This document shows, one piece after another, positions 1 through 64,000 of a stretch of 64,000 nt of DNA; positions within the stretch are counted from its first letter, which is position 1; each line of letters opens with the position of its first letter. The position numbers and the translations under genes were made by a program. The notes beneath the pieces are model-generated. The model was not told where the DNA came from. It worked only from the letters and a program-made list of their open reading frames with translations, and did not search any database. Source of the stretch: Leucobacter chironomi DSM 19883 (GTDB taxonomy: Bacteria; Actinomycetota; Actinomycetes; Actinomycetales; Microbacteriaceae); NCBI RefSeq assembly GCF_000421845.1, contig NZ_ATXU01000001.1, positions 310,001-374,000 of the forward strand, given 5' to 3'.

Positions 1-285
1 GTCGCTGCCGAGGCCGCGGCGCTGCAGCTTGTCGACGAGGCTGTCGACCGACTTCACCCGGCTCGAGACGTGCTCGATGGGGTTGTACTCGTGCATGTGC
101 AGGAACTCCTCGCGCAGGATCGCGAGCTTCGTCTCGATCTCCTGCATCGCGAAGCGGTACTCCAGCAGGAAGCGCTGCATCTGATCCCCGAGGGCGCGCA
201 GCGCGCTGGCGGAGATGGTGATCTCGTCGTCGGAGCCGCCTCCGTCCGAACCCGTCTCGAAGCTGTCGACTGCGGCTGTGCTCAT
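1..285 (-). CDS. Small alarmone synthetase (RelA/SpoT-domain GTP pyrophosphokinase), 3' part cut by window edge
   Basis: Probably makes (p)ppGpp from GTP/GDP and ATP in the cytosol as part of the stringent response. Only the first 95 residues are visible. After an acidic N-terminal tail comes a helical segment with LAILREEF, then HEYNPIEHVSSRVKS, which is the characteristic start of the RelA_SpoT synthetase domain in small YjbM/YwaC-type enzymes. The catalytic core lies beyond the window. There is no sign of an HD hydrolase domain before the synthetase domain, which fits a synthetase-only protein. The start is the ATG at 285. A TACTCT box ends 6 nt upstream, so the mRNA is probably leaderless. 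Confidence 0.82.
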   Translation of the reverse strand, partial: MSTAAVDSFETGSDGGGSDDEITISASALRALGDQMQRFLLEYRFAMQEIETKLAILREEFLHMHEYNPIEHVSSRVKSVDSLVDKLQRRGLGSD

Positions 286-291
286 GTCGCC

Positions 292-297
292 AGAGTA
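292..297 (-). promoter_or_regulatory. -10 box of leaderless alarmone synthetase transcript
   Basis: TACTCT on the minus strand, 6 nt before the ATG at 285. This is the TANNNT-N6-start layout seen at many genes in this window. Confidence 0.5.
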
Positions 298-362
298 GTG
301 GTCCTGCGTCCGAGGGGGCTGAGACTGCACCGGCGGGCCTTCCCCGCCGGTGCGATCCGGCC

Positions 363-368
363 TACACT
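363..368 (+). promoter_or_regulatory. -10 box of leaderless VOC gene
   Basis: TACACT ends 7 nt before the ATG at 376, and there is no Shine-Dalgarno sequence. A leaderless transcript is likely. Confidence 0.5.
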
Positions 369-375
369 TCCCGGC

Positions 376-762
376 ATGAGCACCTCGATCCGCGCCACTC
401 GACACGTCTACTCCCTCGACTGCCCGGACGCCGTGTCGCTCGCGGCGTTCTACGCGCGGCTGCTGGGCTGGAGCGCGAACCCCTCCGAACCCGACTGGGT
501 GAACGTCACTCCTCCCGCCGGCGAGAGCCCCGGCTTCGCGATCGCCTGCCAGCAGGTCGACGACTACCGTGCGCCCGACTGGCCCGACGGTCCGATCCCG
601 CAGCAGGCCCACCTCGATCTCTACGTCGATTCCATCGCCGAAGCCGGACCGGTGGCGGAGGCGGCCGGTGCGATCCGCCACCCGGTGCAGCCGAGCGAGG
701 ACGGCACTTTCGTCGTGTTCCTCGACCCGGCCGGCCACCCGTTCTGCCTCTGCGAGAACTGA
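376..762 (+). CDS. VOC (glyoxalase/bleomycin-resistance) family protein
   Basis: A 128-residue one-module vicinal-oxygen-chelate protein. It shows the family layout: an N-terminal strand and helix (YSLDCPDAVSLAAFYARLLGW), a central HLDLYV strand and a C-terminal FVVFLDPAGHPFCLC strand typical of glyoxalase-like domains in actinobacteria. The substrate cannot be told; members bind small molecules or metals, or act as dioxygenases, epimerases or resistance proteins. The reading frame is open further upstream, but the ATG at 376 sits right where the domain begins and behind a TACACT box, so I use it. The gene ends 4 nt from the convergent DinB gene. Confidence 0.82.
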   Translation: MSTSIRATRHVYSLDCPDAVSLAAFYARLLGWSANPSEPDWVNVTPPAGESPGFAIACQQVDDYRAPDWPDGPIPQQAHLDLYVDSIAEAGPVAEAAGAIRHPVQPSEDGTFVVFLDPAGHPFCLCEN

Positions 763-766
763 GCGG

Positions 767-1366
767 TCAGGCCGGGTCGCCCGCCTCGGCCGGTCGCGTG
801 TGCAGGAAGAGGTCGCGCAGCAGGCAGACCTCGGAGAGGTGGTGGATGAGCTCGCGATTGATGTGCAGCACGAGGGCCGCCATCGCCCAGTCCGCGTAGG
901 GGCCCTCGGCGGCTCCGCAGGGGCGCGCAAGGCCCTCCTCCCCCAGGGATTCCACGCCGGCCTGCCAGAGGCCGAGCTCGGTCTCGAGCTGCCGCAGCGC
1001 CTCCGCCGCAGTGGCGGCGTAGTCGTAGCTGAAGTAGTCGACGGCCTCGCGGCCGAAGTGGGAGGCGTTGCGCATGGCGAGCACGCCGACGATGACGTGA
1101 CCCAGCCGCCAGGCGATCGTGGTGAAGGGGGCGGGGTCTGGCGGGGGCGCGGCGAACTCGATGACCATGTCGCCCGATCCGCCCTGCACGGCCGCCGTGC
1201 TCTCGCCTCTCGGGCGCACGCTCCAGCAGCCCGGCACGGGCTCCCAGAGGTACTCCTCGTCGCCGAGCCCGGCCAGCCGGCCCCTGAGCTGGTGGGCCCA
1301 GTGCCAGTCGATCTGCTCGCGCAGCAGGCCGTTCCAGGTCTGAGCGTGCTCGCTCTGCGGGTTCAT
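767..1366 (-). CDS. DinB family protein
   Basis: A 199-residue protein of the DinB/YfiT-like four-helix family, usually metal-binding and in actinobacteria often thiol-dependent transferases. Visible marks are the N-terminal helix with QTWNGLLREQIDWHWAHQLRGRL, a second helix around WRLGHVIVGVL, and the C-terminal HINRELIHHLSEVCLLRDLF, which carries the histidines expected in metal-binding members. The start is the ATG at 1366, preceded by GGAGCTGCC; the frame stays open further upstream without a ribosome site. Function unknown beyond the family. It lies downstream of the alpha/beta hydrolase on the same strand. Confidence 0.8.
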   Translation of the reverse strand: MNPQSEHAQTWNGLLREQIDWHWAHQLRGRLAGLGDEEYLWEPVPGCWSVRPRGESTAAVQGGSGDMVIEFAAPPPDPAPFTTIAWRLGHVIVGVLAMRNASHFGREAVDYFSYDYAATAAEALRQLETELGLWQAGVESLGEEGLARPCGAAEGPYADWAMAALVLHINRELIHHLSEVCLLRDLFLHTRPAEAGDPA

Positions 1367-1403
1367 GGCAGCTCCTCGACCTCCTCCGACGGCGCCGTCG
1401 GTC

Positions 1404-1463
1404 TGGGATCTGCCCAATATATGTCGTTTCGGGCGGGATCGCGCATATCTTCGGCAGATCCCA
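1404..1463. repeat. 11-bp perfect inverted repeat between two minus-strand genes
   Basis: TGGGATCTGCC (1404-1414) pairs with GGCAGATCCCA (1453-1463) around a 38-nt AT-richer loop containing ATATATG and CATATC. It lies between the alpha/beta hydrolase stop and the DinB start. It may be a terminator or an operator. Confidence 0.4.
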
Positions 1464-1492
1464 TATCGACGGCCGCGGCCGCCTCAGCCGCC

Positions 1493-2296
1493 TCAGTCGC
1501 CCAGGAAGGTGCGCAGCGCCGTGACGACCTCGTCGGGCTTCTCCGAGTGCACCCAGTGGCCGGCGCCGCGCACCGTCATCCTAACCGTGCGCGGGAAGAG
1601 CGCGCGCATCGCCGGCGCATCCTCGTCGGAGACGTAGTCGGAGCGCTCGCCCCCGATCCACAGCACCGGCCCGCTGAAGGACGGCCCCGGCAGATCTGGG
1701 AAGCCCATCACCGCTGGGAGCTGCTCGCGCAGCAGCCGCAGATTCGGCTCCCACTCGAAGCCGTGGTCGCCGCGACGCAGATTCTGCAGCAGGAAGCCGC
1801 GCACCCCGTCCTGCGGGATCGCGGCCTTGAGGGCCGCATCCGCATCCGAGCGCCGCGTCACCGAGGCGAGGTCGAGCCCCGCGAGCGCGTCGAGCAGATG
1901 GTGGAACTCCCCGCGCGAGGATCCCGAGGCGACGGGCGAGATGTCGATCACCACGAGCCGGCGCACCAGATCGGGGTGGCGCAGTGCGAGCACCATCGCC
2001 ACTTTGCCGCCCATGGAGTGCCCCACGACGTCGACCTGCCCCTCAGCGGCGAAGCCCGCGCGCAGGTGCTCGGCGACGAGATCGGCGATCTCGACGTAGT
2101 CGAAGGCCTCGGTCCAGGCCGAGCGGCCGTGGTTCGGCAGATCGACGAGCAGGCTCTGCGCCTCCGGTTCGAGCCCCGTCGCGATGCGCATGAGGTTCTT
2201 CCCGCGCCCGAAGAGGCCGTGGAGGAACACCACGCGGCGCGGCGCGGCCTCGCCGACCACGACGGAGTGCACAGGGGGGCGGGTCTGCTCGGTCAC
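1493..2296 (-). CDS. Alpha/beta-fold hydrolase (YbfF-like esterase)
   Basis: A 267-residue cytosolic serine hydrolase. Early in the protein is the oxyanion strand VVFLHGLFG, then DLPNHGRS, the nucleophile elbow GHSMGG (Ser near residue 95) and a C-terminal GAGHWVH with the catalytic histidine; the acid is probably the Asp in ISPVA or SDYVS context. The length and the DLPNHGRS motif match esterases of the YbfF type that act on short acyl esters or thioesters. The start is a GTG at 2296 with a TAGCGT box ending 6 nt upstream. The physiological substrate is unknown. Confidence 0.85.
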   Translation of the reverse strand: MTEQTRPPVHSVVVGEAAPRRVVFLHGLFGRGKNLMRIATGLEPEAQSLLVDLPNHGRSAWTEAFDYVEIADLVAEHLRAGFAAEGQVDVVGHSMGGKVAMVLALRHPDLVRRLVVIDISPVASGSSRGEFHHLLDALAGLDLASVTRRSDADAALKAAIPQDGVRGFLLQNLRRGDHGFEWEPNLRLLREQLPAVMGFPDLPGPSFSGPVLWIGGERSDYVSDEDAPAMRALFPRTVRMTVRGAGHWVHSEKPDEVVTALRTFLGD

Positions 2297-2302
2297 CCCT
2301 CC

Positions 2303-2308
2303 ACGCTA
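2303..2308 (-). promoter_or_regulatory. -10 box of leaderless hydrolase transcript
   Basis: TAGCGT on the minus strand, 6 nt before the GTG at 2296. Confidence 0.45.
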
Positions 2309-2312
2309 TCGG

Positions 2313-2744
2313 TCAGGCGCTCTCGCAGGAGAACGACCACATCACGCCGTAGCGGTCGAAGACCTGCCCGTACCAGTCGCCCCACGGAGCCTGCTCGAAC
2401 GGCATGCCCACGGAACCGCCGCCGTCGACGAGCTTCTGGATCAGCCCGCGCGCCTCGTCGGGTGTGTCGGTCGTGTAGAGCAGCGAGTAGGCGGATCCGC
2501 GCACCGGGTAGTCGGTGCCGTCGTCCATGGCGTCGCCGCCGGCGATCACCCCGGCGCCCTCCGGCAGCACGAGCGTGGAGTGGGCGACCGACTTCGGATC
2601 GGGAGTGAACGGCATGCCCTCCATCGGGGGCATGTCGCCGTACCTCAGGATCTGCAGGTCACCGCCGAAGACCTCGTGCCAGTGCTCCATGGCTTCGCCG
2701 GTGGTGCCCGGCAGCGCGATGTACGTTGCGAGTGTGTGCGGCAT
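2313..2744 (-). CDS. PhnB-like VOC family protein
   Basis: A 143-residue VOC protein of the PhnB/3-demethylubiquinone-methyltransferase-like subgroup. Typical motifs are the opening YIALPGTTGEAMEHWHEVFGG, then HSTLVLPEGAGVIAGGD and the closing WGDWYGQVFDRYGVMWSF. Catalytic function is unknown for nearly all members. The ATG at 2744 has a GAAGGAGCAGGAC ribosome site. It is a single-gene unit 16 nt upstream of the alpha/beta hydrolase start. Confidence 0.82.
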   Translation of the reverse strand: MPHTLATYIALPGTTGEAMEHWHEVFGGDLQILRYGDMPPMEGMPFTPDPKSVAHSTLVLPEGAGVIAGGDAMDDGTDYPVRGSAYSLLYTTDTPDEARGLIQKLVDGGGSVGMPFEQAPWGDWYGQVFDRYGVMWSFSCESA

Positions 2745-2827
2745 GTCCTGCTCCTTCGCGTCGGGTGACCGTCATCCCAGTATGCGCCCGACGGGCGGGA
2801 TGCAGAACCCCCGGAGCGCGACGGGAC

Positions 2828-3202
2828 TCAGCCGACGCGTTTGACGACGCTCGACTTGAGCTGCAGCTTGCCGAAGCCGGGCACGCGGGCGTCGATGTCG
2901 TGGTCCCCGACCCCGTCCGAGATGAGGCGGATCCCGGTCACCTTCGTGCCGGCCTTGATGGCGCCCCCGCCTCCGCCCGAGATCTTCACACTCTTCACGA
3001 GGGTCACGGAATCGCCGTCCGAGAGCACGTTGCCGACCGCGTCCCTGACAGGCCGGGGGCCGTCGTCATCAGCGGCATCACCGGAGACGGGTGCCCACTC
3101 GTGTCCGCACATGGGGCAGACGAGCAGTGCGCCGGACTCGTACGCGTACTCGCTCGCGCACTCGGGGCACGGGGGCAGTTCTGGCAGCGCGTTCTCGGTC
3201 AT
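2828..3202 (-). CDS. PhnA/YjdM-like zinc-ribbon protein
   Basis: A 124-residue protein with an N-terminal zinc ribbon (CPECASEYAYE then CPMCGHEW, four cysteines) and a C-terminal PhnA domain (SDGDSVTLVKS, GTKVTGIRL, DARVPGFGKLQLKSSVVKRV). E. coli YjdM (PhnA) was named for alkylphosphonate use but does not belong to the C-P lyase; its role is unclear. The frame is open upstream of 3202, but the ATG there has GGAG in front and begins the conserved MTENALPELPPCPEC block. Confidence 0.85.
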   Translation of the reverse strand: MTENALPELPPCPECASEYAYESGALLVCPMCGHEWAPVSGDAADDDGPRPVRDAVGNVLSDGDSVTLVKSVKISGGGGGAIKAGTKVTGIRLISDGVGDHDIDARVPGFGKLQLKSSVVKRVG

Positions 3203-3249
3203 CGGGCTCCGTTCATCGGTGATCGTCCCCGATGATACCGGCCGCCGCG

Positions 3250-3459
3250 TCACGCCCCGTCGTGCTCGGCGCGGAAGACGTGCACGAGCGCGTTCGCGTG
3301 CCCGTGCCCCATGCCCTGCTCCTTGAGGAAGGCGACCTGATCCATGTGCTTCTCGCCCGCGTGCGGACGCAGCAGGGCGATCCACTCGTCGATCGAGCGA
3401 CCGTACTTCGCCTCGATCGACGGGAAGTACGATTTCGGCCCCTTCGTCGGCTCCGCCAT
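3250..3459 (-). CDS. DUF4287 domain protein
   Basis: A complete 69-residue small protein. It carries the DUF4287 signature: YFPSIEAKYGRSIDEWIALL followed by HMDQVAFLKEQGMGHGHANALVHVFRA. The family is common in actinobacteria, sometimes fused to DUF5655, and has no known function. The ATG at 3459 has GGAAGGAGCACC upstream. It is divergently placed from the maleylpyruvate-isomerase-like gene, with starts 36 nt apart. Confidence 0.8.
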   Translation of the reverse strand: MAEPTKGPKSYFPSIEAKYGRSIDEWIALLRPHAGEKHMDQVAFLKEQGMGHGHANALVHVFRAEHDGA

Positions 3460-3495
3460 CTGGTGCTCCTTCCGTTCTGGCTCCACACTAGGAGC

Positions 3496-4155
3496 ATGCA
3501 GAGCGACACGCCAGATCTCGCACCGCCGGGTACCGCGGTCGATGCCGGCGGTGCGACCGCAAACTTCGCCGCAGCGGCCGGGTGGGTGAGCGCGCTCGTG
3601 ACGAGCATCGCCGAGCCGGACTGGGCGGCACCGGCCCTCGGCGCCTGGGATCTGCGCGCCCTCGTGGGACACACGAGCCGGGCGCTGCTCACGGTGGAGC
3701 AGTACCTCGACAGGCCGGCGCAGCGGGTGGATGTCATGAGCCCGGCCGAGTACTTCCGGCGCACCCGCGGAGCGACGGGCGCGGGCCCGGACGAGGTGCA
3801 CGCGCGCGGCGTGGCCGCGGGGGATGCGCTCGGCGCGGATCCGGCAGCCGCGTTCTCGCGGATCGCGGATCGGGTGACCGGGCTGCTGAGCGGGGCCGGG
3901 GATCCGACGATCGCGTGCCTCGTGGGCGGGATCCGGCTCAGCGACTACCTGCCGACGCGCACCTTCGAGCTGGTGGTGCACGGCATCGACATCTCCCGGG
4001 CGGCGGGGGTGGATCCGGCGCCTCCCCGGCCCGCACTGGACCGCACAGCGGCGTTGGCCGCCGAGCTCGCGGTGGACGCCGGCGACGGACCGCGGTTGCT
4101 GGAGGCGCTGACGGGGCGGCGCGCCCTCTCCCCCGGGTTCTCCGTGCTCGGCTAG
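3496..4155 (+). CDS. Maleylpyruvate isomerase N-terminal (DinB-superfamily) protein
   Basis: A 219-residue protein of the mycothiol-dependent maleylpyruvate isomerase/TIGR03086-like group. Visible: WDLRALVGHTSRALLTVEQYL, where the helix-2 histidine would bind metal, and LPTRTFELVVHGIDISRAAG, which carries the third ligand motif. Family members use mycothiol, the actinobacterial low-molecular-weight thiol, but the substrate here is unknown. The start is the ATG at 3496; a CACACT box ends 6 nt upstream, suggesting a leaderless mRNA. The frame reads open from 3232 without ribosome-site support. Confidence 0.78.
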   Translation: MQSDTPDLAPPGTAVDAGGATANFAAAAGWVSALVTSIAEPDWAAPALGAWDLRALVGHTSRALLTVEQYLDRPAQRVDVMSPAEYFRRTRGATGAGPDEVHARGVAAGDALGADPAAAFSRIADRVTGLLSGAGDPTIACLVGGIRLSDYLPTRTFELVVHGIDISRAAGVDPAPPRPALDRTAALAAELAVDAGDGPRLLEALTGRRALSPGFSVLG

Positions 4156-4173
4156 CTGCAGCTGGCGCCGCCG

Positions 4174-5109
4174 TCAGCTTCCGGTGCGCGACTCCGCACG
4201 GATGAGGTCGAGCCCTTCGCGGTAGGAGGTCACCCGGAAGTCCGGGAAGCGGGACCTGAACTTCGCGGAGTCGAAGATGCTGTCGCTCGCATATCGCGGC
4301 AGGAGTTCGCGGATCTCGCGCGCCTGGGCGTTCACACCGCCCGCCGCGCGCAGCAGCCAGCGCGGGATCACCCGGTGGCGCGGCTCCCGCCCGAAGGCCT
4401 CGGCCGCCATGGCCACGAGCTCTCGGTACGTCGGGCGATCGTCGTCGACGGGCAGGTGCCAGGTCTGGCCGTACGCGTCGGGGGCGTTGCCCAGGGCGGC
4501 CAGGCCGCGACTCGCGTCGGGCGTCCAGATGAGCGTGCGCAAGCGGTCGTCGCGCACGGGCACGAGGGGGGTCTTGCCAGCGCGCAGCCGGTCGATGACG
4601 AGCGCGTTCGTGAAGCCCTGGGTGCGACCGGGGCCGTAGAACTCGGGGGCGCGGGCGATCAGCACCGGAATGTCGCCGCGATCCATTTCGGCGAGCACCA
4701 TCTCGGCCATTCGGGCGCGGACGACCCCCTTGCGCCCGACCGGCTCGAACGGCGTCTGCTCGTCTTGCACCCGATCGTCCTGCGGATACATGTAGGTGTT
4801 GTCGAAGTAGGCGAACTTCGCGCCCTCGGCGCGGGCGGCGTCGAGCGCGTTGCGGAGCATAGCGGGGAACCGCGCCTCCCAGAGCTCGGTGTCGGCGGGC
4901 AGCCCGGCGGTGAAGTAGACGATGTCGCTCCCGGCCACCGCGGCCCGGGTCTGCCGGGCGTCGAGCAGGTCGGCGCTCGCGACCTCATCCGTATCTTCGA
5001 CCCTGCGCGGCTTGCGGCTCACGAGCCTCAGCTCGGGGCCGGAGGCGCGATGCAGCTCCTTCGCCAGTTCGACGGCGATCTGCCCGCCCGCGCCCAGGAT
5101 CGTCCGCAT
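4174..5109 (-). CDS. NAD(P)-dependent epimerase/dehydratase-like oxidoreductase (SDR)
   Basis: An extended short-chain dehydrogenase of 311 residues. The Rossmann motif is GAGGQIAVELAKEL at the N terminus, followed by DLLDARQTRAAVAG (base-binding Asp) and YFDNTYMYPQDD. The usual YxxxK is not clear: the position aligns with VGRKGVVRARMAE, so it may be an atypical, perhaps non-catalytic or NmrA-like member. The ATG at 5109 has GAGAGAGGCGGGCACGAC upstream. An in-frame ATG at 5136 directly abuts a long inverted repeat and lacks a ribosome site. It could also start there as a leaderless mRNA. Confidence 0.75.
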   Translation of the reverse strand: MRTILGAGGQIAVELAKELHRASGPELRLVSRKPRRVEDTDEVASADLLDARQTRAAVAGSDIVYFTAGLPADTELWEARFPAMLRNALDAARAEGAKFAYFDNTYMYPQDDRVQDEQTPFEPVGRKGVVRARMAEMVLAEMDRGDIPVLIARAPEFYGPGRTQGFTNALVIDRLRAGKTPLVPVRDDRLRTLIWTPDASRGLAALGNAPDAYGQTWHLPVDDDRPTYRELVAMAAEAFGREPRHRVIPRWLLRAAGGVNAQAREIRELLPRYASDSIFDSAKFRSRFPDFRVTSYREGLDLIRAESRTGS

Positions 5110-5136
5110 GTCGTGCCCGCCTCTCTCGAGCCGCAT

Positions 5137-5189
5137 ATGTTGACGCTGCTCACATCGATCCTACGATCGCATGTGAGCAGCGTCAACAT
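5137..5189. promoter_or_regulatory. Perfect 19-bp inverted repeat: tandem TetR-like operator or terminator
   Basis: ATGTTGACGCTGCTCACAT (5137-5155) is matched exactly by its reverse complement at 5171-5189, with a 15-nt spacer that itself holds CGATC/GATCG. Each arm is partly palindromic (ATGT...ACAT), as in TetR-family operators. The element lies just upstream of the epimerase and 7 nt past the end of the giant surface-protein operon, so it could repress the former, terminate the latter, or both. No regulator gene is adjacent. Confidence 0.55.
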
Positions 5190-5196
5190 TGTGGGA

Positions 5197-5610
5197 TCAG
5201 CCCTCAGACATGCCGTCCACGATGATGTGCAGATTCGAATCGCTCAGCGCCAGCACGTGCTCCCCCGGCACCAGCGTGTCGAGCGAGTCGAGGAACTCGC
5301 GGATCTCGCGGTTGTCCTCCGCGTCGGCGACCTCGATCACGACATCGCCGACATCCGTGTTGACCGGGATGTAGGCGTACACGTAGCCGCCCTGCTCCTC
5401 CATCTGCACGTTGGTCGCGAACTCCGCACCGCCGACCGTCACAGACTCCACGTCCTGCGCCGGCCAGTTCAGCCACACCAGCGCACCGATCGCCACGGCC
5501 ACCGCCGCAGCCGCGATCCACAGCGCCCTGCGCCGGGGCGCCCGCGGGCGCTGATCGCGCGGGCCGCGGGGCTCCTCCTCCGGCTGCTCCGTCACGGCAT
5601 CTCCCTCCAT
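5197..5610 (-). CDS. Small membrane-anchored protein coupled to the giant surface protein
   Basis: About 137 residues: a charged, proline-rich cytosolic N-terminal tail (EEEPRGPRDQRPRAP), one membrane helix (ALWIAAAAVAVAIGALVWL, about residues 32-50) and an acidic outer domain of about 85 residues with strands such as YVYAYIPV and VVIEVAD. I recognise no family. The ATG at 5610 overlaps the stop of the giant gene (TGATG), so translation is coupled. A GTG at 5595 with GGAGGG 7 nt upstream is an equally good start. The pairing suggests a role in export, anchoring or display of the giant protein; this is inference. No cysteines or catalytic motif are visible. Confidence 0.75.
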   Translation of the reverse strand: MEGDAVTEQPEEEPRGPRDQRPRAPRRRALWIAAAAVAVAIGALVWLNWPAQDVESVTVGGAEFATNVQMEEQGGYVYAYIPVNTDVGDVVIEVADAEDNREIREFLDSLDTLVPGEHVLALSDSNLHIIVDGMSEG

Positions 5611-8600
5611 CACGCCTCCTCGCTTCCGCGCGCCCGACGCTGACGCCGCACGCCGATGAGCACCGCGACGGCGCCGAGCGCGAGCACGAGCACGCCGATG
5701 ACGAGGATCGACCGGGCACCGGTCAGCGCCAGAGCCGGCTCCGGCACCGCCGCGAACGGGAAGCCGAGCGTGAGATCGTCGCGGCTGACCGCCAGGTCGA
5801 CCTTGCCGTCCTCGTCGAGCTCGGAGATCTGCGCGTTCGCGGAGACCACCAGCTCGTCCTCCAGCTCGGCCGTGAGGCTGCCCCCGCTCAGGCGGTAGCC
5901 CTGCGGCACACCGACCGTGGTGCGGTACTCCCGCGGCTGCAGGAACGCTTCCGACTCCTCGTCGTAGCTCGTCGGGTGCACCTCGAACTCGTAGCGTCCC
6001 GCGTCGTCGGTGAGCTGCGTCGAGCGCCCGCGGGCGTCCTCGACGATCCGCCACTCGTCGTCGATCCGCTCCCAGAGCGTCACCCGCTGACCCGGCAGGG
6101 CCGGCTCGGAGTGCTGCTGCCGGCCATCCTCGTCGATATCGTTCCAGACTGCGCCGCCGACGATCACCTCGTGATCGTAGACCTTGAGGCCGATGTCCAT
6201 GGCGCGATCGTCGCGGACGCTCGCGATGTCGATCACACCATTGGCATGATCCGCGATCACGAAGGAGTGGGTGACACCGGTGTACCGCGTGCCGAACTCC
6301 GGTTCGGCCGCCTGAACATCGCTGTCGATCGTCGGGTCGTCGCCGACGTTGAGCGGCGACCAGACGTGGTACCCCTCGCGCTCGACGGTGACGCGGTACT
6401 CGCGCGGCGCGAGGAACCCGGGCTCGTGCTCCTCGTAGCGGGTCGGGCTCACCTCGAAGGCGTAGATCCCGTCGGCTCCGGTCACGACGCGGCTGCGCCC
6501 GGCCAGATCCTCCGTCTCCTGCCACTCGCCGTCGACCAGCTCCCACAGCACCGCCGTGCGACCGGCGACGCCGACCTCACCGGCGTCCTGCAGACCGTTG
6601 AGATCGGCATCGTCCCACACCCGGCCGCCGACGACCACCGAGGTGTCGTACACGGCGAAGCCGGCATCCGCGGTGAGCACGTCGCGCGCAGTGGCGAGGT
6701 CCACGCCGTCGGCGCCCGCATCGACGAGGCTCACCGGGTCGGTCAGCACGTAGCTGAAGGGCTTGGCGATGGCGATGCCATCGACGTCGACGGTGCTCTG
6801 GTAGAAGAACACGTTGCCGATCTCGACCAGTCGCATGTTCGCCGGAGCCTCGACGAGCACCCGGTACTCCTCGGCCTCGCGGTAGTGGGGCGAATCCTTG
6901 TCGAGATCCGCGACCTCGACCTCGAAGCGGTACCGCCCGCTGGCGTCGGTGATCGTCGACGACGAGTCGCCCGCGCCCTGCGAGGCCTCCCAGAGGCCGG
7001 TGTCGCGGTTCAGCTTGAAGAGCTTCACGGTGAGCCCGCCGATGCCGGGCTCACCCGCCGACTGCACGCCGTCGCGGTCGCGGTCATCGTAGACGGTGTC
7101 GCCGATCACCCGGACCGACTCGTGCACCAGAACTCCGCCGTCGATCAGCTCGGTGCTCTCCAAGGTGTCGTAGCGCGCGTAGCCGTTCGCGTCGGCTTCC
7201 ACGAGCACGATCTCCTCGGACACCGCCGTGTGGCGGGGATCCTGCACACCGTGATCGTAGCGCGCCGCGCCCGCCACCTCGAGGTTCGAGAACTTCGACT
7301 CGGTCGCCGCGCCGTCGACGACGGTGGGCGAGAGCGACTGACGCGAGGTCAGGTTGAACTCGACCGCGTAGACGTGCGGCGTCTGGTAGCCGGGGCTCGT
7401 GGGATCGGTGTCGGCGACCTCGGCGGTGAACTCGTAGGCGCCGTCGGCGCCGGTCCGCGTGCGATCAACGGGCACCAGCGCGCCGGCGACGACGCGGTTG
7501 AGCACCACCTCGACGCCCACGAGGCCGGGTTCGCCGGCGTCCTGGACGCCGTCGCCGTCGCGGTCGTGCCAGATCCGGTCGCCGATCGTCGCCTCCGTCT
7601 CGAGCTCGGCGAGGCCGAGGTCGACGTTCACCGCGGGCACCCCGGTGAAGGTCTCGATCGGGTGCAGCTGCCCCTGCTGCAGCTCCCCGAGGATGCGCGC
7701 ATCCGAGACCGCGGAGTTGGCGATGGTGCGCGCGTCGTGCACGAAGTCGTTGTCGCGCGCCGGATCGGACCCGACGTGCAGCTTCGTGACGTCCTGCCAG
7801 AGCGGGATCTCGGTGACCCTCACCCGGTACTCGTACGGCACCCGCTCCACCGAGTCCATGATGTGCAGATTCTCGAAGGAGTAGGCGGAGACGGCGGTGC
7901 TCCGGATCGCGGGGTCCGTGCTCTGCGCGACGGCCGGCTCGATCATGAGCCCCTGCGCATCCTGCTTCGCCTCCACCCAGGCGCCCTGGTGCAGCACCTC
8001 GAGCGTCGCCGTGTAGCGATTCTCGGCCTTCGCGGCGTCGTTCTTCACGCCGTCGCCGTCGGTGTCGATGAACACCTCGCCCGACAGCGACGAGCGCGCG
8101 TGAGCGACCAGGCCGAGATCGACGGTGTTGTCGTTGATGCCGTACATCACGCCCGTCGCCTCGTCGAAGTCGCCGATGCTGACGAGGTTGTCGCCCACCT
8201 TCGCCGTCCGGTGCATCGTGCCGTTCGGGAAGAAGTCCGAGTCGAACTCCGCGGCGTCGGCACCCGACCCCTGATGGGCGAGCGCGAAGGTGTAGCCGTC
8301 GACCAGCCGGTCGACCACCACCTGGTACCTCGTCTCGACGGGCTCGCCCGCCTCGAAGACGGCGCTCGGCACCTTCGTGAAGTAGTAGTAGCCGTCGGCG
8401 TTCGAGACCGTGGACTGGGTGAAGCCGGTGCGGGTCCACTCCCCTCCGGCCGGGCGCACGTACTGCTGGAGCGCGAGCGCCTGTCCGGCGATGCCGGGCT
8501 CGCCGTCGTCCTGGACGCCGTCGCGGTCGAGGTCGTCCCAGACGCGGTTGCCGATGACGCCCGAGGTCGACTTCTCGTAGAAGCCGATGCTCACCGACTC

Positions 8601-11600
8601 GCGGTCGGCGAAGCCGGACTCGAAGAGCCCCTCCAGATCGAACCGCAGGGTGTTCGTCTTGACGACCTTCGTGCCCTTCTCGTTCAGGCCGTCGTTATCG
8701 GTCGCCTCGGCGAAGGGATCGATGTGGTGCACGAATGGCGAGACGACCCACTCGGGGTTGAACCCGTCGTTGCGGTCGGTCACCTCGATGTAGTATTCGC
8801 GGTCGACGGGCAGCACGTCGAAGGCGTACTTGCCCTGCGCGTCGGTCACCGCGACCATCGGCTCGCCGTAGGCGTCGACGGCGGTGTCGCCGTTCATCCG
8901 CTTGAGGTAGACGTGGTAGCCGGCGATGCCGGGTTCGCCGGGTCCCGCCTGGTAGCCGTCGAGGGTGTCGATGTCCTCCGCGAACACGGTGCCGCCGACG
9001 CGCAGCGTCTGGGCGACGCCGAAGTCGAAGCTCATGCGCTCCTCGTCGCTCGTGGCCGTGTCGACCCGGGCGGCGTCGGTGATCGTCACCAGCGCCGCAT
9101 CATCGACCTCGGCGGGCACGTCGAGCTGCTCGCCGGGAGCGTAGACGGTCACCCCGGCGCGCTTGAACACCTCCGTGGTCGTGGCCGAGAACGAATCGTA
9201 CTCCTGCGGGAACTCCAGCATCACGCGGTAGTCGCCCGGCTGGATGTTCGAGAAGGTGTAGTACCCGTCGTTGCCGTGGTAGTCGGTCTCGGTGAGGGTC
9301 GTCAGGGGACCCTCAGAGCGGATCGGCTGCTGGAAGACCTCGTCGAGCACCGACTTGCCGGTGGCCTCGTCCACGACCTCCCACTGGGCGCCCACCCGGT
9401 GGATCGGGTTGCCGAGCGCGTCGACGTTGTAGCCCTTCGGCGTGAGCAGGGTGACGCGCACGCCGTTGATGCCGGGGTCGTCGATCTCACCGTCGAAGTC
9501 GAGATCCTTCGACGGTTCGAGCAGTGTGCGGCCGTTGCCGTCCACGAAGGGGTCGCCCTCGTCCTGGACGCCGTTGTAGTTCACGTCGTGCCACACGTAG
9601 TTGCCGAGGTAGACGTGATCCCGCTTCTCCGTCACGAAGGAGCCGGCCATGTTGGATTCCTGCGGGATGAAGCGGCTCACCCGCTGCGTGGCCATGAACG
9701 AGTTCCAGAGCGCGGCGCTCGGCTTGCGGTCGGCACCGTCGAACTGCTCGAGGTAGGCCGGCGCGTTCAGCGGTGCCTTCATCTGATAGGTGAACTTGAG
9801 CTTGCTCTGACCGGGCAGCTGCTCGTTCGGGTTGTTGAAGAGCACGAGCAGGGTCTTCGCCCGCTTCAGCAGCTCGGGTTCGGCCTTGAGCTCGTCGAGC
9901 GCGACGAAGTGGCGGTCGCGCACCGTCGAGGGCACGCCCGGAGTCCCGAGGGCGTCGAAGAACGACTCGCTCCCCGCGTCCGCGTGAGGCACCATCGCAG
10001 CGTCGACGATCTTGCCGCCCTGCTTCGTGAACGGGCCGACGAAGACCGTGTACTCGTTCGGCTGGTACGTCTTCTTCTCGGCGCCCTCGCGCTCCAGCTT
10101 CATGCCGTCGCCTTGCAGCCACGCCGAGTACTGCGATCCTCGCTGCAGAGTCGCGTTGCTGATCGAGGTGTCGCCAGAGAAAGGGAGCACGTCGTACAGG
10201 ATCGGATAGGGGTAGGCCCGGTCTCCGGACTCCTTCGAGTTGTCCACCGACACCTCGAACGAGAAGTCTCCGCCCTCTCGCACCGGCGTCATCTCCGGCG
10301 CGACGGTGCCGGCCCGGTTCAGGTCGGAGTAGGCGATCTTGCGCTTGCCGAAGTTGTCGTAGGTCTCGTACTGGAACAGCGTGCGCTCCGAGAACACGAG
10401 GCGGTCGTTCATCAGGCTGTTCTTGTTGAAGTCGCTGTAGTCGGTCGAGTAGCCCAGGCGGTTGCCCGAGTTCTGCTGCGAGTTCAGCGGGTAGAGCAGG
10501 CCCGTGCTGTTGGTGACCACCGCGCGCGATTTCAGATCCTCCGCGTCGGCGCCCGGCGAATAGGCGTCGACCGATCCGATGAACTCGACCACGATCTTGT
10601 CACCGGGGTAGACGTTGCCCTCGAACCAGATCGAGATGACGTTGCGATCGAAGCCCGGCCAGGGACCCGCGTAGAGATCGGTGTGCTTCAGATGCGAATC
10701 CGGGCTCGCCTCGCTGCCGTCGGCGCGCACGAGCTTCCAGGTCCAGAGGTTCTTCTCCTGCGCCGTCAGCGAGTAGCGCGAGCGGTGCTCGTCGCTCAGC
10801 GGATGGTCGGGAGTGATCTCATCGGCGGGCACGTACTTGAAGGCTCCTCCCGACTCCATCACCGTCGGCAGCTGGAAGGTCACGAACGGATCCACCAGGG
10901 TGTCCGCGGAGTACGTGTTGTCCTCGTCTCGCGACCACATCGTGTCGTCGGCGTTGATGAACTCGCCCGTGAACTTCAGGTGCGGCGACGACTTCGGCGC
11001 GATGGCCATGATGTCGGACCAGCCGAAGCGCTCCCCCTGGGGGCGCGTCGAGTCGCTGCGGTAGTAGAGCGCGTCGTACTTCACGTTGACCACCGGGCGC
11101 GACGGGGTGAGGTAGGAGCGGGTCTGGCTCTGAGCGAGCTTCGACACGCTCGTGCTGACGTAGTTGCCCCAGGCCTGCGCGGTGCCGTACACGAACAGCG
11201 TCGACTTGGCGGTCGACGAGGCGCGCATGCCCACCTTCACCGCGGCGTCGGTCACCGACGCCGGGTACTGCTCGATGCTCTGGTTGGTGGGGTCGGTCTC
11301 GAGCACCGACTGCTTCCCGTCTGCGACGGGATCGGCGTCGACGTCGAGTCGCAGCCCCTGCGGCACGAGGTAGCGCTCCGGCTGGAGCGCTTTCACCACG
11401 ACGCGGAACTTCTTGACGTCTGCGCGCTCCGCGCCCGAGTCGAGCGTCAGCCGCTCGTTGGCGAGGATCGAGCTGCCGCCCGGGTTGAGCAGCTTCCAGG
11501 CGCCGCCTTCGTATCCGTTCTCGGCGAGTTCGTGCGACACGTAGACGTAGCTGCGGAATGCATCGTCGATGTCGGTGCCGTCGGCGGCGAGGTGATCCAG

Positions 11601-14600
11601 CGTCGCCTGCGGCAGCTCCCACGCACCCGAGGTCAGGTACATCGTGGTCGTCGAGACCGGGTGACCGCTGAGGGAGACCGTGCTGTCGTTGCTCAGGTGG
11701 GTGGGGAGGATGTTCTCGACGACGAACTCCTTGAGGCCGGAGCCCGAGTTCTTCGCGTGGGTGACGAGGTATTCGATCGTGTCCGAGGAGTTGAAGTAGT
11801 TGTCGCCGGACATGCCGTTGGAGTAGGCGATGCGGGGGCGGGTGGTGTTCACGCGCACCTCGGCCCGCGGTTTCAGGATCTCCACCTGCGCCTCGTCCGC
11901 GGCGTAGCGCCCGTCGAGGTCGCCGTTGCCGTCGATGTCGAGGGACGAGCCCGCGTCCGAAGCGTAGCTGCGGTAGCCCATCGAGGCCGCGGACTGCACG
12001 ATGAAGTCCTCGGGTCGCTGGGCGGGATCCGCATCGGCCGGAATCAGGCTCGTGTCGTCCGTGATGAGCGACACGTAGGAGTCGACGATGAGGTCGTCGG
12101 TCTTCCAGACCGGATCCTCGGACACCACGTTGTCCTCATAGCCGTCTACGAGCTGCACCTCGTAGAGCAGCTTGAAGCTCTCGCCCGACTGCAGTTCGCC
12201 CCGGGTGCCGCGCTCGTTCGCGGGAGGGGTCACCAGCCACTGGATGCGCTTGCGCTCGCCCACCTCCGACACGGCGGGCGTCGCCCGCTCGACCGTGTAG
12301 CCCAGAGCCTCGAACGCGGCGCGATCGTAGATGTCGCCACCGATCTGCAGCCGCACCTCGCCCGTCGCTTCCGCGAACTCGGTGACGTGGTGCGTGACCA
12401 CGAAGCGCGAGTTGTGCACGTCACCGGCGGTCTTGATCTTCTCGTAGGGGTTGACGATCTGCTCGGGAGCGTTCGTCACCTCGGTCGTGTACCAGTACTT
12501 GCCGGCCGCGTCGACCCGGATGGTCTCGGCCTCGGGGGCGCCCGGGTAGGCGGCGACCTTCGTCACGTTCGTGATCGAGGGCTTCCGCAGGTTCAGGAGC
12601 GTGCCTCCGTAGGCGCCCGACTTCGGATGCTTGTCGGCCGCGCCCTCGGGGCTGAAGGTCTCCCCCGGCTCCGTCCACGCGACGTTGCTGTTCAGCGAGA
12701 TGTCCGTGTCGCCCTGGTAGCCCTTCGTCGCCGAGATGAGCCGCTCGGTCACCTTCAGCACACCCATGTTGCTGCTCCACGTGCTCGTGGTGTCGCGGCG
12801 GGTGCGATCGTTCGCGGTGATGGTCTGGCCGTTCGACGACTTCACGTAGGGGTAGCCGGTGGCCTGGTCCCGCTCGGTGAGCGAGGTCGGGGAGCCCGTC
12901 GTGTACCTGCCCGAGACGATCGGGTTGAACACCGGGCGCTCGGTGTTCGCGAAGGCCAGCACCTCCTGGTAGCGGGTGTCGTCCGTGTCGGGGCCGAAGG
13001 TGGGGGTGTCGATGGTCACCACGCGCGGCGAGATCACGAGCGACTGGCCGTAGGCCACGTCGGCGGCGCGATCCTCGTTGACCGTGAAGTGCAGCACGAA
13101 GCGCTTGCCGGCGGTGCTCTCCACGATCTCGACGCGCACGTCGAAGAACTCGGTGACGGGCTTGTCCACCGTCGTCGAACGGTAGGTGACGTTGTTCACG
13201 GTGGCGGTGAACTCGACGTTCTGCTGTTCGTCGAGGTCGCGATAGTAGCGGCCGTAGGAGCCGTCCTCCAGCACCGGTGCCACGCCGTAGGGCAGGGCGA
13301 TCGTGACGGTCGGCTCGAACCACGAACCGCGGGCGCCGCCGATGGTCTGCGGCGCGTAGAGCCAGATGTCCTGGTTGAGGTTGTCGCCCGAGTAGTAGTT
13401 GTAGCCGCTGTTGACCCGGTTGTACTCGCCCAGCACCTCCAGCTGCTGGTTCTCCACGGTGGAGTGGAGCGTGAACTCCTCGTACAGTTCCAGGCTGAAG
13501 TCCTGGATCGTGGGATCGATCCCGCTCGCGTACTCGTCCTTCTCGGAACTGGTCCACACGCGGAGCGTGGGCTTGCGCATCGCGATCTGGTCGCCGGTGA
13601 CGATGGCGGGCTTGCCGCTCGAAGTCGTCGTGGTGCCCTGGGCGTTCAGACCGCGAATGTACGCACCCCACGGCTCGACGGCGAAGTACGAGGTGTAGCT
13701 GCCGAAGTAGTAGGCGAGATCGTTGACCTCGATCCCCTGCGACATGCCGTCGTTCGGGTAGCGCCAGGTGTTGTTCTGGTTGATGCCGGCGCTGAAGCCC
13801 CCGTAGGTGGCGCCGTAGATCTCGAGGTACTCCTCCTCCTCGATCGAGGTGAGCGTGAACTGGTCGTGCCAGTACGAGATGTTGGCGAGGCGAGTGGCGT
13901 CCGCGGCGGTCGCGGGCGGGCGCTCCTCGTACACGCGCACGCCGATGTCGACGCGCTGGTACTTGTCGTTGGCGCTCGAACCGGGCGCGTTGAACATGCC
14001 CGTGAGCGGCGTCGCGACCTTCACCTGCACCACGTAGGGCACGCCGTCGTCGAGCGTCGCGGTCTTGTACGTTCCCGCTTCCTGGGACTGCGCCGGGGCG
14101 CGATACCCCTGGTCGTCGTCCGGGCTCTGGATCACCTCGAAGGTGCTCGGGATTGAGTTCCCGTTCCCGCCGACCGCGGTGATCCCGATCAGCTTGCCGT
14201 CCTCGTCGTACGGGGTGATGCCGAGCGGCAGGATCTCGGTGTACAGGAGACCGCTCTCGACCTCGCGGTCGCCGAGGTTCGCGGCGTGGAGCCGCACGGT
14301 GAAGCGCTCGTGGAGCTCGACGGCGTAGGTGTAGGGGTCGTCCACGTAGGGCGTGTAGCCCAGACGATGCCGGTTGTAGGAGTTGAGCGTGCCGTCGTGC
14401 TCGTAGAAGTTCGCCGCGTCGGTGCCGTAGGCCCCGCGCTTGACGGCCGGCAGCATCTCGCTCGCCCCGTACAACCAGGCACGGCTGAGCTGCATGCCGT
14501 CCTGGGCCCACAGGATGCGCTCATCGGACAGCACCGCGCCGTCGTTGACACGGCCCTTCGAGGCGAATCGGAAGTTGTCCTCGAGATCGGCCGCCGCGAA

Positions 14601-17600
14601 GGTGAGGTAGAGGTCGTTCTTGTAGCGGTCGTTGCCCGCCGCATACGCCTCGCGCAGATAGGCCGGATGCGACTTCTGCTTGTTCGCGGTCTCGTCGTAG
14701 AAGGTCGTCTGCAGGTTCGAACCCGACGAGTTGTTGGGGTGTCGGCGCTGCGCGTTGGAGCCCGGCTGCCACGAGTAGGAGTTCGAGAGGAACTCGAGAT
14801 CGGTCATCTCGTGGCCGCGGTTGCCCGTGATGCCCGCGTCGTGCAGCAGCGACGCCATGTCCATCGAGGTGTTCATCGCGGAGTTCGCGACGGGCACGTT
14901 GCTGCTGTACCAGCCGAAGAGCGGTGCGAACACGGGGGTGCCGTCGGCGTAGTCGGCCCGGGGCAGCGGAATATCGGTGCGCACCTGAGAGGGGTAGATG
15001 ATCTCGATCTGCTCGCCGCGACCCAGGGTCTCGTCCTGGAAGTCGTAGGTGAAGACCTGGAAGTCGATCTCATCGGCGGGGTTCGCGGTCGTGTTCAGCG
15101 GTTCCGCGTTCGAGAGCAGGCCCCAGCCGTTGTTGTGACCGGCCTTGTTGAAGGTCTGCGAGCCGGCGATGTCGAGCCCCGTGGCCGCCTCCACGGTCAC
15201 CTTCGGCGGGGTGAACGCCCGCGGCTGACCGGCCTCGTCGCGCACGACGATCTGCAGCGCGCCGGCGTCGATCGCCGCCTGCACGTCGAGCTCGCCGCCG
15301 TGCACGTGCTGCGAGAGTTCGGCCTGGAGGTACTCGGGCAGCTTGTCGAAGATCACGGGGTGCCGCAGCGGCGCCTTGCCGTAGGGCGTATCCGTGCTCG
15401 TGCCCTGCCTGCTTGTGTGGTTCTTCGCAGTCAGCCGGTAGAACACCTCGTCGCCCGCGACGTAGTCGGTCTTGCCGACCCGCGAGCCGGAGTAGCTCGC
15501 CGCAGCCTCTGCGGCGCTGCCGAAGGACTGGATATTGAACTCGACGGTGGGGATCGCCTTGTACACGCGCTGGCTCGCCGAGGCGAGGTAGGTGTAGGAG
15601 GCGACGGGCTGCCACGCGTCGTCCTGGTGGGTGAGCGTGGTGCGCGCCTGCGAGCTGATGACGTACGACTTGGTCGTCGCTGCCCCCGCGCTGCGCCAGT
15701 GGCCGATCCCGGGGATGGTGAACGGCTGGGCCTCGAAGGTCGCCCCGGTGGCGGGGTCCACTGCGGGCACGGTGCCGTAGGAGACCCGCAGCTCGTTGAT
15801 CGCCGCCATCTTGTGGACGTCGGGGTCGAAGTCTGCCACGGGCACCCAGTCGCTGCCGTGCTTGAAGAACACCTTCGGTTCGGCGACGCCGGTCTCGGTC
15901 GCGCCGAAGGTTCCCGTGAAGCCGGCGGGGTACTGCGGCGCGGGGAAGCCGGTGAGCTCGAATGCGCCGAGCGCGCCTGCGTCGAGCGCGATGTTCAGGT
16001 CGAGATCGGTGTTGTCGTGCAGGATCTCGTTGCGGATGTTCTTGACGGTGAGCGTCATCGTCTCGCCCGAGACGTTCTCACGGTCGAATCGGCTCTCGAT
16101 GACGAGCTGGTTCGGGTCGGAGTAGCGGTAGAGGTGGTTCTGCACCTGCCCGAGGTGCTCCGCGAAGCTGTCGCCGTCGTAGTTCTTCGTGGTGGTGGTG
16201 CCCGTGATGCGGGTGCCGTTGACGCCCGTGCTGTCGTAGCTCATGAAGTGGTGCGTGTAGGCGGGGCGCGCGTAGGCGTTCCACTGCGGGGTCTTGCCCT
16301 GCGTGGCGCCGAGGGCGGCGCCGAAGTCGTTCACCGCGGTGAACTCGACGTAGAAGAACACCGATTCGCGATCATTGAGCGTGACGTCGAACGAGACGTC
16401 GGCGCGCTTGGTGTTCGGGGTGGCGATCGTCACGTCGCCAGGTGCGACCTCGACGGCGGTGTTGGGGCCTTCGGAGAGGCGGGCCTCCCGGTTCGGGTTG
16501 CCGCGCATGAAGTCGGAGCTCGCCTGCACGTCGGAGATCCGCAGTCCGGCGGGTGCTTCGATGTGCGCGACGGGGCGGAAGACGGGAAGCGCGCCGGGCG
16601 CATCGTCGGCCGGAGCCGTGCCGCCCACGTTCCGCAGCTCGTAGAGCACCTTCGTGGTGTCGCCGACTGCCATATTGCGATAGTCGATCTGCGCGCCGGT
16701 GTCGGCGTCGTAGAAGAGGGCGGGATCCGCGGCCCGTTCGAAGTTCTGCTGCAGATGCACCGCGTGCGTCTCCATGCGTGCGACGCGCGTGTAGAGGCGG
16801 GGGGCCGGATGCCCCGACGCGCTCGACAGCGTGAGCGTGGGTTTGTCGCTGTTGTTCGCGGCGCCCGCGGAGACGGAGATCGTGTTGTACGAGGTCACCA
16901 CGGCGTTCGTGTTGAACGAGGTGTGGTACATGAGGGTCTCGTTGCCGCCCTTGGTGCGGTCGGTGACGAACGACGGCTTCGACTGCCAGCTCGGGCCACC
17001 GGTCTCCTCGTCGACCCACACGCCCGCGAGGAAGACGTCGCCGCCCTCGCGCATCTTCGTGGGCAGCGGATCGACGGAGTTCGCCCGGGTGAGGGATCCC
17101 CACAGGCCCACGGTCGCGTCCTTCGCCACGAACTTCACCGCGATGTTGTCGAGGTGCTGCTTGCGCAGCGTGGCGGTGCCGCCGAGCGAGACGGGCACGT
17201 CCTGCGTCGTGAGGGTGCCGTCGTCGAACAGCGGTTGCAGTTCGAAGACGTGGAATCCGTCGCCCCGGTCGGTGAAGTCGGCCAGGTCGAGGGTCACGTG
17301 CTTCGTGCCCTGCGAGACGACGACCGACTGCACCGACCAGTCCCCCGCGAAGATGTCGGAGGGGATCTCGACGGCGCGCGTGCGGAACGCGGCGTCGGGG
17401 CGCACGTTGATGACCGCGTCCTTGATGTCGGCTTCCGAGCTGTTCTCGATGCCGACGGCGACCCGTGTGGTGTTGGGGTCGGTGCCGTTGGCGGCGTAGT
17501 CGTAGACCTTGGTGACGCCGTCGTTGATCACCATGCTGAGCTTCGCGCCGAGCTTCGGCGTGTACCCGGTGAGGGTCGCGCTCGTGGTGCTCATGAGGGT

Positions 17601-20600
17601 CTTCGTGCCGGTGTCGTCCGGCACGCGGTACAGCTTCGTGGTGCCGCGCAGCGCCTTGTTGCCGTTCACGATGCCGCCGACGCGCACGTCGACCTCGGCG
17701 AGCGAGGCGCCGAGGGTGTCGGCGGCGGCGCCGTCGATCTCCGCGGTCCGCTCGCCGAATCCGGCCGCCTTCGAGAAGACGGCCTCGAAGCGCTTCGGGT
17801 AGCCGCCGTTCTCGCCGAACGACACGGTGAAGGTGCCGTCGCCGTCGTCGTGGATGCCGCGGGCCTGGGTGTTGTCGTAGTCGAAGCGGGCGGCCGCCGA
17901 GAGCGGTGCGTCGAAGCGGATCTCGACCGAGTCGCCCCGCTCGTCGAACGCACGCACCCCGGTCAGGTATTTCATCGTTGTCGAGTCGGCGATGGTGAAG
18001 TACTTGGCTTCGAGGTTGTAGACGGCGTCGTCCTTCGGGCTCGCCGGGTAGGTGAACTCGTAGATGAGCTCGTCGTGGAAGGAGGCCGGGTCGTACGTGC
18101 AGAGCCACTCGTCGGCTTCGGTCGCGACCGGCACGTGCAGATTCGGCCCGTGGCCCAGGCAGTACGACCGGCTGGGCTGGTAGGTGTTCACGTTCCGGAT
18201 GCTCGCGAGGTACTCGCCGATCCGCCCCATCGGGATCACCTTGTCCGGCAGCGAGGTGGTGTCGTTCGCACCGGTGCTCGTCTCGGCGACGGGGTAGCCG
18301 ACGAGCGAGTTCACCGAGTGGGTGGCCGTGCGGGTGAGCACGGTCTTCAGGCCGATACGGTCGGTCGAGGTGAGCACCGTCGGCTTCTTGCCGGTGACCG
18401 AGGAGGAGTGGAAGCGGCCCATGTACTCGACGACGTCGTTCTGGGTGCCCGCCATCTGGGGCAGGGCGTCATTGCTGTCGCGCGTGAACTGCAGCTTGAC
18501 CGCGACGCGGGACACCGGGGCCTCGGGCCGCACGTCGGCGTCCCAGGCCTCCTTGTAGTAGGGGTGGTCCTGCACACCGGCGACCGAGGGGTGGGTGACG
18601 AACAGCTGATCGTCGGCCATGTCCGGGCGAGCGGTGTTGATCCGCCAGAATCGCGATCCCTCCTGGGTGTTCTCCACCCACTCGCTGCCGGGAACCGTCT
18701 TCCAGAGCTCTTCTTTTCCGTCGACCATGCGGTAGATCTCCACCGTGTCGATGTAGGGCCGCATCTCCTCGCGGATCTTCAGGTAGTAGAGGTCGAAGTG
18801 CTCGAAGGGCAGGTTGACGTCGACGCTGACGCGCTGATTGTTGTTGTCGTAGGCGGCCGTGGGCCGGGTGATCGTGGAGGTGAAGCCGCCGAGCGACTTG
18901 TACCCCTGATCGAGCGTGTAGTCGTGGATGACGCAGGTGTAGCTGTCGCAGCTCCAAGGACGGTAGATCTCCATCGAGTAGCTGCTGCCGGCGCCCAGCC
19001 CGCGGGTGACCTGGTTGACGCCCTCGACCTTCACGCCGGTCTTGGTCTCGCGCACCGTGATCTGGTTGTTCTTCGTCGCGGTCTTCTCGACGGTGTAGGG
19101 CGGCTCCTGCGTTCCGGTGAAGGTCGCGCGGACGGTCTGGGACGAGCCCATCTCGATGTCGGCGTCGTACTCGACGATCGCGATCGTCTGCAGCCCCTGC
19201 AGGCTGAGATCCTCGCCCGTGATGATGATCTTGGCGATGTCGCCGAGGGTCACGTCGCCCGCGGCGACCTCGGCCTGCGTGAACTCCTGCTTGGCGCCCG
19301 CGGCGTCCACGAAGACGATGCGGATGTCCGAGGCGTTGTCGAGGTAGGGGCTCTGCAGCGCGATCTTCGAGAAGACCAGCGAGCCGGTCTTCGTCGCCTT
19401 GAGCATGTCGATGACGTACTCCGAGGAGGGAGAGTTCACCCCTCGTGTGTCGAGCTTGTATTCGACCCCGAACCGCGACTCGTAGCCCACGTGGGTGGTG
19501 GTCTGGGTCTTGCTCGCACCGTACACGCCCACCACGTCGACTGCCGGGACGAGCTCGTTCGGCAGCTGGATGTCGATCGTGCCGGTCGCCTGACGCTTCG
19601 TGTCCTTGTCGTAGGGCTTCGGCTGGTAGGTGCGGATCTCAGCGGTCACCGTGTGCTGCTTGTCGAGATTGTCGCCGACCCGCGCCGCGACCGACACGAA
19701 GTTCACTGCGCCGTTCGAGCTGAGCTCGTCGGTGTCGATGAACACCTTCGCGACCCCCGCGGGGAGCGCGATGCGCAGATCGCCGGTGCCGGAGTACTCG
19801 CTCAGATCGAGCTCCTCAACCTTGCCGGCCAGGGTCTCGTACTTGACCCTGACGTTCTCGGCCTGGGCGAAGAGCGCCTCCTTGAGGATCAGCTCCGCGT
19901 CCTTCAACCGCTCCGCGCCGCTGTTCAGCACGAGTGTCGTGGTCGAGTTCGCGGCCACGGTGTCGTTCACGCCGAAGAGGAAGTCGATCGTGCTCGTCGA
20001 GTTCCACGGCACCGTCGCGCGCGGGCCCTTGCCGTCGACGCTGACCTGGATGCTCGGCACGACCTCCTTCGGGTAGATCACGTTGAAGCTCACGTCGCGC
20101 TTCGCCTCGTGCTCGACCTCGGTGTAAGTGGTGTTCTCGCCGAAGTCGTCGTTGCTCGCGATCTTCTCGATGTAGACGACGGTAGCTTCGGAGTTCATCG
20201 GGCCGACCCGGTAGGGCTCGCCGAAGATCTTGATGGTCACGGGCAGTGTCTCGCCCGGGTCGACGCGGTCGGTGAGGCTGAACGACAGCTGACGGTCCCA
20301 GTCGAGCTCGTTCAGTTCGGAGAGGTCGAAGGTGAGGGTGACGAGGCCGGCGCCGTCCTCTTCGCGCTGCGCCGGCTGCAGGGTCTGGGTGACCTTCTCC
20401 CCGGTCTTCTCGTCTGTGTACGAGTAGACGATCTCGGCCTTCTCGAAGTCGGTGTCGGCCTGGTCGAACTCGTAGGTGACCCGGTCGACGGCGAAGTCGG
20501 GGTCGACACCGTAGTCGATCCGCGGGTCGAACACCGGAGCGTTCGACGCGCTCGTGAGATTCGTGATCTCGTTGTAGGTTTCGTAGCCGTAGACCACGTC

Positions 20601-21890
20601 GTTCTGCTTGGTCGTGTGCGAGAAGGTGAAGTCGTAGCTGGGCACCACGATCTCGCGCTCGACGAGCCGGGTCTTCGCCCAGTTGGCGGTCTTCGCGAAC
20701 AGCACGTTCGTGATGGCGGTGACCTTGAACTTCGTGGGCGGGCTCGGGAAGCCCTGCCGGCTCAGCGGCAGCGAGATGAGGTACTTGCGTTCGCTGGCGT
20801 CGCCTGGGGTGATCGGCTGCTTGTTCGCGCCGTGCTCGCGATCGATCGTGATCATGCCCGTGCCCGAGTAGGTGTACGGGATCTCATCGGTGAGCTCGCT
20901 CTCGCCGTCCCAGTCGGTCACGTCGTAGATGAGGATGCCGCCCTCGCCGGGCACGCCCACGAACTGCCCCGAGGTGTAGTCGCGGTCCGGGTTGGCCGTC
21001 GGCGTTCCGCCCTCGTTGTGCACCCACCGGTTGATGTCGAAGGGGATGATGCCGTTGACGCTGCTGGCGGTGGAGTCGATGTCGAAGGTCACCGAGTAGC
21101 CGTCGATGTTCGCGGCCGGGTTCTCCGAGGTGTTCGAGAGGGTGTACATGTAGTCGATGTACTGGTAGCGATCCCAGATCGGCACCAGGTCCGAGCCGCC
21201 GCCGGGCACGTACGACTCGATGCCGGTCTCCCAGTGCAGGTCGGATGAGATCACCGAGACGCGCGACTCGTCGTCGAGCTCGTGCGGGGTGCTCCACGAC
21301 GAGCCCTCGACACGGTTGAACATCTCGTACGAGACGAATCCGTTGAGTTCGAAGGTCGTGCCCTCGGGCACGCCGCCGTAGGGGCCATCCGTGCCGTCGT
21401 TGTAGGTGGTGAGGTAGATGTCGAAGGCGGGGTTCGTGCCGGCGCCGAGGTCGCCGTCGTACTCCATGACGATCGCGCCGCCCCGCATCGTCGTGTCCGA
21501 GATGACGTTCCAGCCGCCGCCGGCGCTCACGCGGCCCTGCACGCCGAGCTTGCTGGGTGCGCGATCCCGAGGAAGCACCCGGTACTCGCCGGTGGCCTCG
21601 TCGTATTCGAGCGACGGCAGGTGGATCGCCACACGCACGCCGCTCGCGGCGCCCGACGCCCAGCCCGGCACGAGGCGGTAGTTCAGTCGCGTCTCCGTGC
21701 CCGTCGAGAGCACGCTGGCCTTCGGGTTGAGGTATCCGGGCTCGCCCGCGCTCACGGTGCCGTTGAGCGTGACGCTCGGCAGTTCGTCGGCGACCGCCGC
21801 GGGGATTGCACTGACCCCGCCGAGCACATCGGTGAACGCCAAGAGCACAGCGAGTACGCCAGTGACCACCACTGAGAAGATCTTCTTCAA
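5610..21890 (-). CDS. Giant sortase-anchored surface protein with SdrD-B-like repeats
   Basis: About 5,426 residues (roughly 580 kDa), secreted and probably linked to the wall. The N terminus is a signal peptide (MKKIFSVVVTGVLAVLLAF, then cleavage after AVA near residue 35). Residues about 35-4090 are a long Thr/Asn/Asp-rich beta-type region containing tandem modules, for example two of about 165 residues near 610 and 776. Residues about 4095-5360 hold eight SdrD-B-like repeats. The C terminus has LALTG (about 5387-5391), a hydrophobic helix and an RRQRRARG tail, i.e. an LAXTG signal of the type used by class E sortases. Only four cysteines are seen. I choose the TTG at 21890, giving MKKIF with GGGG 8 nt upstream; TTG at 21896 is the alternative. 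Likely an adhesin, biofilm or fibre protein. No sortase gene is in the window. Confidence 0.88.
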   Translation of the reverse strand: MKKIFSVVVTGVLAVLLAFTDVLGGVSAIPAAVADELPSVTLNGTVSAGEPGYLNPKASVLSTGTETRLNYRLVPGWASGAASGVRVAIHLPSLEYDEATGEYRVLPRDRAPSKLGVQGRVSAGGGWNVISDTTMRGGAIVMEYDGDLGAGTNPAFDIYLTTYNDGTDGPYGGVPEGTTFELNGFVSYEMFNRVEGSSWSTPHELDDESRVSVISSDLHWETGIESYVPGGGSDLVPIWDRYQYIDYMYTLSNTSENPAANIDGYSVTFDIDSTASSVNGIIPFDINRWVHNEGGTPTANPDRDYTSGQFVGVPGEGGILIYDVTDWDGESELTDEIPYTYSGTGMITIDREHGANKQPITPGDASERKYLISLPLSRQGFPSPPTKFKVTAITNVLFAKTANWAKTRLVEREIVVPSYDFTFSHTTKQNDVVYGYETYNEITNLTSASNAPVFDPRIDYGVDPDFAVDRVTYEFDQADTDFEKAEIVYSYTDEKTGEKVTQTLQPAQREEDGAGLVTLTFDLSELNELDWDRQLSFSLTDRVDPGETLPVTIKIFGEPYRVGPMNSEATVVYIEKIASNDDFGENTTYTEVEHEAKRDVSFNVIYPKEVVPSIQVSVDGKGPRATVPWNSTSTIDFLFGVNDTVAANSTTTLVLNSGAERLKDAELILKEALFAQAENVRVKYETLAGKVEELDLSEYSGTGDLRIALPAGVAKVFIDTDELSSNGAVNFVSVAARVGDNLDKQHTVTAEIRTYQPKPYDKDTKRQATGTIDIQLPNELVPAVDVVGVYGASKTQTTTHVGYESRFGVEYKLDTRGVNSPSSEYVIDMLKATKTGSLVFSKIALQSPYLDNASDIRIVFVDAAGAKQEFTQAEVAAGDVTLGDIAKIIITGEDLSLQGLQTIAIVEYDADIEMGSSQTVRATFTGTQEPPYTVEKTATKNNQITVRETKTGVKVEGVNQVTRGLGAGSSYSMEIYRPWSCDSYTCVIHDYTLDQGYKSLGGFTSTITRPTAAYDNNNQRVSVDVNLPFEHFDLYYLKIREEMRPYIDTVEIYRMVDGKEELWKTVPGSEWVENTQEGSRFWRINTARPDMADDQLFVTHPSVAGVQDHPYYKEAWDADVRPEAPVSRVAVKLQFTRDSNDALPQMAGTQNDVVEYMGRFHSSSVTGKKPTVLTSTDRIGLKTVLTRTATHSVNSLVGYPVAETSTGANDTTSLPDKVIPMGRIGEYLASIRNVNTYQPSRSYCLGHGPNLHVPVATEADEWLCTYDPASFHDELIYEFTYPASPKDDAVYNLEAKYFTIADSTTMKYLTGVRAFDERGDSVEIRFDAPLSAAARFDYDNTQARGIHDDGDGTFTVSFGENGGYPKRFEAVFSKAAGFGERTAEIDGAAADTLGASLAEVDVRVGGIVNGNKALRGTTKLYRVPDDTGTKTLMSTTSATLTGYTPKLGAKLSMVINDGVTKVYDYAANGTDPNTTRVAVGIENSSEADIKDAVINVRPDAAFRTRAVEIPSDIFAGDWSVQSVVVSQGTKHVTLDLADFTDRGDGFHVFELQPLFDDGTLTTQDVPVSLGGTATLRKQHLDNIAVKFVAKDATVGLWGSLTRANSVDPLPTKMREGGDVFLAGVWVDEETGGPSWQSKPSFVTDRTKGGNETLMYHTSFNTNAVVTSYNTISVSAGAANNSDKPTLTLSSASGHPAPRLYTRVARMETHAVHLQQNFERAADPALFYDADTGAQIDYRNMAVGDTTKVLYELRNVGGTAPADDAPGALPVFRPVAHIEAPAGLRISDVQASSDFMRGNPNREARLSEGPNTAVEVAPGDVTIATPNTKRADVSFDVTLNDRESVFFYVEFTAVNDFGAALGATQGKTPQWNAYARPAYTHHFMSYDSTGVNGTRITGTTTTKNYDGDSFAEHLGQVQNHLYRYSDPNQLVIESRFDRENVSGETMTLTVKNIRNEILHDNTDLDLNIALDAGALGAFELTGFPAPQYPAGFTGTFGATETGVAEPKVFFKHGSDWVPVADFDPDVHKMAAINELRVSYGTVPAVDPATGATFEAQPFTIPGIGHWRSAGAATTKSYVISSQARTTLTHQDDAWQPVASYTYLASASQRVYKAIPTVEFNIQSFGSAAEAAASYSGSRVGKTDYVAGDEVFYRLTAKNHTSRQGTSTDTPYGKAPLRHPVIFDKLPEYLQAELSQHVHGGELDVQAAIDAGALQIVVRDEAGQPRAFTPPKVTVEAATGLDIAGSQTFNKAGHNNGWGLLSNAEPLNTTANPADEIDFQVFTYDFQDETLGRGEQIEIIYPSQVRTDIPLPRADYADGTPVFAPLFGWYSSNVPVANSAMNTSMDMASLLHDAGITGNRGHEMTDLEFLSNSYSWQPGSNAQRRHPNNSSGSNLQTTFYDETANKQKSHPAYLREAYAAGNDRYKNDLYLTFAAADLEDNFRFASKGRVNDGAVLSDERILWAQDGMQLSRAWLYGASEMLPAVKRGAYGTDAANFYEHDGTLNSYNRHRLGYTPYVDDPYTYAVELHERFTVRLHAANLGDREVESGLLYTEILPLGITPYDEDGKLIGITAVGGNGNSIPSTFEVIQSPDDDQGYRAPAQSQEAGTYKTATLDDGVPYVVQVKVATPLTGMFNAPGSSANDKYQRVDIGVRVYEERPPATAADATRLANISYWHDQFTLTSIEEEEYLEIYGATYGGFSAGINQNNTWRYPNDGMSQGIEVNDLAYYFGSYTSYFAVEPWGAYIRGLNAQGTTTTSSGKPAIVTGDQIAMRKPTLRVWTSSEKDEYASGIDPTIQDFSLELYEEFTLHSTVENQQLEVLGEYNRVNSGYNYYSGDNLNQDIWLYAPQTIGGARGSWFEPTVTIALPYGVAPVLEDGSYGRYYRDLDEQQNVEFTATVNNVTYRSTTVDKPVTEFFDVRVEIVESTAGKRFVLHFTVNEDRAADVAYGQSLVISPRVVTIDTPTFGPDTDDTRYQEVLAFANTERPVFNPIVSGRYTTGSPTSLTERDQATGYPYVKSSNGQTITANDRTRRDTTSTWSSNMGVLKVTERLISATKGYQGDTDISLNSNVAWTEPGETFSPEGAADKHPKSGAYGGTLLNLRKPSITNVTKVAAYPGAPEAETIRVDAAGKYWYTTEVTNAPEQIVNPYEKIKTAGDVHNSRFVVTHHVTEFAEATGEVRLQIGGDIYDRAAFEALGYTVERATPAVSEVGERKRIQWLVTPPANERGTRGELQSGESFKLLYEVQLVDGYEDNVVSEDPVWKTDDLIVDSYVSLITDDTSLIPADADPAQRPEDFIVQSAASMGYRSYASDAGSSLDIDGNGDLDGRYAADEAQVEILKPRAEVRVNTTRPRIAYSNGMSGDNYFNSSDTIEYLVTHAKNSGSGLKEFVVENILPTHLSNDSTVSLSGHPVSTTTMYLTSGAWELPQATLDHLAADGTDIDDAFRSYVYVSHELAENGYEGGAWKLLNPGGSSILANERLTLDSGAERADVKKFRVVVKALQPERYLVPQGLRLDVDADPVADGKQSVLETDPTNQSIEQYPASVTDAAVKVGMRASSTAKSTLFVYGTAQAWGNYVSTSVSKLAQSQTRSYLTPSRPVVNVKYDALYYRSDSTRPQGERFGWSDIMAIAPKSSPHLKFTGEFINADDTMWSRDEDNTYSADTLVDPFVTFQLPTVMESGGAFKYVPADEITPDHPLSDEHRSRYSLTAQEKNLWTWKLVRADGSEASPDSHLKHTDLYAGPWPGFDRNVISIWFEGNVYPGDKIVVEFIGSVDAYSPGADAEDLKSRAVVTNSTGLLYPLNSQQNSGNRLGYSTDYSDFNKNSLMNDRLVFSERTLFQYETYDNFGKRKIAYSDLNRAGTVAPEMTPVREGGDFSFEVSVDNSKESGDRAYPYPILYDVLPFSGDTSISNATLQRGSQYSAWLQGDGMKLEREGAEKKTYQPNEYTVFVGPFTKQGGKIVDAAMVPHADAGSESFFDALGTPGVPSTVRDRHFVALDELKAEPELLKRAKTLLVLFNNPNEQLPGQSKLKFTYQMKAPLNAPAYLEQFDGADRKPSAALWNSFMATQRVSRFIPQESNMAGSFVTEKRDHVYLGNYVWHDVNYNGVQDEGDPFVDGNGRTLLEPSKDLDFDGEIDDPGINGVRVTLLTPKGYNVDALGNPIHRVGAQWEVVDEATGKSVLDEVFQQPIRSEGPLTTLTETDYHGNDGYYTFSNIQPGDYRVMLEFPQEYDSFSATTTEVFKRAGVTVYAPGEQLDVPAEVDDAALVTITDAARVDTATSDEERMSFDFGVAQTLRVGGTVFAEDIDTLDGYQAGPGEPGIAGYHVYLKRMNGDTAVDAYGEPMVAVTDAQGKYAFDVLPVDREYYIEVTDRNDGFNPEWVVSPFVHHIDPFAEATDNDGLNEKGTKVVKTNTLRFDLEGLFESGFADRESVSIGFYEKSTSGVIGNRVWDDLDRDGVQDDGEPGIAGQALALQQYVRPAGGEWTRTGFTQSTVSNADGYYYFTKVPSAVFEAGEPVETRYQVVVDRLVDGYTFALAHQGSGADAAEFDSDFFPNGTMHRTAKVGDNLVSIGDFDEATGVMYGINDNTVDLGLVAHARSSLSGEVFIDTDGDGVKNDAAKAENRYTATLEVLHQGAWVEAKQDAQGLMIEPAVAQSTDPAIRSTAVSAYSFENLHIMDSVERVPYEYRVRVTEIPLWQDVTKLHVGSDPARDNDFVHDARTIANSAVSDARILGELQQGQLHPIETFTGVPAVNVDLGLAELETEATIGDRIWHDRDGDGVQDAGEPGLVGVEVVLNRVVAGALVPVDRTRTGADGAYEFTAEVADTDPTSPGYQTPHVYAVEFNLTSRQSLSPTVVDGAATESKFSNLEVAGAARYDHGVQDPRHTAVSEEIVLVEADANGYARYDTLESTELIDGGVLVHESVRVIGDTVYDDRDRDGVQSAGEPGIGGLTVKLFKLNRDTGLWEASQGAGDSSSTITDASGRYRFEVEVADLDKDSPHYREAEEYRVLVEAPANMRLVEIGNVFFYQSTVDVDGIAIAKPFSYVLTDPVSLVDAGADGVDLATARDVLTADAGFAVYDTSVVVGGRVWDDADLNGLQDAGEVGVAGRTAVLWELVDGEWQETEDLAGRSRVVTGADGIYAFEVSPTRYEEHEPGFLAPREYRVTVEREGYHVWSPLNVGDDPTIDSDVQAAEPEFGTRYTGVTHSFVIADHANGVIDIASVRDDRAMDIGLKVYDHEVIVGGAVWNDIDEDGRQQHSEPALPGQRVTLWERIDDEWRIVEDARGRSTQLTDDAGRYEFEVHPTSYDEESEAFLQPREYRTTVGVPQGYRLSGGSLTAELEDELVVSANAQISELDEDGKVDLAVSRDDLTLGFPFAAVPEPALALTGARSILVIGVLVLALGAVAVLIGVRRQRRARGSEEA
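5613..5732 (-). other. C-terminal cell-wall sorting signal (LALTG, membrane helix, positive tail)
   Basis: The LALTG codons are at 5718-5732. A hydrophobic stretch (ILVIGVLVLALGAVAVLIGV) and the basic tail RRQRRARG follow. LAXTG rather than LPXTG is the pattern recognised by sortase E in high-GC actinobacteria. Confidence 0.82.
5830..9611 (-). repeat. Array of eight SdrD-B-like domains in the giant protein
   Basis: Eight divergent protein repeats of about 145-200 residues. Their openings lie near nucleotides 9605, 8995, 8552, 8080, 7580, 7100, 6623 and 6151. Most open with VW(D/H/N)D followed by a D-x-D-x-D-G loop such as DRDGDGVQD and then GEPGI.G, the SdrD-B signature. Domains 2 and 4 are degenerate (EDIDTLDGYQ; IDTDGDGVKN). 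DNA identity between units is low, so this is an old duplication. Confidence 0.85.
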
Positions 21891-22112
21891 TTGCAATTCC
21901 CCCGGCTGCAGGCAGCCCCCTATAACAGCCGGGTCGAAGAGATCCAGCTGAGATCACGATCGGCGCCGCCATGCCCGGGGCGCCTGACGAAATCGTCGTT
22001 GTCATGCCAACTGTCACCGCGATTTCGCTGCACTCATCCTATGAGAGAATTCAGCGCTCCACCAACCGATTCGTCGGCGTCCGCTCTGGCCCTCGATGCC
22101 CGACCCTGTAGG

Positions 22113-22135
22113 GCGCCTCGCCGCGAGCGAGGCGC
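22113..22135. terminator. 9-bp stem hairpin
   Basis: GCGCCTCGC, loop CGCGA, GCGAGGCGC; perfect stem, no U tract on either strand. Possibly a terminator or structured mRNA element. Confidence 0.35.
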
Positions 22136-22257
22136 GCGATGCGAAGCCTCTCGGCGGGCTGTCATTTTCCCGCCACGGCCTCTCCACCGCTTCCAGGCAC
22201 ATTTTGTCGCCCGTCGGGCGGCGGTGACGCAGGCCGGCGAACCGACTCCACGTCTGA

Positions 22258-22278
22258 GGCCGCGAGCCACTCGCGGCC
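22258..22278. terminator. 9-bp stem hairpin downstream of ychF
   Basis: GGCCGCGAG, loop CCA, CTCGCGGCC; perfect stem about 200 nt past the ychF stop codon. No U tract. Confidence 0.35.
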
Positions 22279-22476
22279 TACGCGACCTTCTCAGCTCCCG
22301 GGGATTCGTCTCCGTCGGGGCATACCTCTTCCAGCAGATGGGCGAGCCGAGCCCGGTCTGCGCGCAGCCCCCGCCCGAACGAGAAGCCGATCACCGGCTC
22401 AAGCACCCGTGCGATCCCACGCAGTCGCACCTCCAAGCACGCCCCAGCTCGAGGATCTCATCTACGCTGATTTCTC

Positions 22477-23550
22477 CTAGACGTTGAACCGCCACTCGCA
22501 GACGTCGCCGTCCTGCATCACGTAGTCCTTGCCCTCCATGCGCGCCTTGCCCTTCGCACGGGCCTCGGCCACCGATCCGCACTCCACGAGGTCTTCGAAG
22601 GAGATGATCTCGCCCTTGATGAAGCCCTTCTCGAAGTCGGTGTGGATCGCGCCGGCAGCCTGGGGGGCGGTCGCACCCTTCTTGATGGTCCAGGCGCGGG
22701 CCTCCTTGGGGCCGGCGGTGAGGTAGGTCTGCAGGCCGAGGGTATCGAAGCCGACGCGGGCGAGCTGATCCAGCCCGCTCTCCTCCTGGCCGATGGAGGC
22801 CAGCAGTTCGGCGGCGTCTTCGGCGTCGAGTTCGATGAGCTCGCTCTCGATCTTGGCGTCGAGGAAGATCGCCTTTGCGGGCGCGACGAGCGCGGCGAGC
22901 TCGTCGAGGCGGGCGCGATCCTGCAGCACGGTCTCGTCGACGTTGAAGACGTAGAGGAACGGCTTCGCGGTGAGCAGCCCGAGCTCCTTGATCGGCTCGA
23001 GGTCGATGCCGGCGTGCGAGAGCACCTGACCGTCGTCGAGCGCGGCGCGGGCGGCCTTCGCGGTCTCGACGACCGAGGCGTCGATCTTCTTGTTCTTGAG
23101 CTCCTTCTCAAGGCGCACGATGGCCTTGTCGAGGGTCTGCATGTCGGCGATGATCAGCTCGGTGTTGATCGTCTCCATGTCGCTCGCCGGGTCGACGGCG
23201 CCGTCGACGTGCACCACGTCGGGGTCGCTGAAGCCGCGCACTACCTGCGCGATCGCGTCGGCCTCGCGGATGTTCGCGAGGAACTGGTTGCCGAGGCCTT
23301 CGCCCTCGCTCGCGCCGCGCACGATGCCGGCGATGTCGACGAAGCTGACGGGTGCGGGCAGGATCCGCTCACTGCCGAAGATCTCGGCGAGCTTGTCGAG
23401 GCGCGCGTCGGGCAGGTTCACCACGCCCACGTTCGGCTCGATGGTGGCGAACGGATAGTTCGCGGCGAGCGCGTCGTTCTGGGTGAGTGCGTTGAAGAGG
23501 GTGGACTTGCCCACGTTGGGGAGTCCCACGATGCCGATTGTCAGAGCCAC
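22477..23550 (-). CDS. ychF: Redox-regulated ATPase YchF (Obg-family)
   Basis: A 357-residue Obg-family P-loop protein that prefers ATP, binds ribosomes and affects stress responses. The G1 loop is GLPNVGKSTLFNALT at residues 6-20, the switch region has VDIAGIVRGASEGEGLGNQFL, the altered G4 is NVDE, and the C terminus is a TGS domain (AIHTDFEKGFIKGEII, then DYVMQDGDVCEWRFNV). Length and end match the family. The start is a GTG at 23550 with a TAGGAT box ending 8 nt upstream. The adjacency to the ispH/xseAB block resembles M. tuberculosis Rv1112-Rv1107c. Confidence 0.96.
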   Translation of the reverse strand: MALTIGIVGLPNVGKSTLFNALTQNDALAANYPFATIEPNVGVVNLPDARLDKLAEIFGSERILPAPVSFVDIAGIVRGASEGEGLGNQFLANIREADAIAQVVRGFSDPDVVHVDGAVDPASDMETINTELIIADMQTLDKAIVRLEKELKNKKIDASVVETAKAARAALDDGQVLSHAGIDLEPIKELGLLTAKPFLYVFNVDETVLQDRARLDELAALVAPAKAIFLDAKIESELIELDAEDAAELLASIGQEESGLDQLARVGFDTLGLQTYLTAGPKEARAWTIKKGATAPQAAGAIHTDFEKGFIKGEIISFEDLVECGSVAEARAKGKARMEGKDYVMQDGDVCEWRFNV

Positions 23551-23558
23551 GAGGGTCC

Positions 23559-23564
23559 ATCCTA
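23559..23564 (-). promoter_or_regulatory. -10 box of near-leaderless ychF transcript
   Basis: TAGGAT on the minus strand, 8 nt before the GTG at 23550. Confidence 0.4.
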
Positions 23565-23759
23565 CCCGTCACCCGGGTACTTCGCCGCTGGTGCGGCCGC
23601 AACGTGCGCTGGGGCCCGCTGTTTCGGATCTCTCCGGCATTTCGGAAGCAATCGGCCTTTCTGCCCCGAAACACCGATGATGTCCGTCGAAGCATCGCAG
23701 TGCGCCCGCACGACTGCCTCGCGCCCGTGAATGTCAGACGCGTGTGACACCCTAGATGC

Positions 23760-24344
23760 GTGCCCGTCGACTTCACCGCCATCGATTTCGAGACCGCCAA
23801 CAGCCATCCCTCCTCGGCCTGCGCGGTCGGCATGGTGCGCGTGCGCGAGGGGCGCGTGGTGGATCGCGTGGAGTGGCTGATCCGCCCGCCGGAGGCGCAC
23901 GCCGCTTTCCTTCCCTTCAACATCAAGATCCACGGCATCACCGCCGAGATGGTCTCCGAGGCCCGCGACTGGGCCGGCCAACTGGCCGAACTGCGCGACT
24001 TCATCGGCGACGACGTCGCGGTGGCCCACAACGCGAGCTTCGACATGGGCGTGATCCGGGCGGCCTGCGCCGAGACCATCACGCCAACACCTCGGCTGCG
24101 CTACCTGTGCAGCGTGCAGGTGTCGCGCAAGACCTACGAGATCCCATCGCACCGGCTCCCCCTCGCGGCCGAGGCGGCCGGGTTCGGCGAGTTCGCGCAC
24201 CACGACGCGCTCGCCGACGCCGAGGCCTGCGCCGCGATCATCTCCGATGCGGCGCGACGGCACGAGGCGGGCGACGTGGCCGCGCTCGCCAAGAAGACGG
24301 GGCTGCGCATCCAACAGCTCAAGGCGATCCCCCTCAAACTCTGA
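23760..24344 (+). CDS. DnaQ-like 3'-5' exonuclease (DEDDh)
   Basis: A 194-residue DnaQ-type exonuclease, like the polymerase III epsilon proofreading subunit but stand-alone. Exo I is AIDFETAN near the N terminus (catalytic Asp and Glu), Exo II is AHNASFDMGVI, and Exo III is HHDALADAEACA (His and Asp); together they complete the DEDDh set. The short C terminus (LAKKTGLRIQQLKAIPLKL) has no BRCT or extra domain. It probably trims 3' ends in repair or RNA metabolism. The GTG at 23760 lacks a clear ribosome site. rmuC follows 44 nt downstream. Confidence 0.85.
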   Translation: MPVDFTAIDFETANSHPSSACAVGMVRVREGRVVDRVEWLIRPPEAHAAFLPFNIKIHGITAEMVSEARDWAGQLAELRDFIGDDVAVAHNASFDMGVIRAACAETITPTPRLRYLCSVQVSRKTYEIPSHRLPLAAEAAGFGEFAHHDALADAEACAAIISDAARRHEAGDVAALAKKTGLRIQQLKAIPLKL

Positions 24345-24388
24345 TCGGCCGAGCCGAGAATGTCAGTGGTCCCTGAGACGATGTCGGC

Positions 24389-25666
24389 ATGACCGTTCCC
24401 ACTCTTCTCCTGATCGTCGTCGCAGCGCTCATCTTCGGCGTCGCGGGCTTCGCCATCGGGCGCCGAGCCGCCGCTCCCGCCGCAGCGCAGCGTATCGCCG
24501 AGATCGAGGCGCGGGCCGCGCACGAGCGCACTCTGGCCGTGCAGCAGGCCAGGCTCGACGCCGAATCGGGGGCGCGCCTGCTGCGCGAAGAGCTCGCCGC
24601 CGCCGAGACCCGGGTGCAGGGGCTCGAGGATCGGCTGCGCGACGCGCACGAGCACGCCAGGCAGCGCTCCGAACTCGACCGCGACGAGCAGCGGGTGCTG
24701 CAGCAGCTGGCACCGCTGCGCGACAGCCTGGGCAAGCTCGAGACCACGGTCACCGCGCTGGAGCAGCAGCGCGCCTCGCAGCACGGCGAGCTGGCCGAGC
24801 AACTGCGGCAGGCGGCGCGAGCCGAGGAGAAGCTGCGCGGCACGGCCGAGAGCCTGGCCGCCGCGCTGCGCTCGAACACCACGCGCGGCCTCTGGGGCGA
24901 GACCCAGCTGCGCCGCATCATCGAGGCCGCGGGCATGATCGAGCACGTCGACTTCGAGGTGCAGCAGCATCTCACCTCCGAGAACGGCGCCGCGCGCCCC
25001 GACCTCGTCGTGCGCCTGCCCGGCGGCAAGAGCATCGCGATCGATGCGAAGGTGCCGTTCGACGCCCACCTCGAGGCGCAGCACGTCGACGACGAGACCC
25101 GGCGCGCGGCCCTGCTCGGGCGGCATGCGAAGGCCCTGCGCGAGCACATCCTCGCGCTGAGCAATCGCAGCTACTGGTCCGCGCTCCCCGATTCCCCCGA
25201 GCTCGTCGTCGCCTTCGTGCCCAGCGAATCGCTCCTGTCGAGCGCGCTCGACACCGACCCGCTGCTGCTGGAGTACGCCTTCGAGCGGCGCGTGGCCCTC
25301 GCCTCCCCGGTGAGCCTCTGGGCCATTCTCAAATCGATCGCCCACAGCTGGCGCCAGGAGTCGCTCACCGCCGAGGCGCGCACGCTGTTCGACCTCAGTC
25401 GCCAGCTGCACACCCGGCTCGGCCGCACCGCGACCCACCTCGACAAGCTCGGCCGAACCCTCTCGCGGGGCGTGCAAGACTACAACGCCTACGTCGGCTC
25501 GCTCGAACGCCAGGTGCTGCCCACCGCCCGCAAGATCGGCGCGCTCAACGGCGAGAAGATCGGCACTGAACCCGCGCAGCTCGACGACGCGGTGCGCCCG
25601 CTCATCGCCCCCGAACTGCGCCCCGACGGGGGTGATGAGAGCGACAACGCTGAGGCCCACAACTGA
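24389..25666 (+). CDS. rmuC: DNA recombination protein RmuC
   Basis: A 425-residue protein. An N-terminal membrane helix (about residues 3-23, LLLIVVAALIFGVAGFAIG) is followed by a long Glu/Arg/Gln-rich coiled coil (about 30-150). Then comes the RmuC nuclease-like domain: TTRGLWGETQLRRIIE, RPDLVVRLPGGKSIAIDAKVPFDA (PD-(D/E)XK-like core) and WRQESLTAEAR. RmuC limits inversions at short repeats and may act as a nuclease. Preceded by the DnaQ-like exonuclease, so the two may form a DNA-maintenance unit. Ends at a bidirectional hairpin. Confidence 0.93.
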   Translation: MTVPTLLLIVVAALIFGVAGFAIGRRAAAPAAAQRIAEIEARAAHERTLAVQQARLDAESGARLLREELAAAETRVQGLEDRLRDAHEHARQRSELDRDEQRVLQQLAPLRDSLGKLETTVTALEQQRASQHGELAEQLRQAARAEEKLRGTAESLAAALRSNTTRGLWGETQLRRIIEAAGMIEHVDFEVQQHLTSENGAARPDLVVRLPGGKSIAIDAKVPFDAHLEAQHVDDETRRAALLGRHAKALREHILALSNRSYWSALPDSPELVVAFVPSESLLSSALDTDPLLLEYAFERRVALASPVSLWAILKSIAHSWRQESLTAEARTLFDLSRQLHTRLGRTATHLDKLGRTLSRGVQDYNAYVGSLERQVLPTARKIGALNGEKIGTEPAQLDDAVRPLIAPELRPDGGDESDNAEAHN

Positions 25667-25704
25667 TCGAAGCCCCCAGGCGCGAGCGCCTGAGGGCTTC
25701 GATC
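25665..25704. terminator. Bidirectional terminator hairpin between rmuC and glpX
   Basis: An 18-bp stem with one mismatch: 25665-25682 against 25687-25704, loop CGAG. It sits between two convergent genes and overlaps the rmuC stop. No U tract follows on either side. Confidence 0.8.
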
Positions 25705-25743
25705 ATCAACCCCGCGAACTACGAGGTCGGGAGCTGAGCGGGA

Positions 25744-26727
25744 TCAGCTCCAGCGATCCGGGTCCATGTCGCTGATGACGTGACGGATCGTGCCCGAGTG
25801 GGCGCGCATCACGATGCTCTCGGCCCGCACGAACGGGCCGCGGCGCTGCACGCCGTCGACGAACTCCGCCGAGGTGATGCCCGTCGCCACGAAGTAGCAG
25901 TTGTCGCTCGACACCAGGTCGTTCGCCTCGAGCACGCGGTCGAGGTCGTGGCCGGCGTCGATCGCCTTCTGGCGCTCCTCGTCGTCCTTCGGCCACAGGC
26001 GCCCCTGGATCACGCCGCCCAGCGCCTTCACCGCGCAGGCCGTGATGATGCCCTCGGGGGTGCCGCCGATGCCCACGCACATGTCGATGCGCGAATCCCA
26101 GCGCGCGGCGTTGACGCCGCCCGCGACGTCGCCGTCCATGATGAGCCGCGTGCCGGCGCCGGCCTCGCGGATGTCCGAGATGAGCTGCGCGTGACGCGGA
26201 CGGTCGAGCACGGCCACGCGGATGTCCGACACATCGACGCCCTTGGCGCGGGCGAGCGCGCGGACGTTCTCGCCGATCGGGCGGCGGATGTCGACCACGC
26301 CCACGCCGGCCGGGCCGCACACGAGCTTGTCCATGTAGAAGACGGCCGAGGGGTCGTACATGCTGCCGCGGTCGGCGACGGCGATCACCGAGAGCGCGCC
26401 GGGGCGGCCCTCAGCGGTGAGGCGGGTGCCGTCGATCGGGTCGACGGCCACGTCGCACTCGGCGCCCTCGCCGTTGCCGACCTGCTCACCGTTGTAGAGC
26501 CACGGGGCGTCGTCTTTCTCGCCCTCGCCGATCACCACGGTGCCGTTCATGTTGACCGTCGACAGGAAGCGCCGCATCGCGTCGACCGCTGCACCGTCGG
26601 CGGCGTTCTTGTCGCCCCGCCCGATCCACGGGGTGGCGCGCATCGCAGCGGCCTCCGTGGCGCGCACGAGTTCCATTGCGAGGTTGCGATCGGGCTGCCA
26701 ATCGCCCAGCGAAACAGGTTCAGTCAT
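25744..26727 (-). CDS. glpX: Class II fructose-1,6-bisphosphatase
   Basis: Converts fructose 1,6-bisphosphate to fructose 6-phosphate in gluconeogenesis; this is usually the only FBPase in actinobacteria. About 327 residues. Visible GlpX motifs: ADGAAVDAMRRFL, GEGEKDDAPWLYNGE and VDPIDGTRLTAEG (Li+-sensitive metal-binding phosphatase signature), DRPRHAQLI, and GDVAGGVNAA. The ATG at 26727 is 7 nt behind a TAGGGT box, so leaderless initiation there is likely; an in-frame ATG at 26733 is the alternative. It is divergent from fba, pairing two consecutive enzymes of gluconeogenesis across one promoter region. Confidence 0.96.
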   Translation of the reverse strand: MTEPVSLGDWQPDRNLAMELVRATEAAAMRATPWIGRGDKNAADGAAVDAMRRFLSTVNMNGTVVIGEGEKDDAPWLYNGEQVGNGEGAECDVAVDPIDGTRLTAEGRPGALSVIAVADRGSMYDPSAVFYMDKLVCGPAGVGVVDIRRPIGENVRALARAKGVDVSDIRVAVLDRPRHAQLISDIREAGAGTRLIMDGDVAGGVNAARWDSRIDMCVGIGGTPEGIITACAVKALGGVIQGRLWPKDDEERQKAIDAGHDLDRVLEANDLVSSDNCYFVATGITSAEFVDGVQRRGPFVRAESIVMRAHSGTIRHVISDMDPDRWS

Positions 26728-26734
26728 ACCCATA

Positions 26735-26751
26735 ACCCTACCGCGTAGACT
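26735..26751. promoter_or_regulatory. Back-to-back -10 boxes of glpX and fba
   Basis: TAGGGT on the minus strand (26740-26735) ends 7 nt before the glpX ATG at 26727. TAGACT on the plus strand (26746-26751) is a candidate -10 for fba, giving a leader of about 45 nt. The two core promoters nearly touch, so transcription is probably coordinated. Confidence 0.45.
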
Positions 26752-26802
26752 GGTTCCTCGGAGCGGCAGGGAGCCGATCCTTCACGACGCCAAGGAGCAC
26801 AG

Positions 26803-27830
<1,028 letters not shown>

Positions 27831-27831
<1 letters not shown>

Positions 27832-28571
27832 TGGCGGATCCGCGCGACGACCGCCCCACCCCCGCCTACGGCGAGTACGCTCCCGAGGGCTGGAGCTGGA
27901 AGCCCGAGGGCGCCGAGGCCGCGCAGGCCGAGGCACCCGATCAGGGCTCCCTCGCTGGTGTGCCCCACAATCTCGGTGTGGCGCCCCAGGCCCCTCAAGC
28001 TCCCCAGGCCCCGCGGGCCGCGCGACCCGAGGCGCCCGCCCCGGAGCGCGGACCGCAGCACGGCGCCGGCGATCCGCCGCCCTACCGGGCCGATGAGCCG
28101 CCCGCCGCGCGGCCCGGCCAGCAGCCCCGCTTCGCGCAGGGCCCGACGCCGCAGGCGAAGCCCCGGCGAGCGGGTGACATGGCGTTCACCATCGCCCTGC
28201 TCGCGCTCGGCGCCTTCGGCGCGCTCTACTCGGCGCTCGTGCTGTTCTCGCTGCCGCCCACGATCTCGCTCGTCGGCGACGCCCTCGAGATCGCAGATTT
28301 CAGTGCACCCGCGTGGCTCGGCACCTTCAGCACGGTGAGCGCGCTCGCCATGTTCGCGCTCTACGCGGTCGCCCTCGTGTTCTCGATCCAGCGCATGCGC
28401 GGCGGCAAGCTCGCCTTCTGGGTGCCGCTCTCGGCGGGTGTGCTCGCGGTGATCCTCACCTTCGTGCTCACCCTCATCGCCATGCTGAGCGTTCCCGAGC
28501 TCATGCAGGCCGCGGAGGATCCCGCGTCCATGCAGAAGCTGCTCGACTACCTGAACTCGACGCAGCCGTAG
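27831..28571 (+). CDS. Proline-rich tail plus three-helix membrane protein, unknown function
   Basis: 246 residues. The first 115 are a disordered Pro/Ala/Gln-rich cytosolic segment (with APQAPQAPQAP runs). The rest holds three membrane helices: ALLALGAFGALYSALVLFSL, VSALAMFALYAVALVFS and LSAGVLAVILTFVLTLIAML. Proteins with this layout (DUF6264-like) often follow fba in Microbacteriaceae, but I give the family name only tentatively. The GTG at 27831 overlaps the fba stop (TAGTG), so translation is coupled. No enzyme motif is visible. Confidence 0.8.
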
Positions 28572-28586
28572 CGCGCGGACAGGCCC

Positions 28587-28630
28587 GCCCCTCGCGGGGC
28601 CGCCGCTCGCGAGCAGCGGGCTCGCGAGCG
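28587..28630. terminator. Two adjacent GC hairpins after the fba operon
   Basis: GCCCC-TCGC-GGGGC (28587-28600), then CGCTCGCGAG, 7-nt loop, CTCGCGAGCG (28604-28630). They lie 15-60 nt past the stop at 28571. Probable terminator. Confidence 0.55.
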
Positions 28631-28660
28631 CGACGGCCTTCCCAGCTGCCCTCGGGTATG

Positions 28661-28723
28661 CATCGAGGTCACCCGTGTAGTCCTTTCGCTCGCGCGCAAA
28701 GGGCCACACGGGTGACCTCGATG
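28661..28723. terminator. Perfect 18-bp inverted repeat between convergent operons
   Basis: CATCGAGGTCACCCGTGT (28661-28678) and its exact reverse complement (28706-28723) enclose 27 nt that contain a second small stem (CCTTT/AAAGG). It is followed by more than 100 nt without a gene before the ABC ATPase stop at 28849. Probably a bidirectional terminator or a structured 3' element. Confidence 0.6.
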
Positions 28724-28848
28724 AAAGCGGCCCGGCGACGGAACCGGGCGCTGCCATGCACAGCAATCGCGGATCCCGCTCCCCTTCCGGGTCATGCCCC
28801 GGCCGGCCTGCAGCGCGTCAGCGCAGGCTCCAGCCCGTCACCGCTGGC

Positions 28849-29613
28849 CTAGAGCACCTTCGAGAGGAACGCCTGGGTTCGACCGTGCTGAGGTCTCACC
28901 AGCACTTCTTCGGGTGAACCGTACTCGACAACCTGGCCACCGTCCATGAACGTCACCGTGTCGGCGACCTCCTTGGCGAATCCCATCTCGTGGGTCACCA
29001 CGATCATCGTCATGCCGGTCTCCGCGAGCGACTTCATCACGTCGAGCACTTCGCCGACCAGTTCGGGGTCAAGCGCGCTGGTCGGCTCGTCGAAGAGCAT
29101 GAGATCAGGTTTCATCGCGAGCGCCCTGGCGATCGCGATCCGCTGCTGCTGTCCTCCTGAGAGCTCGCTCGGGTACGAGTCGGCTTTGTCGGCCAGCCCC
29201 ACCCGCTCGAGCAGATCGATCGCAGAGCGCTTCGCTTCCGCCCGACCTTCGCCCTTGACGAACATTGGAGAGCAGGTGATGTTCTCCAGTGCCGTCATGT
29301 GCGGAAAGAGATTGAATCGCTGGAACACCATGCCGATGTTCTCGCGCTGCTTGGCTGCCTCACGAGGGTGCAGCTCGTACAGCTTGTCGCCGTGCTCCCG
29401 GTATCCGATCACTTCACCGTCGACCTCGATGCGCCCGGAGTCGATCGTCTCGAGGTGGTTGATGCAGCGCAGGAACGTCGATTTGCCCGAGCCTGAGGGG
29501 CCGAGCAGGCAACTGACCTCGCCCCGCTTCACCGTCATGTCGATGCCCTTGAGCACGTAGTTGTCCCCGAAGGACTTGTGCACATCGAGCGCCGTCATCT
29601 TTGCTTCGCTCAT
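28849..29613 (-). CDS. Polar amino acid-type ABC transporter ATP-binding protein
   Basis: A 254-residue GlnQ/HisP-type ATPase on the inner face of the membrane. Walker A is GPSGSGKST (about residues 39-47), the Q loop is QRFNLFPH, the signature is LSGGQQQR, Walker B is [12 protein letters not shown], and the switch His is in VTHEM. The ATG at 29613 overlaps the permease stop (ATGA), so it is translated as part of one operon: amidohydrolase, binding protein, permease, ATPase. The substrate is not told by the ATPase. Ends before the long hairpin at 28661-28723. Confidence 0.92.
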
Positions 29614-30560
29614 CGCGTGGCCTCCTCGTTGCCGACCACGGGGATCTCGGCTTGTGCCGGGCCCCGGGTCTTCTTGCGCTTGCGCTCGATTCGAGCGTTC
29701 TGCCCCTTGGAGAAGTGACGCTCGAGTCGGCTCTGGCCGAACATCATGATCGAAGTGAAGACCAGGTACCACACCGAGGCGACCAGGAGCAGTGGGATCG
29801 GGTTGAGCGTCGCCGATGAGATGTCTCTGGCGCGGGTGTAGAGGTCGTAGTTGTACGGAACTGCGGTGACCAGAGACGTCGTCTTGAGCATCGAGATGAG
29901 CTCGTTGCCGGTTGGCGGAATGATGACCCTCATCGCCTGCGGAATGACGACCTTGCGCATTCGCAACCACCAGCTCATACCGAGAGCGTCGGCGGCCTCG
30001 CTCTGGCCGCGGTCGACCGAGAGCAGACCTGCCCGCACGATCTCAGCCATGTAGGCCGCTTCGTTCAGACCGAGGCCGACGACTGCGATCCAGAACACCG
30101 GGATGACGTCGGCAAGCTCAAGTGTGAACCACGGCTCGGCGAACGGCAGCCCGACGTTGACCTGCTGGTAGATCGCCGTGAAGAGGCCCCAGAAGACCAG
30201 CTGCACGTAGACGGGGGTGCCGCGGAACAGCCACAGGAACCCGAACGCGATGCTCCGGAGCACAGGGTTCGTCGTCTCGCGCATGATCGCGACAACGATG
30301 CCGACGACAATCGCGAGGATCATCGAGAGCACGGTCAGGGCGAGCGTGTTCAGCGCGCCCATCATCACGCGGCCGTCGAAGAGGTACTGCGCGAAGGAAG
30401 GCCAGTCGTAGGCCTCGCGCTGGGCCGCATCGAGGACGAACGCGATGATCGCAATGATGAGAGCGACCGCGAAGAAGTTGCGCCAGGGGTGGCGGAGTGG
30501 CACCGCTCGAATCGGCTTCGGCGGTGCCACATTGACCACCTGGGTGATCGGCTGGGTCAC
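29610..30560 (-). CDS. Polar amino acid-type ABC transporter permease
   Basis: A 316-residue HisM/GlnP-type permease. An N-terminal soluble segment leads to membrane helices ([44 protein letters not shown] and more). The EAA loop ([27 protein letters not shown]) is clear and docks the ATPase. The C-terminal tail is basic ([11 protein letters not shown]). The ATG at 30560 lies only 3 nt after the binding-protein stop. It has the single fused length typical of one-permease homodimeric systems. Confidence 0.92.
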
Positions 30561-30563
30561 GTG

Positions 30564-31487
30564 TTAGTCCTTATCGCCAGCGTTGATGGTGATCTTGTCG
30601 TAGCGCCCGGCCTCGACACCCCAGAACTCGAGGATCTGGTCGTAGGTGCCGTCGTCGTGCATTGACTGCAGGGCAACGGCGAAGGCCTCGGCCAGTTCGC
30701 CGCCGGTCTTCTTCGAGAACGGCGCACCGGCGGGCATGTTCTCGTAGATCGGCGAGCCGACGAGCTTGCCCTCGGAGTTCTTCACCGCGTAGCTGACGAC
30801 GGGCGAGTCTGCGACGAGCGCGTATGCGCGTCCCAGATTCACCGCGGCGACCATCTCGTCAGTGGTGTCGTAGCCGAGGGTGTCGATGGTGCCTTTGCCC
30901 GCCGCATCGCACTTCTTCTGCACCTCGGGGAGGTAGTAGAGGGGTGCGGAGCCACCGTTGGGCACGGCGATCTTCTGGCCGCAGATGTCGAGTTCATCGT
31001 CGATCGCGTTCTCTTCAAGCGAGGCGAACTGGTTGCCGGCCCAGATGAAGTCGACGACGTCGAAGTCCTTCTGGCGCTTCAGCGTGTCGTAGTAGCCGGC
31101 AATGCCGAGGTCGAACTTGCCGAGCTCGATGTTCGGGATGATGTTCTCGAACTTCGCGATCTTCAGCTCCGGCTCGAGGCCCATCCGGGTGATGGCGGCG
31201 GCGACCATGTCGACCTCCCAGCCGATCGCGTTGCCGTCCGCGTCCTTGAACTCGTTGGGCGGGTACGTCGCATCGACGCCGACGGTGACGCTGCCGCGCT
31301 CTGCGATATCAGCGGGGACGAGGGCCTTGGCCTCTTCGTTGACTCCGAGCTTCGCGAGGTCGACCGCGGTGTTCGCGGACGTCGTCTCCTCAGCGGCCTT
31401 CGGGTCGGCGTCCTTGCCGGCGCCCGAGCAACCAGCGGTGAGCAGCATGGCGGCGATCGCCGCTGCTGCCAGCAGGCTCTTCTTCAT
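30564..31487 (-). CDS. ABC transporter substrate-binding lipoprotein (SBP_bac_3 type)
   Basis: A 307-residue lipoprotein. The signal peptide ends in a lipobox, LLTAGC, at about residues 17-22. The periplasmic-binding fold type 2 for polar amino acids follows: GSVTVGVDATYPPNEFKDADGNAIGWEVDMV, then GKFDLGIAGYYDTLKRQKDFDVVDF and a C-terminal hinge segment. Ligand unknown. The neighbouring amidohydrolase suggests an N-acyl amino acid, amide or related compound. The ATG at 31487 has AAAGGAACCCAC upstream; an earlier in-frame ATG (31502) lacks this. Confidence 0.9.
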   Translation of the reverse strand: MKKSLLAAAAIAAMLLTAGCSGAGKDADPKAAEETTSANTAVDLAKLGVNEEAKALVPADIAERGSVTVGVDATYPPNEFKDADGNAIGWEVDMVAAAITRMGLEPELKIAKFENIIPNIELGKFDLGIAGYYDTLKRQKDFDVVDFIWAGNQFASLEENAIDDELDICGQKIAVPNGGSAPLYYLPEVQKKCDAAGKGTIDTLGYDTTDEMVAAVNLGRAYALVADSPVVSYAVKNSEGKLVGSPIYENMPAGAPFSKKTGGELAEAFAVALQSMHDDGTYDQILEFWGVEAGRYDKITINAGDKD

Positions 31488-31551
31488 GTGGGTTCCTTTC
31501 ATTGGATGGGTGTGATGGATTCGAGGTGCGGATGGGGTCGCAGGGTGTGGA

Positions 31552-33213
31552 TCAGCGGCTGTGCACGAGGCGACCGTCGACGTAGACCCGCTCTGCCACG
31601 GTTTCGTGGATGCTCGCGCTCTCGCCGAGGAAGGGATCGCGATTCGCGATGACGACGTCGGCGAGCATTCCGGGGGCGATACGCCCGACTTCGTGATCGC
31701 GACCGTTGGTCTCGATGCCGCCGAGGGTGTAGGCCCGCAGGGCGGCGGCGAGCGGGAGCCGCTCGTGTTCGAGGAACACGCGTTCGCTGAAGTCGGGGTG
31801 GTCGGCGGGCACCTGGCGGTTCACCGCGACGTGGATCCCGAGCCACGGGTCGGCCGAGGTGACCGGCCAATCCGAGCCGCCGCTCAGGTGGCTGCCTGCG
31901 CCGAGCAGGGAGGCGAAGGGGTACTGGTGCCCCACCCGCTCGTCGCCGAGGAATGGCACGGTCAGTTCGAGCATCTGGGGGTCGTAGCTGGCCCAGAGCG
32001 GCTGCATGTTCGCAGAGGCGTTGAGCTGCGCGAAGCGGGGCACGTCGTCGGGGTTGATGATTTGGATGTGGGCGATCGTGTGCATCATGGTCGATGCCTC
32101 GCCGTTCGTCTCGCGTGCCTGCTCGACTGCGTCGAGGGCCTCGCGCACGCCGCGGTCGCCGAGGGCGTGGAAGTGCACCTGGAAGCCTTGCCTGTCGAGC
32201 TCGGTGACGTATTCGCGCAGGCGCTCGGGATCGACGAAGGAGATGCCGGAGTTGTCGGAGACGCGATGCTCGCATCCCGGAGCGAGGTAGGGCGTGATCA
32301 TTGCCGCGGTCTGGTTCTCGGCCACGCCGTCCTGCATGATCTTGACGGTGTCGGCGCGGAACCGGCGCCCGGCCACCGCGGCTCGACGTGCGGCGAAGTC
32401 TGCGATCTGTTCGACGCCTTGGGTGCGCTCCCACCAGAGCGCACCGTTGACCCGTGCGATCAGTTCGCCGCGCTCTTCTGCCGCACGATAGACGTTGTAG
32501 AACTCGGGGCTGTGATTGCCGTACTGGCCGATCAGCGCGTCCTGCCAGCTCGTGATGCCGTATTCGATGAGTTTGCGCTGACCGACGAGGAACCCTTCGT
32601 ACATGAACTCGACGGTGGGCTGCGGGGCGTGGCGGAGGGCGAGCATGCGCGCGCCTTCGTGCAGTGTTCCGGTCGGTTCGCCCTGGTCGTCGCGCTCGAT
32701 CCGCCCGTCTGCAGGGTCGGGGGTGTTCCGGTCGATACCGCATCGGCGGAGAGCTTCGCTGTTCACCCAGGCGCTGTGATGGTCGCGGTTCGAGATGATG
32801 ATCGCCCGGTCCGTGCAGATCGCGTCCAAGTCTTCCTTCACCGGGGTTCCGCCGGGGAAGGCGGCCTGCTGCCAGCCTGCGCCGATGATCCAGTCGACGT
32901 CGGGGTTTTCTTCGACGTACGCGTGCACCAGCTTGAGGTAGTCCTCGCGGGTGTACCCCTCGCTCAGGTCGCAGCCGAGCATCTCCATCCCCGCTTCGAT
33001 CGGGTGGACGTGCGAGTCGTTCATGCCGGGGTGCACGAGCTTGCCGTCCGCGTCGACCACCTCGGTCGAGCTCTCGATAGCGTCCAGCACCTCCTGGCCG
33101 ACCATCACGATTCGACCGTCGCGGATACCGATGTGGTGGGGAGCCGGAATATACTGCTCACCGTCGAACACCGCGCCGTTCAGAATGGCGAGGTCGAGAG
33201 AAACGTGCTCCAC
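31552..33213 (-). CDS. Amidohydrolase family protein (YtcJ/amidohydro_3 type)
   Basis: A 553-residue metal-dependent hydrolase. The N-terminal strand domain leads into KLVHPGMNDSHVHPIE (first metal His pair). Then come DWIIGAGWQQAAFPGG, FQVHFHALGDRGVREAL (metal His), and GSDWPVTSADPWLGIHVAVNR (metal Asp in SDWPV). C-terminal AAALRAYTLGGIE and GMLADVVIANRDPF are standard. YtcJ-like enzymes include N-substituted formamide deformylases. The GTG at 33213 has AAAGGAGTCCT upstream. First gene of the transporter operon and divergent from a LacI regulator. The coupling suggests uptake of a nitrogen compound followed by amide cleavage; the compound is unknown. Confidence 0.88.
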   Translation of the reverse strand: MEHVSLDLAILNGAVFDGEQYIPAPHHIGIRDGRIVMVGQEVLDAIESSTEVVDADGKLVHPGMNDSHVHPIEAGMEMLGCDLSEGYTREDYLKLVHAYVEENPDVDWIIGAGWQQAAFPGGTPVKEDLDAICTDRAIIISNRDHHSAWVNSEALRRCGIDRNTPDPADGRIERDDQGEPTGTLHEGARMLALRHAPQPTVEFMYEGFLVGQRKLIEYGITSWQDALIGQYGNHSPEFYNVYRAAEERGELIARVNGALWWERTQGVEQIADFAARRAAVAGRRFRADTVKIMQDGVAENQTAAMITPYLAPGCEHRVSDNSGISFVDPERLREYVTELDRQGFQVHFHALGDRGVREALDAVEQARETNGEASTMMHTIAHIQIINPDDVPRFAQLNASANMQPLWASYDPQMLELTVPFLGDERVGHQYPFASLLGAGSHLSGGSDWPVTSADPWLGIHVAVNRQVPADHPDFSERVFLEHERLPLAAALRAYTLGGIETNGRDHEVGRIAPGMLADVVIANRDPFLGESASIHETVAERVYVDGRLVHSR

Positions 33214-33246
33214 AGGACTCCTTTGTCAAGACAGGTCTTTCAGTAA

Positions 33247-33260
33247 CTTAATCGTTTAAG
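33247..33260. promoter_or_regulatory. LacI-family operator candidate
   Basis: CTTAATCGTTTAAG, a 14-bp palindrome with a central CG and one imperfect pair, typical of LacI-family sites. It is 34 bp before the amidohydrolase start and 110 bp before the divergent regulator gene. It lies in the most AT-rich part of this region. Confidence 0.65.
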
Positions 33261-33343
33261 CTACGAGAAGCGACCTTAGACGACCGCGCATCGAGGTGTC
33301 AAGCCGCAATGGCTGCGAACGATGCCACGACGATTGCCGTCGC

Positions 33344-33349
33344 TATACT
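33344..33349 (+). promoter_or_regulatory. -10 box of the LacI-family gene
   Basis: TATACT, 21 nt before the ATG at 33370 which has GGAGG upstream. No good -35 is seen. Confidence 0.45.
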
Positions 33350-33369
33350 CGGGACGGCAACGGAGGACT

Positions 33370-34362
33370 ATGGCGACGAAACTGACTGATATTGCGGCAA
33401 GCACCGGCTTCTCGGTGGCCGCGGTATCCATGGCGATCAATGGCAAGCCTGGCGTCTCGGAGTCGACGCGTGCAGTCATCCTCGCCGAGGCCGATCGTCT
33501 CGGATATCGACCCAATCAGAGTGGGCGCGCCCTGCGGCTCTCGCGGGTCGGTTCCATCGGCATCTACACCCCCGCGTCCCTCATGGAGTATCCGCTCTAC
33601 TACGGCGAGATCACCCGCGGGGTGGTCGCCGGACTGGCCGACTCCGGGTATTCGCCGGTCATGCTGCCCTCAGCCAGCGAAACCGGAGACCTGCGGGATC
33701 TGCCAGCCGTCGACGGATACATCCTGGTCGAGCCGCACTCGGACGATCTCGGCACGCATGAGATTCTGCGCGGCGAAGCCGCCACCGTCTGCATCGACCC
33801 CGCTCCTCCTGGCTCAGCAGAGCCCTGGGGAGTCGTCGAGTCCGATACGCGCACCAGCACAACCGAGGCGCTCGACATCATGGTCGCGAGAGGCAGCGAA
33901 CGCCCGGGGCTGCTGACCGTCGAGACGGTCTCGCAGTGGACCGTGAGCATCGAGGCCCGATACCGCGAATGGTGCGCTGAACGCGGGATCCCCCCCGAGG
34001 TGGTTCGCCTCGACCCCGGCGAGGGGAACGGTTCGCTGCGCCAGAAACTGGCCGCAGCGATCGGCGAGCACGCCGAGTCCTGCGATGGGCTGTTCATCTG
34101 CGGAGACAGCATCGCGGTCAGAATCGCCGGCGTGCTGCGCAGTTTGGGGTACGTCGTCGGCGAGGACGTCAAGCTCGTCTCAGGAGTGGACAGCACCATG
34201 ATGGAGTACCACACGCCTCCGATCACATCGGTCGACCTGAGCCCGCTCGTCTTCGGGCAACGCGCGGCCCGCATGATGCTCGAACTGCTCGAACTTCCCG
34301 AGCGGCCTTCCGCCATGCGTCGCGAAGTGCTGCCCGCACCGCTCGTGCCTCGCGCGACGTGA
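33370..34362 (+). CDS. LacI-family transcriptional regulator
   Basis: A 330-residue repressor. The N-terminal helix-turn-helix (KLTDIAASTGFSVAAVSMAINGKPGVSESTR) and hinge helix (LGYRPNQSGRALRLSR) are followed by a periplasmic-binding-like sensor (GSIGIYTP, EITRGVVAGLADSGYSPVML, DGLFICGDSIAVRIAGVLRSLG, TSVDLSP). Such proteins usually sense sugars, but this one is paired with an amidohydrolase and amino acid-type transporter, so its ligand may differ. The ATG at 33370 has AACGGAGGACT upstream; the frame is open earlier. It probably controls the divergent operon through the palindrome at 33247-33260. Confidence 0.9.
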   Translation: MATKLTDIAASTGFSVAAVSMAINGKPGVSESTRAVILAEADRLGYRPNQSGRALRLSRVGSIGIYTPASLMEYPLYYGEITRGVVAGLADSGYSPVMLPSASETGDLRDLPAVDGYILVEPHSDDLGTHEILRGEAATVCIDPAPPGSAEPWGVVESDTRTSTTEALDIMVARGSERPGLLTVETVSQWTVSIEARYREWCAERGIPPEVVRLDPGEGNGSLRQKLAAAIGEHAESCDGLFICGDSIAVRIAGVLRSLGYVVGEDVKLVSGVDSTMMEYHTPPITSVDLSPLVFGQRAARMMLELLELPERPSAMRREVLPAPLVPRAT

Positions 34363-34387
34363 GCATAGGCCGACAGGCCGCAGCGCG

Positions 34388-35500
34388 TCAGCGCACGCGC
34401 CCCCCGAGGGCCCGCGCGTCGCGGTTGCCCGAGGCGTCCTGCCGCAGCTCCTTGGGCAGTGAGAAGACCAGGTCCTCCTCGGCCGTGACGGTCGCCTCGA
34501 CATCCGAGTAGCCGGCATCGGCGAGGTCGTCGAGCAGTTCCTGCACGAGCACCTCGGGCACCGAGGCGCCGCTCGTCACTCCGATGGTGCGCACGCCGTC
34601 GAGCCACTCCTGCTTGACCTCGCTGGCGAAGTCGACGCGGTAGGCCGCCTTTGCGCCGTACTCCAGGGCCACCTCGACCAGGCGCACCGAGTTCGACGAG
34701 TTCGACGAGCCGACGACGATCACGAGATCGGCCTGCCGGGCGATCTTCTTGATCGCGACCTGGCGGTTCTGCGTGGCGTAGCAGATGTCGTCGCTCGGCG
34801 GGTCCTGCAGACTCGGGAACTTCTCGCGGAGCCTGCGCACGGTCTCCATCGTCTCGTCGACCGAGAGCGTCGTCTGGGAGAGCCAGACGAGCTTGTCCGG
34901 ATTCTCGACCTCGAGCGTGTCGACGTCCTCCGGGGAGTTCACGATGGTGATGTGATCGGGAGCCTCTCCAGCGGTGCCCTCGACCTCCTCGTGGCCGGTG
35001 TGGCCGATGAGCAGGATCTCGAGATCCTGCTTCGCGAAGCGCACGGCCTCGCGGTGCACCTTGGTGACGAGCGGGCAGGTGGCATCGATGGCGTGAAGGC
35101 CGCGCTCTTCGGCGGCGTTCACCACGGCGGGCGAGACGCCGTGGGCCGAGAACACGACGTTCGCACCCTCGGGCACCTCGTCGACCTCCTCGACGAAGAT
35201 CGCCCCCATCTTCTCGAGCGTCCGCACCACGTGCACGTTGTGCACGATCTGCTTGCGCACGTACACGGGGGCGCCGTAGCGGTCGAGCGCCTTCTCCACG
35301 GCGACGACGGCGCGGTCCACACCGGCGCAGTAGCCGCGGGGCGCCGCGAGCAGCACCTTCTTCTCCCCCGAGACGGGTTCGTTCTTCAGCCGGCCCGCTT
35401 CTCGCCGCAGCCGGGGCATCGCAAGGCTGACGACCGGCGCACCGATGGTGCGCGGATCCCGGGCCTGCGGGGCGGTCTGGGCAGCGAGGACGTCACTCAT
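34388..35500 (-). CDS. ispH: 4-hydroxy-3-methylbut-2-enyl diphosphate reductase
   Basis: Last enzyme of the MEP isoprenoid pathway; makes IPP and DMAPP with an iron-sulfur cluster. 370 residues. The three cluster cysteines are in [22 protein letters not shown] and CYATQNRQ. Other motifs: [26 protein letters not shown] and [14 protein letters not shown]. It has an N-terminal extension of about 45 residues before the conserved core. The ATG at 35500 is 7 nt behind a TAGAAT box; the frame continues open upstream without support. It is divergent from xseA. Confidence 0.97.
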
Positions 35501-35507
35501 GGCCCCG

Positions 35508-35513
35508 ATTCTA
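35508..35513 (-). promoter_or_regulatory. -10 box of leaderless ispH transcript
   Basis: TAGAAT on the minus strand, 7 nt before the ATG at 35500. Confidence 0.55.
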
Positions 35514-35566
35514 CCGGCCCTACCTGGGCCGTCCCTCTTCGCATTCAGGGCCGTCGGGGCTGCGGC

Positions 35567-35572
35567 TAGGCT
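35567..35572 (+). promoter_or_regulatory. -10 box of leaderless xseA transcript
   Basis: TAGGCT ends 7 nt before the ATG at 35580; no ribosome site. Confidence 0.55.
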
Positions 35573-35579
35573 GGTCCGC

Positions 35580-36824
35580 ATGGCCGAAGCAGGATCCCAG
35601 GCACCCGCCACCCGCGACGCTCCGTGGCCGGTGGGTCTCATGAGCGAGAAGATCGCGGCGTGGATCGATCGGCTCGGACAGGTCTGGATCGAGGGCGAGA
35701 TCACGCAGTGGCAGCTGCGCGGCGGCCACGTCTACGGCAAGCTCAAGGATCTGGGACAGGATGCGACGGTGAGTTTCACCGTGTGGCGTTCGGTCGCGCA
35801 GCGGCTCACGAGCGAGTTCGCGCAGGGCGACCGGGTGATCGCGCTCGTGAAGCCGAACTTCTGGGTGAAGGGCGGCAGCCTCACGGTGCAGGTCTTCGAG
35901 CTGTCGCATGTGGGGCTCGGCGAGCTGCTGGAGCGTCTCGAACGGCTGCGTCGCCAGCTGCAGGCGGAGGGCCTCTTCGATCCGTCCCGCAAGCGTCCGC
36001 TGCCGTTCCTGCCGGGACTCATCGGGCTCGTGACGGGGCGCGATTCGGACGCCGAGAAGGATGTGATCCGCAATGCGACGCTGCGCTGGCCGGGCGTGCG
36101 GTTCAAGATCCACTACGCGGCGGTGCAGGGGGATCGCGCGGCGGCCGAGGTGGCTGCCGGTATCGAGGCGCTGGATCGCGATCCCGAGGTCGAGGTGATC
36201 GTCGTCGCGCGCGGCGGCGGCGACTTCCAGAACCTGCTGCCGTTCAGCGATGAGCGCGTGGTGCGGGCGGCGGCGGGCGCGAGCACGCCGCTCGTGAGCG
36301 CGATCGGGCATGAGGCGGATCGCCCGCTGCTCGACGAGGTGGCGGATCTGCGCGCTTCCACCCCGACCGACGCGGCGAAGCGCGTGGTGCCGGACGTGGG
36401 CGAGGAACTCGCGGGCCTCGATCAGGCGCGGGCTCGCATGAGCGCGCGCCTGGGTCAGCTGCTCGCGCACGAGACGGATCGGGTGCTGCAGCTGCGGGGG
36501 CGGCCGGTGCTGGCGCAGCCCGAGCGCATCGTCGACGAGCGGGCCGAGGAGCTGGTGCGCTGGGTGGCGCGGGGCACGGAGCTCGCGGATCGGGCGGTCG
36601 AGGATCGCGGGCTCGCGCTCGGCGAGGCGCGAGCCCGCCTGGGAGCGCTCTCCCCGCGTGCGACGCTCGAGCGCGGCTATGCGATCGCGCAGCTCACGGC
36701 GGCGGACGGCGCGGCCGGCGCCGTGCTGCGCGATCCGGCCGATGCCCCGGAGGGCGCCCGGATCCGCCTCTCCCTCGCGGGGGGCCGCCTCGACGCGACC
36801 TCGGACGGGCCTGCCGGCGCCTGA
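35580..36824 (+). CDS. xseA: Exodeoxyribonuclease VII large subunit
   Basis: Catalytic subunit of exonuclease VII, which degrades single-stranded DNA from both ends in repair. 414 residues. The N-terminal OB fold has [23 protein letters not shown]. The catalytic domain shows [44 protein letters not shown] and [28 protein letters not shown] coiled-coil segment that binds XseB and the end [12 protein letters not shown] complete it. The coiled coil looks shorter than in enterobacteria, as usual for actinobacteria. xseB follows 51 nt later. Confidence 0.96.
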
Positions 36825-36862
36825 GCCGGGCCGCCGGATCGTCGGTTGTCAGCGGCGGGCGG

Positions 36863-36868
36863 TAAGCT
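36863..36868 (+). promoter_or_regulatory. -10 box of a possible leaderless xseB transcript
   Basis: TAAGCT ends 7 nt before the ATG at 36876. It suggests an own promoter in addition to read-through from xseA. Confidence 0.45.
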
Positions 36869-36875
36869 GGGCGGC

Positions 36876-37118
36876 ATGGCAGAAACGGCAAGCCAGGATC
36901 CCGCCGCGCTCAGTTACGAGCAGGCGCGCGACGAACTCGTCCAGGTGGTGAGCAGGCTCGAGCAGGGCGGCATCACCCTTGAGGAGTCGCTGCAGCTGTG
37001 GGAGCGCGGTGAGGCGCTGGCGGCTCGCTGCGAGGAGTGGCTGCTCGGTGCGCGCCAGCGCTTGGAGGCGGCCCGTCAGGGCGGCTCCGTCGAGGCCGCG
37101 TCCGGAGCGGACGCGTAG
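36876..37118 (+). CDS. xseB: Exodeoxyribonuclease VII small subunit
   Basis: An 80-residue helical subunit of exonuclease VII. The family core is [44 protein letters not shown], with the short Ala/Ser-rich tail common in actinobacteria. Several XseB copies bind the XseA coiled coil. The ATG at 36876 is preceded by a TAAGCT box rather than a ribosome site. It is followed after 3 nt by the DUF4245 gene. Confidence 0.95.
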
Positions 37119-37121
37119 GGC

Positions 37122-37811
37122 ATGGCGAAGAAGCAGAAGCCCCCGGTGGTGGTGGCCGAGCTCGGCCGCCCGGAGACCCCGTCCGAGACCGCCGCGCGCA
37201 AAGCCCACGACAGCCGCATGTACCGCCAGCGCAAGACCGTCAACAACCTGGTCTTCTCGCTGATCGTGAGCGTCGGACTGATGCTGGTGATCGTGCTCAT
37301 GGCGCCCGGTCTCGTCGGCGGCAAGAGCGGCTTCGAAGACCACTCGGTCGACGTCGCCTCCCTCGCGGTCGAGGCTTCGCCGAGCGCGGGCCGCACGCTC
37401 GCCGCCCCCGAGGTGCCCGAGAGCTGGAAGGCCAAGAACGCGGGCCTGCGCCAGCGCGACGGCGTCACCTCCTGGCAGATCGACTACACCACCGTCGACG
37501 AGGCCACGGGCCATCAGGCGTACGCCGCCGTCGTGCAGGCCTTCACCGCGGACGGCTCCGCCGTCAACGAGCGGTGGATCTCGCAGGCGCTCGAGCAGCA
37601 GGCCCCGACGGGCGCGGAGCAGATCGGCGGCATCGACTGGGTCGTGTACGAGCACCCCGACCGCAGCCCCGACGCGAGCAACATGCTGTTCGGCCTGCAG
37701 GGCGACTGGGAGGGCGACACGATCCTCGTCTACGGCACCGACAGCCCGGCCACTATTCGTACGCTGGCGGCCGAGGTCGCCGGCTCGCTCACGGCATCGA
37801 AGGAGCAGTGA
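37122..37811 (+). CDS. DUF4245 membrane-anchored protein
   Basis: 229 residues. A basic cytosolic N terminus (SRMYRQRKTVNNL), one membrane helix (LVFSLIVSVGLMLVIVLMAPGL, about residues 44-65) and an outer domain with VPESWKAKNAGLRQRDGVTSWQIDYTT and WVVYEHP fit DUF4245. The family is conserved in actinobacteria beside glpX or xseAB (M. tuberculosis Rv1100 is a member) but has no known function. It starts 3 nt after the xseB stop, and its own stop overlaps the carbonic anhydrase start. Confidence 0.88.
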   Translation: MAKKQKPPVVVAELGRPETPSETAARKAHDSRMYRQRKTVNNLVFSLIVSVGLMLVIVLMAPGLVGGKSGFEDHSVDVASLAVEASPSAGRTLAAPEVPESWKAKNAGLRQRDGVTSWQIDYTTVDEATGHQAYAAVVQAFTADGSAVNERWISQALEQQAPTGAEQIGGIDWVVYEHPDRSPDASNMLFGLQGDWEGDTILVYGTDSPATIRTLAAEVAGSLTASKEQ

Positions 37812-38485
37812 TGACCTCACCTCGAGTGACCCCTCAGCAGGCCTGGGACGAACTCATCGCCGGCAACGAGCGGTTCGTCGCCGGCGCATCGGCGCACCCC
37901 AATCAGGACGTCGAGCGCCGCAGCGAGCTCGCCAACACTCAGACCCCTGACGTCGCGCTCTTCGGCTGCGCCGACTCGCGCATGGCCGCCGAGATCATCT
38001 TCGATCGCGGCCTCGGTGATCTCTTCATCGCGCGCAACATGGGTCACGTCGTCGCCGAGTCGATCACGGCGTCGATGGAGTACGCGGTCACCGCGCTCGG
38101 CTCGGCGCTGATCGTGGTGCTCGCGCACGACTCGTGCGGCGCGGTCGCAGCCGCGATCGACCAGACCGGCCGCGAGCCGTCCGCGGTGACGGAGTCGGTG
38201 CGCAACACGCTCGCCCCGATCCAGCCCTCCGTGCAGCGGCTCTGGCTGCGCGAGCACACCGACACCCCCTACGCGGACGCAGCGCGGATCGACGCCAACG
38301 CCGTGGGGCGCATCCACCTGACCGCCACCGTGAACGCGCTGCTGCGCTCCTCGCGCGCGATCAGCGACGCGGTCGACTCCGGCAGGCTCGCGATCGTCGG
38401 CTGCCAGTACCGGCTCACCGAGGGGCGTGCCGTGCCCTACAGCGTGGTCGGCCCCGTCGATGTCGAGCTCGCGCCGATCGACTGA
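37811..38485 (+). CDS. Beta-class carbonic anhydrase
   Basis: Interconverts CO2 and bicarbonate. 224 residues. The zinc ligands are visible: Cys in FGCADSRM (with the Asp-Arg dyad), and His and Cys in LAHDSCGAV. The domain also has RNMGHVV and EYAVTALGS. The length and the insert after the metal site are normal for the family. ATG at 37811 overlaps the DUF4245 stop (TGATG), so it belongs to the xseA-xseB-DUF4245 operon. It likely supplies bicarbonate for carboxylations. Confidence 0.95.
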
Positions 38486-38567
38486 CGACTCCCCCTCCCA
38501 TCTGATCCGCTTTCAGCCACCGAGATCCCACGATTCAGCGCGGGATGACGAAGAGAAAAGGAATGCA

Positions 38568-39971
38568 GTGACCGAAATCGAGTACCGCATCGAGCACGAC
38601 ACCATGGGCGAGGTGCGCGTTCCCAAGAACGCCCTCTACGCCGCGCAGACGCAGCGCGCCGTCGAGAACTTCCCCATCTCGGGCAAGGGCCTCGAGCCGG
38701 CCCAGATCGTGGCGCTGGCCCGCATCAAGCGCGCCGCGGCGATCGCCAACAAGGAGCTCGGCATCCTCGAGGCCGGCATCGCGGACGCGATCGTTGCCGC
38801 CGCCGACGAGATCATCGGCGGCGCGCACCACGACCAGTTCCCGGTCGACACCTACCAGACCGGTTCGGGCACCTCCTCGAACATGAACATGAACGAGGTG
38901 CTCGCGACGCTCGCCACGAAGCATCTCGGCGCCCCCGTGCACCCGAACGACCACGTCAACGCTTCGCAGTCGTCGAACGACGTCTTCCCGACCTCGGTGC
39001 ACATCGCCGTCACGGGCGCGCTCATCGAGCAGCTCAAGCCCGCGCTGGAGCACCTCGCCGAGGCCTTCGAGGAGAAGGCCGAGCTGTGGAAGACCGCCGT
39101 GAAGTCGGGCCGCACCCACCTCATGGACGCCACCCCCGTCACTCTCGGCCAGGAGTTCGGCGGCTTCGCCGCGCAGATCCGCTACGGCATCGAGCGCGTC
39201 GAGGCGGCACTCCCCCGCGTCGCCGAGGTGCCCCAGGGCGGCACCGCCGTCGGCACCGGCATCAACACCCCCCTCGGCTTCCCCGAGAAGGTCATCTCGG
39301 AGATCGCGGCGTCGAGCGGCCTGCCGATCACCGAGGCCCGCAACCACTTCGAGGCGCAGGCCAACCGCGACGGCCTCGTCGAGGCCTCGGGCGCGCTGCG
39401 CACCATCGCCGTGTCGCTGACCAAGATCAACAACGACATCCGCTGGATGGGTTCGGGCCCCAACACGGGCCTCGCCGAGCTGCACATTCCCGATCTGCAG
39501 CCCGGCTCCTCGATCATGCCCGGCAAGGTCAACCCGGTCGTCCCCGAGGCCGTGCTCATGGTGTGCGCGCGCGTCATCGGCAACGATGCGACGATCGCGT
39601 GGGCCGGCGCTTCGGGCTCGTTCGAGCTCAACGTGCAGATCCCGGTCATGGGCACCGCGCTGCTCGAGTCGATCCGCCTGCTCGCGAACGCCTCGATCGT
39701 GCTCGCCGACAAGACCGTCAAGGGGCTCGAGGCGAACCTCGAGCGCGCGGCGGCCCTGGCCGGCATGAGCCCCTCGACCGTCACCCCGCTCAACCGCCTC
39801 ATCGGCTACGAGGCCGCGGCGAAGATCGCGAAGCACTCGGTGAAGAAGGGCATCACGGTGCGCGAGGCCGTCGTCGATCTCGGCTACGTCGAGCGCGGCG
39901 AGGTTTCGGAGGCCGACCTCGACAAGGCGCTCGACCTGCTGTCGATGACCCACCCGGGCGTCGCCAAGTAG
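38568..39971 (+). CDS. fumC: Class II fumarate hydratase
   Basis: Reversible hydration of fumarate to malate in the TCA cycle; iron-independent tetramer. 467 residues, the usual length. Motifs: [29 protein letters not shown] at the start, [31 protein letters not shown] (second substrate site), [13 protein letters not shown], and the signature [12 protein letters not shown] with the catalytic Ser. A GTG at 38568 follows AAAAGGAATGCA, which I prefer over any upstream start. It ends 14 nt before a strong hairpin. Confidence 0.97.
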
Positions 39972-39984
39972 CTCGGCGCTCACG

Positions 39985-40024
39985 CGCAGGGGGTTCGGGA
40001 TCACGCGATCCCGAACCCCCTGCG
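39985..40024 (+). terminator. fumC terminator hairpin
   Basis: An 18-bp perfect stem (39985-40002 with 40007-40024), loop ACGC, starting 13 nt after the fumC stop. No U tract follows (TCGTTATCG). Confidence 0.85.
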
Positions 40025-40074
40025 TCGTTATCGGGCGACCGCACGCCAAGCGGGCCGGTGTCAGCGACGCTCGC

Positions 40075-40080
40075 TACGCT
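40075..40080 (+). promoter_or_regulatory. -10 box of leaderless lipase transcript
   Basis: TACGCT ends 6 nt before the ATG at 40087. Confidence 0.45.
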
Positions 40081-40086
40081 GGAGGG

Positions 40087-40863
40087 ATGATGCTGGCCCA
40101 GTCCCCCGCGCACGGAGCGAAAGCCCTTGCACTGTCGGCGGCGGCGACCTTCGCGCAACTGGTGAAGTGGCACCGGCTGTACGAGTGGGCGAACCGCCCG
40201 CTCATGCGGCTCGCCGAGATGCAGCCCGTCACCGCCGCCTGGTGGCGCGAACGCCGCAAGCAGCCGGGCGATTTCCTCTATCTCGCGCTCGGCGATTCGA
40301 CGGCGCAGGGCATCGGGGCGAGCAGCCCCGGACGCAGCTACGTGGGGCAGCTCGCCGACCGCATCGAGGCCCACCTGGGGGAGCCGATCGCGGTCACGAA
40401 CCTCGGCGTCTCCGGGGCGCCCTCGAATCTGTGCGCGCGGGATCAGCTGCCGCGCGCCGCGAAGGTGCTCGCACGGCACAGCCCCGACCTCGTCACGCTC
40501 GACATCGGCGCGAACGACATCGCGCAGTGGGATCCGCGGGCCTTCCACCGCAACCTCTCGGCCATCCTCGACGCGCTGCCCGACCACACCATCGTGGGCG
40601 AGGTGCCCTCCTTCCACCTGCCCTGGAACGACCGCCGGGTGCGCGAGGCGAACCGGATCCTGCGCACCATCGCAGCGGATCGCGGGCTCGCGGTGGTGCC
40701 GATCTACGAGGCGACGCGGGCCCGGGGCGTGCGGGGCATTCTCACCGAGTTCGCCGAGGACGCCTTCCACCCGAACGACCGCGGCTACGAGATCTGGGCC
40801 GACGCCTTCTGGCCGGTCGTGCGCGCTCGGATCGACGCGCTCGCGCAGCAGCGCGCGAACTGA
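40087..40863 (+). CDS. SGNH/GDSL-family hydrolase
   Basis: A 258-residue esterase or lipase of the SGNH fold. Block I is LALGDSTAQGIGA (nucleophile Ser), block II NLGVSGAPSNL, block III DIGANDIAQ (oxyanion Asn) and block V DAFHPNDRGYEIWAD (catalytic Asp and His). There is an N-terminal helix of about 55 residues but no clear signal peptide, so it may be cytosolic or membrane-associated. Substrate unknown. It sits alone between the fumC terminator and a bidirectional hairpin. Confidence 0.85.
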   Translation: MMLAQSPAHGAKALALSAAATFAQLVKWHRLYEWANRPLMRLAEMQPVTAAWWRERRKQPGDFLYLALGDSTAQGIGASSPGRSYVGQLADRIEAHLGEPIAVTNLGVSGAPSNLCARDQLPRAAKVLARHSPDLVTLDIGANDIAQWDPRAFHRNLSAILDALPDHTIVGEVPSFHLPWNDRRVREANRILRTIAADRGLAVVPIYEATRARGVRGILTEFAEDAFHPNDRGYEIWADAFWPVVRARIDALAQQRAN

Positions 40864-40880
40864 GCCCGCACTGCCCCTCG

Positions 40881-40921
40881 CGGCTGGGCCCCTCCCCGGA
40901 TCTCGCGGAGGGGCCCAGCCG
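40881..40921. terminator. Bidirectional terminator between lipase and phoH
   Basis: A perfect 15-bp stem (40881-40895 with 40907-40921) with an 11-nt loop, between convergent genes that stop at 40863 and 40935. Confidence 0.8.
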
Positions 40922-40934
40922 TAGGAGGCGCCGG

Positions 40935-42302
40935 CTACGGAGTGTCGAGCAGTTCGGTGACGAGCGCCGCGATCTCGCTGCGCTCGGAGCGGGTGAGCGT
41001 CACGTGCCCGAACAGCGGGTGCCCCTTGAGCTTCTCGATCACGGCCGCGATCCCGTCGTAGCGCCCCACCCGCAGGTTGTCGCGCTGCGCGACGTCGTGC
41101 GTGAGCACCACCCGCGAGTTCTGGCCGATGCGCGAGAGCATCGTGAGCAGCACCCCGCGTTCGAGCGACTGCGCTTCGTCGACGATCACGAAGGCGTCGT
41201 GCAGCGAGCGGCCGCGGATGTGCGTGAGCGGCAGCACCTCGATGAGGTCTCGCGCGATCACCTCGTCGAGCACGTTCTCGGAGACGATCGAGCCGAGCGT
41301 GTCGAACACGGCCTGCGCCCACGGCCCCATCTTCTCGTCGCGGTCGCCGGGCAGGTAGCCGAGCTCCTGGCCGCCGACCGCGTAGAGGGGGCGGAACACC
41401 ATGATCTTGCGGTGCTGGCGCCGTTCGAGCACCGCTTCGAGCCCGGCGGCGAGCGCGAGCGCCGACTTGCCGGTACCTGCGCTGCCGCCGAGGGAGACGA
41501 TGCCGAAGTTCGGGTCGAGCAGCAGATCGATGGCGAGGCGCTGCTCCGCGCTGCGGCCCGTCACGCCGAACACCTCGCGGTCGCCGCGCACGAGCCGCAG
41601 CGAGCCGGGTCCCTCCACGCGGCCGAGGGCGGATCCGCGCGGGGAGGTGAGGATCAGACCGGTGCCGCGCGGCAGGCCATCGACTTCGGCGACGCCGTCG
41701 AGGCGGTCCTCGTCCCAGAGGTCCCGCATCTGCTCCTCGTCGAGATCGATGGCGGCGGTGCCGCTGTAGGCGTCGTCGTGGGCTTGCTCGGCCCGGTACT
41801 CCTCGGAGCCGAGCCCGATGGCGGCCGCCTTGAGGCGCATCGGCAGATCCTTCGACACGACCGTGACTTCGAGGCCCTCCCCGGCGAGATTCTGCGCAAC
41901 GGCGAGGATCCGCGTGTCGTTGTCGCCGAGCCGCATCCCGCTCGGCAGCGTGTCGACGCTGGAGTGGTTGAGCTCGACGCGAACGGTGCCGCCGGTGTCG
42001 CCCACGGGCACCGGGAAGTCGAGGCGCAGATGCTTCTCGCGCAGTTCGTCCAGGATGCGCAGGGCACGGCGGGCGAAGTAGCCGAGTTCGGGGTCGTGGC
42101 GCTTCTTCTCGAGCTCGATGACGACCACGACCGGCAGCACGACCGAGTGCTCGGCGAAGCGGAACAGCGCGGCGGGATCGCTCAGCAGCACCGAGGTGTC
42201 GAGCACGTAGGTGCGCTGCGCCTGCCGCGCTGCGTCGAGATCGTCGTGGGCGCCGGGCGCCTGCGTCGGGGCGGGCGTTGCGGGGTGCTGGGTTTCGGCC
42301 AC
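40935..42302 (-). CDS. PhoH family protein with N-terminal PIN domain (PhoH2)
   Basis: 455 residues. An N-terminal PIN RNase domain ([13 protein letters not shown], with acidic residues and [10 protein letters not shown]) is fused to a PhoH ATPase/helicase domain (Walker [13 protein letters not shown], Walker [13 protein letters not shown]-terminal [13 protein letters not shown]). The mycobacterial PhoH2 of this layout is a sequence-selective RNA helicase and RNase. The GTG at 42302 has AGAGGAGCCATC upstream; the frame reads open further but runs into the structured leader. Related to Rv1095, which also lies near fum in M. tuberculosis. Confidence 0.93.
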
Positions 42303-42318
42303 GATGGCTCCTCTGCTC

Positions 42319-42399
42319 CGGGGCGGCTGCCCCGTTTCAGCGAGGTTGGCACTCCGAGCGGTGCCGGTGGGCCTCCCTCGGTCGGGCACCCTGCCCGAC
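42319..42399 (-). ncRNA. Structured 5' leader of phoH (three hairpins), possible regulatory RNA
   Basis: On the minus strand, in order: GTCGGGCA-GGG-TGCCCGAC (42399-42381), GGCAC-N8-GTGCC (42365-42348) and CGGGGC-AGCC-GCCCCG (42334-42319). The last ends about 16 nt before the GTG and next to the ribosome site. I recognise no known riboswitch family. Spacing suggests a folded leader that could control PhoH2 translation. Confidence 0.35.
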
Positions 42400-42505
42400 A
42401 GTTCACACGCTACGCCTCCGAGCAGGGTGGCGGTGAAATGACACGCGCTCGCTCCTGTGAACGTGTCGTGACCGACTCGTGAACCCGGAAGTCGATGGGG
42501 AACGG

Positions 42506-42511
42506 TATTCT
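42506..42511 (+). promoter_or_regulatory. -10 box of mtnA
   Basis: TATTCT, 38 nt before the mtnA TTG start. A -35 is not obvious. The divergent region 42303-42549 also carries the phoH leader. Confidence 0.4.
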
Positions 42512-42549
42512 GGTCTGCAGTCATTCGCGATTTCCATAGGGGGCACCGC

Positions 42550-43593
42550 TTGCGCACGATCGACTGGGTCGACGGAGCCATTGAACTGATCGACCAGACC
42601 CTGCTGCCGCACCGCATCGAGGTGCTGCGGGTCACCGAGCTTCCCGAGCTCATCGACGACATCCAGCGGCTCGCGGTGCGGGGCGCCCCGGCGCTCGGCG
42701 TCGCGGGTGCCCTGGGCACGGCGCTGATCGCGGCGAGCGTCGCAGAGTCCGGCGGCGACACCGAGCTGGACCAGGACGAGGTGCGCCGTCAGGCGAAGCT
42801 GCTGCGCGAGGCGCGGCCCACCGCGGTCAACCTCTCCTGGGGCGTGGATCGGGCCCTCACCCGCCTCGAGGACGGCGCTGAGGCGATCCTCGAGGAGGCG
42901 CTCGCGATCCGCGACGAGGACATCGCGGCCTGCGTGTCGATGGGCCTGCGCGGCGCCGATCTGACGCGCGAGCTCACGGGCAAGGACCGCGTGCGGGTGA
43001 TGACCATCTGCAACACGGGCAGCCTGGCCACGGTCGAGCGCGGCACCGCGCTCGGCGTGATCCAGACCCTGCTGGAGCAGGGCTCGCTCGAGGAGGCCTT
43101 CCCGCTCGAGACGCGCCCGCTGCTCCAGGGAGCCCGGCTCACGGCCTGGGAGCTGCAGCGCATGGAGGCACCGTTCCGTCTCATCATCGACTCTGCCGGC
43201 CCGTTCCTGCTCTCCCGCGGCATCGCAGACGCGGTGTTCATCGGCGCCGACCGCATCGCGGCGAACGGCGACACCGCCAACAAGATCGGCTCGTTCTCGC
43301 TCGCCCTCGCCGCGCAGCACGCGGGGGTTCCGTTCATCGTCGTCGCACCGGAGTCGACGGTCGACATGTCGACGGCGGGCGGTGCGGATATCGAGATCGA
43401 GGATCGCGGCGCGGCCGAGGTCACCGGTTTCGGGGGCACCCGCACGGCGCCCGAGGGCATCGGCGCCGTCAACCCGGCCTTCGATGTCACACCGCACGAG
43501 CTGATCACCGCGATCGTGACCGAGCGCCGCGTGATCCTGCCGGGTCGCGGCGAGACCCTCGCCAGCGTTCCGCTCGCCGATCTGCGCGTCTAA
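42550..43593 (+). CDS. mtnA: S-methyl-5-thioribose-1-phosphate isomerase-like protein
   Basis: 347 residues, aldose-ketose isomerase of the eIF2B-related family. Motifs: [23 protein letters not shown], the catalytic Cys in [10 protein letters not shown], the catalytic Asp in [18 protein letters not shown], and APESTVDM. MtnA turns methylthioribose 1-phosphate into methylthioribulose 1-phosphate in methionine salvage; close relatives act on ribose or 5-deoxyribose 1-phosphates. Here no other mtn gene is seen, and a nucleoside-type ABC transporter follows 40 nt downstream. The start is a TTG at 42550 with AGGGGGCACCGC upstream. Confidence 0.9.
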
Positions 43594-43633
43594 GCTTCTC
43601 CCGCTGTTCCCGTTCCACTCGAAAGGATCATCC

Positions 43634-44692
43634 ATGTTCTTCACCAAGCGTCGCGCCCGCGCGGCACTGATCGCGGGCGCCGCTTCCGCGGCTCTCCTGC
43701 TCACCTCGTGCTCCAGCGGCGGTGCCGACACCGAGGGCGGCGACGCCGGTGCCGAGGGCCCCTCGTTCATCTACATCACAAGCGACCCCATCGGTCAGAA
43801 CGAGTTCCTCAAGTCGGGCAAGGTCGGCATCGACCGCGTGGCCGAGGAGTTCGAGGGCAGCGCCAAGACCTTCGAGTCGAAGGACGACGCGCAGCGTCGC
43901 TCGAACCTCGAGGCCGCGATCGCGGAGGCCCCCGAGGTCATCGTGATGCTCGGCTTCCAGTTCGGCGACGTCGCTTTGGAGCTCGCTGAGCAGAACCCGC
44001 AGCAGAAGTTCGTGCTCATCGACACCTTCGTCGAGGGCGCGCCCGAGAACCTCTACCAGGCGACCTTCCGCGAGCAGGAGCCTTCCTACCTGCTCGGCGT
44101 CGAGGCCGGCCTGCTGACCGAGGCCGACAAGGTCGGTTCGGTCATCTCGCTCGACATCCCGCTGCTCGCGAAGTACTCGGGCGGCTTCGCCGAGGGTGCG
44201 AAGAGCGTCAACCCGGCAGTCGAGACCGTCGCTCCGCAGGTCATCGGCGGCGACAACCCGTTCGCCGACACCGCCCGCGCCAAGGAGCAGGCGATCGCCT
44301 TCGCCGGCACCGGCGTCGATCAGGTCTTCGCAGTGGGCGCCGCCGCGAACGGCGGCATCATGGAGGCCGCCGCCGAGAAGGGCTTCTCGGCCTACGGCGT
44401 CGACGCGAACCAGTGCCCGATGGCTCCCGGCTTCGTGGTCGACGGCACCATCAAGGCCGTCGACAAGGTCGTCGAGACCGTCGTCGGCGAGATCATGGAC
44501 GGCAAGAGCTCGACCGAGGCGACCACCTCGTTCGGCCTCAAGGAGGAGGGCATGACCATCGTCAGCCTCACCGAGGACGCCGCCGACTCGCAGTGCACCG
44601 TCATGGAGAAGCCCGAGGTGCTCGACCAGGTCAAGCAGGTTCGCGATGACATCGTGAGCGGCAAGATCGAGGTCAAGGATCCCACCGCCTGA
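43634..44692 (+). CDS. BMP-family nucleoside-binding lipoprotein
   Basis: 352 residues. A lipoprotein signal with lipobox LLLTSC (Cys about residue 25) is followed by a BMP/PnrA-like fold: SFIYITSDPIGQNEFLKSG, SKDDAQRRSNLEAAIAEAPEVIVMLGFQFGD, LVGVEAGLL-like segments, and QVFAVGAAANGGIMEAA, SAYGVDANQCPMAPGFV. Known members bind purine or pyrimidine nucleosides for import. ATG at 43634 follows AAAGGATCATCC. It is the binding protein for the ATPase and two permeases downstream. Confidence 0.92.
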   Translation: MFFTKRRARAALIAGAASAALLLTSCSSGGADTEGGDAGAEGPSFIYITSDPIGQNEFLKSGKVGIDRVAEEFEGSAKTFESKDDAQRRSNLEAAIAEAPEVIVMLGFQFGDVALELAEQNPQQKFVLIDTFVEGAPENLYQATFREQEPSYLLGVEAGLLTEADKVGSVISLDIPLLAKYSGGFAEGAKSVNPAVETVAPQVIGGDNPFADTARAKEQAIAFAGTGVDQVFAVGAAANGGIMEAAAEKGFSAYGVDANQCPMAPGFVVDGTIKAVDKVVETVVGEIMDGKSSTEATTSFGLKEEGMTIVSLTEDAADSQCTVMEKPEVLDQVKQVRDDIVSGKIEVKDPTA

Positions 44693-44700
44693 TGACCTCT

Positions 44701-44744
44701 CCGACAACGCCGCCCGGCTCCGCAGACCCGGGCGGCGTTGTCGG
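44701..44744 (+). terminator. Hairpin after the BMP lipoprotein gene
   Basis: A perfect 17-bp stem (44701-44717 with 44728-44744), 10-nt loop, 9 nt past the stop. It probably gives partial termination, so the binding protein is made in excess over the membrane parts. Confidence 0.78.
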
Positions 44745-44754
44745 TGGTGTCGCA

Positions 44755-44760
44755 TACACT
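44755..44760 (+). promoter_or_regulatory. -10 box for the ABC ATPase gene
   Basis: TACACT directly after the hairpin, 35 nt before the ATG at 44795. Gives the ATPase-permease-cupin-TetR part its own promoter. Confidence 0.4.
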
Positions 44761-44794
44761 CAGAACACTCGCAGGGCACACGAATGAAGGAGCG

Positions 44795-46390
44795 ATGATG
44801 GTCGCCGAGGTCTCGATGCGCGGCATCACCAAGCGCTTTCCCGGCGTGCTCGCCGACGACAACGTCGACTTCGAGGTCGAAGCCGGCGAGATCCACGCGC
44901 TCATGGGCGAGAACGGCGCGGGCAAGTCGATCCTGATGTCGATGCTCGCGGGCGTGTACCAGCCCGATGAGGGCGAGATCCTCATCCGCGGCGAGCGCCG
45001 CACCCTCTCCTCCCCCCTCGACGCGATCGATGCCGGTATCGGCATGGTCTTCCAGTCGTTCAAGCTCTTCCCCTCGCTCACCATCGCCGAGAACGTCGTG
45101 TTCCGCGCCGAGCCCACGAAGCGGGGCCTCATCGACCGCCGGGCCGCCAGCCGGAAGGTGGCCGAGATCGCAGAGCGCTACGGCCTCTCGATCGACCCCG
45201 ACGCCCGCGTCGACTCCGTGCCCGTCGGCGTGCTGCAGCGCGTCGAGATCGTGAAGGCCCTGTACCGCGAGGCGCGCGTGCTCATCCTCGACGAGCCCAC
45301 CGCCGTGCTCACCCCGCAGGAGACCGAGCGCCTCTTCGACGTGCTGCGGGCCCTCAAGGCCGACGGCCGCACGATCATCATCATCACCCACAAACTGGGC
45401 GAGGTCATGGCGATCTCCGACCGCGTCACCGTGCTGCGCGACGGGCGCAACGTGGCCCAGCTCGTCACCGCCGACAGCTCCCCCGCCGAGATCACCAGGC
45501 ACATGACCGGCCGCGACGTCGATCTCACCACCCCGCCCCCGGCACTGGCGCCGGGCGAGGTCGTGCTCGACGTGCGGGGCCTCACGGTGCCCGGCGCCGG
45601 CGAGCGCGACGCCGTCTCGGAGGCCGGGCTGTTCGTGCGCTCCGGTGAGATCGTCGGCATCGCGGGCGTCGCCGGCAACGGCCAGGTCGAGCTCGCCGAG
45701 GCGATCATCGGCATGCGCCCGGTGACTTCCGGCACCGTCGCGGTGTCCGGTTCCGACCTCAGCCGCTCCACGATCGCCGAGCGCCGCGACGGCGGCATCG
45801 CCTACATCCCCGAAGACCGCCACGCGGTCGGCAGTGCGGGCACCGCCGACGCGATCGACAACCTCGCACTCGGCCACCACCGGCGCACGCCGATCCTGCA
45901 GCGGGGCCTGCTCTCCCGCTCGGCCATGCTCGAGCACGCCCAGCGGCTGATCCGGCGCTTCGGCGTGAAGATCGCGAGCCCCACCACCCCTGTCGGCACG
46001 CTCTCGGGCGGCAACCTGCAGAAGGTGGTCGTGGCACGCGAGCTCGACTACCGCTCGCCGCTGCTCATCGCCGAGCAGCCCACGCGCGGCGTCGACATCG
46101 GCGCGATCGAGGCCATCCACCGCGAGCTCTGCGAGTACCGCGACAACGGCGGCGCGCTGCTGCTCATCTCGGCCGAGCTGAGCGAGATCATTTCGCTGTC
46201 CTCGCGCATCCTCGTGATGTTCGAGGGGCGGATCGTCGCCGAGGTGCCCAAGCACGAGGCGAACGACGCGCTGCTGGGGCTCTACATGGCCGGCCACGAA
46301 CCCGAGGAGCGGCATCGCCCGGGTGCGTTCGCCGCCGCGCTCGCCGGTTCGGCGGGTTCGGCGCACGATGAGAAGGGAGCCGCCCTGTGA
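44795..46390 (+). CDS. Nucleoside-type ABC transporter, double ATPase subunit
   Basis: About 531 residues with two ABC domains, as in YufO/RbsA-like transporters. Domain 1 has GENGAGKSILM (about residue 42), the Q loop FQSFKLFPSLT, and Walker B VLILDEPTAVLT. Domain 2 has a degenerate Walker A (GVAGNGQVELAE), signature LSGGNLQKVVVARELD and Walker B LLIAEQPTRGVD. The first Walker A reads GKSI in place of the usual GKST, a notable change. ATG 44795 or 44798 both have GAAGGAGCG near. It overlaps permease 1 by 4 nt (GTGA). Confidence 0.92.
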   Translation: MMVAEVSMRGITKRFPGVLADDNVDFEVEAGEIHALMGENGAGKSILMSMLAGVYQPDEGEILIRGERRTLSSPLDAIDAGIGMVFQSFKLFPSLTIAENVVFRAEPTKRGLIDRRAASRKVAEIAERYGLSIDPDARVDSVPVGVLQRVEIVKALYREARVLILDEPTAVLTPQETERLFDVLRALKADGRTIIIITHKLGEVMAISDRVTVLRDGRNVAQLVTADSSPAEITRHMTGRDVDLTTPPPALAPGEVVLDVRGLTVPGAGERDAVSEAGLFVRSGEIVGIAGVAGNGQVELAEAIIGMRPVTSGTVAVSGSDLSRSTIAERRDGGIAYIPEDRHAVGSAGTADAIDNLALGHHRRTPILQRGLLSRSAMLEHAQRLIRRFGVKIASPTTPVGTLSGGNLQKVVVARELDYRSPLLIAEQPTRGVDIGAIEAIHRELCEYRDNGGALLLISAELSEIISLSSRILVMFEGRIVAEVPKHEANDALLGLYMAGHEPEERHRPGAFAAALAGSAGSAHDEKGAAL

Positions 46391-47616
46391 GCGCTCTGCA
46401 GAGAGTCGGACGCTGGCTCGCGGGGCCGATCCCGGTCTCGATCGTGCTGGCCTTCCTGATCGGCGCGTGCTTCATGCTGATCGCGGGGGTCGATCCGCTG
46501 AACGGCTACGCCGCCATGCTGCAGGGGTCGTTCGGCACCGGCGCGGGCCTCGCGAACACGCTGCAGCGCGCCGTGCCGATCATCGGCATCGGCATCGCCA
46601 TCGCCATCGCCTTCCGCGCCGGCGTGCTGAACCTCGGCACCGAGGGGCAGGCGGGGCTCGGAGCGCTCGCGGGCGGCATCGTGGCGATCTACGTGCCGGG
46701 CCCCGGTCTGCTGGTGCTGCTGCTCGCTCTCGTGACCGCCGTGGTCGTGGGCGCGGCCTGGGGGCTCATCGCCGCGGTGCTGCAGAACCTCCTCGGCGTG
46801 CCGATCCTGCTCTCGACGCTGCTGCTGAACTACCCAGCCCGCTACTTCTCGTCCTGGCTCATCAGGTTCCGGCTCGACGAGTCGAGCTCTGACCTCGTGG
46901 CCAGCGACCAGGTGCGGCCCGAGGTGCAGCTCTCGATGATCGTGCCCCGCGACTCGGGCTTCGCCGAGACGCTGCGCGGCAGCCTCGGCGCGACGAACCC
47001 GATCACGATGGTGCTGACCGGCGTCAACTGGTCGCTGATCGTGCTGATCCTCGTGGTCATCGCGACGATCTTCATGAACCGCCGCACGCGCTACGGCTTC
47101 GAGTCCGGGCTCAGCGGGCAGAACGCCGAATTCGTGCGCTACGGAGGCGTGCAGCCCGGCCCGCTCGTGCTGCGCACGATGGCACTCTCCGGCGGCCTCG
47201 CGGGCGCCTTCGGTCTGATGCTCGTGATCGGGGCGCCCAACACGCGTCTCATCGAGGGCTACTTCGTGCAGACCAACTACGCGTGGACCGCACTGCTGGT
47301 CACCCTGCTCGCCCTCTACCGCCCGGTCGGCATCGTCATCGCCGGCACCTTCTTCGCCGCGATCATGGTGGGCAGCGACGCGATGGGCCGTGAGCTCGGG
47401 CTGTCGCCCCAGATCGCCGCCGTGATCCAGGCGCTCGTCATCATCCTGCTCGCGTTCCGCGTGGCGCTGCCGCGCTTCCGGCGCAGGAGGGCCGCCTCCG
47501 ACGGCGCGACCGCACCCCCGCCGCTGCCCACCCCGGGCGAGCCGCAACCGGCCCTCACCGGTGCCGGCGTCGCCGAGGCAGCCGAGTCCGCACCCGAGAA
47601 GGAGTCCGAGCGATGA
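46387..47616 (+). CDS. Nucleoside-type ABC transporter permease 1 (YufP-like)
   Basis: 409 residues, BPD_transp_2 family, about ten membrane helices: ISIVLAFLIGACFMLIAGV at the start, VPIIGIGIAIAIAFRAGVLNLGTEGQAGLG (the family GxEGQ motif), and LLVLLLALVTAVVVGAAWGL. A C-terminal soluble tail rich in Pro and Ala is unusual but plain in sequence. GTG at 46387 overlaps the ATPase stop; its own stop overlaps permease 2 (ATGA). Pairs with permease 2 to form the pore. Confidence 0.92.
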   Translation: MSALQRVGRWLAGPIPVSIVLAFLIGACFMLIAGVDPLNGYAAMLQGSFGTGAGLANTLQRAVPIIGIGIAIAIAFRAGVLNLGTEGQAGLGALAGGIVAIYVPGPGLLVLLLALVTAVVVGAAWGLIAAVLQNLLGVPILLSTLLLNYPARYFSSWLIRFRLDESSSDLVASDQVRPEVQLSMIVPRDSGFAETLRGSLGATNPITMVLTGVNWSLIVLILVVIATIFMNRRTRYGFESGLSGQNAEFVRYGGVQPGPLVLRTMALSGGLAGAFGLMLVIGAPNTRLIEGYFVQTNYAWTALLVTLLALYRPVGIVIAGTFFAAIMVGSDAMGRELGLSPQIAAVIQALVIILLAFRVALPRFRRRRAASDGATAPPPLPTPGEPQPALTGAGVAEAAESAPEKESER

Positions 47617-48527
47617 ACTTCCTCGACCTGTTCGACCAGGACCTCGTCTCCTCGGTGCTGCGCTCCCTCATTCCGATCCTGCTGGCCGCACTCGGCGGCA
47701 TGCTCGCGGAGCGCGTCGGCATCTTCAACATCGGCCTCGAGGGCATGATCCTCGTCGGTGCCTTCTGCGGCGTCGCCGCCTCCTTCTTCGCGCACAACTG
47801 GATCGTCGGCGTGATCGTCGCGATGTTCGCCGGCGCACTGTTCTCGCTGATCCTGGGCTACGGCACGGTCTACCGCAAGGGCGACCCCATCGTGCTCGCG
47901 ATCGCGATGAACATCCTGGCGGTGGGCATGACGAGCTTCCTGCTCGTCGCGATCTTCGACGTGCAGGGCGTGTTCCAGGATCCGGGCATCGACGGCATCC
48001 CCGTGTGGCGCATCCCCGGGCTCGCCGACATCCCCGTGCTCGGGGCGCTGTTCTCGCTCACCCCGCTCGGCTACCTCGCACTGCTGCTCGTTCCGGCTCT
48101 CTGGATCATGCTGTTCCGCACGCCCCTCGGGCTGCGGCTGCGCGGCGTCGGCGAGCGACCCCTCGCCGCGGCCACGATGGGCGTCAACCCGCAGCGCTAC
48201 CAGCTGGGCGCCGTCATCGCCTCCGGCGCGCTCGCCGGGCTCGGCGGGGCGCAGCTCGCGCTCGGCAACGTGGTGCAGTTCACCGAGAACATGTCGGCCG
48301 GCCGCGGCTGGATCGCGGTCGTCGCGGTCATGCTCGCCCGCGCCCACCCCGTCGGCGTGCTCGGCGCGGCGCTGCTGTTCGGTTTCGCAGACGCGATCGG
48401 CTTCCGTCTGCAGTCGTTCGGCCTGCCGCAACAGCTCACCGATGCCGGCCCCTACGTGGTGACCCTGCTCGTGCTCATCCTCATGAGCAAGCGCTTCCGC
48501 AAGACCCGCGAGGCGGCGCTCGCGTGA
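47613..48527 (+). CDS. Nucleoside-type ABC transporter permease 2 (YufQ-like)
   Basis: 304 residues, BPD_transp_2 family. Motifs: LRSLIPILLAALGGMLAERVGIFNIGLEGMILVGAFCG (GLEG motif), GDPIVLAIAMNILAVGMTSFLL, and LRGVGERPLAAATMGVNPQRYQ. Completes the heterodimeric channel with permease 1. ATG at 47613 overlaps the previous stop; the cupin gene starts inside its stop (GTGA). Confidence 0.93.
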   Translation: MNFLDLFDQDLVSSVLRSLIPILLAALGGMLAERVGIFNIGLEGMILVGAFCGVAASFFAHNWIVGVIVAMFAGALFSLILGYGTVYRKGDPIVLAIAMNILAVGMTSFLLVAIFDVQGVFQDPGIDGIPVWRIPGLADIPVLGALFSLTPLGYLALLLVPALWIMLFRTPLGLRLRGVGERPLAAATMGVNPQRYQLGAVIASGALAGLGGAQLALGNVVQFTENMSAGRGWIAVVAVMLARAHPVGVLGAALLFGFADAIGFRLQSFGLPQQLTDAGPYVVTLLVLILMSKRFRKTREAALA

Positions 48528-49057
48528 GCCCTGCGACGGTCGGCGGATCGGCCTCCGAGGCCCTGCCGCCCGAGGCGGCCAGGTGGGTGCACCGTCTGGC
48601 TCTCGAACCGCTCGAGCACGAGGGCGGGCTCTTCCGGCGCATGCACCTCGACGAGCACTCGAGCGCCATCTACTATCTGCTGGCGGACCCAGACTTCTCG
48701 GCTCTGCACGCACTCGACTCGGTCGAGGTCTACCACTGGTACGCCGGAGCGCCGCTCAGCCTGCTGCTGCTGCACCCGGACGGCCGGGCCGAGCACCGGC
48801 TGCTCGGCCCGGACCCCGACTCGGGCCAGTTGCCGCAGCTCGTGGTGCCCCCTGGCGTGATGCAGGGCTCGTCGCCGCTCGGCTCCTGGTCGCTCGTCGG
48901 CACGACGATGTCCCCGCCCTTCGCCTGGAACGGCTTCGAGCTGGGCGACCGCACCGAGCTCCAGCACCGCTACCCCGAGGCCGCCGATCGCATCGCCGAG
49001 CTGACGCGCCCGGTTTCCGGCCCTTCCTCGGATCCGCGCACTAAGGTAGTCGTATGA
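48524..49057 (+). CDS. Cupin superfamily (DUF985) protein
   Basis: 177 residues, one cupin barrel of the DUF985 family: EGGLFRRMHLDEHSSAIYYLL at the start, VEVYHWYAGAPLSLLLLHPDG with the metal-site His, and VVPPGVMQGSSPLGSWSLVGTTMSPPF with the family end pattern. Members bind a metal or small ligand; no reaction is known. GTG at 48524 overlaps permease 2, and its stop overlaps the TetR gene, so it is locked in the transport operon. Perhaps it handles a nucleoside-derived sugar. Confidence 0.85.
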   Translation: MSPATVGGSASEALPPEAARWVHRLALEPLEHEGGLFRRMHLDEHSSAIYYLLADPDFSALHALDSVEVYHWYAGAPLSLLLLHPDGRAEHRLLGPDPDSGQLPQLVVPPGVMQGSSPLGSWSLVGTTMSPPFAWNGFELGDRTELQHRYPEAADRIAELTRPVSGPSSDPRTKVVV

Positions 49058-49635
49058 CCGACGCGAGAATCGTCCGAACCCGGGCCGCGCTGAATCGCGC
49101 AATTATCGATCTCGCCACCGAGAAGGCCGTCCCGAGCATCACCGTCTCCGAGCTCGCAGCCGAGGCGGGCATCAACCGGGTCACCTTCTACAAGCACTAC
49201 ACCACTCCCGCCGAAGCGCTCGGCGCCGCCCTCGATCTCGATCTCGACCAGGCCCGCACCCACTTCATCGAGGGCTACGCATCGACCAGCGGCGACCCCG
49301 TCGAGCTCTTCCGCACCAGTGTGAGCAAGGTGCTCGACCACATAGACAGGCACCGCAGCCTCTACGAGCTCTCCATCGACTCGCAGCAGGACGGCACCAT
49401 CCCCAACCTGCTGGCCGACCACTTCACCGCGACTCTCGAGCAGTATCTCGAGAGTCGCGCTCAGTTGCAGCCCCCGCTGCCCGACGTCGACCGCGCCATC
49501 GTCGCCCGCTTCTTCGCGCACGGCCTCGTCGGCGCGATCAAGGCCTGGCTGCTGAACGGCTCCTCCGACCATGAAGAGGTGCTGAGCGCGATCGTGGCAC
49601 TCGCGCCCGTATGGTGGTTCCCCGAGCGCTCCTGA
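49054..49635 (+). CDS. TetR-family transcriptional regulator
   Basis: 193 residues. The N-terminal DNA-binding domain is clear: RTRAALNRAIIDLATEKAVPSITVSELAAEAGINRVTFYKHYTTPAEAL. The C-terminal helical ligand domain resembles TetR_C_7-like DhaS/YcnC relatives (HGLVGAIKAWL). ATG at 49054 overlaps the cupin stop (ATGA). Being last in the operon, it may regulate the nucleoside transporter genes, but no adjacent palindrome is evident. Confidence 0.88.
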   Translation: MTDARIVRTRAALNRAIIDLATEKAVPSITVSELAAEAGINRVTFYKHYTTPAEALGAALDLDLDQARTHFIEGYASTSGDPVELFRTSVSKVLDHIDRHRSLYELSIDSQQDGTIPNLLADHFTATLEQYLESRAQLQPPLPDVDRAIVARFFAHGLVGAIKAWLLNGSSDHEEVLSAIVALAPVWWFPERS

Positions 49636-49717
49636 GCCCGCTCACGCGCTCCTGAGCGCTTCACCGCGAGCTCCGGCACCCCGCGCGCTCCTCGGGGCGG
49701 CGAGGCACTGGATCCGC

Positions 49718-50692
49718 TCACGCTGACGGTCGCACGGCGGCCAGCTCGGGTTCGCGCCGCAGCTGCCCCGTGAGGGCGAGCACCGCGATGATGCCCGCGA
49801 GCACGATCCAGCCCGCCACCCCCGCAACGCTCGCGAGCGCGGCGTTGAAGGTCTCGGTCTCGCCCGCCGCGACGAGCCACAGGATCATGCCGCCCGTGCC
49901 GTTGAGCGCGCCGTGCCCGATCACCGCGGGCCACACCGATCCCGAACGCAGCCGCAGCCACCCGAACACGACCCCGAGGATCGTGCAGTTGAGCGTCATC
50001 AGGGCGACACCGCGCCAGTCGAACAGGCCGTAGTTGTGCCCGAGCAGGGTGAGCGGCGCGTGCCACAACCCCCAGATCGCGCCGCTCAGCAGCAGCGACG
50101 GCCACAGCCCGAGCGGCCGGAGCGCCGGCAGCAGCCAGCCCCGCCAGCCCAGTTCCTCGCCGAAGCCGACGATCGAGTTGGGGATCACCGCGAGAATCGG
50201 GAACAGCGCGAGGTTGACCCCGATGAGCAGGCCCGGGGGCGGCATGATGCCGGGATCCACCCCCTCGGGCAGCGCCGCGGTGCTCGCCTCGACGAAACCG
50301 GAGAAGTGCACGAGATCGAGCCGCACCCACCCGAACAGCGCGGCCACCGCGGTCGTGAGCGCGAAGAACGCCAGCGGCGCGAAGAGGGCGAGCAGCGTCA
50401 TGCCGACCACACGCTTCGCGGGACGCAGCGGCCACATCCCGAGGAAGCGCAGGCGTTCGCTGCGGGGCGTGCGCGTCGCGAGCATCGTCACCAGCGCCGC
50501 GATGGCGGGCGTGCACATCATCGCCATGGCGACGACGGTGAAGACGAGCTGAGCCGACGCGCTCTCGAGGTCCATGAGCCAGAGCGGCAGCGCCACGAGC
50601 CAGGCCAGCCCGAAGGCCAGCGGCGCGAAGAGGGCGACCGGCCCCCACGGCACCCGTTCGAGGCGGTCCGGCCAGGTCTGGTGATCGGTCAT
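49718..50692 (-). CDS. CPBP-family intramembrane metalloprotease
   Basis: 324 residues with about eight membrane helices. Motif 1 is FGEELGWRGWLLP (Glu-Glu and Arg), motif 2 is SGAIWGLWHAPLTL (His), and motif 3 is AVIGHGALNGTGG (His and Asn), the CPBP/Abi set. Relatives cleave prenylated proteins (Rce1) or act in bacteriocin immunity and cell-envelope control; the substrate is unknown. ATG at 50692 overlaps the DUF1648 gene stop by 4 nt. It is the last gene of the GntR-DUF1648-CPBP operon. Confidence 0.9.
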   Translation of the reverse strand: MTDHQTWPDRLERVPWGPVALFAPLAFGLAWLVALPLWLMDLESASAQLVFTVVAMAMMCTPAIAALVTMLATRTPRSERLRFLGMWPLRPAKRVVGMTLLALFAPLAFFALTTAVAALFGWVRLDLVHFSGFVEASTAALPEGVDPGIMPPPGLLIGVNLALFPILAVIPNSIVGFGEELGWRGWLLPALRPLGLWPSLLLSGAIWGLWHAPLTLLGHNYGLFDWRGVALMTLNCTILGVVFGWLRLRSGSVWPAVIGHGALNGTGGMILWLVAAGETETFNAALASVAGVAGWIVLAGIIAVLALTGQLRREPELAAVRPSA

Positions 50693-51852
50693 GCCTGTCC
50701 TCGCTCTGCGTCGTTCTCGGTTCGGCACTCGTCGTCGGCCTTCCCGCCCGCGGCGCGCTGCGCGGCAGCCGCGAGCACCGCCGCAGCGGTCTCGGCGTCG
50801 TCGAGCGTGATGGCGAAGATCCGGCCGTCGCCGCGCGTCGCGATCAGGGCCTCGCCGGTGCGCATGAGGATGCCGAAGCGGCCGGGCACCCAGCGCAGCC
50901 CCCATCCGCCGAACTCGGCGAGCGGATTGACCTCGGCCGCCTCCACGCTCTGCACCTCGCTCGCGGACAGGCGGATCACGGGCCAGCCGAGCACCGATCG
51001 GGCTTCGAGCCCGTGCTCGTCGATGCGCACCCGGAACCAGACGGTCGTCGAGAAGAGCACGACGACGAGCAGCAGGACGAACAGCATGACGATCCGCGTG
51101 ACGACGACCGCTCCGCGCTCGTCGGGTTCGAACGGCGCGAGGAAGACGAGCACGGTCGCGGCGGCGAGCACGAGCACCGTCGAGCCGATCAGCCACAGCA
51201 GGCCCTTCGCCGGCCGCACCTCACCCAACCACACCGCGCGCTCGCTCTCCGCGAGCGGCAGCGGTTCGCTCTCGAGCACGGGATCCCGGGGGATCTCGAC
51301 CCGCGGCTGCACGAGCCACGCCAGGCCCGTCGCCAGCACCCAGGCGCCGAAGGCGAGCAGCATCGCCCCGCCGATGTCGGGGGCGTCGTGGGCGTCATCG
51401 AGATCGAGCTGCGCCCCGACCGAGGCGAGGATCGTGATTGTGAAGAAGACGGCGTAGCCGAAGGCGAATGCTGTGAGGAATCGATGATACCCGGACCAGA
51501 CGGGCAGCACGCGCTTCGGCGAGGCGGCCGGCATGCGACCGCTGTAGGCCACGATCATCCACATCAGCGTCGCGATGCCGTAGCCTGCGAGCACGGGCAG
51601 CCAGACGTAGGTCCAGGGAGAGCCGAAGCCGTTCGGGCCGCCGCCGCTCCAGTGCGTCGCCGCGGGGTTCGGGATCCTGGGCATCCACACCAGCACCATG
51701 ATGATCGCGGCCGTGAAGCTCGCGAGGGGCAGCAGCAGTCCGAGCACGCGGGCGACCCGCATCGCGCGCCGCAGATCGGCCCGCTGCCGCGCGGAGAGTG
51801 CGAGGTTCGGCCCGGGGCCGCTCACGGCGCGAAGGTGCCGGCGCCCGCTCAC
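50689..51852 (-). CDS. DUF1648 domain membrane protein
   Basis: 387 residues. The N-terminal region has LGLLLPLASFTAAIIMVLVWMPRIPNPAATHWSGGGPNGFGSPW, the DUF1648 pattern (loop of helix 1). Further helices are TYVWLPVLAGYGIATLMWMIVAY, FLTAFAFGYAVFFTITIL, LLAFGAWVLATGLAWLV, a central pair, and VVVTRIVMLFVLLLVVVLFSTTVWF. It ends in a PH-like domain (RVRIDEHGLEARSVLGWPVIRL, RFGILMRTGEALIATRGDGRIFAITLDD). DUF1648 proteins often sit with GntR/YtrA regulators and envelope stress genes. GTG at 51852 overlaps the GntR stop. Confidence 0.85.
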   Translation of the reverse strand: MSGRRHLRAVSGPGPNLALSARQRADLRRAMRVARVLGLLLPLASFTAAIIMVLVWMPRIPNPAATHWSGGGPNGFGSPWTYVWLPVLAGYGIATLMWMIVAYSGRMPAASPKRVLPVWSGYHRFLTAFAFGYAVFFTITILASVGAQLDLDDAHDAPDIGGAMLLAFGAWVLATGLAWLVQPRVEIPRDPVLESEPLPLAESERAVWLGEVRPAKGLLWLIGSTVLVLAAATVLVFLAPFEPDERGAVVVTRIVMLFVLLLVVVLFSTTVWFRVRIDEHGLEARSVLGWPVIRLSASEVQSVEAAEVNPLAEFGGWGLRWVPGRFGILMRTGEALIATRGDGRIFAITLDDAETAAAVLAAAAQRAAGGKADDECRTENDAERGQA

Positions 51853-52244
51853 GCGGCGACCTCGCTCGATGCGAGACCGAGGGGCGGCTGCGGCTCGGGC
51901 GGCGTCTCGGCGACGAGCGCCGCGAGCAGTGCGGGGCCCACGCCGAGCCGCGCGGCGTGATCGACGAGCGCACGCACCTCGCCGCGCAGCTCCACGAGTC
52001 CCGCGGCCGCGGAGGTCACCACCGCGCCGCGCCGCCGCTTGAGATCGATCAGCCCCTCGTCGCGCAGCTGCTGGTAGGCGCGCAGCACCGTGTGCACGTT
52101 GATGCCGAGACCCGTCGCAACCTCGCGCGCGGGCGGCAGGGGGCCGCCGGGGCCGATGCGCCCGCTCGCCACGTCAGCGCGCACGGAGTCGGCGATCTGG
52201 GCGTAGATGGGGCGATCACTCGCCTCGTTGATCCGAATGAGCAT
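51849..52244 (-). CDS. GntR-family regulator, YtrA subfamily
   Basis: 131 residues. The winged helix (YAQIADSVRADVASGRIGPGGPLPPAREVATGLGINVHTVLRAYQQLRDEGLIDLKRRRGAVV) is followed by only a short helical tail of about 50 residues, the YtrA layout without ligand domain. Such proteins repress their own operon in answer to envelope stress or antibiotics. ATG at 52244 is 7 nt behind a TAGAGT box that lies inside a palindrome. First gene of the operon. Confidence 0.9.
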   Translation of the reverse strand: MLIRINEASDRPIYAQIADSVRADVASGRIGPGGPLPPAREVATGLGINVHTVLRAYQQLRDEGLIDLKRRRGAVVTSAAAGLVELRGEVRALVDHAARLGVGPALLAALVAETPPEPQPPLGLASSEVAA

Positions 52245-52248
52245 GACA

Positions 52249-52273
52249 ATAACTCTATATCAAATAGAACTAT
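52249..52273. promoter_or_regulatory. GntR/YtrA operator over the leaderless promoter
   Basis: ATAACTCTAT (52249-52258) and ATAGAACTAT (52264-52273) form an inverted repeat matching at 8 of 10 positions, spacer ATCAA. It overlaps the -10 box TAGAGT (minus strand, 52257-52252) that ends 7 nt before the GntR ATG. Stands out as an AT island in GC-rich DNA. Autorepression is very likely. Confidence 0.7.
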
Positions 52274-52344
52274 TAATGGTGGTGCTCGCCGGCCCGCTGG
52301 AATCCCGCTCGAACAGCCGACAGCCAACAGCCCACCTGCATCGG

Positions 52345-52400
52345 AGGAGGCCCGTGTTTCGGATCGATCGACACAAGTCGATCCGAAACACGGGCCTCCT
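52345..52400. terminator. Perfect 23-bp hairpin after the acyl-CoA dehydrogenase gene
   Basis: 52345-52367 pairs without mismatch with 52378-52400; loop of 10 nt. It starts 58 nt beyond the stop at 52458 and ends about 70 bp before the GntR promoter, so it insulates the two minus-strand operons. No U tract. Confidence 0.78.
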
Positions 52401-52457
52401 TCGAGATACGGGTCACCGCCGCGACCCGATCACCGCCGCGACCAGGCGGGTCGCGCC

Positions 52458-53621
52458 TCAGAAGGCGGCGATGCCCGTCAGCTCGCGACCGATCACCAGC
52501 TGGTGCACCTCATCGGTGCCCTCGTAGGTGCGCACCGACTCGAGGTTCGCCATGTGGCGCATCACGGGGAAGTCGCTGGTGATGCCGTCGCCGCCCAGGA
52601 TCGCGCGCGCGGTGCCCGCGATCTTGATCGCCTCGCGGACGTTGTTGAGCTTGCCGACCGAGATCTGCCCGTACGTCAGGTTGCCGGCATCCTTCAGACG
52701 GCCGAGGTGCAGCGCGAGCAGCAGGCCCTTCTCGTACTCCACGAACATGTCGGCGAGCTTCGCCTGGATGATCTGCTTGCCGCCGATGGGAGTGCCGAAC
52801 ACCTCGCGATCCTGCGAGCGCGTCACCGCGGCCTCCAGGCAGGAACGGGCAGCGCCCATGACACCCCACGCGATGCCGTAGCGCGCCTCGTTGAGGCACT
52901 TGAACGGCGAGGAGAGACCCTTCGAGCCGGGCAGGATCGCGTCGGCGGGCAGCCGCACGTCGGTCAGCTCGATCTCGGTCTGCAGCGAGGCCCGCATGGA
53001 GAGCTTGTTCTCGATGGCGGTCGCCTTGAAACCGGGGGCGTCGGTCGGCACGACGAAACCGCGCACGATGCCTTCCTCGTCCTTCGCCCAGATCACGCCG
53101 ACCTGGGCGATCGTGGCGAGGCCGATCCACCGCTTCTTGCCGTTGAGCACCCACTCGTCACCCTCGCGGCGGGCGGTGGTGAGCATCGTGTTGGGGTCGG
53201 ATCCGCCCTGCGGCTCGGTGAGCCCGAAGAAGCCGATGGCCTCGCCGCGCCCCATCGCGGGGAGCCACTGCTGCTTCTGCTCCTCCGAGCCGAACTTGTA
53301 GATCGCGCCCATCGCGAGCGAGCCCTGCACCGAGAGCGCGGTGCGGAAGCCGGAGTCGACCGCCTCGAACTCCATCGCCACGAGCCCGTAGGCCACCGAC
53401 GACGCCCCCTTCAGGCCGTAGCCGTGCATGTACATGCCGAAGGCGCCGAACTCGCCCACCTCGGGCAGCAGTTCGACGGGCAGACGGCGATCCTCGAAGG
53501 CCTGGTCGATGATGGGGCGGATGCGCGTCTGCGCGAACTCGCGGGCGCGCAGCTGCCACTCCCGCTCCTCCTCGGTGACGAAGTCGGAGACGTTGAAGAG
53601 CTGGTCGATGGTGGTGGTCAT
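52458..53621 (-). CDS. Glutaryl-CoA dehydrogenase (acyl-CoA dehydrogenase family)
   Basis: 387 residues, FAD-dependent. Probably oxidises and decarboxylates glutaryl-CoA to crotonyl-CoA in lysine/glutarate breakdown. Motifs: GFFGLTEPQGGSDPNTM (FAD region), NGKKRWIGLATIAQVGVIWAKDE, RYGIAWGVMGAARSCLEAA, and the end VRTYEGTDEVHQLVIGRELTG with the catalytic Glu in YEGT. The middle arrangement (FKCLNEARYGIAWG) is typical of glutaryl-CoA enzymes rather than short-chain ones. It lies 40 nt downstream of a CaiB/BaiF CoA-transferase on the same strand, as in glutarate operons. Confidence 0.88.
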   Translation of the reverse strand: MTTTIDQLFNVSDFVTEEEREWQLRAREFAQTRIRPIIDQAFEDRRLPVELLPEVGEFGAFGMYMHGYGLKGASSVAYGLVAMEFEAVDSGFRTALSVQGSLAMGAIYKFGSEEQKQQWLPAMGRGEAIGFFGLTEPQGGSDPNTMLTTARREGDEWVLNGKKRWIGLATIAQVGVIWAKDEEGIVRGFVVPTDAPGFKATAIENKLSMRASLQTEIELTDVRLPADAILPGSKGLSSPFKCLNEARYGIAWGVMGAARSCLEAAVTRSQDREVFGTPIGGKQIIQAKLADMFVEYEKGLLLALHLGRLKDAGNLTYGQISVGKLNNVREAIKIAGTARAILGGDGITSDFPVMRHMANLESVRTYEGTDEVHQLVIGRELTGIAAF

Positions 53622-53661
53622 GGTGGGTCCTTTGCTCGGCGGGAGGTTTCGGGGGTCGTGA

Positions 53662-54924
53662 CTAGCGCGGCAGCCAGTCGGCGCTCTGGTGCTCGCCGAC
53701 CGCGGGCGGCGGCGTCTCGTAGCGGGCGGGGGTGTCGGAGAGCAGGATCGGCGTGGCGACCGAGCGCAGCACGTGCTGCTCGCCGTCGGGGCCGGTCGCG
53801 ACGGTCTCGGCGACCGGGTCGAGGCCGAGCGAGTCGGCGAGCTCGATCGCCTGCGCGATGTTGTTCACGCGGCCGGCGGGGATGTTCGCAGCGGTGAACG
53901 CCTCGATCCACTCGGCGGCGGGCCGGGTGCGCAGCGGTGCTTCGAGGGCGGCGCGCAGCTCGGCGCGGTGCGCGACGCGCTCGGGGTTGCTCGCGTAGCG
54001 CGGATCGGCGGCGAGCTCGGGCGCGCCGAGCACCTCGCAGAGCCGGCTGAACTGCCCGTCGGTGCCGACGGCGAGGGCGATCGCCTGGTCGGCGGCGTCG
54101 AGCGTCTCGTAGGGGGAGATCGAGGGGTGGGCGTTGCCCATGCGTCCCGGCGAGTCGCCGGTCTCCAGCGTCGACGAGGCCTGGTTGGCGAGGGCGGAGA
54201 GCAACGAGCCGAGGAGGGTGACCTTGACGTGCTGGCCGCGGCCGGTGCCGGGCTGATCCGCGCCGCCGTCGCGGGCGCGCAGCGCGGCCTGGATGCCGAT
54301 CACTGAGTTGAGGCCCGTGAGGATGTCGACGAGTGCGACGCCCACCTTGGTGGGCTCGCCGCCGGCCTGGTCGCTCTGGCCGGTGATGCTCATGAGGCCG
54401 CCGACGGCCTGCACCAGCAGGTCGTAGCCGGGCAGATCGCGTCCGGCTGTGTCGCCGAAGCCCGAGATCGAGCAGTAGACCGCACCGGGATTCTCAGCCG
54501 CCACCGCATCGTAGCCGAGCCCGAACTTCTCCATGGTGCCGGGCTTGAAGTTCTCGATGACGACATCGGCGGTGCGGGCGAGCTCGGCCGCGCGGGCGCG
54601 GCCCGCCGGGTCGCGCAGGTCGCACACGACCGAGCGCTTGCCGCGGTTGACGCCGGCGAAGTAGGTGCTCTGCCCGACGGCGTTCACGGGAGGCCGCCAC
54701 TGGCGGGTGCCGTCGCCCTCGGGGCTCTCGATCTTGATGACGTCGGCGCCGAGATCGGCGAGGATCATCGTGGCGTGCGGGCCCGCGAGCACGCGGGAGA
54801 AATCGGCGACGCGGATCCCCGCGAGCGCCCCGCGGGGTTCGACGGCGGAAGCGGATTCCTCTGCGGCGGCCTCGCCCGCGCGAGAGGAGCTCGGGGTCGG
54901 ATCGGTGCGCGTATCGTCGTTCAC
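53662..54924 (-). CDS. CaiB/BaiF CoA-transferase
   Basis: 420 residues, class III CoA-transferase; moves CoA between organic acids. N-terminal: ALAGIRVADFSRVLAGPHATMILADLGADVIKIESPEGDGTRQW. Then VVIENFKPGTMEKFGLGYD, YCSISGFGDTAGRDLPGYDLLVQAVGGLMSITG (catalytic Asp in GYD) and late GPDGEQHVLRSVATPI. With a glutaryl-CoA dehydrogenase downstream, glutarate activation (as by human SUGCT) is the best guess. The start is a GTG at 54924 with a TAGACT box ending 6 nt upstream. A disordered N-terminal tail of about 30 residues precedes the domain. Confidence 0.88.
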   Translation of the reverse strand: MNDDTRTDPTPSSSRAGEAAAEESASAVEPRGALAGIRVADFSRVLAGPHATMILADLGADVIKIESPEGDGTRQWRPPVNAVGQSTYFAGVNRGKRSVVCDLRDPAGRARAAELARTADVVIENFKPGTMEKFGLGYDAVAAENPGAVYCSISGFGDTAGRDLPGYDLLVQAVGGLMSITGQSDQAGGEPTKVGVALVDILTGLNSVIGIQAALRARDGGADQPGTGRGQHVKVTLLGSLLSALANQASSTLETGDSPGRMGNAHPSISPYETLDAADQAIALAVGTDGQFSRLCEVLGAPELAADPRYASNPERVAHRAELRAALEAPLRTRPAAEWIEAFTAANIPAGRVNNIAQAIELADSLGLDPVAETVATGPDGEQHVLRSVATPILLSDTPARYETPPPAVGEHQSADWLPR

Positions 54925-54930
54925 ACCGTC

Positions 54931-54936
54931 AGTCTA
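54931..54936 (-). promoter_or_regulatory. -10 box of leaderless CoA-transferase transcript
   Basis: TAGACT on the minus strand, 6 nt before the GTG at 54924. Confidence 0.5.
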
Positions 54937-54956
54937 TGGATCGGAGGCGTGCAGGC

Positions 54957-54999
54957 TTGCGGCAACCTTGCATAGCCTCCGCCTTCGCTCTTGTGCAAG
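54957..54999. promoter_or_regulatory. PucR operator candidates in divergent promoter
   Basis: TTGCGGCAA (54957-54965) and CTTGTGCAAG (54990-54999), two short palindromes of the TTGC/GCAA type about 33 bp apart (three turns). CTTGCA between them adds a half site. They lie between the CoA-transferase and PucR starts. Confidence 0.5.
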
Positions 55000-55008
55000 A
55001 ATCACCCT

Positions 55009-56583
55009 ATGGCCACGCTCTCCGATCTGCTTTCCCTCCCCGATCTGGGGCTGCGGCTCATCCAGGCCGGATCCGGCGACCCCGAGATCAGCTGGAGCTC
55101 CGTGACCGAGTTGCTCGACCTCAGCGCCTACCTCGACGGCGGCGAGATCATCATGACCACGGGGCTCGCCCTCGCCCCCGACGACGCCCGCTGGCGCGAC
55201 TTCGTGGCGAGCCTCAGCCGCGCCCGGGTCGCGGCGATCGGCTTCGGCATCGGCGTCAACCACGACCGCGTACCGCAGCCGCTCATCGCCGCGGCGAGCA
55301 TGTACCGGGTGGCGCTCTTCGAGATCCCGCTGCCCGTCCCCTTCATCGCCGTGAGCAAGGCCATCGCGGCCCTCATCAGGGCCGATGAACTGCGAGCCGC
55401 GCGCGGAGCGCTGCAGGCGCAGCAGCGGCTGCTCGACGGCGCCCGGGGCGGCCAGCGCCCCGCCGAGGTGCTCGCGAGCGTGGCGCAGGCGACGGGGCGG
55501 CAGCTCGCGCTCGTCGCCTCCGACGGCGCCGTGCTCGCCGGCACCGCGGGCTTCGCGGCCGCGAACGAGGCCGGCGGCACCGAGCACATCGCCCTCGACC
55601 GGGAGTCGTCGCTGCGCCTCGCCGTCGCCGGCAGCACTCCCCTCACCCCCGAGGGGCACGCCGTCATCGCGGCCGGGTCGATGGTGCTGAGCCTCAGCCT
55701 GCGCGGCGACAGCGCTGAGGAGACCCGCGAACGCGAACGCTGGGAACGGCTCGCCTCGACACTGCTCGAGGGGAGCGGATCGCCGTCATCCCTCGCGATC
55801 CTCGCCCCGTCCCTCGAACTGCCCGAGCGGGTGCGAGCCATCGCGGTGCAGGGCCGCGCGGAAGACGTGGCCGCCTGGCGCCGACGCCCGCGCAGCGGCC
55901 TCGATCGGCTCATCGCGCCGGCGACCGAGCACCCCGCGGCGCCCGGTCTCGCGCTCGCCTGGCAGCTGAGCGCCGATTCCGAGGTCGCGCTCGAGCAGTG
56001 CCTCGCGGCTGCGAAGAGCCACGATCTCGACGCGGTGGTCGGCCGTCCCGGCCGCCTGAGCGACATCCCCGTGAGCCGGCGCTCGGCCGCAGCCCGCCTG
56101 CGCGCGCTCTCCACGACGGCGCCCCTCTACACCGCACCGCGGGTGCCCCAGACCGTGTGGGCCGACCGCGACACCCCGCTGCTCGAAGCGCTGCTGTCCC
56201 TCGGCGGCGCGGATCCCGGGTCGGGAAGGCCGGGCGGATCCGCGACTGGGCCCGGCTCGGCCGGATCCGCCGCCGCGGCCGGCGCCCCCGAAGACGCACC
56301 CGGCCTCCGGGACGCCCTCAGCGAGCGGGTGCTCGGTCCGCTCTCGCTGCGGGATCCGAGCCTCGGCGATGCCGACCGCGAGCTGCTGCGCGAGACCTTG
56401 CGCGCCGTCTTCGACGCCGACGGTCAGCGCGGGCCCGCGGCAGCCGGGCTCGGCATCCACCGCAACACGCTGCGCGACCGACTCGCGCGCATCGAACGTC
56501 TCACCTCGCGCTCGCTCTCGGACGCCGACGACCGGGCCGAGCTGTGGCTCGCGCTGCGCCTCGAAGACCTCTCGCTGCGCTGA
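55009..56583 (+). CDS. PucR-family transcriptional regulator
   Basis: 524 residues. N-terminal PucR domain (LSDLLSLPDLGLRLIQAGSGDPEISWSSVTELLDLSAYLDGGEIIMTTG), a GAF/GGDEF-like middle part, an Ala/Gly-rich linker (about 395-430), and a C-terminal PucR HTH_30 (AAAGLGIHRNTLRDRLARIERLT). Such regulators respond to pathway intermediates and usually activate neighbouring catabolic genes. The ATG at 55009 is only 84 nt from the divergent CoA-transferase start, so it probably governs the glutarate genes. Confidence 0.9.
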   Translation: MATLSDLLSLPDLGLRLIQAGSGDPEISWSSVTELLDLSAYLDGGEIIMTTGLALAPDDARWRDFVASLSRARVAAIGFGIGVNHDRVPQPLIAAASMYRVALFEIPLPVPFIAVSKAIAALIRADELRAARGALQAQQRLLDGARGGQRPAEVLASVAQATGRQLALVASDGAVLAGTAGFAAANEAGGTEHIALDRESSLRLAVAGSTPLTPEGHAVIAAGSMVLSLSLRGDSAEETRERERWERLASTLLEGSGSPSSLAILAPSLELPERVRAIAVQGRAEDVAAWRRRPRSGLDRLIAPATEHPAAPGLALAWQLSADSEVALEQCLAAAKSHDLDAVVGRPGRLSDIPVSRRSAAARLRALSTTAPLYTAPRVPQTVWADRDTPLLEALLSLGGADPGSGRPGGSATGPGSAGSAAAAGAPEDAPGLRDALSERVLGPLSLRDPSLGDADRELLRETLRAVFDADGQRGPAAAGLGIHRNTLRDRLARIERLTSRSLSDADDRAELWLALRLEDLSLR

Positions 56584-56590
56584 TCCGCAC

Positions 56591-56773
56591 TCAGGTGCCC
56601 GCGGCCGGCTCCGGCCCGCCCGCCGCCTCGTGCGGCTCGTGGAGCGCGTGCAGCGCACCGCGGATGTCGCCGTGCAGGAAGTCGTCGATGAGCTCGTCGA
56701 CGGCGACGGCTTCATCGGTCCCCTGGAGGATCTCCACCCGGATACCGGTCTCTGAAACCTTCTTCTTGTCCAT
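56591..56773 (-). CDS. Small hypothetical protein
   Basis: 60 residues, acidic and mostly helical: KKVSETGIRVEILQGTDEAVAVDELIDDFLHGDIRGALHAL, then a short Pro/Gly/Ala tail. Codon use has the strong third-position G/C of real genes here, and the ATG at 56773 has GGTGAGGC upstream (plus TATGGT 5 nt before). It is convergent with PucR, with a 7-nt gap. I recognise no family. Confidence 0.6.
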   Translation of the reverse strand: MDKKKVSETGIRVEILQGTDEAVAVDELIDDFLHGDIRGALHALHEPHEAAGGPEPAAGT

Positions 56774-56895
56774 GCCTCACCATAACCCCATTCCTGCCGA
56801 TTCCGCAGCACCATTCGCCGAATCGTGAGAACCCGCAGGGGCAGCGGCGGGCCACCCGCGCGGCAGCCACGGCCAACCGCGGGCAGCAGGTCGCC

Positions 56896-57516
56896 TCAGT
56901 AGAGCAGGAACTGCGCGGTGCCCGCTCCCTGCACGCCTGCGGCCGCGACGCGCAGGTGGTACGAGGCGCCGCCCGCAGCGACCGGGTCGCGGGTGATCTC
57001 GCAGGTCTCGGGGCTGGAGCGCGTGCGATCCCACGCCACCGGCTCGGTCTCGAGCGACGCGCCGGGTTCGAGGATCACGGCGAGGTGCTCGGGGTTCTGC
57101 TGGCAGTCGATCGAGCGCCAGACCTGGTCGTCGCCGCTCGTCACGGTGAACTCCATGCCCGCAGTGCCGAGATCCGCCGAGCAGGCCTCCTGGCCCGTGT
57201 TCTGCACCGTCAGCGCGAACTGGGGCAGCTCGCCCTCGGCGTAGTCGGTTTTGTCGGTCACGGGCGCGACCTGCAGCTGCGCCGCGTTGCAGGCGGGGAC
57301 CTCGTCTTCCTCCGCGGCCTTCTTCGATTCGGAGGCCGCGAGATCACTGGGCACCTCGACCTCGCGCGCGTCCTGCGCACTGCCGCTCCCGCCGGGCTTC
57401 ACGAAGACCAGAACCACCACGGCGATGACGGCCAGCAGCCCGGCGAGCACCAGGATCCGCCGCCTGAGGTAGACCTTCCGATCCTTCGGCCCGACCGGGT
57501 TGCGCAGCGTCGACAT
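56896..57516 (-). CDS. Membrane-anchored exported protein, unknown function
   Basis: 206 residues. Basic N terminus (DRKVYLRRR), membrane helix ILVLAGLLAVIAVVVLVFV (about 20-38), acidic linker (AASESKKAAEEDE), then an outer beta domain with four cysteines (PACNAAQ, GQEACSADLG, SIDCQQNPE, PETCEI) that may form two disulfides. Layout is common in Microbacteriaceae as a hypothetical protein; it resembles DUF4232-type Ig-like folds, but I am not sure. ATG at 57516 is 6 nt behind a TACGCT box. Confidence 0.78.
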   Translation of the reverse strand: MSTLRNPVGPKDRKVYLRRRILVLAGLLAVIAVVVLVFVKPGGSGSAQDAREVEVPSDLAASESKKAAEEDEVPACNAAQLQVAPVTDKTDYAEGELPQFALTVQNTGQEACSADLGTAGMEFTVTSGDDQVWRSIDCQQNPEHLAVILEPGASLETEPVAWDRTRSSPETCEITRDPVAAGGASYHLRVAAAGVQGAGTAQFLLY

Positions 57517-57522
57517 AGCGTC

Positions 57523-57528
57523 AGCGTA
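57523..57528 (-). promoter_or_regulatory. -10 box of leaderless transcript
   Basis: TACGCT on the minus strand, 6 nt before the ATG at 57516. Confidence 0.5.
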
Positions 57529-57542
57529 TCCCCGAACGCCCC

Positions 57543-58061
57543 CTAGAGACGCTTCAGCATGCGCGTGTTGCCCAGTGTGTTGGGCTTCACGCGGGCGAGG
57601 TCGAGGAACTCCGCCACGCCCTCATCGCTCGAGCGGAGCAGCTCGGCGTAGACATCGGTCGCGACGAGCGCGGTGTTCTCGCTCACCTCTTCGAAGCCGT
57701 GCCTGCTGAAGAAGCCAGTCTCGAAGGTGAGGCAGAACAGCTGTGCGAGACCGAGGTCGCGGGCGCGCACCTCGAGCGCCTCCAGCAGCCGGTGACCGAT
57801 GCCGCGCCCGAGCCAGTCCTCGGAGACGCCGAGGGTGCGCACCTCGCCGAGCCGCTCCCACATCACGTGCACCGCGCCGTAGCCGATGACGCGATCGGCG
57901 CCGTCGGTCGCGACCAGGAACTCGGGGACGGCCGCATAGAGGTCGACGAGGTCCTTGCCCAGCAGGATGCGTCGCACCACGAGCGGCTCCATGAGCGCGA
58001 CGATGCGCGGCACGTCATCCGTGCGCGCGCTGCGGATGCTGATCTCTGCGGGATCCGTCAT
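57543..58061 (-). CDS. argA: Amino-acid N-acetyltransferase (N-acetylglutamate synthase)
   Basis: Acetylates glutamate (or glutamine), first step of arginine synthesis. 172 residues, a stand-alone GNAT like M. tuberculosis Rv2747, not fused to a kinase domain. Motifs: IRSARTDDVPRIVALMEPLV, LVDLYAAVPEFLVAT, VIGYGAVHVMWERLGEVRTLGVSEDWLGRGIGHRLLEAL (acetyl-CoA loop) and FETGFFSRHGFEEVSE. ATG at 58061 is 6 nt behind a TAGGCT box. Gene symbol follows the function, not sequence relation to E. coli ArgA. Confidence 0.88.
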   Translation of the reverse strand: MTDPAEISIRSARTDDVPRIVALMEPLVVRRILLGKDLVDLYAAVPEFLVATDGADRVIGYGAVHVMWERLGEVRTLGVSEDWLGRGIGHRLLEALEVRARDLGLAQLFCLTFETGFFSRHGFEEVSENTALVATDVYAELLRSSDEGVAEFLDLARVKPNTLGNTRMLKRL

Positions 58062-58067
58062 CCCCCC

Positions 58068-58073
58068 AGCCTA
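58068..58073 (-). promoter_or_regulatory. -10 box of leaderless argA transcript
   Basis: TAGGCT on the minus strand, 6 nt before the ATG at 58061. Confidence 0.5.
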
Positions 58074-58159
58074 CTGCGGCCCACCCCACCCCCCCCGCCC
58101 TGCCGTTTCCCTCTCCCCGACTCTCCACTCCCCTGCCCTGTCCCCAGCTCACCCGTCCC

Positions 58160-58226
58160 CGCAGCTCAGGCGGTGGATCGCAGTTCAGACCGGAGCAACT
58201 CGCCGAATTCCTCCGCCTGAGCTGCG
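58160..58226. repeat. 14-bp inverted repeat with long loop upstream of argA
   Basis: CGCAGCTCAGGCGG (58160-58173) and its exact reverse complement (58213-58226), loop 39 nt. It lies between the clpC terminator and the argA promoter. Role unknown. Confidence 0.5.
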
Positions 58227-58266
58227 ATCGCCGGCCCGAACGAAGACGCCGGGCAGCGCGCAGACA

Positions 58267-58306
58267 CGACGAAGGGCCCGCTGCCGAAGCAGCGGGCCCT
58301 TCGTCG
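58267..58306 (-). terminator. clpC terminator hairpin
   Basis: Perfect 18-bp stem (58267-58284 with 58289-58306), loop CGAA on the plus strand, 9 nt past the clpC stop. No U tract. Confidence 0.85.
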
Positions 58307-58314
58307 CACGAGAG

Positions 58315-60840
58315 CTACTCGGTGGTGCCGGGGGTGGCGGCCGTCGACGCCACCGCGGCGGCCGAGGCCGCCGAGGAGTCGCCGTGCGCCTTCTCGGAGT
58401 TACGATCGGTCTCGAAGGTGAACTCGCCATCCTCGAAGCCGATCTTCACGAGGTCGCCGGCCAGCAGCTCGGCGCCGAGGATACGCTCGGAGAGCCGATC
58501 CTCGATCTCGCGCTGCATGGCGCGGCGCAGCGGGCGGGCGCCGAGCGAGGGATCGTAGCCGAGCTCGGCCAGGCGCTCGCGGGCCGGCTGCGACATCTCG
58601 AGGTGCATGTCGCGGTCGAGCAGGCGGTCCTTCAGCTGCTTCACGAAGAGGTCGACGATCTGCAGCAGCTCGGGCTTGGTGAGCTGCGGGAACACGATGG
58701 TGTCGTCGACGCGGTTCAGGAACTCGGGCTTGAAGTGCTTCTTCAGCTCCTCGTTGACCTTGCCCTTCATCGACTCGTAACCCACCGAGGAGTCGCCCTC
58801 GATCTGGAAGCCCACGGGGCCGCCGGCGATCGCGCTCGATCCGAGGTTGGTCGTCATGATGATGACGGTGTTCTTGAAGTCGATGACGCGGCCCTGACCA
58901 TCGGTGAGGCGACCCTCTTCGAGGATCTGCAGCAGCGAGTTGAAGATGTCCGGGTGGGCCTTCTCGATCTCGTCGAAGAGCACGACCGAGAACGGACGGC
59001 GGCGCACCTTCTCGGTGAGCTGGCCGCCCTCCTCGAAGCCGACGAATCCGGGGGGCGCACCGAAGAGGCGCGACACGGTGTGCTTCTCGCCGTACTCGGA
59101 CATGTCGAGCGAGATCAGCGCGTCCTCGTCGTCGAACAGGAACTCGGCGAGCGCCTTCGCGAGCTCGGTCTTGCCGACGCCGGTGGGGCCCGCGAAGATG
59201 AACGAGCCCGAGGGGCGCTTCGGATCCTTGAGGCCGGCCCGCTGGCGGCGGATCGTCTTGGCGAGCGCCGCGATGGCCTCGTTCTGGCCGATGACACGCT
59301 GGTGCAGGGCCTCCTCCATGAAGCGCAGCCGGGAGGTCTCCTCCTCGGTGAGCTTGAACACGGGGATGCCGGTGGCCTGCGCGAGCACCTCGGCGATCAG
59401 GCCCTCGTCGACCTCGGCCTGGGTGGCGACGTCGCCCGAGCGCCACTGCTTCTCGAGCCGCAGCCGCTCGGCGATGAGCTTCTTCTCCTCGTCGCGCTTG
59501 TTCGCGGCGGCTTCGAAGTCCTGGGCCTCGATGGCCTGCTCCTTGTCGGCGCGCACGACAGCGATCTTCTCGTCGAACTCGCGCAGCTCGGGCGGGCTCG
59601 ACAGGATCGAGAGGCGCAGGCGGGCGCCGGCCTCGTCGATCAGGTCGATGGCCTTGTCCGGCAGGTAGCGGTCCTGCACGTAGCGGTCGGCGAGGTTCAC
59701 GGCGGCGACGATCGCGCCGTCGGTGATCGACACCTTGTGGTGCGCCTCGTAGCGGTCGCGCAGCCCCTTGAGGATGTTGATCGAGTGCGGCAGCGACGGC
59801 TCGTTCACCATGATCGACTGGAAGCGGCGCTCGAGCGCGGCGTCCTTCTCGAAGTGCTTGCGGAACTCGTCGAGGGTGGTGGCGCCGATGGTCTGCAGCT
59901 CGCCGCGCGCCAGCATCGGCTTCAGGATGTTCGCCGCGTCGATGGCGCCCTCGGCGGCGCCCGCACCCACGAGGGTGTGGATCTCGTCGATGAAGATGAT
60001 GATGTCGCCGCGGTTGCGGATCTCCTTGGTGACCTTCTTCAGGCGCTCCTCGAAGTCGCCGCGGTAGCGGCTGCCGGCGATCATGGAGCCCAGGTCGAGC
60101 ACGTAGACCTGCTTGTCCTTGAGCGTCTCGGGCACTTCGCCCTTGATGATGGCCTGGGCGAGGCCTTCCACGACGGCGGTCTTGCCGACGCCGGGCTCGC
60201 CGATCAGCACCGGGTTGTTCTTCGAGCGGCGCGAGAGGATCTGCATGACCCGCTCGACCTCCTTCTCGCGCCCGATCACGGGGTCGAGCTTGCCCTCGCG
60301 GGCGGCCTGGGTGAGGTTGCGGCCGAAGTTGTCGAGCACCTGCGAGCCCTTGGCGTCGCTCTGCTGCTCGGGGGCGCCGACCGTGGCGCTCTCCTTGCCG
60401 GCCTGGTAGCCGGAGAGGAGCTGGATCACGGTCTGGCGCACGCGGTTGAGGTCGGCGCCCAGCTTCACGAGCACCTGGGCGGCGACGCCCTCACCCTCAC
60501 GGATCAGGCCGAGCAGGATGTGCTCGGTGCCGATGTAGTTGTGGCCCAGCTGCAGCGCCTCGCGCAGGCTCAGTTCGAGCACTTTCTTGGCGCGCGGCGT
60601 GAAGGGGATGTGCCCCTGGGGCGGCTGCTGGCCGGTGCCGATGATGTCGGTCACCTGCGCGCGCACGGCGTCGAGCGAGATCTCGAGCTGCTCCAGCGCT
60701 TTGGCCGCAACGCCCTCTCCCTCGTGGATCAGGCCGAGCAGGATGTGCTCGGTGCCGATGTAGTTGTGGTTGAGCATCTTCGCCTCTTCCTGGGCGAGCA
60801 CAACCACCCGGCGGGCGCGATCGGTGAATCTCTCGAACAT
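58315..60840 (-). CDS. clpC: ATP-dependent Clp protease ATPase subunit ClpC
   Basis: 841 residues, Hsp100 unfoldase feeding ClpP. Two N-terminal Clp repeats ([20 protein letters not shown] and its near copy, about residues 27-45 and 101-119). First AAA+ with Walker A GEPGVGKT (214-221). Middle domain with UVR-like coiled coil ([18 protein letters not shown]). Second AAA+ with [10 protein letters not shown] (about 555) and [16 protein letters not shown]-terminal D2-small domain contains [16 protein letters not shown] at 60840 follows CAGGAGGTTATTG. TAGCCT (minus strand, 60902-60897) is a possible -10. Essential in many actinobacteria. Confidence 0.98.
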
Positions 60841-60972
60841 CAATAACCTCCTGGGCTCGGGGTCGCGTCGTCGGTGCGCTCCCGGCCGATGCATCCAGGC
60901 TACGGGGTGATGGCGGATCGCGGGGGCCTGTTCGATCTGGGCGTAATGGGGCGGCCGGCGGCCGGCTTCGAC

Positions 60973-61032
60973 TTGACGGATCCGGCGCGATCCGAGTAGC
61001 TTATCGAAAAGCGATAATAACGAATATCGATA
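60973..61032 (+). promoter_or_regulatory. Promoter and operators of the DUF2975-XRE pair
   Basis: TTGACG (60973-60978), 18-nt spacer, TAGCTT (60997-61002). Just downstream are TTATCG-N5-CGATAA (61001-61017) and TATCGATA (61025-61032), i.e. four TATCG half sites in an AT island between -10 and the ribosome site. Well placed for repression by the XRE regulator of the pair. Confidence 0.65.
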
Positions 61033-61043
61033 AAGGAGTGATC

Positions 61044-61658
61044 GTGACCGTTTCCACCGCCCTGCACCGCCCCTCCACCGGAGACCGAGCGGGCCTCTGG
61101 GCCTTCGTCGGCGCCGGCGCCGTCGTCACGATCATCACCGCCGTGCTGGCGATCCAGCGCATCATCGAGCTGCTCGGCCCGGGCCCCGCCCCGGTCGAGG
61201 TGCGGTTCCCCGGGCTGCCGATCGAGCTGCCCACCGGCACGGGCGAACTGCCCGCGCAGCTCGAGGCCGCGACGATCCACGTCGACGACATGCCGGTCGC
61301 GTCGCTCGTCGCCGGCGTCGCGGCGCCCGTGCTCACGACCCTCGTCACCGCGACCATCGCAGCCTGCCTGATCGCGCTCGCCATCTCGGTGCTGCGAGGC
61401 CGCATCTTCAGCCGGCGCAACACGCGGCTCGTCAGCGTCGCGGGGCTCGTCGGCCTGGTCGGCTACGCGGCGTCGGAACTCTGCCGCACGATGCTCGCGA
61501 ACGGCGCGCTGGCCTGGGCCACCGACCGGCAGCTCGACAACATCGTGTTCGGCGTCGCCCCGGCCCCCTACGTGCTGGCGACGTTCGTGATCGCGCTGGT
61601 GAGCACGGTCTTCGTGGTGGGCGAGCGCCTGCAGCGCGACGCCGAGGGGCTGGTGTGA
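61044..61658 (+). CDS. DUF2975 membrane protein
   Basis: 204 residues with four membrane helices: LWAFVGAGAVVTIITAVLAI, VASLVAGVAAPVLTTLVTATIAACLIALAI, VSVAGLVGLVGYAA and ATFVIALVSTVFVVGERLQ. The last helix end and the following XRE gene are diagnostic of DUF2975/YozG-type pairs. Function unknown. GTG at 61044 has AAAGGAG 5 nt upstream; GTG 61038 would overlap that site. Its stop overlaps the XRE start (GTGA). Confidence 0.85.
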   Translation: MTVSTALHRPSTGDRAGLWAFVGAGAVVTIITAVLAIQRIIELLGPGPAPVEVRFPGLPIELPTGTGELPAQLEAATIHVDDMPVASLVAGVAAPVLTTLVTATIAACLIALAISVLRGRIFSRRNTRLVSVAGLVGLVGYAASELCRTMLANGALAWATDRQLDNIVFGVAPAPYVLATFVIALVSTVFVVGERLQRDAEGLV

Positions 61659-61897
61659 GCCCCGCCGAGCCCGAGGAGGGCCACACGATCCACTGCCGCC
61701 TCGACGAGCTGCTCGTCGCGCGCGGCCTGACGCTCACCGAGCTCAGCGAGCGGGTGGGGGTCAGCCTCGTCAACCTCTCGGTGCTCAAGAACGACAGGGC
61801 TCGCGCGATCCGCTTCTCGACCCTCACCGCGATCTGCCGCGTGCTCGACTGCGAAGTCGGCGAGCTGCTCGTCATCGACGGGCGCCCGAGGGCCTGA
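61655..61897 (+). CDS. XRE-family regulator (YozG/Cro-like)
   Basis: 80 residues, one helix-turn-helix: CRLDELLVARGLTLTELSERVGVSLVNLSVLKNDRARAIRFSTLTAICRVLDCEVGELLVI. Such small Cro/C1 proteins are paired with DUF2975 and probably regulate their own operon. GTG at 61655 overlaps the preceding stop by 4 nt. It contains two cysteines (HCRLD, DCEVG) near the HTH. Confidence 0.88.
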   Translation: MSPAEPEEGHTIHCRLDELLVARGLTLTELSERVGVSLVNLSVLKNDRARAIRFSTLTAICRVLDCEVGELLVIDGRPRA

Positions 61898-61982
61898 TCG
61901 GGCGACTGCGCGATCCGCCGCGGGATGCCCAGAGCTCCGGATCCGCAGTTCGCCGCGTCACCTCGCCGACACCCGCGTGCAC

Positions 61983-61988
61983 TACCCT
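61983..61988 (+). promoter_or_regulatory. -10 box of leaderless rpiR-type gene
   Basis: TACCCT ends 6 nt before the ATG at 61995; no ribosome site. Confidence 0.5.
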
Positions 61989-61994
61989 GTCCGC

Positions 61995-62858
61995 ATGTCC
62001 ACGCACCCCGGAACGCTGGCCGCCGAGGCCGCCGCGAGCTCGGCCCTCGCGCGCATCCGCGTCTACGCCGCCGCGCTCGGCCCGAGCGAGGGGGCGGTCG
62101 CGCGAGCGGTGCTGGATCACGCCGCCGAGGTGCCGCAGTGGTCGACGCAGCAGCTCGCCGCGGCCGCGGGCACCTCGGCGGCCACCGTGATCCGGGCCTG
62201 CCAGCGGCTGGGCTTCACGGGCTTCCAGCACCTGCGCCTCGAACTGGCGCGGGATGAGGCTCCCCCGGAGGCCGCCCCCGGCGACAGCGTCGACCGGGTG
62301 TTCGAGCGCGCCCGCGAGGCCCTGCTGCTCGGGCGGGACGCGGTCGACCGCGCCGCGCTCGCCGAGGCGGCCGCGGCCGTCGCCGGCGCCGGGCGCGTGT
62401 GCTTCACGGCCAACGGCTTCTCGGCGCCGCCGCTGCAGGACGCGGCCATGCGCTTCGCCACGATCGGGCGGGCGGTGGAGGCGCCGCTCGACATTCTCGC
62501 CCAGCAGTTCGCGGCGCACACCCTGGGGCCCGGCGACGTCTGCCTGGCACTCAGCCACTCCGGGGCGAACGCGCACACCCTCGCCGCCTGCCGGGCCGCG
62601 AAGCAGCGCGGTGCGACCGTCATCGCACTGTGCAGCTACCCGCGTGCGCCGATCCCGGAGCTCGCCGACGTGGTCGTCTCCACCGGCGCAGCGGGATCGC
62701 AGCACACGATCGACCCCTTCTTCGTGCGCCTCACCCACGCCGTGCTGCTGCACGCACTGGTGACAGCGGTCGCGGGCCGCCTCGGGTCCGCCGAGGCCGT
62801 CGACTCCCTCGACATGCGCTCGGTCGTGGCGCACGCCCTCACGGACGCTGACGCCTAG
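61995..62858 (+). CDS. MurR/RpiR-family transcriptional regulator
   Basis: 287 residues. N-terminal HTH_6 (VPQWSTQQLAAAAGTSAATVIRACQRLGFTGFQHLRLEL) and C-terminal SIS sugar-phosphate domain (VCFTANGFSAPPLQDAAMRFATIGR, LGPGDVCLALSHSGANAHTLAACRAAKQRGATVIALCSYP). The SIS domain shows SHSG, the phosphate-binding turn, so it probably senses a phosphosugar. The ATG at 61995 is leaderless-like. Upstream of a tyrosine phosphatase and metallophosphoesterase on the same strand. Confidence 0.92.
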   Translation: MSTHPGTLAAEAAASSALARIRVYAAALGPSEGAVARAVLDHAAEVPQWSTQQLAAAAGTSAATVIRACQRLGFTGFQHLRLELARDEAPPEAAPGDSVDRVFERAREALLLGRDAVDRAALAEAAAAVAGAGRVCFTANGFSAPPLQDAAMRFATIGRAVEAPLDILAQQFAAHTLGPGDVCLALSHSGANAHTLAACRAAKQRGATVIALCSYPRAPIPELADVVVSTGAAGSQHTIDPFFVRLTHAVLLHALVTAVAGRLGSAEAVDSLDMRSVVAHALTDADA

Positions 62859-62954
62859 CGCGGTCCCGGCCGGCGCGTTCCCGACTCTTCGCGCGCGGTT
62901 CCCTCCCCGTTCATCCTCCGGCCACCCGGCCCCTCGATAGTGGTGATGTAACGC

Positions 62955-62973
62955 GTTCCAGAAACTCTGGAAC
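62955..62973. promoter_or_regulatory. RpiR-type operator candidate
   Basis: GTTCCAGA-AAC-TCTGGAAC, a perfect 8-bp inverted repeat, 36 bp before the phosphatase start. TTCCA/TGGAA half sites are the usual core of MurR/RpiR operators. Confidence 0.65.
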
Positions 62974-63009
62974 AAAGCGGAATCACCGCCGCATCACCCG
63001 AGGAGTCCC

Positions 63010-63747
63010 GTGTTCGAATTCCCGCTCGACGGCAGCTACAACGCCCGCGCCATCGGCGCCGAGCGTGCACCGTGGCTCGTACGCGCAGCCGCGCTCGACG
63101 AGCTCACCGCCGACGGCGAGCGCGCCCTGCGCGACCGGGGCGTCGACCTCGTGATCGACCTGCGCGAACCCTCCGAGCGCGGCGCCCGCCGCCACTCCCT
63201 CGCCGTGCGCTCACTCCCCCTCTACGGCGAGCGCCCGCCGTCGAGCGGCACGATCGAGTCGGTCTACACCGGCCTCGTGCGGGATCGCGGCCCGCAGCTC
63301 GCCGCGGCCGTGATCGCGATCGCCGAGCACCCCGGCACCGCCGTCGTGCACTGCACCGCCGGCAAGGACCGCACCGGCCTCGTCGTCGCACTCGCCAGGC
63401 TGGCCGCGGGCGAGCCGCGCCGCGACGTGCTCGACGACTACGCGCGCTCGGGGTCGACGGTGCGCCCGGCCCGCCGCGAACTCGTCGCCCGGCAGCTCGA
63501 CGCGCTCGACCTCGCCGCGACCGCGCGGGCCGACGCCGAACGGCTGCACCTCGACAGCCCCGCCGAGGCCCTGCTCGCCGCCCTCGACCTCGTCGATCGG
63601 CTGGGCGGCGCGCACTCCTACCTGCTGCGGCACGGTGCCCGCACCGAGCACCTCTCCGCACTCGCCCGACGGGCGCCCGCCGCCGCACCCGCTCCGCCCG
63701 CCGCTGCACCCGCTCCGCCCGCCGCCGATCCCGAGCCGGTCCGATGA
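63010..63747 (+). CDS. Tyrosine/dual-specificity protein phosphatase
   Basis: 245 residues, PtpB-like (Y_phosphatase3) fold. N-terminal NARAIGAE and LRDRGVDLVIDLREPSERG, then the P loop HCTAGKDRTG with the Cys nucleophile and Arg (CX5R), and a helical C-terminal part. Targets may be phosphotyrosine or phosphoinositides. A Pro/Ala tail with a duplicated APAAAPAPPA unit ends it. GTG at 63010 follows CGAGGAGTCCC. Its stop overlaps the metallophosphoesterase start (ATGA). Confidence 0.9.
   Translation: MFEFPLDGSYNARAIGAERAPWLVRAAALDELTADGERALRDRGVDLVIDLREPSERGARRHSLAVRSLPLYGERPPSSGTIESVYTGLVRDRGPQLAAAVIAIAEHPGTAVVHCTAGKDRTGLVVALARLAAGEPRRDVLDDYARSGSTVRPARRELVARQLDALDLAATARADAERLHLDSPAEALLAALDLVDRLGGAHSYLLRHGARTEHLSALARRAPAAAPAPPAAAPAPPAADPEPVR
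63668..63722 (+). repeat. Tandem 18-bp repeat coding the Pro/Ala tail
   Basis: GCACCCGCTCCGCCCGCC occurs twice with a 3-nt gap inside the 3' end of the phosphatase gene, giving an APAPPA linker. Confidence 0.5.
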
Positions 63748-64000
63748 GCTCGGCGACCGGGCGCTTCACCGTACTGCACATCAGCGACGTGCACGCCACC
63801 GAGGAGGGGCTGCTCTACGGCACCGTCGACGGCGTCGGCCGTCTCGAACGCGTGGGCGAGTACGCGCGCTCGGTCGGCATGACGCCCGAGGCCGTCGTCA
63901 TCACGGGCGACCTCGCGCAGCGGGGCCACCCGGGAGCGTATCCCGCCGTCGCGCGCGCCTGCGACCGACTGGCCGAGATCGTGGGCGCCCCCGTCTTCAC
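63744..64000 (+). CDS. Metallophosphoesterase, 5' part (cut by window edge)
   Basis: The first 85 residues of a calcineurin-like phosphoesterase: FTVLHISDVHATEEG (metal Asp and His) and VVITGDLAQRGHPGAYPAVA (metal Asp). The Asn/His motifs lie beyond the window. ATG at 63744 overlaps the phosphatase stop, so the two are translated together. With RpiR nearby, action on a phosphodiester or sugar phosphate is plausible. Confidence 0.85.
   Translation, partial: MSSATGRFTVLHISDVHATEEGLLYGTVDGVGRLERVGEYARSVGMTPEAVVITGDLAQRGHPGAYPAVARACDRLAEIVGAPVF

Follow-up and report, generated by a model that had tools for sequence, protein, structure and literature searches.

The window analyzed here, a 64,000-nucleotide stretch of the Leucobacter chironomi DSM 19883 genome, contains on its minus strand the gene of a giant surface protein (5610..21890). 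Translation from TTG 21890 yields a protein of 5,426 amino acids followed by a stop codon. The single frame is unbroken at 5610-21896, where it extends to TTG 21896, in agreement with the sequence-only reading, which had proposed one 16.3-kb gene for about 5,426 residues and had given no strand; translation of the same region on the plus strand is interrupted by stops. Directly 3' of the giant gene lies a partner gene for a protein of 137 amino acids (5200..5610, minus strand), the ATG of which overlaps the TGA of the giant gene by one base in an operon-like arrangement. The ychF gene (22477..23550, minus strand), a neighbor outside the system, is positioned upstream of the giant gene in 7 of 11 genomes. 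In genomes G014 and G055, the giant gene is followed by the glyoxalase-like and mycothiol-type neighbors known from the window, so that one side of the locus is common, and in G050 and G114 the gene after the giant gene is M13 peptidase-like as judged by eye. A promoter scan of 21850-22520 gave no promoter-like site, and an Rfam scan of the window gave no match. Positions 28000-64000, where scanned (nine window proteins), carry ordinary metabolic and transport genes encoding ABC transporter parts, an amidohydrolase, a fumarase-type lyase, an acyl-CoA dehydrogenase, and a Clp ATPase.

Both ends of the giant protein have the features of a secreted, sortase-processed protein that had been proposed for it. 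Hydropathy analysis identified a hydrophobic stretch at either end, beginning at residue 1 and at residue 5385; one isolated further window, at 4790, also passes 1.6. The N-terminal stretch supports the predicted signal peptide at approximately residues 1-36 (LKKIF...AVAD; 21783..21890, minus strand), with the cleavage site placed by eye, and the start region is conserved in relatives. At the other end, a LALTG sorting motif at residues 5387-5391 (5718..5732, minus strand) is followed by the C-terminal hydrophobic stretch and an RRQRR tail (5613..5717, minus strand), as expected of a sorting signal. The general LPXTG model of NCBIfam, TIGR01167, scored 12.7 bits on this end, below its cut-off of 15.9. 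Among ten aligned full-length copies, the C terminus carries LAxTG in eight and LVNTG in two. Upstream of the sorting signal, eight stretches match Pfam SdrD_B (253.3 bits, cut-off 29.7), which confirms the number of SdrD-B-like repeats read from the sequence. These stretches form a stalk of roughly residues 4072-5340 (5916..9608, minus strand) with DxDxDG-type loops at residues 4102, 4129, 4453, 4609, 4776, 5094, and 5251. Conserved cysteines acting as disulfide staples were considered and rejected; none of the four cysteines is kept in most relatives.

As noted earlier from the sequence, no sortase is encoded near the giant gene. There are two Pfam Sortase matches in the genome, none inside the window and both on contigs other than that of the window. 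One, on contig C7, belongs to class E (198.6 bits, cut-off 160), and the other, on contig C2, belongs to class C (181.8 bits, cut-off 160). The class E gene is the one for which a genome search had been recommended, its absence being regarded as fatal to the proposed anchoring. According to the available text of PMC5148588, class E sortases take LAXTG. The giant protein possesses the corresponding substrate features, namely LALTG, a hydrophobic stretch, and a basic tail, in a genome with a class E gene, and it is thus probably linked to the cell wall by the class E sortase. Two adjoining frames of 1,316 and 1,271 codons (G000:C7:147357-151905) have one SdrD_B match each and LPXTG-type ends above the cut-off, and a 635-amino acid protein with a collagen-like repeat (L012:6311-8218, minus strand; Pfam Collagen, 51.1 bits) is encoded near the class C sortase.

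A search of the genus identified matches to the giant in 10 of 54 Leucobacter genomes, including the source genome. The gene is full length in nine of these, as single frames of 4,903-5,571 codons from stop to stop. G114, from another genus of the same family, contains a 5,426-codon frame with 72% identity. Most relatives are 65-68% identical to the window copy; the figure is 51% for the pair G014/G055, whose giants are without a stretch near residues 601-750 and without two SdrD_B-sized stretches near 4660-5080. Over the whole length of the giant, dN/dS was 0.135, 0.084, and 0.088 in three close pairs, with values of 0.05-0.15 for each section. Synonymous change is large in two distant pairs, which gave 0.36 and 0.33 and are left out of the claim on selection for this reason. 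The close pairs reveal purifying selection on the giant along its entire length. The frame is not a chance product, because nine of the 54 Leucobacter genomes and G114 have it at full length, with low dN/dS in close pairs, and the giant gene is real. That it is a decaying or misassembled gene without present function is extremely improbable. One of the ten Leucobacter copies, that of G046, is indeed broken and shortened, with longest frames of 1,670 and 1,048 codons and an interval of approximately 10 kb between ychF and the partner gene versus 17 kb, but the full-length state of the other copies and the low dN/dS in all sections of the three close pairs contradict decay. The locus with the broken copy (L034, G046:C1:728901-748900) still has the partner gene.

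The scaffold body of the giant, approximately residues 36-4070 (9681..21785, minus strand), lies between the signal peptide and the stalk. Its best-conserved N-terminal part, residues 36-450 (20541..21785, minus strand), shares 76-81% identity with four relatives and 62% with G055. The conserved part before the stalk, residues 3601-4070 (9681..11090, minus strand), shares 71-78% with four relatives and 61% with G055, and both the middle of the body and the SdrD_B stalk vary more than these two parts. For window positions 10110-21896 (3,929 amino acids), neither Pfam nor NCBIfam gave a family at E <= 1, and there was no PHROG match at E <= 0.1. A sequence search of the PDB with profiles from two parts of the body gave no match, and one 561-amino acid segment of the giant had no match among plasmids and phages. 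Profile comparison of 200-amino acid segments detected internal repeats in the SdrD_B part and, outside it, only one weak repeat pair (residues 601-760 and 771-932, 68% probability). AlphaFold models of two pieces, of 915 and 921 residues, reached mean pLDDT values of 46.9 and 31.9. Residues 379-573 of the first model (approximately amino acids 414-608 of the giant) form a beta-sandwich of the adhesin/pilin type in what is a weak model; in a structure search with this better of the two models, the region resembled Ig-like pilin/adhesin domains, with integrin and cohesin scoring alike. The earlier picture of beta-type modules over some 4,000 residues is thus confirmed only in part, by this one region of a weak model. 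Of the proposed checks by segment, profile searches recovered the eight SdrD_B stretches and left the body without a family, and structure prediction provided one beta-sandwich-like region from two weak models.

The sequence-only reading had also named predation and phage defense as possible functions. Contact of the giant with prey or phage, for which its size is the only argument, is very improbable: three giant pieces and the partner matched no PADLOC family at E <= 0.1, and no defense, lytic, or toxin domain was found by Pfam or NCBIfam. Phage defense thus receives no support.

A profile of residues 36-600 searched against 396 genomes of the phylum matched, besides the source genome, three genomes of family f42, which belongs to another class; the matched frames comprise 9,590-24,922 codons. 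Profiles of body segments gave 73 matches to six f42 frames and none in either reversed or shuffled controls, and the order was kept in all 37 independent matches between the Leucobacter body and these frames. In profile-profile comparison, approximately 2,411 of 4,100 residues were matched at a probability of 50 or more, colinearly except for residues 169-377, which have a second match to an apparent f42 duplicate. As judged from these alignments, the body is a colinear, mostly nonrepeating scaffold common to the Leucobacter and f42 giants. Profile A6, comprising residues 3755-4065 of the giant, matched 20 of 138 genomes of f42 (the family of G788), 18 of them strongly (E < 1e-80) and two at approximately 1e-5. 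Frames with a strong match number 41; they comprise 3,860-34,927 codons, and 16 of them exceed 20,000. The frame of G1234 (C1:102353-194269) spans 30,639 codons of a 2.26-Mb contig and has an export signal and LPQTSD; that of G1233 (C39:9969-114749; 34,927 codons) also has LPQTSD, but its beginning lacks a clear export signal. A C-terminal LP[KQ]T[GS] with a hydrophobic tail behind it is present in six of eight fetched f42 frames, that is, in all six with a visible end, and SdrD_B matches one f42 frame at 127.5 bits. The Leucobacter giant had been placed among the largest wall proteins of actinobacteria. This placement does not stand: homologous wall-anchored frames reach 34,927 residues, which makes the Leucobacter giant a compact member of the family. 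Other profiles over the order (396 genomes) and the class (296) matched the source genome alone, and within the sampled Actinomycetes the scaffold hence seems confined to Leucobacter and the genus of G114. A transfer of the scaffold between classes is likely.

The partner has a single hydrophobic span, at approximately residues 29-47, and its C-terminal part is conserved. It adjoins the giant in all nine places found. Within the genus it is present in 8 of 54 genomes, comprising 8 of the 10 with the giant and none of the 44 without it (Fisher p = 4e-8, a figure that ignores kinship and linkage). The giants without a partner are those of G014 and G055, the two with LVNTG. Among 299 genomes of the family, the partner matched at E <= 1e-38 in three only, all with the giant; five further family matches at 1e-4 to 8e-4 were taken as chance. 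No family was accepted for the partner: the best NCBIfam match, to an anti-sigma factor model, was rejected at 27.2 bits versus 100 and with coverage of the N terminus and the span, and three weak PDB matches (E 0.07-0.63) over the hydrophobic span were attributed to chance. Comparison of the partner with giant segments gave no kinship (best probability 2.2). In the fetched f42 stretches, which have short flanks, two matches at E 0.05-0.08 were taken as none. We infer that the partner acts at the membrane for the giant, in export, folding, or hand-over to the sortase.

With moderate confidence, we propose that the giant is a Sec-exported, fibrillar, wall-linked contact or adhesion protein with an SdrD_B stalk, anchored by a class E sortase and helped by the partner at the membrane. 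The giant would be exported by Sec through its signal peptide, and the class E sortase would join it to the cell wall via LALTG. The eight SdrD_B domains would act as a calcium-stiffened stalk beside the wall, beyond which the 4,000-residue scaffold would extend outward, so placing the conserved N-terminal part at the fiber tip, where it may touch a surface, a matrix, or other cells. The one-span partner would aid the giant at the membrane during export, folding, or hand-over. We infer calcium binding, fiber geometry, and adhesion. With respect to the features of fibrillar adhesins, the repeated SdrD_B stalk is present, and no known adhesive domain was identified by Pfam, NCBIfam, the PDB, or the structure search of the weak model.

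Adhesion is the best fit for the giant, followed by self-association. Conservation is highest in the outer N-terminal part, which would fit binding to itself or to some other target that does not vary, and a variable tip was not found. It is possible, if less probable, that the giant pairs with itself on neighboring cells, in aggregation or biofilm, or coats the cell as a structural layer; an invariant glycan target would also be consistent with a conserved tip. Some Leucobacter strains stick to worm tails and kill by worm-star formation. Adhesion to nematodes or other animals can be considered because Leucobacter Verde1 uses surface adhesion to glue nematodes to one another (PMC3898767, available text). 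We regard a role as such an adhesin as improbable: no adhesin is named in the available text of that paper, its strains were not identified among the genomes compared, and L. luti and L. salsicius carry the giant, too.

Beyond the proposed contact function, it is conceivable, although rather doubtful, that the scaffold represents a single giant wall protein family of ancient origin, whose members in two classes of Actinomycetota range from about 5,000 to about 30,000 residues and which grows by sequence added between fixed points of a colinear, mostly nonrepeating frame, and that the partner is a dedicated membrane factor of the LAxTG branch which exports the chain or passes it to the class E sortase. 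If this were true, sortase E would have an assistant specific to giant substrates, which would be a novel type of component. Giant bacterial surface proteins have mostly been recorded genome by genome. The scaffold described here connects giants of about 5,000 residues in one class with giants of about 30,000 in another, and the short Leucobacter version can therefore be used as a manageable model of its long relatives. The coupled membrane protein, as a possible class E sortase assistant, provides a handle on the export and anchoring of such long chains.

Giant sortase-anchored proteins are already known; among the literature matches listed, there was no report of the Leucobacter giant or of a link to Coriobacteriia giants, nor of the Leucobacter branch, the cross-class scaffold, or the coupled partner. 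The available texts on Adlercreutzia equolifaciens, a member of the Eggerthellaceae (Coriobacteriia), describe giant genes with LPXTG, AEQU_0093 of 74,766 nt and AEQU_1251 of 74,247 nt (PMC3778203), and giant genes of 37,689 and 61,890 bp in subspecies celatus (PMC8142583). Like the Leucobacter giant, these encode putative sortase-anchored surface proteins of Actinomycetota, from which the Leucobacter giant differs, as far as those texts go, in its 5.4 kaa, LAxTG, and partner gene. The homologous frame of f42 genome G894 comprises 24,922 codons, or 74,766 nt, equal to AEQU_0093; f42 is therefore probably Eggerthellaceae. A second G894 frame of 12,742 amino acids does not match AEQU_1251, and the identity of G894 with Adlercreutzia is accordingly presumptive. 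Giant1-5 of Apilactobacillus kunkeei are likewise very large extracellular proteins (3,000-8,000 residues) with N-terminal beta-solenoids in the available description (PMC12863079). Staphylococcus SdrD and related MSCRAMM proteins resemble the giant in having SdrD_B (PF17210) repeats before a C-terminal sorting signal, but have only the B domains in common with it, the NCBIfam SdrD model NF012181 scoring 93 bits versus 2,500. Chaplins are small hydrophobic proteins. According to the available text of PMC5148588, Streptomyces chaplins, like the Leucobacter giant, carry a LAXTG signal in a genome that encodes a class E sortase.
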